From: Bacillota bacterium
GTDB lineage: Bacteria; Bacillota; Clostridia; UBA1381
Direction of reading: 5' to 3'
DNA length: 39,850 nt
Assembly: GCA_029007725.1 (NCBI GenBank)
Contig: JAQXIJ010000023.1
Coordinates: 1-39,850, forward strand
The notes beneath the pieces are model-generated. The model was not told where the DNA came from. It saw nothing but the letters and a program-made list of their open reading frames with translations, and did no database searches. Numbering within the stretch: the stretch's first letter is position 1; each line of letters begins with the position of its first letter. A program made the position numbers and the translations under genes. Shown here in pieces: positions 1 to 39,850 of this stretch.

Positions 1-54
1 GGCTTTGAATGCCTCATCATAGCGAGGTGGTATTGTTCCTTTTTTGATTGACAT
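1..54 (-). CDS. IS3-type transposase OrfA, N-terminal 18 residues (cut by window edge)
   Basis: Reading leftwards from ATG at 54, the frame is open to the window edge and begins MSIKKGTIPPRYDEAFKA. This resembles the start of helix-turn-helix OrfA proteins of IS3-like elements, which typically open with a short basic leader followed by a PRYDEAFK-like segment. A strong ribosome binding site (AGGAGG) lies 8 bases upstream. Too little is visible to assign a subgroup. The ORF reads into the element whose end lies at about 121. Confidence 0.55.
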   Translation of the reverse strand, partial: MSIKKGTIPPRYDEAFKA

Positions 55-121
55 AAAAATTCCTCCTGTGATTTTGGATTTGTTTGTGTCCATTCCATTA
101 TATCACTCTTTTTTCTGTCCA
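1..121 (-). mobile_element. Terminal part of an IS3-like insertion sequence
   Basis: The stretch carries the 5' leader of the transposase gene. It seems to end at 121, where the outward-reading end is TGGACAGAAAAAAG. The IS3 family commonly begins with TG at its tips. Immediately right of 121 a ParM-like reading frame is open without its N-terminus, which fits an insertion interrupting that gene. The other element end and any target duplication lie outside the window, so the exact tip is inferred. Confidence 0.5.
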
Positions 122-426
122 TCAAATCTGGGAAGGTGGCAGATGCGGTACTTCAGAATAAGCCGACAGTTTTTGAAGAACGCGTGAAGAAACTTATTGA
201 ATTACAGTCAAAGGAATTCGTGGAGAAAATTATAAATTCATTGCGCAAAAGAAAAATTGATTTAAGGACAAGTCATGCTATATTTGTAGGCGGCGGTTCT
301 CTGCTCTTATCCAAATACATAGTTGCATCAGACAAAATCGCAAGTCCTGACATAATCGACAACTTGACAGCTAACGCAATTGGATATGAGTCATTATTAA
401 GAAATGAATTAGAGCGTAGAAGGTGA
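122..426 (+). pseudogene. ParM-like plasmid-segregation actin, C-terminal fragment
   Basis: The frame is open from the IS junction through a GTG at 136 to the stop at 426. The visible part carries VGGGSLLL followed by KIASPDIIDNLTANAIGYE, which is the glycine-rich phosphate loop and final helices of ParM/StbA-type actin-like ATPases that polymerise to push plasmid copies apart. Only about 100 of the roughly 300 residues of the family remain, so the protein cannot bind nucleotide normally. A ParR-like gene starts 6 bases downstream, the usual parMR order. Plasmid or ICE origin is inferred. Confidence 0.7.
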
Positions 427-431
427 TTCTG

Positions 432-692
432 ATGGTAAATAAAAAAACGCCTGAAAGGTTTTGCATCCGGTTTAACCTTTCTAATCCGGAACATCTTGAG
501 GTTGTCAACATTCTTTCGAACAAAGGCAGAAATGCTGCAAGTTACATAAGCAACATTTGTACCACTTCGCCGCGGGTGGCGAATCCCTCTTCTGCCGCCA
601 TTCCCGTAATCGGTACTGCAGATATTATCAACAGTCCGGCAAGCAGTAACGCGCTTATTTTTTTCATATTCATTGCTATCCTTCCTTTCTGA
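432..692 (+). pseudogene. ParR-like centromere-binding protein, N-terminal fragment with foreign tail
   Basis: From ATG 432 (AGGTGA just upstream) the first 41 codons encode RFCIRFNLSNPEH, then a helix ending KGRNAASYISN. This matches the short ParR-like DNA-binding proteins that follow parM in Clostridia plasmids. After about position 555 the frame continues only as the antisense of an S-layer gene start and has no coding character. The gene is therefore truncated at the junction. It lies directly after the ParM fragment and must once have formed its operon partner. Confidence 0.55.
542..673 (-). pseudogene. S-layer-homology protein, signal peptide and first SLH residues only
   Basis: ATG at 673 is preceded by GGAAGG at 6 bases. 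It encodes a classical signal peptide (MNMKKISALLLAGLL, hydrophobic core, then VPITGMAAEE) followed by FATRGEVVQMLL, the opening of an SLH cell-wall-anchoring domain. The frame stops a few codons later, at the junction with the ParR fragment. The intact gene would have encoded an exported surface protein. Only the first 40 or so codons remain, facing the ParR remnant head to head. Confidence 0.55.
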
Positions 693-760
693 ACTTCATA
701 CCGGCAAATTATCTGCTTCACAAGATTGTGATCAGCGTCCATACATATACCAGTCCTGTG

Positions 761-1579
761 TTAAACCTTTTCGCTGTTATGCATTCGAATCATTTCGTCC
801 CGTATCTCGTTGTATTTTTTAACCGGAACAGGTATCTGTTCGCCGTTTTTCATGGTAACTGTATACCGTTCCAACTTAGACATAAAATCGGTGTTTATCG
901 CATAGCTACGGTGGACTTTCAAAAACTTATTATCCGTCAACTCCATAAACTCGGTTATATTCATCTTTACATCAATTTGTTCATTGGTCATTACAATTGA
1001 CAAATCATTTCGCTGGGCTTTTACATACATTATTTCGGATAAATATATAAAACGAACTGCACCGTTTACGTCCGTTATAGTGATAAGACTTCCAAAAAAT
1101 CTTTTCTTGAAATTTTCTTCAAGGTATCTGTTTGCCATATATCCTATAGTATTGACAAATCGTTCGCCCCGTGCAACCTTTAATTCGCCCATGGGGTTGG
1201 ATACATGAATGTGCATAATCTTGTACGCATTGTCTTTTATTTCCCATACAAAGGTACACCTTTGCTGTGCCTGCAAAAAATAGTCGTTGGTTTCATCCGT
1301 TGTAACAAAATATCTCCCTATCACGCTGCAGGCTTTTTTACTGCTTTGCGCCACATAAAATTCCTGATTAAGCAGATGACAGGAACGAAGATGCAGACGA
1401 AGTTCAGCGAAATTTTGCTTCACATCTTCGAGTCCTCTGATAAATTCATTTTGCTCCGCACCTATCCATGTGACCTTTTCATCACAGTAGCTCAGCATAA
1501 AATCCAAATCCAGCCGCCAGTAATGCTCCCAACATTGCTGCGTCAAACGAACGAGCTCCGCTTCCTGATTTTTTGTCAT
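761..1579 (-). CDS. SnoaL-like / LytTR two-domain transcriptional regulator
   Basis: 272 residues. Residues 1-135 look like an NTF2/SnoaL fold (helical start, then WEHYWRLDLDFMLSY and VTWIGAEQNEF, alternating strands up to TFVWEIKDNAYKIMHIHVS), a cone-shaped pocket that usually binds a small ligand. Residues 165-268 are a LytTR DNA-binding domain (SEIMYVKAQRNDL, FMELTDNKFLKVHRSYAINTDF). There is no receiver domain, so it should respond to a ligand and not to a histidine kinase (inference). ATG 1579 has GGAG 7 bases upstream. A possible promoter has TTGACA at 1661-1666 and TATAAT at 1640-1645 with a short 15-base spacer. It is the only intact gene in the left island. Its target genes are not apparent here. 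Confidence 0.75.
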   Translation of the reverse strand: MTKNQEAELVRLTQQCWEHYWRLDLDFMLSYCDEKVTWIGAEQNEFIRGLEDVKQNFAELRLHLRSCHLLNQEFYVAQSSKKACSVIGRYFVTTDETNDYFLQAQQRCTFVWEIKDNAYKIMHIHVSNPMGELKVARGERFVNTIGYMANRYLEENFKKRFFGSLITITDVNGAVRFIYLSEIMYVKAQRNDLSIVMTNEQIDVKMNITEFMELTDNKFLKVHRSYAINTDFMSKLERYTVTMKNGEQIPVPVKKYNEIRDEMIRMHNSEKV

Positions 1580-1750
1580 ATAATCACTCCATTCCTGTCA
1601 TTAACAGACCTATGCAAACATCATTCTTCTTTAAATTATATTATACAACATTTTTATAAATGTCAATAATTCTGGACGAATGACCATATAAACATACGAA
1701 ATCTTTAATTCCTAACATTTTGAAGGTTTTTAGTAAAAACTAAATAATGC

Positions 1751-2017
1751 CTACTGAATAATTGCCATTTCCGAAACATTATAAATTTTTAGCAGTTTTT
1801 GAAACCATGATAAAAAAAATCGTAAAAAGAACCTTTCGATTTTTCGTAGGTTCAGTAGTAATACGGACATAGCACGACAATGACAAGTCATTTCATTCGG
1901 TCTTGTCACAGTAAGTCCAACTCCGCATTTGCATTTGGCAAGGCTGAATTTGCGCTCAACCTCTACTCGCGTTGCGTCATCAATGTAACAGACGGCGGCA
2001 TATCTTGTATTTATTCT
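1751..2017 (-). pseudogene. IS5-like DDE transposase, C-terminal remnant
   Basis: Read on the minus strand, the frame gives DDATRVEVERKFSLAK, GVGLTVTR and RAMSVLLLNLRKIE. This is the C-terminal pattern of IS5/IS1182-type transposases, in which the VEVERxFSLAKRKxG block includes the catalytic glutamate region and is followed by a conserved LLxNLRKI helix. Upstream the frame meets a stop (2018-2020), while a neighbouring frame continues, suggesting a frameshift. The N-terminal catalytic aspartates are missing. A dead element. Confidence 0.6.
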
Positions 2018-2223
2018 CTACATAATCATATCAAGGATATCCGTTTTAAAATGGTGGTATGACTATGCGGGCAGATATGCCATGCCAAATTTAGAATAGC
2101 CAAAATAGAATATCATCGTTTGCGTTTCACTAAGTATCACTAGACTCAGTATAATTATATTTATTATTATTTATCTTATTTACATTAGTGCCTGTATCAT
2201 CGACTTCCTGAGGTCTAATATTC

Positions 2224-2700
2224 TTGTACCTTATGGCTACAAAAAATCAGGTTATGCGTAAAAATGAATTAACCAAGTTAAAACATACAATCGAAACCGG
2301 AAAAAGAAGAATATCCGAACTTGATTTGATTATTTCACGCATTTACGAGGATAATGTTTTAGGCAAAATAAGTGATGAAAGATATTATCGTATGGCTTCT
2401 ATGTATGAAACCGAACAAAAAGAACTTATAAAAACCATATCCAGCAGCGAAAAAGAATTGGAAAAAGCTGAACAGCAAAATATTGATATGCGACTTCTGC
2501 TAAAAACATTACGGGAACTTACTGATTTCAAAGAGCTTACGCCAACAATAGTAAATTCTCTCATACAAAGGATAGAAGTCCACAATAACGACAAATATGA
2601 CTGGCATTGTCATGTGAAAGTTGATATTTATTTTACCGCCGTTGGAATGATTGATATTCCTGATGAAAAAGAAATATTGGATATACTAAATAAAATCTAA
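2224..2700 (+). pseudogene. Large serine recombinase, C-terminal fragment (DUF4368-type tail)
   Basis: The 158-codon frame contains a long coiled-coil (KLKHTIETGKRRISELD), the block IYEDNVLGKISDERYYRM, and a final sheet with TPTIVNSLIQRIEVH and DIYFTAVGMIDIP. These form the C-terminal part of large serine site-specific recombinases of integrative elements. The catalytic serine domain and recombinase domain are absent and the frame is closed just upstream (TGA at 2209). Conventional start codons here are not meaningful. It marks the scar of an integrated ICE or Tn-like element next to serS. Confidence 0.75.
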
Positions 2701-2738
2701 GATAATTCACAGATGTACAAGGTTGGATAACAAGGAAA

Positions 2739-2772
2739 ATGGAGTAGCTCCTTGATTTTGGAACTACTCCAT
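2739..2772 (-). terminator. Rho-independent terminator of serS
   Basis: ATGGAGTAG (2739-2747) pairs perfectly with CTACTCCAT (2764-2772), and TCC/GGA extends the stem across an 8-base loop. Read on the minus strand, the stem is followed by TTTCC. It lies about 60 bases after the serS stop, so it probably ends the serS transcript. Confidence 0.6.
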
Positions 2773-2832
2773 AAAAAACTTCCTTATGTGGCGTTAGCTA
2801 AAGGCCGTCCCTTTTTTGCGCTCCCTGTGTAT

Positions 2833-4110
2833 TTAAACTCGTTTAACTATCTTATCTGTGCCCATGTACGGAACAAGAATGTCCGGAACGGTTACAGTAC
2901 CGTCAGCGTTCTGATAGTTTTCAAGAATTGCTGCAACAGTTCTGCCGACTGCAAGCCCCGAGCCATTCAGTGTGTGGACAAATTGCGCCTTGTCCTTTGG
3001 TGAATCCTTGAATCTTATGTTTGCGCGGCGCGCCTGATAGTCCTCGAAGTTAGAGCAGGATGAAATTTCGACATATCTTCCGTAGCTTGGCATCCAGACC
3101 TCTATGTCGTATGTGCAGGCGGAAGAGAAGCCCAAGTCACCGGTAGACAGGCAGACTACTCTGTACGGAATTTTGAGCCCCTGCAAAAGTTTTTCTGCAT
3201 CATTAGTCAATGATTCAAGCTCGTCATATGAATTTTCCGGCCTTGCAAACTTAACAAGCTCAACCTTGTTAAACTGATGCTGACGAATAAGACCTCTTGT
3301 GTCACGTCCGGCAGAACCTGCTTCTGCTCTGAAACACGCCGAATAAGCACAATATTTAATGGGAAGCTTTGTTCCGTCAAGAATTTCGTCGCGGTGCAGA
3401 TTGGTTACGGGGACCTCGGCTGTAGGAATAAGAAAATAGCCATTGTTTGCAACTTTAAACGCGTCTTCTTCAAATTTCGGAAGTTGACCTGTGCCGGTCA
3501 TTGACGCTCTGTTTACCATATATGGCGGAAAAATTTCGGTGTAGCCGGACTGCTCTGTGTGGGTATTTAAAAAATATTGAATAACGCTTCTTTCGAGCCT
3601 TGCACCCTGACCCTTATATACGGTAAATCTTGTGCCGGAAATCTTTGCGCCGCGATCAAAATCGAGAATATCGAGGTCGGTACCGATATCCCAGTGAGCC
3701 TTTGCTTCGAAGTCAAATTCGCGCGGAGTTGACCACTTTCTGAGCTCTCTGTTTTCGGTGTCGTCCTTACCGATTGGGCATTTTGCATTAGGTATATTCG
3801 GGATTTTGAGCATAAACATTCTCAGATCTTCGTCAATTTTTGAAACTTTTGAATCAAGCTCCTTGATTTCTCCGGACAGTTCCTTCATTTCGGCAAAAAT
3901 TTGGTCTGTGTTCTCGCCTGCTTTTTTCATTTTAGGAATCTGCTTTGTAATTTCATTCTGCTTTGCTTTCATCTGCTCAACTTCTGCCAAAATCTCACGG
4001 CGCTGCGCATCCATCTCGATTGCAGGTGTGATGTCAAGATCGTTATTTCTTTTTTTCAGAGCTTCTCTGATTTTATCCGGTTCGGTTCTTAATATTTTGA
4101 TGTCTAACAT
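2833..4110 (-). CDS. serS: Serine--tRNA ligase
   Basis: 425 residues, the usual length. The N-terminal long antiparallel coiled-coil that grips the tRNA-Ser variable arm is visible (residues about 30-105, ending [18 protein letters not shown]). It is followed by the class II catalytic core: motif 2 [22 protein letters not shown] and motif 3 near [11 protein letters not shown]. The enzyme charges tRNA-Ser, and also tRNA-Sec where present. The start chosen is ATG 4110 (MLDIKIL), because GGAG sits 7 bases upstream. An ATG at 4122 would overlap that binding site. It has its own promoter (4172-4199) and no T-box was seen. The terminator at 2739 follows. Confidence 0.97.
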
Positions 4111-4171
4111 AATTATCTCCATTCCGCCTTTTGGGCTGATTTTATCAGTAAATTTAATTAAATTTTAAAAT

Positions 4172-4199
4172 ATTATATAATTGCTTCTAAGTGATCCAA
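4172..4199 (-). promoter_or_regulatory. Sigma-A promoter of serS
   Basis: On the minus strand, -35 TTGGAT (4194-4199) and a perfect -10 TATAAT (4172-4177) are separated by 16 bases. They lie about 60 bases before the serS start. The 5' half of an inverted repeat covers bases between the two boxes. Confidence 0.6.
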
Positions 4200-4220
4200 T
4201 TTTGTCGATAGTACTTAGAA
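4185..4220. repeat. 8-bp inverted repeat over the serS promoter
   Basis: TTCTAAGT (4185-4192) and ACTTAGAA (4213-4220) form a perfect inverted repeat spaced by 20 bases containing the serS -35 box. It could be an operator or a weak terminator for the gene ending at 4228. There is no U-run directly after it in the minus direction. Confidence 0.4.
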
Positions 4221-4227
4221 ATACACA

Positions 4228-4689
4228 TTACTGCGATTTTTTAACTAAGATATCATAAAAGGTTTTCTGCGACTGTGACAAATCTTCGGAGTAAATACTC
4301 TGCAAATCCTCGCGCGCACCCTTTTTGTCACCGTCGTAGAGTTTTTTATAGATTGCAAGAAGAGCTTCGTTTGCGGAAGCTTCCTTTGAAAGGCGCTCGT
4401 TTTCGGAAGTGAGCTGTGTATTTTCTGCTTTGAGCTCGGTATTTTGGTTTTTTAGACTTTTGTTAAGTTCTACAAGCTGCATATTTTCCTCGCTGACCTG
4501 CGCTGCCTTTTCAGAAAGTCCGACTTTTTCGGTTTCCACTTCACTGACCTTTGATTTGTCAAGGTGTGTCTGCGCAAAAAATGCAAGTATAATCATTATG
4601 ATTGCTACTAAAAATATGAGTGCCGTGTACAAAAAGAGTGAGCGTTCATCAGTAGGTTTGTGTTTTTCTTTGTTATTTTCTGCCGTCAT
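4228..4689 (-). CDS. Single-pass membrane protein with coiled coil (unknown function)
   Basis: 153 residues. A short charged cytoplasmic N-terminus (to about residue 17) is followed by one transmembrane helix (LYTALIFLVAIIMIILAFF) and then a heptad-rich coiled coil from about residue 45 to 105. The C-terminal segment is helical, with EALLAIYKKLYDGDKKGAREDL resembling a single TPR-like hairpin. It starts 4 bases after parB and is probably co-transcribed with parA-parB. Its function is unknown. A role linked to division or chromosome segregation is only suggested by position. ATG 4689 has GGAGG 7 bases upstream, inside the end of parB. Confidence 0.7.
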   Translation of the reverse strand: MTAENNKEKHKPTDERSLFLYTALIFLVAIIMIILAFFAQTHLDKSKVSEVETEKVGLSEKAAQVSEENMQLVELNKSLKNQNTELKAENTQLTSENERLSKEASANEALLAIYKKLYDGDKKGAREDLQSIYSEDLSQSQKTFYDILVKKSQ

Positions 4690-4692
4690 TTT

Positions 4693-5538
4693 TTACCTCC
4701 GGTTTATCAGATCAAGAAGTCGTTCAAGATCGGAACTTCCATAGTATTCAATTTCAATTTTGCCCTTTTTGCTGTTGCCTGAAAGCTTGACTTTTGTGCC
4801 GAGATACTGCTCGAGGTCCTTTGAAATACGGTCAAGCTCGATTTTATAAGCAGAAAGCTGCTTTTTTTCAGGTTTCGGCTTGGGTGAGGTCATAAGCTCC
4901 TTTGCCAAAAGCTCCGCCTGCCGAACGTTGAGTCCGTCTTCGATTATGCGGTTTACGAAAAAGTCGCGCACCGCGCCTGCCGGAACCGAAAGTGCACAGC
5001 GAGCATGACCTTCAGTGATTTCGCCGGAGATGAGCTTTTGCTGGATGTTCTCATCTAGGGCCAAAAGACGTACTGAATTTGCTATGGCACTGCGGCTTTT
5101 TCCAAGACGGGCGCTGATTTCCTCCTGTGTCAGATGGTATTCGTCAATTAGAGAACGATAACCCTGCGCCTCTTCAATTGGATTAAGGTCTTCGCGCTGT
5201 AAATTTTCAATCAGGGCAATTTCGGTAACTGCAAGGCTGCTGTAATCACGAACAAGCACCGGAATTTTTTTAAGTCCTGCTTTTTTTGCTGCTCGCCAGC
5301 GTCTTTCTCCGGCGACAATTACGTACATATCATCGCTTTTTGTTACAATAATAGGTTGAATTATACCGTGTTCTTTAATAGAATCTGACAAAATTTGTAA
5401 TTTTTCTTCGTCAAAGGTTTTTCGAGGCTGATTTTTATTTGGTATAACGTCAGTAAGCTTTACTTCGATTACACCATGACTCGCATCTTCTTCGGCAAAC
5501 AGCGCGTCAAGTCCTTTTCCGAGGCCTTTTTTTGCCAT
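4693..5538 (-). CDS. parB: Chromosome-partitioning protein ParB (Spo0J)
   Basis: 281 residues. It begins with the ParA-stimulating tail (MAKKGLGKGLDALF). The CTP-binding N-domain follows with GERRWRAAK (residues 77-85) and ENLQREDLNPIEEA (111-124), then a helix-turn-helix (LTQEEISARLGKSRSAIANSVRLL) and a C-terminal dimerisation domain. ParB loads at parS, slides as a CTP clamp and recruits condensin. Two matching parS sites are in this window (6371 and 8083). The gene lies 4 bases after parA in the same orientation. ATG 5538 follows GGAG inside the parA stop region. Confidence 0.96.
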   Translation of the reverse strand: MAKKGLGKGLDALFAEEDASHGVIEVKLTDVIPNKNQPRKTFDEEKLQILSDSIKEHGIIQPIIVTKSDDMYVIVAGERRWRAAKKAGLKKIPVLVRDYSSLAVTEIALIENLQREDLNPIEEAQGYRSLIDEYHLTQEEISARLGKSRSAIANSVRLLALDENIQQKLISGEITEGHARCALSVPAGAVRDFFVNRIIEDGLNVRQAELLAKELMTSPKPKPEKKQLSAYKIELDRISKDLEQYLGTKVKLSGNSKKGKIEIEYYGSSDLERLLDLINRR

Positions 5539-5542
5539 TTTA

Positions 5543-6310
5543 TCACTCCTTGTTATTCTTTATTATATCACGCGCAAGCGCAAAATAAGCGTCGGCGCCT
5601 TTTGATGTAATATCATATTTTATAATTGGCTGACCGTAGCTGGGAGCTTCAGAAAGCCGGACGTTGCGCGGAATTGGCGTTGCGAACACTTTGTCAGGAA
5701 AATGTTTTTTTACTTCGTCTAAAACTTGCTGTGACAGGTTTGTACGCAAATCAAACATCGTCGCAACAATTCCCTCTATCTCAAGATTTTTGTTGAGCGA
5801 TTTTTTTATGGATTTGATTGAGGTTATCAGCTGCGAAAGCCCCTCAAGTGCGTAATATTCGCACTGAATTGGTATTAAAAGGCTGTCGCTTGCGGTCATT
5901 ATGTTAATAGTAAGCATGCCGAGCGCCGGCGGCGAATCGATTATAATAAAATTAAAATCATCGCGTACATGGGATAGAATCTTTTCTATAAAATGTTCAC
6001 GGTCCTTTTGCGAAGCAAGCTCAATTTCAGCAGCTGAAAGTTCCGGAAGCGAAGGCAGAAGTGAAAGACCGCGACAGCTTGTACGGATAATCGCCTGTTT
6101 TACTAAACTTGAATCGGCAAGACAGTCATAGAGAGAGTACACTACATCATCCTTGCTGACACCGAGCCCTGATGTGGCATTTCCCTGTGGGTCGCTGTCG
6201 ACAACGAGAACGGTCTTGCCCTTATATGCAAGGCAGGCAGCCAAATTTACAGCAGTTGTGGTTTTGCCAACACCGCCCTTTTGATTTATAATAGCAATTA
6301 TTTTTCCCAT
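5543..6310 (-). CDS. parA: Chromosome-partitioning ATPase ParA (Soj)
   Basis: 255 residues with a deviant Walker A motif, KGGVGKTTTA (11-20), Walker A' DSDPQGNAT and Walker B FIIIDSPPALG, typical of MinD/ParA ATPases. It dimerises with ATP, binds DNA non-specifically and works with ParB in origin segregation and DnaA control. Start ATG 6310 (MGKIIAI) is chosen because AAAGGA lies 9 bases upstream. A TTG 9 bases earlier would be too close to it. A TATAAT-like box lies at 6343-6348, and the imperfect parS at 6371 lies just beyond its weak -35 region, so autoregulation by ParB is possible. Confidence 0.95.
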   Translation of the reverse strand: MGKIIAIINQKGGVGKTTTAVNLAACLAYKGKTVLVVDSDPQGNATSGLGVSKDDVVYSLYDCLADSSLVKQAIIRTSCRGLSLLPSLPELSAAEIELASQKDREHFIEKILSHVRDDFNFIIIDSPPALGMLTINIMTASDSLLIPIQCEYYALEGLSQLITSIKSIKKSLNKNLEIEGIVATMFDLRTNLSQQVLDEVKKHFPDKVFATPIPRNVRLSEAPSYGQPIIKYDITSKGADAYFALARDIIKNNKE

Positions 6311-6370
6311 TTGTTGCAATCCTTTACTAATTTTATATTTATATTATAACATAAAAATTGAAAAAGTAAA

Positions 6371-6386
6371 TGTTTCACATGAAACA
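6371..6386. promoter_or_regulatory. parS site (one mismatch)
   Basis: TGTTTCACATGAAACA differs at one position from the universal bacterial parS palindrome TGTTTCACGTGAAACA. It lies between parA and gerAA, close to the parA promoter region. ParB binding is expected from established ParB-parS specificity. Confidence 0.85.
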
Positions 6387-6450
6387 TTTTAAAAAACATG
6401 AATAATTTTTTAAAAATAAGGCAAAAATTAGAAAAACAGGAGAAATAATT

Positions 6451-8073
6451 ATGAACACAAAAAAACTGTTTCAAAAATTTATAGGCTACAGACCTGCACA
6501 AACGGATTTGCCCTTTAAAATAACCAAGGAGACCGACAAGCCAATATATGACGTGCGAGAGGACAAACCGCCGGAGCCAACGCCGAAGGTGTTTTCAGAA
6601 ATAGAAGCTAACATGAATTATATAAAGGTGAGGTTTGACGTGCCGAAAAACAACGATGTCGTGCTGCGCGATATTTGCTTAAACGGTGGTACAAAGGCAT
6701 TTATAGTTTTTTATGACGGCATGTGCGATGGCACAAGTATAAACGACGGTGTAATAAAAGCGCTACTTGAACTGCCTGTGTTTAACGGCATTGACAAGCG
6801 GTACAGCTCGGATATGATACTTGAAAAGCTGCTGGTGCACAATCAGATTCAGATGACAGATGATTTCGACAGTCTTATTGACGATGTCAACTTCGGATGT
6901 TGTGCGCTGTTCGTGGACGGAATAAACCAGGGCTATTCGATTGATGTAAAGGACTGGCCGCACCGCAGCGTCGAAAAACCGGAAACTGAGCAGTCAATCT
7001 ACGGTCCGCAGGAGGCTTTTGCCGAAATGCTGCGCGGGAATTCTGCACAGGTACGCAAAATTTTAAAAACAGAAAAGCTTATTTGCGAAAAAACGGTTTT
7101 AGGAAACATTTCAAAAACACGCGGGGTTATAATGTACATTTCCGATATCGCCAACAAAGATCTGGTGGACGAGGTAAGGCGAAGATTAGACGGAATATCT
7201 ATGGATTTTGTGATTTCGGTAGAGGAAGTTGCGCTTATGATGGAGGAAAACCCATACATGATTACGGGGCATATTCTTGCGACCGAGCGACCTGACAGGG
7301 TTGCAAGGGCGCTTTCGGAGGGCAGAGTCGCGCTTATTTTAAACGGAAGTCCGCGCGCTCTTATTTTTCCTTCCAATATATATGAAATGACTCATGTCGC
7401 TTCAGATGCATATATGCGTGTTGATTTTGCAAATTTGTCGCGGATGATAAGGATGGCGGCAATGGCAATATCGGTGCTGCTGCCCGGACTTTTTCTGGCG
7501 ATAACAATGTTTCATCAGGAAATGCTGCCGACTTATCTTTTGTACGCAATCAGTGCGTCAAGGCAAAATGTGCCTTTCCCGAGCGTTGTTGAACTGCTTT
7601 TAATGGATTTTTCTTTTGAAATGATACGCGAAGCAAGCATAAGGATGCCGGGGCCTATAGGCTCGGTGCTTGGAATTGTCGGCGGTCTGATTCTCGGTCA
7701 GGCGGCGGTAAGCGCAAAAATCGTCAGCCCTATAATGATAATAATAATTGCCATTACCGGTATAGGATCATTTGCAACACCGGACTATTCTCTCGGATGG
7801 AGTTATAGGATATTAAAATATGTATTTATATTTTTGAGTGCAGCTTTTGGCTTTTTCGGCATTGCGCTCGGAATGTTCATATATTCCATGATGCTTGCAT
7901 CAAGCAAAAGCTTCGGCATACCGTTTTTGTCACCAATCCCGGGCAACAAGGACTTGAAATCAACGGTGTTTGTTTCACCTATATGGAAAATGGAAAAACG
8001 TCCGAGCTATTTGCGACCGAAAAAGGTTCGTAAGGAGGACAAAATAAGCAAAAAATGGAAGATGGGCAAATAA
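6451..8073 (+). CDS. gerAA: Spore germinant receptor A subunit (GerA family)
   Basis: 540 residues, the usual length. The hydrophilic half (to about residue 330) contains the family blocks VVLRDICLNGG and FVISVEEVALMMEENPYM. It is followed by a membrane half of about five helices with PGLFLAITMFHQEMLPTYLL and RMPGPIGSVLGIVGGLILGQAAV. The protein sits in the inner spore membrane and senses nutrients with the B and C subunits. AGGAGA lies 7 bases before ATG 6451. A weak sigma-G-like pair (TGAATA at 6399 and CAAAAAT at 6422, 17 apart) is present, as expected for forespore expression, but is not convincing alone. First gene of a four-gene operon. Confidence 0.93.
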   Translation: MNTKKLFQKFIGYRPAQTDLPFKITKETDKPIYDVREDKPPEPTPKVFSEIEANMNYIKVRFDVPKNNDVVLRDICLNGGTKAFIVFYDGMCDGTSINDGVIKALLELPVFNGIDKRYSSDMILEKLLVHNQIQMTDDFDSLIDDVNFGCCALFVDGINQGYSIDVKDWPHRSVEKPETEQSIYGPQEAFAEMLRGNSAQVRKILKTEKLICEKTVLGNISKTRGVIMYISDIANKDLVDEVRRRLDGISMDFVISVEEVALMMEENPYMITGHILATERPDRVARALSEGRVALILNGSPRALIFPSNIYEMTHVASDAYMRVDFANLSRMIRMAAMAISVLLPGLFLAITMFHQEMLPTYLLYAISASRQNVPFPSVVELLLMDFSFEMIREASIRMPGPIGSVLGIVGGLILGQAAVSAKIVSPIMIIIIAITGIGSFATPDYSLGWSYRILKYVFIFLSAAFGFFGIALGMFIYSMMLASSKSFGIPFLSPIPGNKDLKSTVFVSPIWKMEKRPSYLRPKKVRKEDKISKKWKMGK

Positions 8074-8082
8074 TTTTGCAAA

Positions 8083-8098
8083 TGTTTCACGTGAAACA
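8083..8098. promoter_or_regulatory. parS site (perfect consensus)
   Basis: TGTTTCACGTGAAACA is an exact match to the 16-bp ParB target. It lies in the 44-base gap between gerAA and gerAB, 1.7 kb from the imperfect copy at 6371, and parB is in the window. Confidence 0.95.
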
Positions 8099-8117
8099 GT
8101 GAAAAGAGGGTTCATAA

Positions 8118-9206
8118 ATGAATGAAGTAATCGAAATAAACGAAAAGGAAATGAAGTTTCTTATCACAAATCTGTTGGTGACAAAGGTGCTTTTCACCTT
8201 TCCGCGCGGACTTTTTCAAAACTCCGGAAATGCAGCATGGATTCAAGTGATATATATGGGGATGATTGCTTGGCTGATGCTTGAAATATCCTTTTGGCTT
8301 TACCGTTTCTCGGGAAAACGATCGGTAATACAGCTGGCCGAGTGTGTTGGCAAAAAACCTTTGAAAATCATCGTATGTCTCATTGTTCTGCTGGTTGTCG
8401 GAGTGCACATGACAATCGGAATGCGCGCTTTTTCAGAATCGGTCAAAATAATACTGTTGCCAAAAAGCCGAATTGAATATATTTTGATTTTATTTATAAT
8501 TACAGTAAGCATCGGCGCTGCTTGCGGAATCAGCGCATTGGCTATGATAAATGCAATGTTTTTTTTGTTCTTTACGGCAGCGGTTACAATACTTGTAATT
8601 TCTCTTGTGCCATATTTTAAGCTAAACAACATTTTTCCTGTTTTCGGAACAGATTCAAAACATATTTTTGTAAACGGACTGAATGATTTGTCATTATTTT
8701 CTGACGTCTTGACACTAAATTTGCTTATGCCCTATTGTAAAGACATGAATGTTATAAAAAAAGGGGGCAGAAATGCTATTTTTCTTGCAACTGCCATTTC
8801 GACTGCTCTAGTGATGGCATACGGATTGTGCTTTCCGTATCCGTCATCAAAGGAGTATATTATGGCGGCATATCAGCTATCGCGAATGGTAAAAGCGGGC
8901 GAATATTTTCAGAGATTTGAAGCATTTTTCGAATTTGTGTGGTCACTGACTCAGCTCTTGCATATGTCCATTTATATATGGGTAGTGTGCGATATAATAA
9001 AAAATTCCTTCGCTCTGGCAAATTCAAAGCGGCTGATTCCATGCGTTACGGCGACAATTGGCTGGATGGCGTTCTGCACAGGCTCAATAGGCGAAATGCT
9101 TACAATGTCAAAGACAATGATACGCTGCACATATCCTATACCATACCTGCTGCCTGTAATAATGTCACTCCTTTATATGGCTGTCAGAAGGCGAAACCCC
9201 GAATAA
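8118..9206 (+). CDS. gerAB: Spore germinant receptor B subunit (GerAB/APC-type permease)
   Basis: 362 residues, almost entirely made of about ten transmembrane helices. It is a member of the endospore germination permease family, distantly related to APC-type amino-acid transporters, and is held to bind the germinant. Family features include an N-terminal FLITNLLVTKVLFTFPR and mid-protein YILILFIITVSIGAACG. ATG 8118 follows AGAGGG at 7 bases. It lies between gerAA and gerAC, the canonical order. Confidence 0.9.
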   Translation: MNEVIEINEKEMKFLITNLLVTKVLFTFPRGLFQNSGNAAWIQVIYMGMIAWLMLEISFWLYRFSGKRSVIQLAECVGKKPLKIIVCLIVLLVVGVHMTIGMRAFSESVKIILLPKSRIEYILILFIITVSIGAACGISALAMINAMFFLFFTAAVTILVISLVPYFKLNNIFPVFGTDSKHIFVNGLNDLSLFSDVLTLNLLMPYCKDMNVIKKGGRNAIFLATAISTALVMAYGLCFPYPSSKEYIMAAYQLSRMVKAGEYFQRFEAFFEFVWSLTQLLHMSIYIWVVCDIIKNSFALANSKRLIPCVTATIGWMAFCTGSIGEMLTMSKTMIRCTYPIPYLLPVIMSLLYMAVRRRNPE

Positions 9207-9211
9207 AAAGA

Positions 9212-9237
9212 CTTGACTGTTTCTCTTGACAGTTAAG
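9212..9237. repeat. Hairpin between gerAB and gerAC
   Basis: CTTGACTGT (9212-9220) pairs with ACAGTTAAG (9229-9237) with one G-U pair and an 8-base loop. No U-run follows, so it is not a clear terminator. It may be a processing or attenuation element within the 104-base gap between gerAB and gerAC. Confidence 0.35.
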
Positions 9238-9310
9238 TGAAGACAAGCAAGACTTTATTTTAAAAACGGATGTTTTATGGCTTTGGCGCATGCCTTTTGA
9301 GAGGAAAGGA

Positions 9311-10564
9311 GTGGTTATAACGATAAAATTAAAAAAGTCAGTGACATATATCCTTGCGGTTTTTGCCTCTATTATGCTGATAAGCGGGTGTTATGACGGT
9401 GAAGAACCGGACAGTCTTGCATTTGTGGTGGCAATAGGGGTGGATAAAGCGGAAGAAGAACGTGAGGGCTACAAAATTACTTTTCAGTTTGCCAATCCAA
9501 CACAAATAAGCGGCGGTGCCAGCGAGGAGGGCGGAAAAACAGGTAAGGAAAGCATAAAAAATATAACTGTACCCGCGCCAAGCATATATTCTGCTATAAA
9601 TCAAGCAAATCATATGGTAAGCAAAACTTTTACACTGGCGCATACAAAGCTTATTGTATTTTCTGATGAAATTGCAAAAGAAGGGATCGATTGTTTTCTT
9701 GAAACGGTCAGCAGGAGCAGTGATATACGCCCAAACACATATTTTGCAGTAAGCAAATGTAGTGCGGTAGAATTTCTCGAGGAAGTAGACCCTGATACCG
9801 AGGTTAATCCGGTAAGATATTATACGATGATTTTTGAAAACAATCAGTCGGGATTTGTACCGAAAAATATGTCACAGGATTTTTATTTATACCATGACAG
9901 TGAAGAAAAAAGCTGCATAATGCCACTTTGTGATAAGGCAAGCGGCGAAAATACCAATGATTACAGTGATACCGGATATCAATATAAGATGGGCAATTTT
10001 GAAGCAGGTAAGGCGCCAACAGGAGGTGATAAGGGTATTCAGGTAATGGGTATGGCGGTTTTTGACAAGGACAAAAAAATTAGTGAAATGAAAGAAATAG
10101 AAACAGAAATATATAATATTTTGACCGGCGAATATAAACTCGGATATGTTACCTATTATTATGATAAATCCCCGGATATTCCGATAACGTTGATTCAAAC
10201 GCAGAAGCGTACTCCTAAAATTCGGGTTAAGACGGACACAAGTAACCCGAAAATTGAAATAGAACTATATATGGAGGCCGATGTTTGCTCCTCGACACCG
10301 GATTTTTCACTTGAAAACGATTTACAAAATTTCACAGAACAAATAAAGAAAGAGCTAAAGGAACAAATAGAACAGTTTTTAAATGAAACACAGCGCCTTA
10401 ATACCGATATAGTAGGCTTTGGTAGTTACGCAAAGAGGAATTTTTGTAATGAAAATGGATTTGAGGATTATAAATGGCGCGAAAGATATTCAAATGCGGA
10501 GTTTGATGTAACAATTTGCTATTCAATTCGCAGAACGGGACTGATGATAAGGAGCGGAAAATGA
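9311..10564 (+). CDS. gerAC: Spore germinant receptor C subunit (GerAC-type lipoprotein)
   Basis: About 417 residues. A hydrophobic signal segment (YILAVFASIML) leads to a lipobox, LISGC, whose cysteine should be lipid-modified. Then comes the family start YDGEEPDSLAFVVAIGVDKA and the three-domain GerAC body, ending with a YSNAEFDVTICYSIRRTG strand. The start is uncertain. GTG 9311 is preferred because GAGG lies 6 bases upstream, while the in-frame ATG 9290 has no binding site. The stop overlaps the next gene by the ATGA arrangement. Confidence 0.88.
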   Translation: MVITIKLKKSVTYILAVFASIMLISGCYDGEEPDSLAFVVAIGVDKAEEEREGYKITFQFANPTQISGGASEEGGKTGKESIKNITVPAPSIYSAINQANHMVSKTFTLAHTKLIVFSDEIAKEGIDCFLETVSRSSDIRPNTYFAVSKCSAVEFLEEVDPDTEVNPVRYYTMIFENNQSGFVPKNMSQDFYLYHDSEEKSCIMPLCDKASGENTNDYSDTGYQYKMGNFEAGKAPTGGDKGIQVMGMAVFDKDKKISEMKEIETEIYNILTGEYKLGYVTYYYDKSPDIPITLIQTQKRTPKIRVKTDTSNPKIEIELYMEADVCSSTPDFSLENDLQNFTEQIKKELKEQIEQFLNETQRLNTDIVGFGSYAKRNFCNENGFEDYKWRERYSNAEFDVTICYSIRRTGLMIRSGK

Positions 10565-10728
10565 TGACAAGCTTTATAGTGCTGGTTATAGCAGGTATAA
10601 TTTCGTTGCGTACCGCAACCTACGGGATTTGGACGCTTAAATCGCGGAACATAAGCGGAGGCATAGCGGTGCTTGTTATTTCGGCCGGAGAGCTGGCGAC
10701 GGCTATATACTTTGTTGCAAAGGGCTGA
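10561..10728 (+). CDS. Small two-helix membrane protein, putative germinant-receptor D subunit
   Basis: 55 residues starting MMTSFIVLVIAGIIS, with two hydrophobic helices joined by a short polar turn (TLKSRNISGG). ATG 10561 overlaps the gerAC stop (ATGA), and AAGGAG lies 6 bases upstream, so translation is coupled to gerAC. Some Bacillus germinant-receptor operons carry a fourth gene for a small protein with two membrane segments (D subunit) that modulates germination. Position, size and topology agree with that, but no sequence similarity could be tested. Confidence 0.7.
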   Translation: MMTSFIVLVIAGIISLRTATYGIWTLKSRNISGGIAVLVISAGELATAIYFVAKG

Positions 10729-10734
10729 CTTCAC

Positions 10735-10763
10735 TTGACAAAATAAAAAATAAAATGTATAAT
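10735..10763 (+). promoter_or_regulatory. Consensus promoter of rnpB
   Basis: A perfect TTGACA (10735-10740) and a perfect TATAAT (10758-10763) are separated by 17 bases. Initiation about 8-10 bases later coincides with the 5' end of RNase P RNA at about 10773. A constitutive, strong sigma-A promoter is expected for this RNA. Confidence 0.9.
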
Positions 10764-10772
10764 ATAGTCAAT

Positions 10773-11105
10773 GAGTAAGTCAGACGGTTGCGGGCATTTC
10801 AAGATGTGTGAGGAAAGTCCGGGCTCCAAAGAGCAAGGATGCCGGCTAACGACCGGTGGAGGCGACTCCAAGGACAGTGCAACAGAAAATAAACGCCGCT
10901 TGTTGGGCGGTAAGTGTGGAAATGTGAGGCAAGAGCTCACAGGGAAGATGGTAACTGAATTCCCGTGTAAACCCCATCCGGAGCAACACCGACTGTACAA
11001 TTAAGCTTGCTCGGCGCTGTACGACCGGTGGCTTGAGCGCTGCGGTAACGCAGAGCCACAGATAGATAATCGTCTGATACCGAACCCGGCTTACAGACTT
11101 GCTCG
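10773..11105 (+). ncRNA. rnpB: RNase P RNA (catalytic subunit, class A-like)
   Basis: About 333 bases. The universally conserved block GAGGAAAGTCCGGGCTCC (P4 5' side) is at 10811, ACAGAAA occurs in the middle, and AGATAGATAATCGTC near the 3' end supplies the P4 3' side. The ends pair as helix P1: GAGTAAGTC (10773) with GACTTGCTC (11096-11104) through one G-U pair. This ribozyme removes 5' leaders from pre-tRNAs with the RnpA protein, which is not in the window. It has its own promoter and terminator. Exact ends are estimated from P1. Confidence 0.95.
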
Positions 11106-11113
11106 TTTATATG

Positions 11114-11149
11114 AAAAAACAGATGTCCTTTTCGCGGCATCTGTTTTTT
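11114..11149. terminator. Bidirectional terminator between rnpB and the LexA-like gene
   Basis: AAAAAACAGATG (11114-11125) pairs perfectly with CATCTGTTTTTT (11138-11149) around a 12-base loop. A run of T follows on both strands. It ends rnpB from the left. The last codon of the opposite gene (TAA at 11148-11150) lies inside its A/T flank. Confidence 0.9.
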
Positions 11150-11795
11150 AAAATTCGCGGCGCAGGCGGCAGACTGTGCCGAAAATTCTGAGTCTGCTCA
11201 AATCCGGTCCCTCAAAAACGCGTGGAGGATACATCGGATTTATAGAATGAAGAATTATTTTATTTTTGCCGTACTCAATTTTTTTGATAACGCCATCACC
11301 ATCATCGATAAGCACAACGGCATAGCTGCCGTTTTCTACCTCTGCACAGTATTTTATCAGCACAAAGTCACCGTCCTTAAATTCCGGATACATGCTGTCG
11401 CCGATGACGAGCAGATAGGCGTACTGCTCGCCCGAGTTAATGTGTGACGATTCTTCAAAAATATACCCTTCAATCTGGTCCGGCGCAGGGATGCCCATAC
11501 CTGCCGAAACTCTGCCCAAAACCGGTATGGGAACTCCTTGCTTGTTGCTCGGTGACGATAAATACAGATTATCGGGCAGATGATTTTCGGTTTCCCCGAT
11601 AAGCCAGCTATATGAGGTTTCTAAAGCATATGCAATGGATTTTAAAACCGCAATTTTCGGAGAGGAAATTTTTCCGACCTCGTAGCGCTGAATTGTGGAC
11701 TTGGTTACGCCCACTCTTTTTGCAATATCCTCAAGAGTCAGGTTAAGTTCTTTTCTCCGTTGCAAAAGTCTCTCTCCGATAACAGTAGTGTTCAT
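11148..11795 (-). CDS. LexA-like repressor: XRE helix-turn-helix plus S24 peptidase
   Basis: 215 residues. Residues 6-65 form an XRE/Cro HTH (LTLEDIAKRVGVTKSTIQRYEVG). Residues 90-215 form an S24/LexA-type autoprotease with a scissile Ala-Gly pair (A98-G99 in RVSAGMG), catalytic Ser134 (IGDSMYPEF) and a Lys near 171 (GVIKKIEY). DNA damage and RecA would trigger self-cleavage and derepression. The fold is that of phage-CI/ImmR-like repressors and not of true LexA, which has a winged HTH. ATG 11795 has GGAAGG 6 bases upstream. Two copies of TGTCGACA follow its promoter, probably its own operators. Confidence 0.88.
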   Translation of the reverse strand: MNTTVIGERLLQRRKELNLTLEDIAKRVGVTKSTIQRYEVGKISSPKIAVLKSIAYALETSYSWLIGETENHLPDNLYLSSPSNKQGVPIPVLGRVSAGMGIPAPDQIEGYIFEESSHINSGEQYAYLLVIGDSMYPEFKDGDFVLIKYCAEVENGSYAVVLIDDGDGVIKKIEYGKNKIILHSINPMYPPRVFEGPDLSRLRIFGTVCRLRREF

Positions 11796-11835
11796 GTTAT
11801 ACCTTCCTTTCAACTTACACATATTACCAGTCTAT

Positions 11836-11886
11836 CAGTCTGTCGACATTTTTCAACAAAAATTAATTAGTCTGTCGACATTTTTC
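11836..11886. promoter_or_regulatory. Tandem operators with TGTCGACA core in the repressor leader
   Basis: Two near-identical 19-base direct repeats, [C/T]AGTCTGTCGACATTTTTC, start at 11836 and 11868, exactly 32 bases apart (three helical turns). Each contains the palindrome TGTCGACA. A degenerate third half (CCAGTCTATCA) begins at 11827. They lie between the transcription start and the ATG of the LexA-like gene, as expected for autorepression (inference). Confidence 0.65.
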
Positions 11887-11899
11887 GCCTTGTGTTATA

Positions 11900-11928
11900 A
11901 GTATAACATAATTTTTTGCATAATGCAA
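11900..11928 (-). promoter_or_regulatory. Promoter of the LexA-like repressor gene
   Basis: Minus strand: -35 TTGCAT (11923-11928) and -10 TATACT (11900-11905), spacing 17. The -35 box is one arm of the palindrome TTGCATAATGCAA (11916-11928), so a protein bound there would block polymerase. Confidence 0.6.
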
Positions 11929-12012
11929 TAGCATAAGTAAAAAAATTTGCATAGTGCTATTGACTTTTTTTGTAAAATATGATATAATTGACACGAAAGT
12001 TGCATAAAGCAA
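11916..12012. promoter_or_regulatory. Three TTGCATA-type palindromic boxes in the divergent promoter region
   Basis: TTGCATAATGCAA (11916-11928, perfect palindrome), TTGCATAGTGCTA (11947-11959) and TTGCATAAAGCAA (12000-12012) share the pattern TTGCATAnnGCnA. One overlaps the leftward -35 box, one abuts the rightward -35 box and one lies just after the rightward start point. The binding protein is unknown. The Cys-rich protein at 12042 or the LexA-like repressor are candidates. Confidence 0.6.
11960..11988 (+). promoter_or_regulatory. Promoter of the small Cys-rich protein gene
   Basis: TTGACT (11960-11965) and a perfect TATAAT (11983-11988) are separated by 17 bases. The expected start point at about 11995 leaves a leader of roughly 45 bases to the TTG start at 12042. 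Confidence 0.75.
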
Positions 12013-12041
12013 CTAAAAGTACAAAAAGAGGGAAAAAGGTA

Positions 12042-12362
12042 TTGCAGAACACAGAAGAAATTATGCGGATTTTGGATATGGAAAAAACAGCAGATTATGC
12101 CATAGATGCGGAGAAAGAAATTGTATATGAATGTGCGGCGGGATGCGGCGCGGCAGGCGGCAGCGATATGTTTTTTGAAAAAAACGGAATGAAAATTTGC
12201 CGTAAGTGCATGACGGAGGAATTTCGGGAGTTTATGTCAGAGGTCTGCCACCAAAATTACGGAAAGTCGCCCTATAGTGACGTTTTGTGCGGAATTGCGG
12301 ATGATTTAAGCGATGACGATATTACGGTTCATCTGCGCGAATGTTTTCGCCAAGTGCTTTAA
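12042..12362 (+). CDS. Small Cys-rich (possible zinc-binding) protein of unknown function
   Basis: 106 residues from TTG 12042 (MQNTEEIMRILDME); GAGGG lies 9 bases upstream. An earlier frame start at 11988 would overlap the -10 box and cannot be used. The centre has two cysteine pairs, CAAGCG and ICRKCM, spaced by about 26 residues, with the look of a zinc ribbon. A third Cys/His group, EVCHQNYG, lies downstream, and the C-terminus is acidic (DDLSDDD). It is divergent from the LexA-like gene, shares its control region and is ended by a strong terminator. It could be an SOS-type or stress-controlled regulator. No family recognised. Confidence 0.6.
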   Translation: MQNTEEIMRILDMEKTADYAIDAEKEIVYECAAGCGAAGGSDMFFEKNGMKICRKCMTEEFREFMSEVCHQNYGKSPYSDVLCGIADDLSDDDITVHLRECFRQVL

Positions 12363-12365
12363 AAT

Positions 12366-12415
12366 ACAGAAAAACAGTAAAAACTGTATATTTACAGATT
12401 TTACTGTTTTTCTGT
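12366..12415. terminator. Strong bidirectional terminator
   Basis: ACAGAAAAACAGTAAAA (12366-12382) and its exact complement TTTTACTGTTTTTCTGT (12399-12415) form a 17-bp perfect stem over a 16-base loop. It separates the small plus-strand gene from the convergent nfnB gene and has T-rich flanks for both. Confidence 0.85.
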
Positions 12416-12472
12416 CAAACTTTACTTCTTTAAACATAGTTTTTTTAGAGGATACTGTTTGCGTGATTTTGG

Positions 12473-13861
12473 TTATTTGCCTTGTAAATCCTTGTCTATT
12501 GCCTCTGCGGCAGCTTTTCCGGCACCCATTGCAAGAATAACCGTTGCTGCACCGGTAACGGCGTCGCCGCCGGCATAAACGTGCGCGCGTGAGGTAAGTC
12601 CCGTTGCCTCGTCGGCAATGATTCCTCCCCATTTCTGTGTGTTAAGCCCTTTTGTGGTAGATTTGATAAGCGGATTGGGACTTGTGCCAATAGCCATGAT
12701 AACGCAGTCGACATCAATAACAAATTCGCTGCCCTCTTTTGCTTTCGGACGGCGTCTGCCCGATTCGTCCGGCTCGCCCAGTTCCATTTCAACACACTTG
12801 ATTCCGCCGACAAATTTATTTTCGTCCGCCAGAATTTCAACCGGATTGTTAAGCAGTTTAAAAACAATTCCCTCTTCCTTTGCGTGTTCAACTTCTTCTT
12901 TACGAGCAGGCAGTTCTTCTTCGCTGCGGCGGTAAACTATATAAACCTCCTCGGCACCAAGGCGCTTTGCACATCTTGCGGCGTCCATAGCAACATTTCC
13001 ACCGCCGACAACAGCAACCTTTTTGCTGTTTTTGATAGGCGTTTTTGCTTCGTCTTTGTATGCTTTCATCAGATTTACGCGGGTTAAAAATTCATTTGCC
13101 GAATAAACTCCCTTTAAGTTTTCGCCAGGGATTCCCATAAATCTCGGCAAGCCTGCGCCCGAGCCGATATAAACCGCCTCGAAGCCCTGCTCAAACAGCT
13201 CATCTATAGATAGAACCTTTCCTATAACCATGTTGGTTTCTATTTTTACACCCAAATCCTTGAGGGTGTCAATTTCCTTTTGAACAATAGCCTTAGGCAG
13301 TCTGAACTCCGGAATACCGTAAACTAAAACGCCTCCGGCAAGGTGCAGAGCCTCGAAAACAGTAACGTCATAACCTTTTTTTGCAAGGTCGCCGGCACAG
13401 GTCAGTCCCGATGGACCCGAGCCGATAATCGCTACTTTGTGACCGTTTGGTTCGGGCTTTGTGATCTTTTCAGCGGCAAGAGCATTGTGATGATCGGCAA
13501 CAAAACGCTCAAGTCTGCCTATTCCCACGCTTTCACCCTTGATTCCGCGTACACATTTGCCCTCACACTGCGATTCCTGTGGACAAACTCTGCCGCAGAC
13601 GGCAGGAAGCGAGCTGGATTCGGAGATGATTCTGTAAGCTTCTTCAAAATTGCCCTCGGAAACTTCTTTTATAAAATCCGGAATGTGAATTTTTACGGGA
13701 CAGCCCGAAACACATGGTTTGTTTTTGCAGTTTAAGCAGCGCTTTGCCTCGTCAATTGCAGTTTCTTCGGAATAACCCAGAGCTACCTCAAGAAAATTCT
13801 TGTTGCGCACGTCAGGTGCCTGGGAAGGCATGGGGTTTTTGTTAGGTGACATATTAGGCAT
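12473..13861 (-). CDS. nfnB: NfnB-type NADPH oxidoreductase subunit (GltD family)
   Basis: 462 residues. The N-terminal double [4Fe-4S] region is present (AKRCLNCKNKPCVSGCP and CGRVCPQESQCEGKCVRG). It is followed by an FAD Rossmann fold (IIGSGPSGLTCAGDLAKKG) and an NADP Rossmann fold (VVGGGNVAMDAARCAKRLG) with YRRSEEELPAR. Alone it could be called glutamate synthase small subunit. Because it lies 1 base after an nfnA-like gene, it is better read as the large subunit of NADH-dependent reduced ferredoxin:NADP+ oxidoreductase, an electron-bifurcating transhydrogenase of anaerobes. GGAGG lies 9 bases before ATG 13861, inside nfnA. Confidence 0.85.
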   Translation of the reverse strand: MPNMSPNKNPMPSQAPDVRNKNFLEVALGYSEETAIDEAKRCLNCKNKPCVSGCPVKIHIPDFIKEVSEGNFEEAYRIISESSSLPAVCGRVCPQESQCEGKCVRGIKGESVGIGRLERFVADHHNALAAEKITKPEPNGHKVAIIGSGPSGLTCAGDLAKKGYDVTVFEALHLAGGVLVYGIPEFRLPKAIVQKEIDTLKDLGVKIETNMVIGKVLSIDELFEQGFEAVYIGSGAGLPRFMGIPGENLKGVYSANEFLTRVNLMKAYKDEAKTPIKNSKKVAVVGGGNVAMDAARCAKRLGAEEVYIVYRRSEEELPARKEEVEHAKEEGIVFKLLNNPVEILADENKFVGGIKCVEMELGEPDESGRRRPKAKEGSEFVIDVDCVIMAIGTSPNPLIKSTTKGLNTQKWGGIIADEATGLTSRAHVYAGGDAVTGAATVILAMGAGKAAAEAIDKDLQGK

Positions 13862-13862
13862 T

Positions 13863-14702
13863 TTATTTTACCTCCTTGTACAGATTACAGATTGCCTCGT
13901 GAGCCTTTCTTTCAAACGGCTTATACATGGAGGAACGCTCAATAGCTTCGTCAAAATCCACCTTGTGACCGTCAAAATCCGGACCGTCGACGCAGGCAAA
14001 CTTAACCTGTTCGTCAACAGTGAGGCGGCATCCGCCGCACATACCGGTTCCGTCAATCATAATCGGATTCATGCTGACAACGGTCTTTATATCGTACTGC
14101 TTAGTCAGCTGACAGACAAATTTCATCATAATCAGCGGTCCGATAACAATAACCTCGTCGTACTTGTTTCCGGCTTCAATAAGCTCCTTTAAGGCGTCGG
14201 TAACAAGCCCCTTTTTGCCATGAGAACCATCATCGGTCATAACAACAAGCTTATTGGAAACGGCGCTAAAATCCTCCTCAAGTATAACCAAATCATTGCT
14301 CCTAAAACCAACAACCGAATGAACTTCGGCACCTAGTCCATGCAGCTTTTTCGCAATCGGATATGCAATTGCGCAGCCAACGCCGCCGCCGACAACCGCA
14401 ACCTTTTTTAGTCCTTCGCAGTGGCTTGCGACGCCAAGCGGTCCGACAAAGTCGGAAATATATTCTCCCTCACTTTTGTGATTAAGATCTTCGGTTGTTG
14501 CGCCGACAATCTGAAAAATAATTGTCACTGTTCCGCGGTCACGGTCAAAATCGGCAATTGTCAGCGGTATTCTTTCGCCGTCATCGGTAACCCTAAGAAT
14601 GATGAACTGACCCGGCTCGGCCTTTTTTGCTATATGCGGAGCCAGAATTTCCATTTTTGTAACAGTAGGATTCAAATTTGTTTTTTTTATAATTCTATAC
14701 AT
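13863..14702 (-). CDS. nfnA: NfnA-type ferredoxin-NADP reductase subunit
   Basis: 279 residues. An FAD-binding beta-barrel (PGQFIILRVTDDGERIPLTIAD), an NAD-binding domain (KVAVVGGGVGCAIAYPIAKKL) and a C-terminal [2Fe-2S] cluster with four cysteines (DGTGMCGGCRL and VKFACVDGP). This is the PyrK/sulfide-dehydrogenase-beta-like fold of the Nfn small subunit, which oxidises NADH while NfnB handles ferredoxin and NADP. It supplies NADPH from NADH plus reduced ferredoxin in fermenters. First gene of the nfnAB operon. ATG 14702 follows AAAGGAG, and a full consensus promoter is at 14741-14769. Confidence 0.87.
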   Translation of the reverse strand: MYRIIKKTNLNPTVTKMEILAPHIAKKAEPGQFIILRVTDDGERIPLTIADFDRDRGTVTIIFQIVGATTEDLNHKSEGEYISDFVGPLGVASHCEGLKKVAVVGGGVGCAIAYPIAKKLHGLGAEVHSVVGFRSNDLVILEEDFSAVSNKLVVMTDDGSHGKKGLVTDALKELIEAGNKYDEVIVIGPLIMMKFVCQLTKQYDIKTVVSMNPIMIDGTGMCGGCRLTVDEQVKFACVDGPDFDGHKVDFDEAIERSSMYKPFERKAHEAICNLYKEVK

Positions 14703-14740
14703 TACAAACTCCTTTCGCAGCTTAACAACTATTCAAATTA

Positions 14741-14769
14741 ATTATAATGTTTTTTTTTTTAAATGTCAA
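14741..14769 (-). promoter_or_regulatory. Consensus promoter of nfnAB
   Basis: Minus strand: TTGACA (14764-14769), a 17-base spacer containing an uninterrupted A-tract, and TATAAT (14741-14746). The transcript start would be about 30 bases before the nfnA ATG. The poly-A spacer is intrinsically curved and may favour strong use. Confidence 0.85.
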
Positions 14770-14859
14770 TTTAAAAAAACTGGTATAAGTATAAATAAGC
14801 AAAAAAATCGCATAATATTGGTAGATATAGTATAAATAATGTCAGAAAGGAAAACGCAG

Positions 14860-15117
14860 ATGAAAGAATTTACCTATAAAATATGCGATGAGCTTGGAAT
14901 CCACGCACGTCCGGCGGGACTTGCGGTAAAGGAAGCCGGAAAATTTAAGTCGAAAATTACAATATATAAGGACGAAAAGCAAGCGGACATGAAGCGGCTT
15001 TTTGCGGTGATGGGGCTTTCGGTAAAGCAGGGCGACACCGTTCGCGTGACGATTGATGGCGAAGACGAGGAGCAGGCGCTTGTTTCGATAGAGGGATTTT
15101 TCAGGAACAATTTATAG
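14860..15117 (+). CDS. ptsH: HPr-family phosphocarrier protein
   Basis: 85 residues, normal HPr length. It carries His15 in GIHARPAG, the residue phosphorylated by enzyme I, and a typical C-terminal half (MGLSVKQGDTVRV). Regulatory position 46, usually Ser in KSIMGVM, is Arg here (MKRLFAVMG), so it cannot be phosphorylated there by HPr kinase. ATG 14860 is chosen because AAAGGA lies 8 bases upstream. An earlier in-frame ATG at 14839 lacks a site. It is the first gene of a cluster with enzyme I and an EIIA. Confidence 0.92.
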   Translation: MKEFTYKICDELGIHARPAGLAVKEAGKFKSKITIYKDEKQADMKRLFAVMGLSVKQGDTVRVTIDGEDEEQALVSIEGFFRNNL

Positions 15118-15128
15118 GAAGTGAAACG

Positions 15129-16748
15129 ATGATAGAACTAAGCGGAAGATCCGTCTGCGGCGGTGTAACATTTGGAAAAATAAGCATTTTCAGCCGAAAT
15201 GGGCGGACGGTAAAGCGCACGCATATACAAAGCGCTGAGGAGGAAATCGGGCGCTTTTTGTCGGCGCGCGACAGCGCGGTTTCGGAGCTTGAGGTCTTGT
15301 ACGAAAAGGCACGCGTAGAAATCGGCGAGGCACAGGCGCAAATTTTTGCGATTCATCAAATGATGCTAGAGGACGAGGACTATAACGATTCGGTAAAAAA
15401 CATAATTTCGGCGCAGATGGTTAATGCCGAAACGGCAGTTCTTGCGACATCAGACAATTTTGCGCGGATGTTTTCAGAAACAGAGGATGCCTATATGCAG
15501 GAGCGTGCCGCCGATGTCAAGGACGTTTCGGACAGGGTGATAAACATTCTTTCGGGCGGAGGCGAAACAAAAATCGTAACAGAACAGACCATAATTGTCG
15601 CCGATGACCTTGCACCGAGTGAAACTATTCAGATGGACAAAGAAAAAATTCTTGCGTTTGTTATGGAAAACGGTAGCAGCACGTCGCATACGGCGATTTT
15701 GGCGCGTTCGATGAATATTCCGGCACTTATCGGAACAAAGGGTGTGCTTAATCCTGAATTTAACGGAAAAGCCGCCGCTGTAGACGGCTACAACGGAAAA
15801 ATTTATATTGAGCCGGACGAAAAAACCGCAGAGATGCTGAAAAAAAAGAAGCAGGAAAAAGAACTGCAGCGCGAGCTTTTGAAAAAACTCAAGGATAAAC
15901 CGACGGTAACAAAGAGAGGCAGAAAAATAAATTTGTACGCAAACATCGGGACACCGGAGGATTTGGGCAGTGTGCTGCTGAATGATGCTGAGGGAATCGG
16001 ACTTTTCCGAAGCGAATTTTTGTATCTTAAAAGCGATGATTTTCCGAGTGAGGACGTGCAGTTTCAGGCATACCGCAGAGTGGCGGAGGCTATGGGAGAC
16101 AAACCTGTGATAATACGTACATTGGATATAGGCGCGGATAAAAAAATAGGATATTTTAATATTGCAGAGGAGGAAAATCCGGCAATGGGAATGCGTGCAA
16201 TACGCATCTGTCTTGAACGCCCGACAATTTTCAAAACACAGCTTCGGGCAATTCTGCGCGCGTCGGCATTCGGAAATATTATGATAATGCTGCCCATGAT
16301 AACCTCAGTGGATGAGGTAGAGCGGTCGAAGACACTGATTGACGAGGTAAAGTCGGAGCTTGAAAACAGCGGAATTCCATATAATCGCAGCATAGAAGTA
16401 GGAATAATGATTGAAACTCCGGCGGCGGCGGTAATATCGGATTTGCTGGCGGAAAAGGTCGATTTTTTTTCGATAGGCACAAACGATTTAACACAGTATG
16501 TGCTTGCAATGGACAGGCAGAACAGCGGAATTTCTGCCATGCTCGACACGCACCATGAGGCGATTTTGCGACTGATAAAAACGGTGGTCGACAATTCTCA
16601 CAAAAAGGGGATTTGGACGGGAATCTGCGGTGAGTTGGGCGCGGATATTGAGCTTTTGCCGAGATTTATCGAACTCGGCATAGACGAGCTGTCGGTAAGC
16701 CCGTCGAGGATACTTGAAATACGCAGCGCGGTGAGAGAATCGGAATAA
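15129..16748 (+). CDS. ptsI: PTS enzyme I (phosphoenolpyruvate-protein phosphotransferase)
   Basis: 539 residues. An N-terminal helical HPr-binding domain is followed by the swivelling phosphohistidine domain with His187 in GSSTSHTAILARS, and then the PEP-binding barrel (LFRSEFLYL, IRTLDIGADK, GIMIETPAA, SIGTNDLTQY, and the catalytic Cys in ICGELG). It passes phosphate from PEP to HPr. It lies 11 bases after ptsH with GGAAGTG before ATG 15129, so the two are an operon. Slightly shorter than the classical 570 residues. Confidence 0.95.
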   Translation: MIELSGRSVCGGVTFGKISIFSRNGRTVKRTHIQSAEEEIGRFLSARDSAVSELEVLYEKARVEIGEAQAQIFAIHQMMLEDEDYNDSVKNIISAQMVNAETAVLATSDNFARMFSETEDAYMQERAADVKDVSDRVINILSGGGETKIVTEQTIIVADDLAPSETIQMDKEKILAFVMENGSSTSHTAILARSMNIPALIGTKGVLNPEFNGKAAAVDGYNGKIYIEPDEKTAEMLKKKKQEKELQRELLKKLKDKPTVTKRGRKINLYANIGTPEDLGSVLLNDAEGIGLFRSEFLYLKSDDFPSEDVQFQAYRRVAEAMGDKPVIIRTLDIGADKKIGYFNIAEEENPAMGMRAIRICLERPTIFKTQLRAILRASAFGNIMIMLPMITSVDEVERSKTLIDEVKSELENSGIPYNRSIEVGIMIETPAAAVISDLLAEKVDFFSIGTNDLTQYVLAMDRQNSGISAMLDTHHEAILRLIKTVVDNSHKKGIWTGICGELGADIELLPRFIELGIDELSVSPSRILEIRSAVRESE

Positions 16749-16761
16749 AGGAGAGAGAAAT

Positions 16762-17238
16762 ATGTTTTTTAAATCAAAGGAAAATCCGAAAATTTATGCA
16801 GTGCAGGACGGCGACAGCGTCAGCCTTGACATGGTGCCTGATCAGGTTTTTGCGGAAAAAATGCTCGGCGACGGAGTAGCAATAATCCCGCGCAGCAACA
16901 AAGTGAAATCGCCGGTAAACGGCAGGATTGTGCAGGTTTTTGACACGCGACACGCCTATTCCATAGAAACCGACGATGGACTTGAGGTGCTTGTGCATAT
17001 TGGTATAAACACTGTAGAATTGAAAGGTGAGGGATTTGAGCCTAAAGTAAAGGACGGCGACAGAATAAAGGTCGGTGACGTTTTGTGCGAGGCGGACCTT
17101 GACCTTATGATAAAAAAAGGCTACGAGATTTATACGCCCGTGATTATAACAAATATGGATGCGGTGAAGACTATTAAAACCTTCAGCGGTAATGTTATCG
17201 GAGGCGAAACGCCGGTTATTGAATATAAAAAAGCGTAA
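16762..17238 (+). CDS. PTS glucose-type EIIA domain protein
   Basis: 158 residues. A free-standing EIIA of the Glc superfamily with SPVNGRIV, His64 (TRHAYSI) and the phosphorylated His79 (EVLVHIGINTVELKGEGF), 15 residues apart as in known IIA-Glc. It accepts phosphate from HPr and hands it to a IIBC permease. No permease is in the window, so it must serve one encoded elsewhere. ATG 16762 has GGAGAG upstream, 13 bases after ptsI. It is part of the ptsH-ptsI operon and precedes the alcohol dehydrogenase. Confidence 0.9.
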   Translation: MFFKSKENPKIYAVQDGDSVSLDMVPDQVFAEKMLGDGVAIIPRSNKVKSPVNGRIVQVFDTRHAYSIETDDGLEVLVHIGINTVELKGEGFEPKVKDGDRIKVGDVLCEADLDLMIKKGYEIYTPVIITNMDAVKTIKTFSGNVIGGETPVIEYKKA

Positions 17239-17256
17239 AAAGGGAGGAAAAGCACT

Positions 17257-18315
17257 GTGAAGGGATTTGCAATGAAAAAAATTGGCGAAACAGGCTGGGT
17301 CGAAAAGCCTATTCCGAAATTGGGACCGCTTGATGCGCTTGTGCGCCCAACGGCTGTTTCGCCGTGTACGTCCGATGTGCATACGGTTTGGGCAGGCGCA
17401 ATCGGCGACAGGCATGACATGATTCTCGGACACGAGGCGGTCGGAATTGTAGAAGATGTCGGAGAGCTTGTGCATGATTTTAAACCGGGAGACAGGGTGG
17501 TTGTTCCGGCGATTACACCGGACTGGGGCTCACTTGAGGCTCAGGGTGGGTTTGCAATGCATTCTGGCGGAATGCTTGCCGGCTGGAAGTTTTCCAATTT
17601 TAAGGACGGAGTTTTTACTGAGTTTTTCCATGTGAATGACGCCGACGCCAATATGGCGCATTTGCCCGATTCAATTGATGACGCGTCGGCAGTTATGCTT
17701 TGCGATATGATGCCGACAGGATTTCATGGTGCGGAACTTGCAGATGTGGAATTCGGCGACAGTGTTCTGGTTATAGGTATAGGTCCGGTCGGACTTATGG
17801 CAATAGCCGGTGCTGGACTGAAGGGTGCATCGCGGATTTTTGCAGTCGGTTCAAGACCAAAATGCATCGAGATTGCAAAAGAATACGGCGCAGAGCAGAT
17901 TATAAACTATAAAAACGGCGAAATCAGCGAGCAGGTACTGCGGCTGACCGAGGGAAAGGGTGTCGACCGCGTTATTGTTGCGGGCGGCAATAATGACACC
18001 TTTATACCGGCAGTTAAGGCATTGAAGCCCGGAGGCGTAATAGGTAACGTGAATTATTTGGGTGAGGGCGAGTTTGTGAGAATTCCGCGCACGGAATGGG
18101 GCTGCGGCATGGCGCATAAACAGATTCATTCCGGACTTATGCCGGGCGGAAGGCTACGCATGGAAAAGCTTATGTCATTGATTGAAGCCGGCAGAATCGA
18201 CCCATCAAAAATAGTTACGCACAGATTTTGCGGCTTTGAAAAAATAGAGGACGCACTGATGCTGATGAAAAACAAGCCCGCCGACCTAATAAAGCCGGTG
18301 GTGTTTATAAAATAA
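17257..18315 (+). CDS. NADP(H)-dependent secondary alcohol dehydrogenase, zinc type
   Basis: 352 residues. Closely resembles the tetrameric Thermoanaerobacter/Clostridium beijerinckii isopropanol dehydrogenase along its whole length. Zinc ligands are Cys37 (SPCTSD), His59 (LGHEAVG) and an Asp in DMMPTGFHGAELAD. The cofactor site VIGIGPVGLMAIAGAGLKGA is followed by GSRP and INYKNG, the Ser-Arg-Tyr set that recognises the 2'-phosphate of NADP. It reduces acetone or aldehydes, or the reverse. Start GTG 17257 has GGGAGG 9 bases upstream. Likely the last gene of the pts operon; its NADPH could come from NfnAB (inference). Terminator at 18369. Confidence 0.93.
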   Translation: MKGFAMKKIGETGWVEKPIPKLGPLDALVRPTAVSPCTSDVHTVWAGAIGDRHDMILGHEAVGIVEDVGELVHDFKPGDRVVVPAITPDWGSLEAQGGFAMHSGGMLAGWKFSNFKDGVFTEFFHVNDADANMAHLPDSIDDASAVMLCDMMPTGFHGAELADVEFGDSVLVIGIGPVGLMAIAGAGLKGASRIFAVGSRPKCIEIAKEYGAEQIINYKNGEISEQVLRLTEGKGVDRVIVAGGNNDTFIPAVKALKPGGVIGNVNYLGEGEFVRIPRTEWGCGMAHKQIHSGLMPGGRLRMEKLMSLIEAGRIDPSKIVTHRFCGFEKIEDALMLMKNKPADLIKPVVFIK

Positions 18316-18368
18316 CAAAAAAGCAGATATCGAAAAAACATAGTATGTGAAAAAGGCATATATTTAAT

Positions 18369-18398
18369 AAAAGAACCTGCGGATTTGCAGGTTCTTTT
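18369..18398 (+). terminator. Rho-independent terminator of the pts-adh operon
   Basis: AAAAGAACCTGC (18369-18380) pairs perfectly with GCAGGTTCTTTT (18387-18398) around a 6-base loop; a T-run ends the stem. It stands 54 bases after the dehydrogenase stop. Confidence 0.9.
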
Positions 18399-18450
18399 CG
18401 CATTATGGAAAGCTGCATTGCACATTTATGCGCACTATTTGTGCGAAAAA

Positions 18451-18488
18451 GGAGCCTTGGCCGAGCGGAAAGCAGGGTTCGTGACTCC
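18451..18488 (-). terminator. Probable terminator of gpmI with tRNA-like sequence
   Basis: On the minus strand, GGAGTC (18483-18488) can pair with GGCTCC (18451-18456) with one G-U, followed by TTTTT, about 15 bases after gpmI. The plus-strand sequence looks like a tRNA-Ser/Leu D-arm (GGCCGAGCGG) joined directly to a T-arm (GGGTTCGTGACTCCC) without an anticodon arm. See the finding. Confidence 0.35.
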
Positions 18489-18501
18489 CTTTGATATAAT
18501 T

Positions 18502-20049
18502 TTATTTTACGATAACGCTTTCACCGGTCATTTCCGCAGGTTTTTCTAGGTTCATAAGGTCAAGCATTGTCGGAGCAAGGTCACAGAGCTTGCCCTTTTG
18601 TAGATTAAGATCGCCGGCGCCGATTATAATAAGCGGAACGGGGTTGGTTGTGTGCGCGGTAAATACCGCCTTTGTAACAGGGTCGAACATCTTGTCCGCG
18701 TTGCCGTGGTCGGCGGTAACCAAAACCTTGCCGCCGTGTGCCAGAATTGCATCGACAACCTTTCCGAGACACTCGTCCACAGCCTCAACCGCCTTCACCG
18801 CCGCATCAAAAACGCCGGTGTGACCTACCATATCGCAGTTTGCGAAGTTCAGAATTATGCTGTCATATTTGTCCTCGTTTATAAGCTCTACACATGCATC
18901 GGCAACCTTGTATGCACTCATTTCGGGCTGCATATCGTAGGTTGCAACCTTTGGTGAGGGAATCAGTTTTCTGTCCTCTCCGTCATAAACCTGCTCAACA
19001 CCACCGTTAAAGAAAAATGTAACGTGAGCGTATTTTTCGGTTTCGGCAATTCGAAGCTGCTTAAGTCCATTTTTGGAAATATATTCTCCGAAGGTGTTTT
19101 TAAGAGTCTGCGGCTTGAATGCAACGTGAACATTCGGCATTGACGCGTCGTACTGAGTCATGCAGACATAGTAGAGCGGGAAAAATTCGCGTGCGAAGCC
19201 GGAAAATTCGCTGTCAACGAAAGTTCGTGTAATTTCCCGTGCACGGTCGGGGCGGAAGTTAAAGCATATGACCGAATCGTTAGCGGAAATTTTGGAAACC
19301 GGACTGCCGTTTTCCGTAACAACCATTGGACGGATAAATTCGTCGGTTATCAAAGCCCCGTTTTCGTCCTTTGTTACATAGGATTTTTCAATTGCGGGCA
19401 TAATATCGTTTACCTGCGCTCCCTCACCTTTTACCATAGCGTTGTAAGCTTTTTCTACTCTGTTCCAGTTGTTGTCACGGTCCATTGCATAGTATCTGCC
19501 GCTTACAGTAGCAATTTTGCCGACGCCGAGCGCATCAAGTTTGTCTTGCAGCTGCTTTATAAATTCAACGCCTGAGGTTGGAGAAACGTCACGTCCGTCC
19601 ATGATTGGGTGAACGTAAACCTTTTTAAGGCCGTTCTTTTTCGCAAGCTCAAGCAGACCAAAAAGGTGCTCTATGTGCGAATGAACTCCGCCGTTTGATA
19701 AAAGTCCGACAAAATGCAGTGCAGAATCGTTCTTTTTGCAGTTTTCGACTGCGCCCAAAAGCGCTTCATTTGAGAAAAATTCGCCGTCGTCAATGGATTT
19801 TGTAATTCTGGTAAGCTCCTGATAGACCACGCGACCCGCGCCGATATTGGTGTGGCCCACCTCAGAATTTCCCATCTGACCGTCGGGAAGACCGACAGCC
19901 ATTCCGCTTGCATACAAAATTGTGCTGGGGTAATTTTTAAAATATTTATCAATGTTTGGTTTTTTTGCAGCCTTAATCGCGTTTCCGACAGTTTCTTTGT
20001 TAATGCCGAAGCCGTCGAGAATGATAAGGGCAACAGGTTGTTTTGCCAT
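18502..20049 (-). CDS. gpmI: 2,3-bisphosphoglycerate-independent phosphoglycerate mutase
   Basis: 515 residues, the standard length. An alkaline-phosphatase-fold metalloenzyme interconverting 3- and 2-phosphoglycerate. The N-terminal metal Asp is in ALIILDGFG, the catalytic Ser is in [17 protein letters not shown], and further manganese ligands are in [22 protein letters not shown] and [14 protein letters not shown] 20049 (MAKQPV) is preceded by GGAGG at 8 bases. The frame remains open upstream, but that extension belongs to a degenerate ORF. It lies downstream of tpiA and pgk in the same direction but after a terminator, so it may have its own promoter. Confidence 0.97.
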
Positions 20050-20094
20050 AGGTATTTCCTCCGTTTCGCCGCCAGATGCGGCATAACTACAATT

Positions 20095-20370
20095 TTTTTG
20101 ATTTTCTTCCGATGTATATAAACTTTGGATAAGCTCGGTAGCAATGTCAATACTGCAGTTGTGGGTGTCGACCGACAGCCAAAAAGTGATTTCGTGCGAG
20201 CCCGGTCCGGCAGTAGAAATCATGCGCTTTACCTACACCGAATTTTATTTCACCGAATTTTCTTTGCCGTTAATGGTGATATTCAGCCCTTTCGGTTCAG
20301 GAGCGTATCGGAGCCGCCTGTTGAAGACGTGATATCGGCATAATATGCGTGTCCGACAATTTTGCCACAT
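20095..20370 (-). pseudogene. Degenerate small ORF of unknown family with two in-frame stops
   Basis: Minus-strand codons from 20370 give RYAPEPKGLNITINGKE and, after stops at about 20245 (TAA) and 20233 (TAG), [20 protein letters not shown] and [17 protein letters not shown]. The residue pattern is strongly protein-like on both sides of the stops, and each stop is one base from a Tyr codon (K-stop-NSV-stop-VK). I do not recognise the family. It could be a recent pseudogene upstream of gpmI. Nothing in the plus strand here looks more coding. Confidence 0.4.
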
Positions 20371-20445
20371 TTACACCTTTATAGCACAAAAGTGCCGCAC
20401 ATAATAAAATAAGTAGTTTTTTATAAAATCACTTCAAAAAAACAC

Positions 20446-20482
20446 AAGCCGAGGTAAAATGAATATCATATCACCGCGGCTT
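20446..20482 (-). terminator. Rho-independent terminator of tpiA
   Basis: AAGCCGAGGT (20446-20455) pairs with ACCGCGGCTT (20473-20482) with one mismatch around a 17-base loop. Read on the minus strand, the stem is followed by GTGTTTTTTT. It ends the pgk-tpiA transcript 44 bases after tpiA. Confidence 0.7.
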
Positions 20483-20525
20483 TTACAAAATGTGTATTTG
20501 TCAGAATTTGCGCGGCGGTATTGCG

Positions 20526-21278
20526 TTATTCTACCGCTTTTGTAATGGCCGCAAAGTCAGCGGCAACCAGTGACGCACCACCGATAAGACCGCCGTCGAT
20601 GTCGGGTTTTGACATAAGCTCGGCTGCGTTTGAAGGTTTCATGCTGCCGCCGTACTGAATTGTAAATTCGGGCGCACATTTTTCGCAGTAAAGCTCTGCA
20701 ATAACCTTTCTTATTCCTCCGCAAACCTCTTCTGCCTGGTCGCTGGTAGCGGTTTTGCCTGTGCCGATTGCCCAGATAGGCTCATATGCGATTATAACCT
20801 TTTTAGCGTCGGCTGCAGGAATTCCGGCAAAAGCCTTTTTGATCTGGATAGCGATAAGATCCATGGTGATTCCGGCTTCTCTCTGCTCAAGAGTTTCGCC
20901 TACGCAAACTATAGGAATAAGACCCTTTTCAAGAGCCTTTTTTGTTTTCAGATTAACTGTTTCGTCAGTTTCGTTGTTGTACTGGCGTCTTTCGGAATGG
21001 CCGATGATTACGTACTCAACGCCCATGTCGCGCAGCATATCCGCCGAAACTTCGCCAGTGAATGCACCTTTGTCCTCAAAATGCAGGTTTTCTGCACCGA
21101 TTTTTACGTGAGAACCCTTTGCGGCTTCGATAGCCGGAGCAAGGCAAACGAAAGGTGTGCAGCAAACAACCTCACACTTTGAACCCTTTGTGGCTTCAAC
21201 CACTTCCTTAACATAATTATAAGTTTCGCTTGGAAGCTTGTTCATTTTCCAGTTGCCGGCAACTATATATTTACCCAT
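20526..21278 (-). CDS. tpiA: Triosephosphate isomerase
   Basis: 250 residues. A classical TIM barrel: GNWKMN (Asn/Lys of the active site), catalytic His94 in IIGHSERR, catalytic Glu166 in AYEPIWAIGTG, the flexible loop and the phosphate-binding GGSMKPSN and GLIGGASL. Interconverts dihydroxyacetone phosphate and glyceraldehyde-3-phosphate. ATG 21278 has AAGGAG 8 bases upstream (reading GGAGAGATATAAA before ATG). It lies 180 bases after pgk and is likely co-transcribed with it. Confidence 0.97.
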   Translation of the reverse strand: MGKYIVAGNWKMNKLPSETYNYVKEVVEATKGSKCEVVCCTPFVCLAPAIEAAKGSHVKIGAENLHFEDKGAFTGEVSADMLRDMGVEYVIIGHSERRQYNNETDETVNLKTKKALEKGLIPIVCVGETLEQREAGITMDLIAIQIKKAFAGIPAADAKKVIIAYEPIWAIGTGKTATSDQAEEVCGGIRKVIAELYCEKCAPEFTIQYGGSMKPSNAAELMSKPDIDGGLIGGASLVAADFAAITKAVE

Positions 21279-21423
21279 TTTATATCTCTCCTTTTATGTT
21301 TACGAAAGGACTGCGGCCGGGCACAAGCGAAACAAAGGCAAAACACACCACGCTTTACAGTCTGCGTAAGATTATGCAAATGCGCCTTGTCTGAACTGCT
21401 TTTATGCCAGGACAGTCCACAGA

Positions 21424-21441
21424 GCGCCGCCCGTGCGGCGC
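21424..21441. repeat. GC-rich hairpin between pgk and tpiA
   Basis: GCGCCGC (21424-21430) and GCGGCGC (21435-21441) form a perfect 7-bp stem with a 4-base loop just downstream of pgk. On the minus (coding) side no U-run follows. It is probably an mRNA stability or processing hairpin inside the pgk-tpiA transcript. The rest of the 180-base gap shows no gene. Confidence 0.45.
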
Positions 21442-21458
21442 ACCGTTTTTTCTTAAAA

Positions 21459-22655
21459 TTATTTATCGTTAAGTGCAGCAATGCCTGGAAGTTCCTTGCC
21501 CTCAAGAAATTCCAAAGAAGCGCCGCCGCCGGTTGAAATGTGACTCATCTTGTCGCCCAGACCTGCCTGATTGACAGCTGCAACGCTGTCACCGCCGCCG
21601 ATGATTGTGGTAGCGTCAATTTCCGACAGAACCTTTGCGATTGCGTTTGTGCCCTGTGCAAAGGTCGGCATTTCAAATACGCCCATAGGTCCGTTCCATA
21701 CAACAGTTTTTGCTGATTTAAGTGCGTCCGAGAAGAGAGCAATTGTCTTTTCACCGATGTCAAGCCCCTCCCAACCCGGCTCAATCTGTCCTCTGCCGAC
21801 AGTCTTGTGCGGAGCATCGTTTGAAAATTCCTGTGCAACAACCGTGTCAATTGGAATAAGAAGCTTTACGCCCTTTTCCTCCGCCTTTTTCATCATGTCT
21901 TTTGCATAATCAAGGTATTCCGGCTCCAGAAGCGAGTCACCGACTTCTTCACCTAGAGCTTTCATAAAGGTGTAAGCCATGCCACCGCCAATGATCAGGG
22001 TATCAACCTTTTCAAGCAGATTGTTTATAACGGAAATCTTTGAAGAAACCTTTGAACCGCCCAGAACGGCAACAAGAGGTCGTACCGGGTTATTTACAGC
22101 ATTGCCCAAAAATTCTATTTCCTTTTGAATCAGGTAGCCGCATACAGCAACCGGCAGATATTTTGTAACGCCCACGTTTGAACAGTGAGCTCTGTGAGCC
22201 GTGCCGAAAGCATCGTTTACAAACACATCTGCAAGTGATGCGAGCTCTTTTGAAAATTCGTCGACATTTTTTGTTTCTTCTGCTCTGTATCTTGTGTTCT
22301 CAAGGAGAACAACGTCGCCGTCCTTCATCTCGCTTACGGCCTTTTTTGCGTTTTCACCGACAACGTTTGCGTCAGCAGCAAAAATAACCTCCTTGCCGAG
22401 CTTTTCGGAAAGAGCCTTTGCAACCGGAGCGAGAGAAAGCTCGGGTTTCGGTTCGCCCTTGGGTTTGCCCATATGCGAGCAAAGAATAACCTTTGCACCG
22501 TTATTGATAAGATATTTGATTGTCGGCAGGGCACCGATGATTCTTGTGTAATCGGTAATGTTCTGCTTGTCATCCAACGGAACGTTGAAGTCGCATCTTA
22601 CGAGGACTCTTTTCCCTTTGACATCAATATCTTCTACGCTTTTCTTGTTTAACAT
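21459..22655 (-). CDS. pgk: Phosphoglycerate kinase
   Basis: 398 residues. The N-terminal substrate domain shows [12 protein letters not shown], the basic-patch sequence SHMGKPKG and [11 protein letters not shown]. The C-terminal nucleotide domain shows [34 protein letters not shown] and GGGDSVAAV. It makes ATP and 3-phosphoglycerate from 1,3-bisphosphoglycerate. ATG 22655 follows GAGAGGTGTCTTGGT, a moderate site. First gene of pgk-tpiA; promoter at 22706-22734. A gap gene is not in the window. Confidence 0.97.
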
Positions 22656-22705
22656 ACCAAGACACCTCTCATTTCAATTTTTCGGGAGTGACCCCACATA
22701 CTTTT

Positions 22706-22734
22706 ATTGTACCCCAAAAAGCTTTAATTTTCAA
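22706..22734 (-). promoter_or_regulatory. Promoter of pgk
   Basis: Minus strand: TTGAAA (22729-22734), 17 bases, TACAAT (22706-22711). It lies about 50 bases before the pgk start and starts only 30 bases after the end of spmB, so spmAB read-through into pgk is possible. Confidence 0.65.
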
Positions 22735-22763
22735 GAAAAATATATTAATTTCCAAAAAAATTG

Positions 22764-23270
22764 TTAAAAATTTATCTTTCCGAGCCACGCAGCGCATAAA
22801 ACTCCCGCAATATCACCTAAAACGGCGGCAGCGAGAACCCTTTTAGTATATTGTACCTTGGTGCGGCGAAAATATACCATGATGGTATAAAATGTGGTTT
22901 CGGTTGAAGCGCATAAAATGCAGGCGGTGCGCGCTGCGGTGCTGCCTGCACCATAGTTTTTTACGACATCGGTCAAAAGGCCGATTGAGCCGCCGCCCGA
23001 AAGCGGACGAATCAGAATAAGCGGCAAAATTTCGGACGGGATGCCAACGCGAGAGGTTAGCGGCGCCAAAAGCCGTGCCAAAAGGTCGGCGCCGCCGGAT
23101 TCGCGCAGCATTGCCGCGGCGGCAAGAATCGCAACCAGTGCCGGAAAAATTGCGGCAACGGTTTTAAGCCCCTCCTCTACACCCTCGATAAAGGTCTGAT
23201 AAACCGGAACACGGTTTTTAAGCGCCAGTGCAAAAACAATGATGATAAGCAGGGGGATTATGTATGCCAT
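22764..23270 (-). CDS. spmB: Spore maturation protein B
   Basis: 168 residues, mostly membrane helices. Features shared with SpmB include an N-terminal helix (IIPLLIIIVFALAL), IRPLSGGGSIGLLTDV and CASTETTFYTIMVYF. SpmA and SpmB together lower spore core water content and raise heat resistance in Bacillus and Clostridium. ATG 23270 has AAGGAG 9 bases upstream. It overlaps spmA by 13 bases, which implies coupled translation. The frame extends upstream without a start preceded by a binding site. Confidence 0.9.
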   Translation of the reverse strand: MAYIIPLLIIIVFALALKNRVPVYQTFIEGVEEGLKTVAAIFPALVAILAAAAMLRESGGADLLARLLAPLTSRVGIPSEILPLILIRPLSGGGSIGLLTDVVKNYGAGSTAARTACILCASTETTFYTIMVYFRRTKVQYTKRVLAAAVLGDIAGVLCAAWLGKINF

Positions 23271-23836
23271 GAACGTTCTCTCCTTTTTGATAAAAATGTT
23301 TCGGCGCAGAGTGCGACGGAGAGCGAAACAATCGAACTTATCCATATGCACGGAACTACCGAAAACGGTTCGCGCGAACCGCAGGCGGTGAGGATTCCGA
23401 TGACGGTTGTAGGCAAAACCTGCAGGCTTGCGGTATTCATCACCGCAAAGCGGCACATTTCGTGGCTGGGGTGCGGCTTTTCACCGTTAAGCTTGTCAAG
23501 CTCGGTCATCGCCTTTACTCCTGCGGGGGTTGCGGCGTTTCCCATGCCCAGAATGTTTGCGATTATGTTAAGCGTGATATTGCGACGGTCGTCTACCTTT
23601 GGAAAAAGCCGCCGAATCACCGGCGACAAAAGCTTTTCACACGCGCCTGCCGCGCCGCTTTCTTCGGCAACCTTTAAAATTCCCGACCAAAAGCACATTA
23701 TCCCGGCAAAGGAAAAAAGCACTTCGGCGCTTTGAGCAGCACCGTCAAGTCCGGCGGTAAGCACATCCAACACATTGCTGCCGAAAATTGCCAGCACAAA
23801 CGAAAAAATTATTATTCCCGACCATATATAATTCAT
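23258..23836 (-). CDS. spmA: Spore maturation protein A
   Basis: 192 residues with four or five membrane helices. Typical SpmA motifs are visible: an N-terminal NYIWSGIIIFS, FWSGILKVAEESG and the strongly conserved NILGMGNAATPAGVKAM. It is a partner of SpmB in spore core dehydration. ATG 23836 has GGGAGG 9 bases upstream. Divergent from thyA. Expression is expected in the mother cell or forespore under sporulation sigma factors, but no clear sigma-E/G box was seen. Confidence 0.9.
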   Translation of the reverse strand: MNYIWSGIIIFSFVLAIFGSNVLDVLTAGLDGAAQSAEVLFSFAGIMCFWSGILKVAEESGAAGACEKLLSPVIRRLFPKVDDRRNITLNIIANILGMGNAATPAGVKAMTELDKLNGEKPHPSHEMCRFAVMNTASLQVLPTTVIGILTACGSREPFSVVPCIWISSIVSLSVALCAETFLSKRRERSWHT

Positions 23837-23902
23837 GTAATTATGCCTCCCTTGCGAATTGTAAATTTGTGTAAAAACACGAACTTTTTATTTATATTTT
23901 TA

Positions 23903-23931
23903 TTGTTTTCTTGTCCGTATTATGATATAAT
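23903..23931 (+). promoter_or_regulatory. Promoter of thyA operon
   Basis: TTGTTT (23903-23908) and TATAAT (23926-23931) are separated by 17 bases and lie about 40 bases before the GTG start of thyA. Confidence 0.6.
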
Positions 23932-23973
23932 AAGAGAATAAAAATGCAAGAAATGAAAACGGAGGTAAATGCC

Positions 23974-24801
23974 GTGAGCTTAGCTGACGATATTTTTATA
24001 AAAAACTGCCGCGATATTCTTGAAAACGGAGTAACGGATGACGGCTGCGCGGTACGTCCGCACTGGGAGGACGGCACTCCGGCACATACGATAAGCCTTT
24101 TTGGCATAGTTAACCGTTACGATTTAAGCCGCGAGTTTCCGATTATGACTCTGCGCCGCACTTATTGGAAGTCGGCCCTTGACGAGCTTTTGTGGATATG
24201 GCAGAAAAAGTCAAACAATATTAAGGATTTAAAAAGCCGAATCTGGGACCAATGGGCAGACGAAAACGGAAGTATAGGCAAGGCATATGGATATCAGCTG
24301 GGAATTAAGCATAAATATAAAGAGGGCGAATTTGATCAGGTGGATCGAGTTCTGTACGATTTGAAAAATAACCCGTCCTCGCGCAGAATAATGACCAACA
24401 TATACAACCATGCCGATTTATCCGAAATGAACCTGTACCCATGCGCATACTCGGTGACCTTCAGTGTAAAAAACGGCAGGCTGAACGCGATTTTAAACCA
24501 GCGCAGTAACGATTTTCTGACCGCAAACAACTGGAACGTGGTGCAGTATGCGCTGCTTGTGCATATGTTTGCAAAGGTTTCGGGACTGGTGCCGGGAGAG
24601 CTTTTGCACGTGATTGCGGACGCACACATTTATGACCGTCACATTCCGGTGGTCAGGGAGCTTATTGAACGAAAAACCTACCCGGCGCCCCAGCTGACGA
24701 TGGACGATACCGACGATTTTTATAAATTTACGGCGGACCGTTTTCATCTGGATAAATATAAATACAACCAATTTGATATAAAAATACCGGTTGCGATATG
24801 A
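23974..24801 (+). CDS. thyA: Thymidylate synthase (ThyA type)
   Basis: 275 residues. Converts dUMP to dTMP with methylene-tetrahydrofolate. The catalytic Cys lies in LYPCAYSVTF, a divergent version of the usual PPCHxxxQ. SSRRIMT and RSND bind substrate phosphate and base, and DAHIYDRHI follows. The longer ThyA form is seen in Bacillus. GTG 23974 is chosen because GGAGG lies 8 bases upstream; an ATG at 23944 has no site. First gene of a thyA-folA-... run, sensible because ThyA oxidises folate that FolA re-reduces. Confidence 0.94.
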   Translation: MSLADDIFIKNCRDILENGVTDDGCAVRPHWEDGTPAHTISLFGIVNRYDLSREFPIMTLRRTYWKSALDELLWIWQKKSNNIKDLKSRIWDQWADENGSIGKAYGYQLGIKHKYKEGEFDQVDRVLYDLKNNPSSRRIMTNIYNHADLSEMNLYPCAYSVTFSVKNGRLNAILNQRSNDFLTANNWNVVQYALLVHMFAKVSGLVPGELLHVIADAHIYDRHIPVVRELIERKTYPAPQLTMDDTDDFYKFTADRFHLDKYKYNQFDIKIPVAI

Positions 24802-24817
24802 CACGGAGGAAAAGAAA

Positions 24818-25309
24818 TTGAACTTAATTGCGGCAGTTAGTGAAAACTGGGGGATCGGCAAAAACAATAAGCTGCTTTTTAGGATACCGTCAGATATGAA
24901 GTTTTTCAGAGAAACAACGGTCGGCGGTGCGGTTATAATGGGCAGAAAAACGCTCGAGAGCTTTCCTGGGGGAAAACCGCTTAGGGACAGAATGAACGTA
25001 GTTCTGACGCACAATCCGGATTTTGAGTGCGAGGGCGCGGTTGTGTGCCGCAGCAAGAAGGAAGCAGCAGAGATGGATTTCGGTACACGAGAGGTTTTTG
25101 TAATCGGCGGCGAATCGGTGTACCGCCAGATGCTTGACCTTTGCGACACATGCTATATCACAAAGGTTTTTGAAAGGGCGGATGCCGACGCATTTATGGT
25201 AAACCTTGATGCGGACGAAGACTGGAGTCTGACGGAGCAGAGTGAAAAAACAGAGGACAACGGACACTTAATCCGGTTTTGCAGATATGAAAGGGTGAAA
25301 AGGAAATGA
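24818..25309 (+). CDS. folA: Dihydrofolate reductase
   Basis: 163 residues. NLIAAVSENWGIGKNNKLLF opens the fold, with the active-site Asp in IPSDMKFF, the cofactor loop VIMGRKTLESFPG and the glycine-rich FVIGGESVYRQML. Reduces dihydrofolate made by ThyA. The start is TTG 24818, with CGGAGG 8 bases upstream. In-frame ATG 24791 would overlap thyA and lacks a site. The stop shares bases with the next start (ATGA), so the HPr-kinase-like gene is translationally coupled. Confidence 0.93.
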   Translation: MNLIAAVSENWGIGKNNKLLFRIPSDMKFFRETTVGGAVIMGRKTLESFPGGKPLRDRMNVVLTHNPDFECEGAVVCRSKKEAAEMDFGTREVFVIGGESVYRQMLDLCDTCYITKVFERADADAFMVNLDADEDWSLTEQSEKTEDNGHLIRFCRYERVKRK

Positions 25310-26019
25310 ATCTACACAAAATAGCTGACCTGACTGTAGATATGGGATATAAATATGACCGACTGACAAAACAAGCGCAAGCATACAGGATAAGCGAAAA
25401 GATTAAGCCGGACATGACGATTTATCTGTCTGACGCCTTTTTGGAGCAGAAGCAGAAGGAAAATCCTCATTTGTCCATCGGCGATTGCGAGTACATATTC
25501 ACAAGCAGCGTGTTCTATACTGGACTTTTGCGGTTTGGAGGATTCATGCTTCATTCCTCTGCGGTAATAATGGATGGCAAGGCATATATTTTTTCCGCGT
25601 CGAGCGGCACGGGCAAATCCACGCATACCGCTCTGTGGCAAAAAGTTTTCGGCAGCGACCGTGTAAAAATCCTTAATGACGATAAGCCCGCGGTGAGAAT
25701 CATCGGCGACGAGGTTTATGCCTGCGGAACGCCCTGGAGCGGAAAAACTGACCTTAACATAAACGTAAAGGCGCCGATTGCGGGAATCTGCTTTCTGGAA
25801 CGCAGCGAAAAAAACCGCATAGAGCGAATTTTGGCTAAGGAAGCCATTATGCCGATAATGAATCAGACAATACGTCCGTACGAAAAGAACGATGTCAGCC
25901 TTTTGCTTGAGCATCTCGACCGTGTGCTGTCCATGACTCCAATTTATAAAATGGGCTGTAACATGGAGGAAGAAGCGGCGATTATGTCACATAAAAAAAT
26001 GTCGGACGGAATAAAATAA
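25306..26019 (+). CDS. HPr-kinase/PEPCK-fold P-loop protein of unknown role
   Basis: 237 residues. The core resembles the HprK C-terminal / PEP-carboxykinase kinase fold: FMLHSSAVIMDGKAYIF, P-loop SASSGTGKSTHTALW (Lys104), then LNDDKPAVR and the PWSGKTD segment that replaces the usual HPr-binding loop. The N-terminal HprK domain is missing. Homologous proteins often occur beside peptide-modification genes, but here the gene overlaps folA by 4 bases. Substrate unknown. HPr in this window lacks Ser46, so HPr is an unlikely target. Confidence 0.75.
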   Translation: MNLHKIADLTVDMGYKYDRLTKQAQAYRISEKIKPDMTIYLSDAFLEQKQKENPHLSIGDCEYIFTSSVFYTGLLRFGGFMLHSSAVIMDGKAYIFSASSGTGKSTHTALWQKVFGSDRVKILNDDKPAVRIIGDEVYACGTPWSGKTDLNINVKAPIAGICFLERSEKNRIERILAKEAIMPIMNQTIRPYEKNDVSLLLEHLDRVLSMTPIYKMGCNMEEEAAIMSHKKMSDGIK

Positions 26020-26024
26020 TGTTG

Positions 26025-26067
26025 CGGAACGTTGGCGGCACACGTTATTTACAAGGTCGGCGTTCCG
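26025..26067 (+). terminator. Possible terminator or attenuator after the kinase-like gene
   Basis: CGGAACG (26025-26031) pairs with CGTTCCG (26061-26067), followed by GCTTGTTTTT. The loop is long (29 bases), so efficiency is doubtful. It lies between the kinase-like gene and the dehydrogenase. Confidence 0.35.
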
Positions 26068-26103
26068 GCTTGTTTTTATAAAGCGAAAAAAGGAGGCGGC
26101 GCT

Positions 26104-26883
26104 TTGGCAACGGCAGTGATTACGGGCGCAAGTTCGGGAATAGGAGAAAAAATTGCGGAGCTTTTGGCAGAAAAAGGCTACAACCTTGTGCTTGCGGCGC
26201 GGCGTGCAGACAGGCTTGCATCGTTCGCGGACAGGCTTGCGGTAAAGACTGAAATTGTCTGCGCCGACCTTTCGGATGCGGAAAATTGCTATGCACTATA
26301 TGACAGGGTAAAGGACAGGGATGTTGAAATTCTTGTGAATAACGCGGGTTTTGGTGCTTTCGGTGAATTTTCGGAGCTTGACCTTGAGCGCGAAACCAAA
26401 ATGATAAACCTAAACGTTGCGGCGGTGCACATACTCACAAAGCTGTTTTTAAAGGACTTTGTAAAAAAGAACCGCGGACATATTTTAAACGTGGCGTCCG
26501 CGGCGGGATTTATGCCGGGAGGACCGCTGCTTGCGGCATATTATGCAACAAAGGCTTATGTTTTGTCGCTTTCACGCGGAATAAATCGCGAACTGAAGCA
26601 TTCGGGAAGCAGAGTCAGGGTTTCGGCGCTTTGCCCCGGACCAGTGCGGACGGAATTTAACATTGTTGCCGGCGGCGAATTTGCGGCAAAGGGCATTTCG
26701 GTTGACAAGGCTGCAAAAGCGGCTGTTTGCGGTATGTTAAAAGGACAGGAAATTATAGTTCCGGGCGGGGCGCTTAAATTCGGCAGATTTTTTGCAAAAA
26801 TCCTGCCGGATTGCTTGCTTTTGTCATTTGCTTACCGGTTTCAGAAAAGAAAAATTGACAGCCGTGCGGAAAATACAGAATAA
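26104..26883 (+). CDS. Short-chain dehydrogenase/reductase
   Basis: 259 residues. Classical SDR: ITGASSGIG cofactor turn, ILVNNAGFGAFG, catalytic Ser132 in NVASAAG, Tyr146 and Lys150 in YYATK, and CPGPVRTEF. The AARRADR segment after strand 2 suggests NADP preference. The C-terminal tail is hydrophobic then basic (FQKRKIDS). Substrate unknown, DltE/YqjQ-like. Start TTG 26104 has GGAGG 7 bases upstream. It is separated from ung by 33 bases. Confidence 0.87.
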   Translation: MATAVITGASSGIGEKIAELLAEKGYNLVLAARRADRLASFADRLAVKTEIVCADLSDAENCYALYDRVKDRDVEILVNNAGFGAFGEFSELDLERETKMINLNVAAVHILTKLFLKDFVKKNRGHILNVASAAGFMPGGPLLAAYYATKAYVLSLSRGINRELKHSGSRVRVSALCPGPVRTEFNIVAGGEFAAKGISVDKAAKAAVCGMLKGQEIIVPGGALKFGRFFAKILPDCLLLSFAYRFQKRKIDSRAENTE

Positions 26884-26916
26884 AAACCGTATTGGACTTT
26901 GAAATTGGAGGTATGT

Positions 26917-27600
26917 ATGCTTAAAATAGGAAACAGTTGGGACGGATTGCTTGCGGACGAGTTTTCAAAGGATTACTATAAGGCGCTGCACGAATTTCTG
27001 CGGACAGAATATGCGGAGCATAAAATCCATCCCGACAAAAACGATATTTTTACCGCGCTTAAGTGGACCGATTATCCCGACACACGCGTGGTCATTTTCG
27101 GCCAGGATCCTTACCACGGCGAAAATCAGGCGCACGGACTTGCGTTTTCGGTGCAGAAGGGTGTTGATATTCCGCCGTCGCTCAAAAACATTTATAAGGA
27201 GCTGCATGACGAGCTGGGACTTTATATTCCGGATAATGGCTATCTCGAAAAATGGGCGCGCCAGGGCGTGTTGCTGCTAAATTCGTCGCTTACTGTACGT
27301 GATGGTGAGGCAAATTCGCACAAAAACAAGGGTTGGGAGATTTTTACCGACAGAATTACCGAGCTTTTGAACGATCGCAAAGAGCCGGTGATTTTTCTGC
27401 TTTGGGGAAACGACGCAAAAAAGAAAGAGGCGCTGATAACCAATCCTCAGCATATAATTCTGTCGGCGGCACACCCAAGCCCGCTTTCGGCAAGCCGCGG
27501 CTTTTTCGGCTGCGGGCATTTTAAAAAAGTCAACACCATGCTGACGGCAATGAACAAGCCGCCCATAGACTGGCAGATAGAAAACATTAAAGGAGCCTGA
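26917..27600 (+). CDS. ung: Uracil-DNA glycosylase (family 1)
   Basis: 227 residues. Has the water-activating loop GQDPYHG (62-68, Asp64), [24 protein letters not shown] and the DNA-intercalating [17 protein letters not shown]. Removes uracil from DNA; it is apt next to thyA and folA, which limit dUTP incorporation. ATG 26917 has GGAGG 5 bases upstream. An ATG at 26899 would precede the site and is rejected. Confidence 0.95.
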
Positions 27601-27641
27601 CACAGGTGTGCCGCTTTGGCGGCCAAACGGAGGAGTGTATA

Positions 27642-30248
27642 ATGAAAAAACTGCTTATCATAGATTCAAACAGCCTTATAAACCGCGCCTTTTACGGCGT
27701 GCGTTTTTTGTCAAGCCGAGACGGAACTCCGACCAATGCGATTTATGGATTTATGATGACGCTGCTGAAGCTGATAGACGAAAACAAGCCGGACTATATA
27801 TGTGCGGCATTTGATTTGAAAGCGCCGACTTTCCGCCATAAAATGTACAGCGGATATAAGGCGCAGCGTAAGCCCATGCCGGACGCACTGGCAGCGCAGA
27901 TTCCGATTGCAAAGGAAATTCTGCGTACTATGAACATAACCATTCTCGAAAAGGAGGGCTATGAGGCAGACGATATTATAGGCACGGTGTCAAGGATTTG
28001 CGAAGAAAGCGGCGTCAAGTGTCTGATTGCGACCGGCGATAAAGACGATTTGCAACTTGCATCAAAGAGCACACACGTTTTGCTGACAGTGACAAAGGGC
28101 GGCAATACTGAAACCGACAACTATGACGACGACGCGGTTTTTGCACGCTACGGCGTAACACCTTCCGAATTTATCGACGTAAAGGCGCTTATGGGAGATC
28201 CGTCCGACAACATTCCGGGCGTAAAGGGTATCGGTGAAAAAACCGCGATGTCTATAATCTCTAAGGCGAAAAGCATAGAGACGCTTTATGACGATTTGAC
28301 CGCTTGGGGAATAACTCCGGCCAACCTGAAAAAATTGGAGAAGGACAGGGAAACTGCTTTTTTGTCAAAAACCCTTGCGACCATCGACCGAAATGTGCCG
28401 ATGGAGTTTGATTTGGAAAAAAATAAAACGGAGGACTATTCGAAGAACGGCGCGCTGTATGCAGTGCTTAAAAAGCTTGATTTAAACAAGGTGATTGCAC
28501 GTATTGGAGTAAAGGGCGAGGGAAAGCCGCAAAAAGCGGAATTTTTGAAAAATGCCCGAACTGTGTATATTGATAATGCGGCGGACTTTGAAAAATTTTC
28601 GACAAAAATTCGAGCTGCCGGCGAAATGGCGTGCTGCTTTGAGCCGGAGGGGGAATTTTCGGCAATGCTTGCCGCGGTCGGCAACTGCGCCGCATATGTC
28701 GAGATAAATTCGTCTGTAAGGGATGCGCTTCTTGCGCTTCTCGGCGATGAAAGTATAAAAAAATACTGTGTAAACATAAAGGATACACTTGTTCAAGTGC
28801 CGGTGCGCGGAATTGCGTATGATGCGGCTATTGCGGCGTATCTTATAAATCCGGCAAGACCGTCCTACAAAATCCGCGACCTTGCGTACGAATATCTGGG
28901 CTATGAAACAAGAGGCGAAAAGCAACTGTCGCTGTTTGACGGTGCAGATGCAAAAGAGGCGGAAACGGCGCTTGCGATTATGCCGCTTGTTGAAATAACC
29001 AAAAAAAAGCTTGCCGAAAACAATCAGGAGGAGCTATACTATTCGGTTGAGTTGCCGCTTGTCGGTGTGCTTGCCGATATGCAAAAGCAGGGTATTTTGG
29101 TTGACAAAGAACAGCTTGCTCGGTTTTCGGCGGTGCTTTCCGACAGGATAGACGCTCTTACGGCGGATGTTTATGAAGCTGCAGGAGAAAAATTTAACAT
29201 AAATTCGCCTAAGCAACTGGGAAGTGTTCTGTTTGAAAAGCTCGGATTAAAGCCACCGAAAAAGACAAAAACAGGCTATTCCACAAATGCCGACGTGCTC
29301 GAAAAACTGCATGATAAAAGTCCCATTATTCCAATGATTTTGGAGTATCGACAGCTTTCAAAGCTGAAAAGCACCTACTGCGACGGACTTATGGCAGTGA
29401 TAAACCCTGAAACAGGCAGGATTCATTCGGTATTCAATCAGACCGTGACGGTGACCGGCAGAATAAGCTCGACTGAACCTAATATGCAGAATATTCCAAC
29501 CAGAACCGAGATTGGCAGCCAAATGCGAAAAATGTTTGTGGCAAAAGAGGGATGTGTGCTTCTGGACGCCGACTATTCGCAGATTGAGCTCAGGGTACTT
29601 GCGCATATCTCAAACGATCCGGTGATGATTGCTGCATTCAAAAACAACGAGGATATACACAGGGTGACCGCGGCGCAGGTCCTGGGCATACCTCCAGAAG
29701 ATGTAACAAAGGAGCAGCGTAGCAGTGCAAAGGCGGTCAATTTTGGAATTGTGTACGGAATTGGTGAATATTCGCTGTCGCAGGATTTGGGAATAAGCGT
29801 AAAACAGGCGAAGAATTATATACAAAGCTATCTCGAAAAATACAGCGGTGTAAGAAAATATATGGATGAAATAAAGAAATCTGCACGTGAAAAAGGATAT
29901 GTGACCACGCTTATGAACAGAATACGATATATTCCCGAGATAACGTCGCAGAACTTTAACACACGCTCTTTTGGCGAGCGGGTGGCGCTCAATACTCCGA
30001 TTCAAGGCACGGCGGCAGACATTATAAAGCTTGCGATGGTGCGGATTCACAGGAGACTGTCGGAGGGAGGGTTTAAATCCAAGCTGATTTTGCAGGTTCA
30101 CGACGAACTGATTATCGAAGCGTATCTTGAGGAGAAGGACGAAATTGCAAAGATTCTGAAAGAGGAAATGGAAAATGCGGCAAAGCTTTCGGTGCCGCTT
30201 GCAGTGGATATGTCGGAGGGTTACAGCTGGTATGATGCAAAGGAATAA
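27642..30248 (+). CDS. polA: DNA polymerase I
   Basis: 868 residues. N-terminal 5'-nuclease (residues 1-290: IIDSNSLINRAFYG, EADDIIGT, GDKDDLQL, GDPSDNIPGVKGIGEKTA). A middle 3'-5' exonuclease-like domain follows, in which the catalytic DxE is replaced by CCFEPEG, so proofreading is probably lost as in Taq and Bst enzymes. Family A polymerase domain: motif A DADYSQIELRVL, motif B RSSAKAVNFGIVYGIG, motif C QVHDELI. Acts in gap filling and primer removal. ATG 27642 has GGAGGAG 7 bases upstream. The stop overlaps coaE. Confidence 0.97.
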   Translation: MKKLLIIDSNSLINRAFYGVRFLSSRDGTPTNAIYGFMMTLLKLIDENKPDYICAAFDLKAPTFRHKMYSGYKAQRKPMPDALAAQIPIAKEILRTMNITILEKEGYEADDIIGTVSRICEESGVKCLIATGDKDDLQLASKSTHVLLTVTKGGNTETDNYDDDAVFARYGVTPSEFIDVKALMGDPSDNIPGVKGIGEKTAMSIISKAKSIETLYDDLTAWGITPANLKKLEKDRETAFLSKTLATIDRNVPMEFDLEKNKTEDYSKNGALYAVLKKLDLNKVIARIGVKGEGKPQKAEFLKNARTVYIDNAADFEKFSTKIRAAGEMACCFEPEGEFSAMLAAVGNCAAYVEINSSVRDALLALLGDESIKKYCVNIKDTLVQVPVRGIAYDAAIAAYLINPARPSYKIRDLAYEYLGYETRGEKQLSLFDGADAKEAETALAIMPLVEITKKKLAENNQEELYYSVELPLVGVLADMQKQGILVDKEQLARFSAVLSDRIDALTADVYEAAGEKFNINSPKQLGSVLFEKLGLKPPKKTKTGYSTNADVLEKLHDKSPIIPMILEYRQLSKLKSTYCDGLMAVINPETGRIHSVFNQTVTVTGRISSTEPNMQNIPTRTEIGSQMRKMFVAKEGCVLLDADYSQIELRVLAHISNDPVMIAAFKNNEDIHRVTAAQVLGIPPEDVTKEQRSSAKAVNFGIVYGIGEYSLSQDLGISVKQAKNYIQSYLEKYSGVRKYMDEIKKSAREKGYVTTLMNRIRYIPEITSQNFNTRSFGERVALNTPIQGTAADIIKLAMVRIHRRLSEGGFKSKLILQVHDELIIEAYLEEKDEIAKILKEEMENAAKLSVPLAVDMSEGYSWYDAKE

Positions 30249-30816
30249 AAAGCGGATTGTCGGAATAACCGGCGGTTCGGGATGCGGAAAGAGCTATATT
30301 TCGGATAAACTGCGCAAAAGGGGAATTCCGGTAATAGATGCCGACCTGGTTGCACGCGAGGTTATGCAAAAGGGCGAGGAGTGCCTTGAAGAAACGGTGC
30401 GGTTTTTCGGAACGGAAATTCTAGATAAAAACGGGGAGCTTGACAGACACAGACTTGGACAGATTGTTTTTTCCGACCAAGAAAAGCTGAAAAAACTGAA
30501 TGAAATTTCGCATAAATATATTCTTCGGCGCATATTTAATAAGATGCGGGCGGAAAAGAGCGATATTGTGTGTGTTGACGGCGCGGTGCTTATCGAAAGC
30601 GGCATAAAGTGCGATTTAATGCTTGGTATATGCGCCGACCGCGAAATACGGATTGATCGGATAATGTGCCGCGACGGAATTTCACGCTTTGACGCCGAAA
30701 AGCGCATAGACGCACAGCCGAAAACAGAGTTTTATGAAAAAAATTGTGATTTTGTAATATACAACAATGATAAAAATATTGATATTGACGGAATTTATAA
30801 AAGGATTGCGGAATGA
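30232..30816 (+). CDS. coaE: Dephospho-CoA kinase
   Basis: 194 residues. The last step of coenzyme A synthesis. P-loop GITGGSGCGKSYIS, the substrate site VIDADLVAREVMQKG, and an adenine-binding LID segment with RDGISRFDAEKRIDAQ. ATG 30232 or 30235 lie inside the polA end, with GGAGGG 11-14 bases upstream, a slightly long spacing. Translation is coupled to polA. The end overlaps the next gene (ATGA). The polA-coaE pair is common in Firmicutes. Confidence 0.92.
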   Translation: MMQRNKKRIVGITGGSGCGKSYISDKLRKRGIPVIDADLVAREVMQKGEECLEETVRFFGTEILDKNGELDRHRLGQIVFSDQEKLKKLNEISHKYILRRIFNKMRAEKSDIVCVDGAVLIESGIKCDLMLGICADREIRIDRIMCRDGISRFDAEKRIDAQPKTEFYEKNCDFVIYNNDKNIDIDGIYKRIAE

Positions 30817-31358
30817 AAAACATAAAAAAGTATGTATGGCTGCTTGCGGTTGTCCTGCTTGCGGCGGCGGGCGGAGGAATTCTGTACGGCAAGGTGCTTG
30901 ACAGATTTTTTCCGCTTAAATATGAGGAGCATATTGAAAGGTATTCGAAGGAATACAAGCTGGACAAATATTTGGTCATGAGCGTCATCCGCGCCGAAAG
31001 CCGGTTCAATCACACGGCGCATTCGGGGATTGCGCGCGGACTTATGCAGATAACCGACGATACGGCAAAATGGATTGCAACGCAGCTGGGCATGGAATAT
31101 TTCCCCGACATGGTGGAAGAACCGGAAACCAATATAAAAATGGGCTGCTATTACCTTTCGTACCTGACAAAGCATTACGGCTCTGTCGAAACGGCGCTTG
31201 CGGCATATAACGCAGGCATGGGAAATGTCAGCTCGTGGCTTGCCGACAGTAGATATTCAAAGGACGGCAAGACTCTTTCAGACGTTCCGTACGGCGAAAC
31301 AAAAAGGTATGTCGAAAGGGTAAAAAAACTGGTATTTATTTATAAAAAACTGTATTGA
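30813..31358 (+). CDS. Membrane-anchored lytic transglycosylase (SLT domain)
   Basis: 181 residues. One N-terminal signal anchor (YVWLLAVVLLAAAGGGILY) and an SLT domain with catalytic Glu62 in IRAESRFNHTAHSG, RGLMQITDDTAKWI, and AALAAYNAGMGNVSSWL. It cleaves peptidoglycan from outside the membrane with 1,6-anhydro products. It overlaps coaE by 4 bases (ATGA) with AAAAGG upstream. Close to SleB/Slt proteins of Bacilli, but without a LysM domain. Its stop codon lies within the -35 box of the following promoter. Confidence 0.9.
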   Translation: MKNIKKYVWLLAVVLLAAAGGGILYGKVLDRFFPLKYEEHIERYSKEYKLDKYLVMSVIRAESRFNHTAHSGIARGLMQITDDTAKWIATQLGMEYFPDMVEEPETNIKMGCYYLSYLTKHYGSVETALAAYNAGMGNVSSWLADSRYSKDGKTLSDVPYGETKRYVERVKKLVFIYKKLY

Positions 31359-31384
31359 CAACAAAGGCGTGCAGAGACTATAAT
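31355..31384 (+). promoter_or_regulatory. Promoter of the kinase-uppP segment
   Basis: TTGACA (31355-31360) and TATAAT (31379-31384) with 18-base spacing. The -35 box contains the stop codon of the transglycosylase gene. It starts about 20 bases before the GGAGG at 31398. Confidence 0.7.
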
Positions 31385-31407
31385 ACAATAAAAAGCGGAG
31401 GTGCGTC

Positions 31408-32019
31408 ATGAAAGCTATTATAACTATAGGCAGACATTTCGGAAGCGGTGGTAAGGAAGTGGGTAAAAAGCTGTCGGAGCAGCTTGATATACCGTTTTAT
31501 GACGAAGAAATAGTAAATATAACCGCAAAAGCGGCGGACATGGATCCGGACGTAATAAAGCAGATAGACGAAAAAGCGACCAAAAGTCTTTTGTACTCGC
31601 TGATAACGGGGGACGGTCTGCGCAGCGTAAGCGACGCCATGCAGTACGAAATGCCGATTAACGACAAGCTGTTTATAAAGCAGTCAAAGGTGATTAAGGA
31701 GCTGGCGGAAAAGGGCTCGGGCGTGTTTGTGGGACGATGCGCAGACTATGTGCTTGAGGAGGAAAAGGATCTTTTGCGTGTGTTCATATATGCCGACATG
31801 GACTGGAAAATCAAGCGTGTCTCTCGGATTTATAACCTCGAGCCAAACAAGGCGAAGGAAAAAATAGTCCGCGAAGAAAAAACACGTAAAACCTATTATA
31901 ATTATTATACCGACAAAACATGGGGGGCTCTTGCAAGCTATGATCTTGCGATAAACACATCGCGAATCGGCGTTGACGGTGCGGTCGGCATAATTAAAAA
32001 TTACATAGAAAAGAGATAG
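31408..32019 (+). CDS. Cytidylate-kinase-like protein
   Basis: 203 residues. The N-terminus IITIGRHFGSGGKEVGKKLSEQ is a P-loop variant (GSGGKE where GKST/GKT is usual) found in the cytidylate-kinase-like family of Clostridia. It is followed by IPFYDEEIV, GVFVGRCADYVL and RVFIYADMDWKIKR, with a lid-like EEKTRKTYYNYYT. The family is common in anaerobes and its true substrate is not settled. GGAGG lies 8 bases before ATG 31408. uppP starts 4 bases after its stop. Confidence 0.82.
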   Translation: MKAIITIGRHFGSGGKEVGKKLSEQLDIPFYDEEIVNITAKAADMDPDVIKQIDEKATKSLLYSLITGDGLRSVSDAMQYEMPINDKLFIKQSKVIKELAEKGSGVFVGRCADYVLEEEKDLLRVFIYADMDWKIKRVSRIYNLEPNKAKEKIVREEKTRKTYYNYYTDKTWGALASYDLAINTSRIGVDGAVGIIKNYIEKR

Positions 32020-32023
32020 CAAA

Positions 32024-32842
32024 ATGGTAGAAATTTTAAAAGCGATATTTCTTGGCATAGTGCAGGGAATAACCGAATGGCTACCGGTGTCGAGCACAGG
32101 GCATATGATACTGGTTAACGAATTTATCCACCTGCTCGGAGGCAAAAATAAGGATTTTGTAGATTTGTTTCTGGTGGTAACCCAGTTCGGATCAATTCTG
32201 GCGGTTGTAACGCTCTATTTTCATAAGCTTAACCCGTTCTCGTTGAAAAAGTCAAAAGCTGAGCGCGGCGAAACATGGAGTATGTGGTTTAAGGTGCTTG
32301 CGGCGGAAATTCCGGCGGCGATTGTCGGGTTGCTGTTTGACGATAAAATAGATAAATATCTGTATAACTGGTATGTTGTTGCAGCAACACTTATAATCTA
32401 CGGTGTGCTGTTTATTGTAATAGAAAATCGCCGCCGCTTGCCGACGATAAAATCAATTTCGGAAATGACGTATAAGGCGGCACTGATCATGGGTGTGGGA
32501 CAAATGCTTGCGCTGATTCCGGGCACTTCGCGGTCGGGCGCAACGATACTCACGGCGATTTTGATAGGCACATCGCGCGATGTTGCGGCGGAATTTTCCT
32601 TCTTCCTGGCAATTCCGGTCATGTTCGGCGCAAGCCTCTTAAAGCTGGTAAAATACGGATTCGCGTTTACGGCGCAGGAAGTATGGCTGCTGCTTATCGG
32701 AACGGCGGTTGCATACCTCGTGTCGGTGCTGGCGATAAGGTTTTTGATGAATTTTGTAAAGAAGCACGACTTTAAGCCGTTCGGCTGGTACAGAATCATA
32801 CTCGGCGCTGCGGTAATTCTGTACTTTGCGCTTATAAAATAG
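32024..32842 (+). CDS. uppP: Undecaprenyl-diphosphatase (BacA family)
   Basis: 272 residues, about eight membrane helices. The two signature segments are present: FLGIVQGITEWLPVSSTGHM (residues 9-28) and LALIPGTSRSGATIL. It dephosphorylates undecaprenyl pyrophosphate to recycle the cell-wall lipid carrier and confers some bacitracin resistance. It lies 4 bases after the kinase-like gene, with AAAAGAGA before ATG 32024. Confidence 0.95.
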   Translation: MVEILKAIFLGIVQGITEWLPVSSTGHMILVNEFIHLLGGKNKDFVDLFLVVTQFGSILAVVTLYFHKLNPFSLKKSKAERGETWSMWFKVLAAEIPAAIVGLLFDDKIDKYLYNWYVVAATLIIYGVLFIVIENRRRLPTIKSISEMTYKAALIMGVGQMLALIPGTSRSGATILTAILIGTSRDVAAEFSFFLAIPVMFGASLLKLVKYGFAFTAQEVWLLLIGTAVAYLVSVLAIRFLMNFVKKHDFKPFGWYRIILGAAVILYFALIK

Positions 32843-32855
32843 AGGCATTTGTTCC

Positions 32856-32883
32856 ATAATAATCCTATAGGAGGGATTATTAT
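32856..32883 (+). promoter_or_regulatory. Hairpin with the ribosome binding site in its loop
   Basis: ATAATAATCC (32856-32865) pairs perfectly with GGATTATTAT (32874-32883). The loop TATAGGAG carries the ribosome binding site, and the 3' arm includes the first two bases of the ATG at 32882. This could gate translation of the downstream membrane protein, or simply be a local structure. Confidence 0.5.
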
Positions 32884-33439
32884 GGAGCTTTTTTTATTGT
32901 TTGTGCTGTACTCGTTTTTCGGGTGCGTGCTTGAAAATATTTACTATTATATACATCACGGACAGTATGTGTCAAAGCGCACGCTGCTTAATCTGCCGCT
33001 GTGCCCGGTTTACGGATTTGCAGCACTTACGCTTGCGGCGGCAGATAAAGGAATCGAACACAATCCTTTTATGCTGTTTGTAACGGGATTTTTGGCGGTA
33101 AGCGCGGTAGAATTGGCGTTCTATCTTGTGTGCGAGCGTGCATATGGCATAAAATGGTGGGACTATTCCGGTATGCGCATTAATCTGATGGGCGGTGTAA
33201 GTCTGTATTACTCTGTGATGTGGGGCATGCTTAACATCGTGTTTGCAATTCTGGTGCACCCATACTGCGGTGCGGCTGTGCATATGCTTTCGCATACTGC
33301 AAAAATGTATCTTTCGCTTTTTGTAGGTGTGTATCTGCTGGCAGATTTGCGGCAGACACACAGCGAGCTGATAAAGTATAAAAACGGCGAAAAAAGCCTT
33401 GTGGCAAAGAAGTTTTTGTATTTATTAAACAATAATTAA
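32882..33439 (+). CDS. Integral membrane protein (putative ABC-transporter type IV / DUF family)
   Basis: 185 residues with about five membrane helices. The opening LFLLFVLYSFFGCVLENIYYYIHHGQ resembles the putative ABC transporter permease family of Firmicutes (PF06541 type), followed by NLPLCPVYGFAAL and an acidic-aromatic KWWDYSGMRINLMGGVSLYYS block seen in the same family. No transport evidence exists. ATG 32882 is chosen over an earlier frame start because AGGAGGG lies just upstream. It is the last host gene before the prophage edge. Confidence 0.75.
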   Translation: MELFLLFVLYSFFGCVLENIYYYIHHGQYVSKRTLLNLPLCPVYGFAALTLAAADKGIEHNPFMLFVTGFLAVSAVELAFYLVCERAYGIKWWDYSGMRINLMGGVSLYYSVMWGMLNIVFAILVHPYCGAAVHMLSHTAKMYLSLFVGVYLLADLRQTHSELIKYKNGEKSLVAKKFLYLLNNN

Positions 33440-33463
33440 CAGTCTGTTCGATAAAGTCAAGGG

Positions 33464-33515
33464 GTTTGTGCGAAAAAATACGAAAAACTGCAACTTTCGT
33501 TAAACTTGCACAAAC
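33464..33515. terminator. Inverted repeat GTTTGTGC/GCACAAAC at the prophage edge
   Basis: GTTTGTGC (33464-33471) pairs perfectly with GCACAAAC (33508-33515), flanking 36 bases with a further GAAA/TTTC pairing inside. It may terminate the plus-strand membrane-protein gene or the opposing transposase gene. No clear U-run follows, so an element-end role is also possible. Confidence 0.4.
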
Positions 33516-33539
33516 AAAACGGCTTTAAGTTGTGCATAA

Positions 33540-34589
33540 TTAAGCGCTCATAAGGCTGTTGATGCAAGCCTCGTATAATTCAGCGGAGGTGTAGTAGTCA
33601 AACATTTCTCTTGGGTAGTTATTGATCCATTTTTCAAGTTTGCGTATTTCGGCAGGCGTTGTATTGGTAAAATCATATCCTTTGGGGTAATGGCGGCGCA
33701 CCATTCTGTTTTGGTTTTCGTTGGATCCACGCTCGTAAGCACTGTACGGGTGGCAAAAATACACTTTTGTGCGTTTGCTTTCTTTAAGTACGGTGCTTTT
33801 TTCTATGCCCTCATAGTCGGAAAATTCCGATCCGTTATCAACCGTAATGGTTTGGAATATTTGGGCGAACAGTTCCGGGTCGAGCTGCCGTTCAAGGTCA
33901 TTAAGAGCACTTACAACGCTGGAGGCGGTTTTGTCTTTCATAAGGCGTATGATCTCATTACGGGTTTTACGCTCCGTAAGCACAAGCAGCGTTTTCTTGG
34001 TGCCCTTTTTGCCCTCCACGCTGTCCATTTCCCAATGCCCAAAAGTTATACGCTTTGCAATTTCCTCCGGTCGCTTTTCTATGCTTTCGCCCCTTGGTGG
34101 GCGTTTAGCACGCTGCACCTTATCGTATTTGTGATCCGTCTTGTTTTTCTTAATCGGTAAATCTTTATTGGTGAGGGTGAGGAAAACACCATCCTCAATG
34201 TATCTGTAAAAGGTTGTTTTTGATATGGAGGTCTGGAATTGCAAGCCCTTGCGATTTATTTCACCAAGTATGGCACCGGGGGCGTACTTTTCAACACTTA
34301 CTTTGTATTCAAGATAATTGGCATACTCAATATCATTGCCGATTTTAAGATCGCCGCCTTTTGCCCTTAAATTATCTTGCTTTTTCTGCTCGGATATTTC
34401 GGGGCTATATCGTGTTTCCGTGGTCCAATCGGTATTAAGGTGCTCATATTCGCCACGCTTGATCTCACGGTATATGGTGCTGATATGTACGCCCAACTGT
34501 TCAGCTATAACCTTTATCGGCGTTTTTACACGCAACCAAGCCTCAATTTGTAATCTATCGTTCCAAGTAAGTGTTTTGTAGTGCCTCAT
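33540..34589 (-). CDS. IS30-family DDE transposase
   Basis: 349 residues. The N-terminal HTH shows LTWNDRLQIEAWLRVKTPIKVIAEQLG and HISTIYREIKRGEY. The catalytic core carries Asp in FGHWEMDSVEGKKG, Asp in ITVDNGSEFSDYE and Glu in YSAYERGSNENQNR, the DDE set of the IS30 family. ATG 34589 has GGAGG 7 bases upstream. It lies 17 bases after an RHH-protein gene with the same promoter. No classical IS30 terminal repeats were found on either side, so it may belong to the prophage instead of being a free IS. Confidence 0.92.
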   Translation of the reverse strand: MRHYKTLTWNDRLQIEAWLRVKTPIKVIAEQLGVHISTIYREIKRGEYEHLNTDWTTETRYSPEISEQKKQDNLRAKGGDLKIGNDIEYANYLEYKVSVEKYAPGAILGEINRKGLQFQTSISKTTFYRYIEDGVFLTLTNKDLPIKKNKTDHKYDKVQRAKRPPRGESIEKRPEEIAKRITFGHWEMDSVEGKKGTKKTLLVLTERKTRNEIIRLMKDKTASSVVSALNDLERQLDPELFAQIFQTITVDNGSEFSDYEGIEKSTVLKESKRTKVYFCHPYSAYERGSNENQNRMVRRHYPKGYDFTNTTPAEIRKLEKWINNYPREMFDYYTSAELYEACINSLMSA

Positions 34590-34606
34590 AGTGCTGCCTC
34601 CGGTAT

Positions 34607-34798
34607 TTATTCTGTTTGTTTCCCTGCGTTTGCGGTTATGTCTGCACGAATAAGGCTTTTAATATAACCGGCTCTGTTTGGTACGCTTTCCAACTTGTTT
34701 ATAATATCCTGCTCGGTGCTGGTAAAGCAATCGAGCTTATACTGTTTTTTATATTTAGCTGCGTATCTTTCCTGGGGAGTGATTTTCTTTTCTTGCAT
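34607..34798 (-). CDS. Ribbon-helix-helix protein, putative repressor of the transposase operon
   Basis: 63 residues. Basic N-terminus (ITPQERYAAKYKKQ), one strand (YKLDCFTSTE), a helix (QDIINKLESVP) and a second helix (RAGYIKSLIRADI): the pattern of Arc/MetJ-type ribbon-helix-helix DNA binders, which work as dimers. Related short proteins occur in Clostridia prophages. AGAGG lies 8 bases before ATG 34798. The consensus promoter upstream contains an 18-bp palindrome between its boxes, the likely target. It would then repress itself and the transposase (inference). Confidence 0.65.
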   Translation of the reverse strand: MQEKKITPQERYAAKYKKQYKLDCFTSTEQDIINKLESVPNRAGYIKSLIRADITANAGKQTE

Positions 34799-34828
34799 TT
34801 TAGGTACCTCTTTTCTTGTTATGTATAT

Positions 34829-34857
34829 ATTATATCATAGTCGTACCACTATGTCAA
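34829..34857 (-). promoter_or_regulatory. Promoter of the RHH-transposase operon with an 18-bp operator in the spacer
   Basis: Minus strand: TTGACA (34852-34857), 17 bases, TATAAT (34829-34834), both perfect. The near-perfect palindrome CATAGTCGTACCACTATG occupies 34836-34853, so a bound dimer would cover the space between and the edge of the -35 box. Confidence 0.85.
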
Positions 34858-34886
34858 TCCCTTTTTGAAAATTTATGGCGGTTTAC

Positions 34887-34915
34887 TTGAAAAAAGTGCG
34901 AAAAAGTGCTATAAT
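34887..34915 (+). promoter_or_regulatory. Promoter of the two-gene accessory cassette
   Basis: TTGAAA (34887-34892), 17 bases, TATAAT (34910-34915). A strong TTTTGGAGG ribosome binding site follows before the ATG at 34954. Divergent from the RHH-transposase promoter, 30 bases away. Confidence 0.75.
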
Positions 34916-34953
34916 ATAAATGTGACAATTTAATATTTTGGAGGTTTGTTTTT

Positions 34954-35133
34954 ATGCAAAGTTTACTTGCAGGAAAAATAACCCTCCCGTGTTCGTCAAC
35001 CTGCACAATCGGGGGGCGTTCCATATTATTTGTGGAATATCCCCAAAAGAAAGCAGGAATTAAACAGATCGACTATAACGATCTCCCAAAAAGAGGGCTG
35101 TGTGCTGCACAGCCGGGAGGGAGGTTGCTATGA
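34954..35133 (+). CDS. 59-residue protein of unknown function
   Basis: 59 residues starting MQSLLAGKITLPCSSTC, with Cys13 and Cys17, a basic centre (FVEYPQKKAGIKQIDY) and a basic C-terminal half ending GGRLL. It has a TTTTGGAGG site 9 bases before ATG 34954, its own promoter, and a 4-base ATGA overlap with the next gene, all arguing that it is translated. I recognise no family. As a leader gene it may mainly serve translational coupling of the membrane protein downstream. Confidence 0.65.
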   Translation: MQSLLAGKITLPCSSTCTIGGRSILFVEYPQKKAGIKQIDYNDLPKRGLCAAQPGGRLL

Positions 35134-35849
35134 GGTTTGTTAAAAAGTTTTTCGGCATACTTTTATGTGTATGCGCCTTTGGTTTCACAGTAGCCACTGA
35201 ACAGGTGGAGCGTAATATGCAGCCGTTTTTTATAGGGCTTGTTTGTGTTTGCATTGTTGGAGCAGTTTTATTGCTGAAAAGCTCAAAAAAGAGCAAAAGC
35301 AAAGCACCGGAAACGCACACCACAATGGCCGAGGGCGATCTTGTAACCGTGCAGACAGACTACACGCCCAGCACAGTGCCGGACGATATAGTAAAGGAAA
35401 TGCGGAAATACTACACGCTTATGCAGGCACAGCGTGATGCGGAAATAATGGCCGACAGTTACCGCTTGGCGAGTACAACCCTAAACCTTGAAACATTTTG
35501 CTCACGGTACGATCTTGCTATGCAAAAAGCACACACCCTGCTGCAAGCGGAGCAGGTAGGCGTGCGTGGTATTCAAAAGCTAAATTGCCATAATGCCTGC
35601 CAACAGGTCATAAATTCAGCAAGTGCCTTAAAGATACGGGCGCTCCACGATTTTGAAACAGAGGAAATATACAAAGCGGATGCCTTGAAAACAAACAAAG
35701 GTAAGCTAAACCGTTATGTAAAAATACTTATGGAGCTTGAAAAAGCGGAGCCAACTTTTATGTTTATGGAGGAGTACGATGCCCTTGTAGAAAAAATAAA
35801 GGACCGTATCAGCCAATTTGAAAGTGCCGAAAAAGCAACCCAAAAATAA
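35130..35849 (+). CDS. Prophage membrane-anchored helical protein, unknown function
   Basis: 239 residues. Two hydrophobic segments near the N-terminus (FGILLCVCAFGFTVA and PFFIGLVCVCIVGAVLLL) leave a helical cytoplasmic domain of about 180 residues with KEMRKYYTLMQAQRDAEIM and KTNKGKLNRYVKILMELEKA. ATG 35130 overlaps the upstream stop, and GGGAGG lies 7 bases before it. With its own promoter and terminator and opposite orientation to the late genes, it has the layout of a lysogenic-conversion (moron) gene. An immunity or exclusion role is a guess. Confidence 0.75.
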   Translation: MRFVKKFFGILLCVCAFGFTVATEQVERNMQPFFIGLVCVCIVGAVLLLKSSKKSKSKAPETHTTMAEGDLVTVQTDYTPSTVPDDIVKEMRKYYTLMQAQRDAEIMADSYRLASTTLNLETFCSRYDLAMQKAHTLLQAEQVGVRGIQKLNCHNACQQVINSASALKIRALHDFETEEIYKADALKTNKGKLNRYVKILMELEKAEPTFMFMEEYDALVEKIKDRISQFESAEKATQK

Positions 35850-35887
35850 AAAGCGCCCAGAGGGCTTTGCAGCTCCCTGGGTGCTTT
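35850..35887. terminator. Terminator of the accessory cassette
   Basis: AAAGCGCCCAG (35850-35860) pairs with CTGGGTGCTTT (35877-35887) with one G-U pair around a 16-base loop that itself contains AGGG/CCCT. It immediately follows the membrane protein stop. Confidence 0.85.
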
Positions 35888-35987
35888 CTAACTTTCTCAC
35901 GCGCGTATGCGTATATGTACGCAAATAGGCGGGTAGGCGGTGTTTTTTCTCTCTAAACTCCCTGTTTTGTATTCTATACAGAAAAAA

Positions 35988-36131
35988 TGTTAGAATGTTA
36001 GAAAATAGGTAAAAACCCTTTTGTTATGCGGTTTTTCGGTCTAACAATTCATAAAACAATCTAAAAATAAATTGTTAGATTGTTTCTAACATTTCTACAC
36101 AGAAAACAAATTGTTTTTGTTAATTGTTAGA
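35988..36131. repeat. Cluster of six TGTTAGA boxes between the cassette and the holin gene
   Basis: Exact copies of TGTTAGA at 35988, 35996, 36073 and 36125 (plus) and 36040 and 36085 (minus), plus an imperfect one at 36056. AACAATCTAA (36055-36064) and TTAGATTGTT (36076-36085) form a perfect 10-bp hairpin whose minus-strand 3' side is TTTATG, a possible terminator of the late operon. The last copy encodes the final residues of the holin. Confidence 0.6.
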
Positions 36132-36521
36132 AGTAAAACCGATGGAGTTATTTTCTGCTGCACCCTCCGTGGTGTCCTCGGCACCGTCCGTGTTTTCTTT
36201 TTCAAAAGCACGGTTAAACTCCGCAAGGGCCGCCTCGATCAGCATACGCATCTCAAGATCAGTAATGGTAATACCTTTTTCTGCAAGCATTTCCGATGCC
36301 GCCTCAAGGGCTTTGTTGAGCTTTTCCTCCCCGTGCAGATCCTTATAAATCTGCTCAACAGCCTGCACAACGGTTTTTGCAACCGCCTGCTTGGTCTTAT
36401 CGTTTACATACTTTGTGTATAGCTTTTTTGCAAAAATGCCTATGTAGCCGGCAAGAGCAGTAAGCACCGCATAAAGTATGGTTGTGCCGTATTCAGAAAT
36501 AAAAAGTTTTATAAATTCCAT
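36120..36521 (-). CDS. Phage holin (LLH-type)
   Basis: 133 residues. One N-terminal membrane segment (GTTILYAVLTALAGYIGIFA) and a cytoplasmic helical tail with KTVVQAVEQIYKDLHGEEKL and LAEKGITITDLEMRMLIEAAL, the pattern of the LLH holin family in Clostridia prophages. It would form holes letting the amidase reach the cell wall. GAGGAGG lies 8 bases before ATG 36521. It is the last gene of the late operon, 15 bases after the amidase. Confidence 0.87.
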   Translation of the reverse strand: MEFIKLFISEYGTTILYAVLTALAGYIGIFAKKLYTKYVNDKTKQAVAKTVVQAVEQIYKDLHGEEKLNKALEAASEMLAEKGITITDLEMRMLIEAALAEFNRAFEKENTDGAEDTTEGAAENNSIGFTSNN

Positions 36522-36536
36522 AGTGAGATCCTCCTC

Positions 36537-37583
36537 TTATTTAAGTAATCTGTTTACCTCGGCTTGTACGGCGGCATAATCATAGCCGGCAGCAGTAAGC
36601 CTCTGCTTTCGTGTAGCACCGTTGCCCCACTTGCCCTGGATAACCTCACGGGCAACCTCGGTATTGCTCTTTTTTGCGGACGCAGACGGTGCGGCCGCCG
36701 TTCCGCTTTTCGTGGTGATAAAGTTTTTATATCCTGCTGCGGTCAGCTTGGCTGCCATAGCATCCGCATTTGCACGCACACTGTACGCACCAACCTGCAC
36801 CTTATAGAGCCCATCCACCTGCACGATGTAGGTGTCAAAACCTTTGCCTTTGAGCTCTGCGGCAAGTTTGTCAGCATTTGCTTTTACTGCAAAAGCCCCT
36901 GTTTGCACACGGTAAAGCACCTTGTTGGTGTCCGACTGGGCAGGTTTTGCGGGCTGCTTATCCGCATCAAGCAGCTTTTGCACCTCGGCTCTAAACCAGT
37001 CCATTGTTTTACCAAAGGGCTTGAGCCAGTTGTGCGGATCCCCGTGGTTGCCGCCATAGCCCTGCTGGTAGCTTTCGTAATGACTGCTGATTTTGTCAAC
37101 ACCAAAACCGTATTTTTTGCAGAGGTATGCACAAAACTCCTGCGCCTCTTTCATTACAGCATTGAAATAAGCAGGATCGGAGAGCCCATCCTCGCACATT
37201 TCAAACTGCACACGAGCGGTGGGGTTGTAATTGTAACTGCCTTTTTTACCGGAGCCAACACCCCAGCAGCAAATATCAAAGGGGAGCGTTTGGTATGTTT
37301 CCACCTTGCCTGCGGCGTTTACACCGATGAAAGCGTGCACGCATACACTGCGCCCCATTTCCTTTGCCGAGTGGTTCCAGTCATTGCCGTACTGATTTTT
37401 GCCAATATCAGCGATAATGGCATCATAATTGGCATCTGTCTTGAGTGGCTGCACATACCTTTTGAGGGTTTTGTTGTTCGCCCCTGTGGAGTGCACTACA
37501 ATACCGGTTGGCTTGCCCCCGGTTATTTTCGTGCCCTTTTTGTAGCAGTCATTTGCGGTTAAAATACATTGTTTGAGTACCAT
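36537..37583 (-). CDS. Endolysin: N-acetylmuramoyl-L-alanine amidase with SPOR and Cpl-7 domains
   Basis: 348 residues. Amidase_2-type catalytic domain: His31 in IVVHSTGANN, SVCVHAFIGVNAAGKVE, HYESYQQGYG and HGDPHNW. It is followed by a SPOR domain with internal two-fold repeat (YRVQTGAFAVKANADKLAAEL and YKVQVGAYSVRANADAMAAKL) and a C-terminal Cpl-7 wall-binding repeat (EVAREVIQGKWGNG and RLTAAGYDYAAVQ). Cuts the glycan-peptide bond for host lysis. ATG 37583 (MVLKQ) is chosen because GGAGG lies 8 bases upstream. Confidence 0.93.
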   Translation of the reverse strand: MVLKQCILTANDCYKKGTKITGGKPTGIVVHSTGANNKTLKRYVQPLKTDANYDAIIADIGKNQYGNDWNHSAKEMGRSVCVHAFIGVNAAGKVETYQTLPFDICCWGVGSGKKGSYNYNPTARVQFEMCEDGLSDPAYFNAVMKEAQEFCAYLCKKYGFGVDKISSHYESYQQGYGGNHGDPHNWLKPFGKTMDWFRAEVQKLLDADKQPAKPAQSDTNKVLYRVQTGAFAVKANADKLAAELKGKGFDTYIVQVDGLYKVQVGAYSVRANADAMAAKLTAAGYKNFITTKSGTAAAPSASAKKSNTEVAREVIQGKWGNGATRKQRLTAAGYDYAAVQAEVNRLLK

Positions 37584-37642
37584 AATAGTAACCTCCTTAA
37601 AAATTTCAGCCGGGAGGGGCAACCCTCGCCGGCTGTTTTGTA

Positions 37643-37918
37643 CTATTTATGAGCCTGTTGATTGATGTACTTGTCGAGCTTGTCTTTCGCTATCGGTACG
37701 GTATGATTTGCACCGAGCTGTTGCAGGCCGTCCAAGCAAGCAGACAAGGCAAACACAATGAGGGTGTCCTCCTCTTTAATTCGTGCAATATCTTTATCTT
37801 GCTTTTCCTGTTTTAAGTACCAGCGGTACACGGCGAAAATCACACCAAAAATAACGCCAAGAGCCGTAATAATTGCTGCTGCCGTTATTATGGTATCAGC
37901 GTTAATTGTTATCCCCAT
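37643..37918 (-). CDS. Prophage one-helix membrane protein
   Basis: 91 residues: one transmembrane helix (TIITAAAIITALGVIFGVIFAVY) followed by a charged helix (WYLKQEKQDKDIARIKEED) and a second amphipathic region. Similar proteins stand before the endolysin in Clostridia prophages and may assist lysis, but the role is unproven. ATG 37918 has GAGGAGG 9 bases upstream, inside the XkdX-like gene. It overlaps that gene by 17 bases in another frame. Confidence 0.72.
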   Translation of the reverse strand: MGITINADTIITAAAIITALGVIFGVIFAVYRWYLKQEKQDKDIARIKEEDTLIVFALSACLDGLQQLGANHTVPIAKDKLDKYINQQAHK

Positions 37919-38039
37919 TGCCGCCATCCTCCTCGTGCAAAATCTCGTCAATGGCGGCCTTGTACTGCGGGTATTTTTCAACAACCGTGTCATAATCGAG
38001 CTTGCCAGCCTTAATACGCATCGCTAAATACTTTGCCAT
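37902..38039 (-). CDS. XkdX-like small phage protein
   Basis: 45 residues beginning MAKYLAMRIKAGKLDYD and continuing VVEKYPQYKAAIDEIL, the family pattern of XkdX proteins of PBSX-like phages. GGAGG lies 8 bases before ATG 38039. It is the short gene usually found between the tail-fibre region and the lysis genes. It overlaps the following membrane-protein gene by 17 bases. Confidence 0.82.
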   Translation of the reverse strand: MAKYLAMRIKAGKLDYDTVVEKYPQYKAAIDEILHEEDGGNGDNN

Positions 38040-38042
38040 AGC

Positions 38043-38411
38043 TTATACCTCCTCGCCGCCAAAAAGCAGAAAATCAACGGCATCCATCGTGTCGCTTAAC
38101 TGTTCTTTGAGCTGTTTGTTTTCTTTTTCCAGAGCGGCAATGCGCTCCTCTTGGGTTGGCTTTTTGGGTGGTACCGGAGGCTGCCAAACGGAGGCTTTTT
38201 CGTACCAAGTATCAAAGTTGGCGGTAATATCAGCCTCCGGGGCATCGGTACGCATATATGCCTCATCAGCCTCATAGCTTTTTGCACCGGTTTCCGGGTC
38301 TGTTACCTCTGCAATGTTCTTGCGCATCCAAAGGTCTGCGGTTTCAGCCGAGGGCAGGCTCATATATTTGATACTGTCCGGGCGTTCTGTGTAATACGCT
38401 TTCATTACCAT
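38043..38411 (-). CDS. Phage tail-accessory protein with C-terminal coiled coil
   Basis: 122 residues. N-terminal MVMKAYYTERPDSIKYMS, then MRKNIAEVTDPETGA, and a C-terminal coiled coil (QEERIAALEKENKQLKEQL) ending DFLLFGGEEV. This resembles the small XkdW-like proteins placed after the tail fibre in PBSX-type prophages, often a fibre-assembly accessory. ATG 38411 has AAAGGAG 9 bases upstream. The start overlaps the reverse-transcriptase-like end of the upstream gene by 68 bases. Confidence 0.7.
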   Translation of the reverse strand: MVMKAYYTERPDSIKYMSLPSAETADLWMRKNIAEVTDPETGAKSYEADEAYMRTDAPEADITANFDTWYEKASVWQPPVPPKKPTQEERIAALEKENKQLKEQLSDTMDAVDFLLFGGEEV

Positions 38412-39174
38412 TGTTGTTTGCTCCTTTCGCAAATTTACTTATTACTTTTCTTGCTGCACGATGCACGGCTTTAAGGTGCAACGCCTTTGCAATGTGTTGG
38501 GAGTTTGTGTACTTGAAATAGCCACGGTATGAAACGATCCTCCGGGCATTTTGCAGATATATAGGCAAGCCCGCAACCATACGCCGCCAAGCCCTTAAAA
38601 GTGCACGGCGTGCCCGTACAAAGGTGCGGGCTCTTATTGTTGTATGGTCGCTGCTTACTACATAGCCCATCATATCCGGCGGCTCTTTCGCCGTCTGCTT
38701 TATACAGCGGTTAGGCTTGATACACAAACCTAAAACTATAAATTTTTGCCCACCATCGCATCGGAGCAAAAGCACCTTTTCACCCGTTTTAAGCCCCAGG
38801 TGGACCGTAAATTTTTTGCGCCCCGTATAACTGTGGGTATGCCCAAGGCTTACACCTCCGGCGCTTTCTGTGCTGCCGGAGTAGGTTTCATCCCCGGAGG
38901 TTGTACCGGAGTAAGAGTGCTTATGTGTAAGGTTTATGCCACCCAACGCTGTACCGGTGGTATGATCCACGGTTTCATACACCGTGTAATCACGCACGGC
39001 ATTTGTGAGCAGCAGCTGCGATGCCGGGAGGGTGATTTTTTGGTTTAAGCTGATTTTAAGCGGGGCGGTGGAAACAACCTCACCGATTTTAAGAGCCATA
39101 GGCTCACCGGCATTTACGGCCTCCACAGCCGCCTGCTTAATCATCATTATAAATTTTTGTGCATCAAGCGACAA
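38344..39174 (-). CDS. DUF2577 tail protein fused in frame to a reverse-transcriptase C-terminus
   Basis: 276 residues. Residues 1-147 are a DUF2577 tail protein: start SLDAQKFIMMIKQAAVEAVN, THKHSYSG, VSLGHTHSYTG, and the usual end KVLLLRCDGGQKFIVLG. Residues 149-276 continue in frame as LCIKPNRCIKQ, PDMMGYVVSSDHTTIRARTF, RRALLRAWRRM, and ARRIVSYRGYFKYTNSQHIA, the thumb and C-terminal pattern of DGR-type reverse transcriptases. The frame seems to join two genes by a deletion. TTG 39174 has GAGGTGG upstream; a GTG at 39183 is possible. The tail function of the first part is probably affected. Confidence 0.7.
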   Translation of the reverse strand: MSLDAQKFIMMIKQAAVEAVNAGEPMALKIGEVVSTAPLKISLNQKITLPASQLLLTNAVRDYTVYETVDHTTGTALGGINLTHKHSYSGTTSGDETYSGSTESAGGVSLGHTHSYTGRKKFTVHLGLKTGEKVLLLRCDGGQKFIVLGLCIKPNRCIKQTAKEPPDMMGYVVSSDHTTIRARTFVRARRALLRAWRRMVAGLPIYLQNARRIVSYRGYFKYTNSQHIAKALHLKAVHRAARKVISKFAKGANNNGNESVLHRTPGQYQIYEPALG

Positions 39175-39850
39175 AAGTACCACCTCGCAATTTTAGCTCC
39201 ATAAGGTGCTGCCCGTCCTTAAAGCTGTGTTTAACCTGTTCCACAAGCATAAAGTTTGAAACATTTATATCACCCAGCCCAAGGATAACCACAAGCAGCG
39301 TACCGGCACGCACCCTTGTATCACCAAGGGCGTTTTTAATGCTCAAGCTGCGTGTTTTGCTGTTATACAGTTTGAGCAGAGATGCCGCCATATTGTTAAG
39401 GTTGGTGCTGTCATCGTTCACCTTTTCGGCGTACTGCAACACACCCCACTGTGTTATGGTACTACTGCTTTTTACGGTTACAGGATCCGAGCCCTCACGG
39501 AAAAGCCGTATTTTGTTGTATGTGTTGTTTGCAATGCTTGATTTATAGTCATAATCGCCTGCGGTATCCTCGTTTATCACAAGGCCGAGTTTCATATTTC
39601 CTATATTGGAAAGCGTTAGCTTTCCGGCTTTATCGTACAGCACATACATTTGTGTTGTTGCCTTGAGTGTTTCATCAAGGGCGTTTTGGATAATATCAAA
39701 AAGGCTTTTATTGTCCTCTGTGCGGCTGGCAATCTTGTAGCCGGTGTCCTCAAGAGTTCCGGGGTTGAGCCCAAAGTCCTCTGCCAGCATACGCACAACC
39801 TCTGTTGCGGTCTTATTTTCATATTGAAAATAGTCTTTGTTGTTGAGGTA
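39164..39850 (-). CDS. XkdQ-family phage tail hub protein (C-terminal part, cut by window edge)
   Basis: The frame is open to the window edge. Visible: YFQYENKTATEVVRMLAEDFGL, TQMYVLYDKAGKLTLSNI, NTYNKIRLFREGSDP and a C-terminal VRAGTLLVVILGLGDINVSNFMLVEQVKHSF. This is the C-terminal domain of XkdQ/YqbQ tail proteins, a hub-type protein of contractile-tail phages. The next gene (DUF2577) starts inside its end, the usual order. The N-terminal part is beyond the window. Confidence 0.85.
   Translation of the reverse strand, partial: YLNNKDYFQYENKTATEVVRMLAEDFGLNPGTLEDTGYKIASRTEDNKSLFDIIQNALDETLKATTQMYVLYDKAGKLTLSNIGNMKLGLVINEDTAGDYDYKSSIANNTYNKIRLFREGSDPVTVKSSSTITQWGVLQYAEKVNDDSTNLNNMAASLLKLYNSKTRSLSIKNALGDTRVRAGTLLVVILGLGDINVSNFMLVEQVKHSFKDGQHLMELKLRGGTFVA

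Follow-up and report, generated by a model that had tools for sequence, protein, structure and literature searches.

The window, a 39,850-nucleotide stretch of a draft assembly from a Bacillota bacterium of the Clostridia (GCA_029007725.1, contig JAQXIJ010000023.1), holds toward its right end a run of phage genes on the minus strand that includes tail, lysis and recombinase genes (Table 1). These genes belong to a prophage bounded by two copies of a 15-bp direct repeat, between which it measures ~7.5 kb in all. Within it lies an open reading frame of 279 codons (38344-39183, minus strand) that is open throughout, from a GTG at 39183, where the start of the DUF2577 gene overlaps the end of the XkdQ-like gene, to a stop at 38344-38346. 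Residues 1-151 of its product form a complete DUF2577 tail-protein domain, which continues in frame into the C-terminal portion of a reverse transcriptase (RT; residues 151-279).

Table 1. Features of the prophage in the window and of its counterparts on other contigs
Feature	Position	Strand	Evidence or remark
15-bp direct repeat ATTAACAGTCTGTTC, right copy	33435-33449	.	Bounds the prophage; left copy at C85 1244-1258
IS30-type recombinase	33540-34589	-	HTH_38 and weak rve match; 56% identical over its length to FP_Lagaffe integrase
IS30-type gene, L022	13117-14181
IS30-type gene, L008	4039-5094
IS30-type gene, C2 (L014)	3806-5077
Holin (Holin_LLH)	36120-36521	-	Domain and PHROGs matches
Endolysin: Amidase_2, SPOR and CW_7 domains	36537-37622	-	Domain and PHROGs matches
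Small lysis-region protein, probably membrane-bound	37643-37993	-	phrog_1009
122-aa phage protein, function-unassigned family phrog_37768	38043-38411	-	Same position after RT in L005, L007 and L009
C-terminal remnant of RT of a diversity-generating retroelement	38344-38733	-	phrog_1423, E 1.6e-11; L005 17403-17780 at 87% protein identity
Deletion joint, 4-bp microhomology TTAG	38730-38733	-	blastn of both flanks to L005; TTAG at 10451-10454 and 17403-17406
DUF2577 tail protein, residues 1-150	38734-39183	-	PF10844, E 2.3e-22; phrog_579, E 1.2e-25; L005 10001-10450 at 84% protein identity
XkdQ/YqbQ-like tail protein, 5' part missing	39164-39850	-	PF24032, E 6e-76

The original prediction, made from the letters of the DNA and its reading frames, had proposed just such an in-frame fusion of DUF2577 to the end of an RT of the type found in diversity-generating retroelements (DGRs), and profile matches on either side of the joint bear it out. 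The Pfam family PF10844 matches residues 15-151 with 79.5 bits, against a gathering cut-off of 22, and spans profile positions 1-94 of 96, a full-length match. The protein search suggested for the tail of the frame was likewise positive, with residues 150-257 matching positions 348-457 of the PHROGs family phrog_1423, 'Reverse transcriptase'. The peptide across the joint reads GGQKFIVLGLCIKPNR, and the RT remnant beyond it, the last third of the enzyme, comprises motifs 6-7 (by inspection) and the thumb, the catalytic FMDD being absent. The RT part has no match in Pfam or NCBIfam, the RVT_1 profile (PF00078) matches nowhere in the whole genome of the host, and the RVT_1 match in intact relatives ends before the portion retained in the fusion. 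The RT end is therefore revealed only by PHROGs and close relatives, and automatic annotation would label the frame 'DUF2577 protein', overlooking it. That related DUF2577 proteins naturally bear such an extension can be ruled out: L005, L007 and L010 refute it, the extension matches the RT of the same phages at 87%, and no DUF2577 protein among the relatives retrieved supports it, as these end, in keeping with the prediction, a few residues past GGQKFIVL or its equivalent.

Contigs of IMG/VR carry the DUF2577 and RT halves separately, and the closest relative, L005, has both in one phage. The gene order in L005 is DUF2577 (10001-10480), sheath initiator, Baseplate J, Gp48-like protein, tail fibre, a target protein of 586 aa with a variable repeat (VR; 14480-16240), RT (extending to 17792), the 122-aa gene, endolysin and holin, and the order in L007 is the same. 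A template repeat (TR) sits between the target protein and RT in the intact relatives, the distance from DUF2577 to the end of RT is ~6.9 kb in L005, L007 and L024-L026, and the baseplate and fibre families lie in the very interval that the window is missing. An intact relative had been predicted and exists several times over (L005, L007 and L024-L026), with DUF2577, baseplate, fibre/target VR, TR, RT and the 122-aa gene; the accessory gene avd, also predicted, was not found, as a PF05635 search of the records of L005, L007, L009 and L024, which may be fragments, gave no match. Avd is common in DGRs and not universal.

The VR, at the end of the target gene, and the TR, in the stretch before RT, are repeats of 105-111 bp that differ at 16-19 positions in L005, L007, L009 and L024. 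The mismatches fall almost exclusively at template adenines (17 of 18 in L005, 18 of 19 in L007, 13 of 16 in L009, all 16 in L024, 11 of 12 in L028 and 11 of 14 in L029). Such an A-biased difference is the defining signature of a DGR, and the RT of these phages thus belongs to a true one. In the ancestor of the relic, this enzyme once varied the receptor-binding protein. It also matches RVT_1 (E 1.9e-12 in L005, 8.7e-10 in L007) and carries FMDD and IGSFLSQ; the motif xGxxxSQ is typical of DGR RTs. The RT fragment in the window is derived from a diversity-generating retroelement of the relatives' type. A defence-type RT was considered and ruled out, because PADLOC gave no match and TR and VR are present in the relatives.

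Alignment of both flanks to L005 places the joint where it had been predicted, at about 38730. The window is 88% identical to L005 over L005 9334-10454 and 86-87% identical from 17403 onward, and the alignments to the left and right overlap by exactly 4 bases, TTAG. In L005 terms the missing interval is 6,952 bp, L005 being the closest relative, 86-88% identical on both sides, and here a proxy for the exact parent sequence. This agrees with the loss of several kilobases in the original prediction, and what was said to have been lost (baseplate, fibre, template repeat and RT catalytic core) is exactly what the interval contains in L005. The remnant starts at residue 224 of the L005 RT, whereas FMDD is residue 195 (at L005 17316, upstream of the breakpoint), so the RT catalytic motifs are gone; the deletion reaches through RT motifs 1-5 (FMDD) and takes all that precedes them in the interval. 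An overlap of 4 bp or more is expected at ~1.6% of random breakpoints (computed, about 0.016), and because it is this rare by chance, microhomology probably guided the deletion. An illegitimate deletion, mediated by microhomology between two TTAG sequences, would have removed ~6.95 kb and joined codon 151 of DUF2577 to about codon 224 of the RT frame (L005 numbering). The two frames happened to match, for which the chance is 1/3, so that one long open reading frame remains. The 122-aa gene that follows it has kept its signals, as have the lysis genes.

When L005 DNA was compared with the genome of the host, the only counterparts were the XkdQ end, DUF2577, the RT end, the 122-aa gene, the lysis genes and pieces on two further contigs, C2 and C85. 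Baseplate_J is absent from this genome by a profile search that matched in three controls, and a target-protein homologue was not found there by a search that had no positive control. Of the functional RT, TR and VR that make up a DGR, the window holds the RT C-terminus only, and it lacks the full set of head, packaging and tail genes of an intact prophage. The element had been called a defective but diversifying-phage relic; it is defective and comes from a DGR-bearing phage, but the relic itself cannot diversify anything.

The decay also goes further than was foreseen, with both a second deletion and a second relic. Contig C85 (L021), whose bases 1-141 are identical to window 39710-39850, carries at 1-873 a BRO-N/HTH regulator whose frame continues into the XkdQ-like gene (BRO-N, E 3.6e-25; YQBQ, E 7.6e-13). 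In the relative L030, a stop codon closes the BRO regulator at this very position, which implies that a second deletion removed the stretch between the regulator and XkdQ; judging by the gene content of L005 and L030, the genes lost would be the early, packaging and head genes and most of those for the tail. C85 ceases to be homologous to L005 precisely at the 141-bp contig overlap, a hint that a second, differently joined version of the C85/window region existed in the sample. Contig C2 (L014) has another relic of this phage type at 788-5077, in a more advanced state of decay: it retains the BRO region, part of the gene that comes after BRO in L030, the end of an RT gene interrupted by stops, a fragment of a holin gene and an IS30-type gene. 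Here, too, the deletion has an end within RT, at most ~150 bp from the window breakpoint in L005 coordinates, a nearness that could reflect chance or a weak hot spot.

These findings bear on whether the DUF2577/RT joint might be an assembly chimera, put together from two stretches of one intact prophage or from two different phages present in the sample. The joint is known from one assembly of 89 contigs, a draft, and the 141-bp overlap at the window end is a sign of a branching assembly graph, albeit at the other (C85) joint. We nevertheless consider a chimera improbable, as the two sides share just 4 bp at the joint, far below what assembly overlaps need, and differ to the same degree from one relative, L005. 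Moreover, the searches described above found the missing genes on no other contig of the bin, and the C85 joint and the C2 relic show this type of prophage decaying in the same genome.

The IS30-type gene occupies the same right-end position in the two relics and in two related phages, just inside phage ends that resemble short inverted repeats TGTGCGAAA. IS30 elements have flanking duplications of 2-3 bp, a length exceeded by the 15-bp direct repeat of the window prophage. The recombinase is probably the phage integrase, as in the Faecalibacterium phage Lagaffe, and an inserted IS was dropped as an explanation given the same placement in L008, L022 and C2 and the Lagaffe integrase. Between this gene and the holin gene, on the plus strand (35100-35849), lies a gene for a 249-aa protein that weakly resembles YrhC (E 0.00027, below the cut-off); L022 has a relative of this gene in the same place (12619-11879). 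It is possibly a cargo gene expressed in the lysogen.

The whole locus is thus very probably a decayed prophage of the PBSX type, with a contractile tail and an IS30-type integrase, that once had a complete DGR and in which the ~6.95-kb deletion created the fusion. The fusion itself most likely has no function, because the RT part is without catalytic motifs, template and target, and the phage is without baseplate, most tail, head and packaging genes. The alternative, that the fusion is expressed and was selected and kept for its own use, with the palm/thumb end of the RT enabling a phage tail protein to bind RNA or DNA, appears highly unlikely. In its favor, the frame is open across the joint, as it is at the other large deletion (C85), and the RT part, which is basic, has suffered little damage (87% identity to L005). 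However, the surrounding tail machinery has been lost, and there is no second instance: the joint pattern has no other occurrence in collections of viral contigs or genome contigs, and the fusion was not found in the 69 other genus and family genomes searched. The state of the RT part also has other explanations. The start of the 122-aa gene and its ribosome-binding site GAAAGGAG lie inside the 3' end of RT and are both kept, and the last RT codons overlap this gene in another frame (38347-38411), so that the RT tail owes part of its conservation to the 122-aa gene. Against L005, dN/dS is 0.19 for the RT part and 0.16 for the DUF2577 part; the value for the RT part indicates that its divergence was mostly under constraint and by itself gives no sign of decay of the frame. 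Since most of the divergence from L005 probably predates the deletion, the low dN/dS suggests a recent deletion and is no evidence that the fusion is selected. With the fusion read as a functionless product of deletion, the locus illustrates the ordinary decay of a virus with unusual clarity, reveals no new system or mechanism, and shows a diversity-generating phage turning into a relic via a few large deletions, at least one of them with microhomology.

DGRs are common in phages of Faecalibacterium prausnitzii, among them FP_Lagaffe, a myovirus with RT, TR/VR, an IS30-family integrase and flanking direct repeats, and FP_Epona, a DGR-bearing prophage with RT and TR/VR (PMC5883640). The IS30-type protein of the window is 56% identical to the Lagaffe integrase, and both prophages are flanked by direct repeats; the RT of L007 matches that of FP_Epona at 27%. 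The phage region of the window has no megablast match in the phage collection, so it differs by sequence from the Faecalibacterium phages. Given the integrase identity and the DGR prophages of Faecalibacterium, the relic is nonetheless best placed among phages of a known kind, as a decayed member, and the finding points to a phage group combining an IS30-type integrase with a DGR. In contrast to Lagaffe and Epona, the window prophage has had its DGR and most of the phage deleted, and the RT C-terminus alone is left. A literature search found nothing specific on DUF2577 or on DGR prophage remnants. Large deletions, fused gene ends and lysis genes surviving between attachment-site repeats are features that the window shares with cryptic and defective prophages, from which it stands apart in that the position of its joint is known to the exact base and neither of the two deletions happened to break the reading frame.
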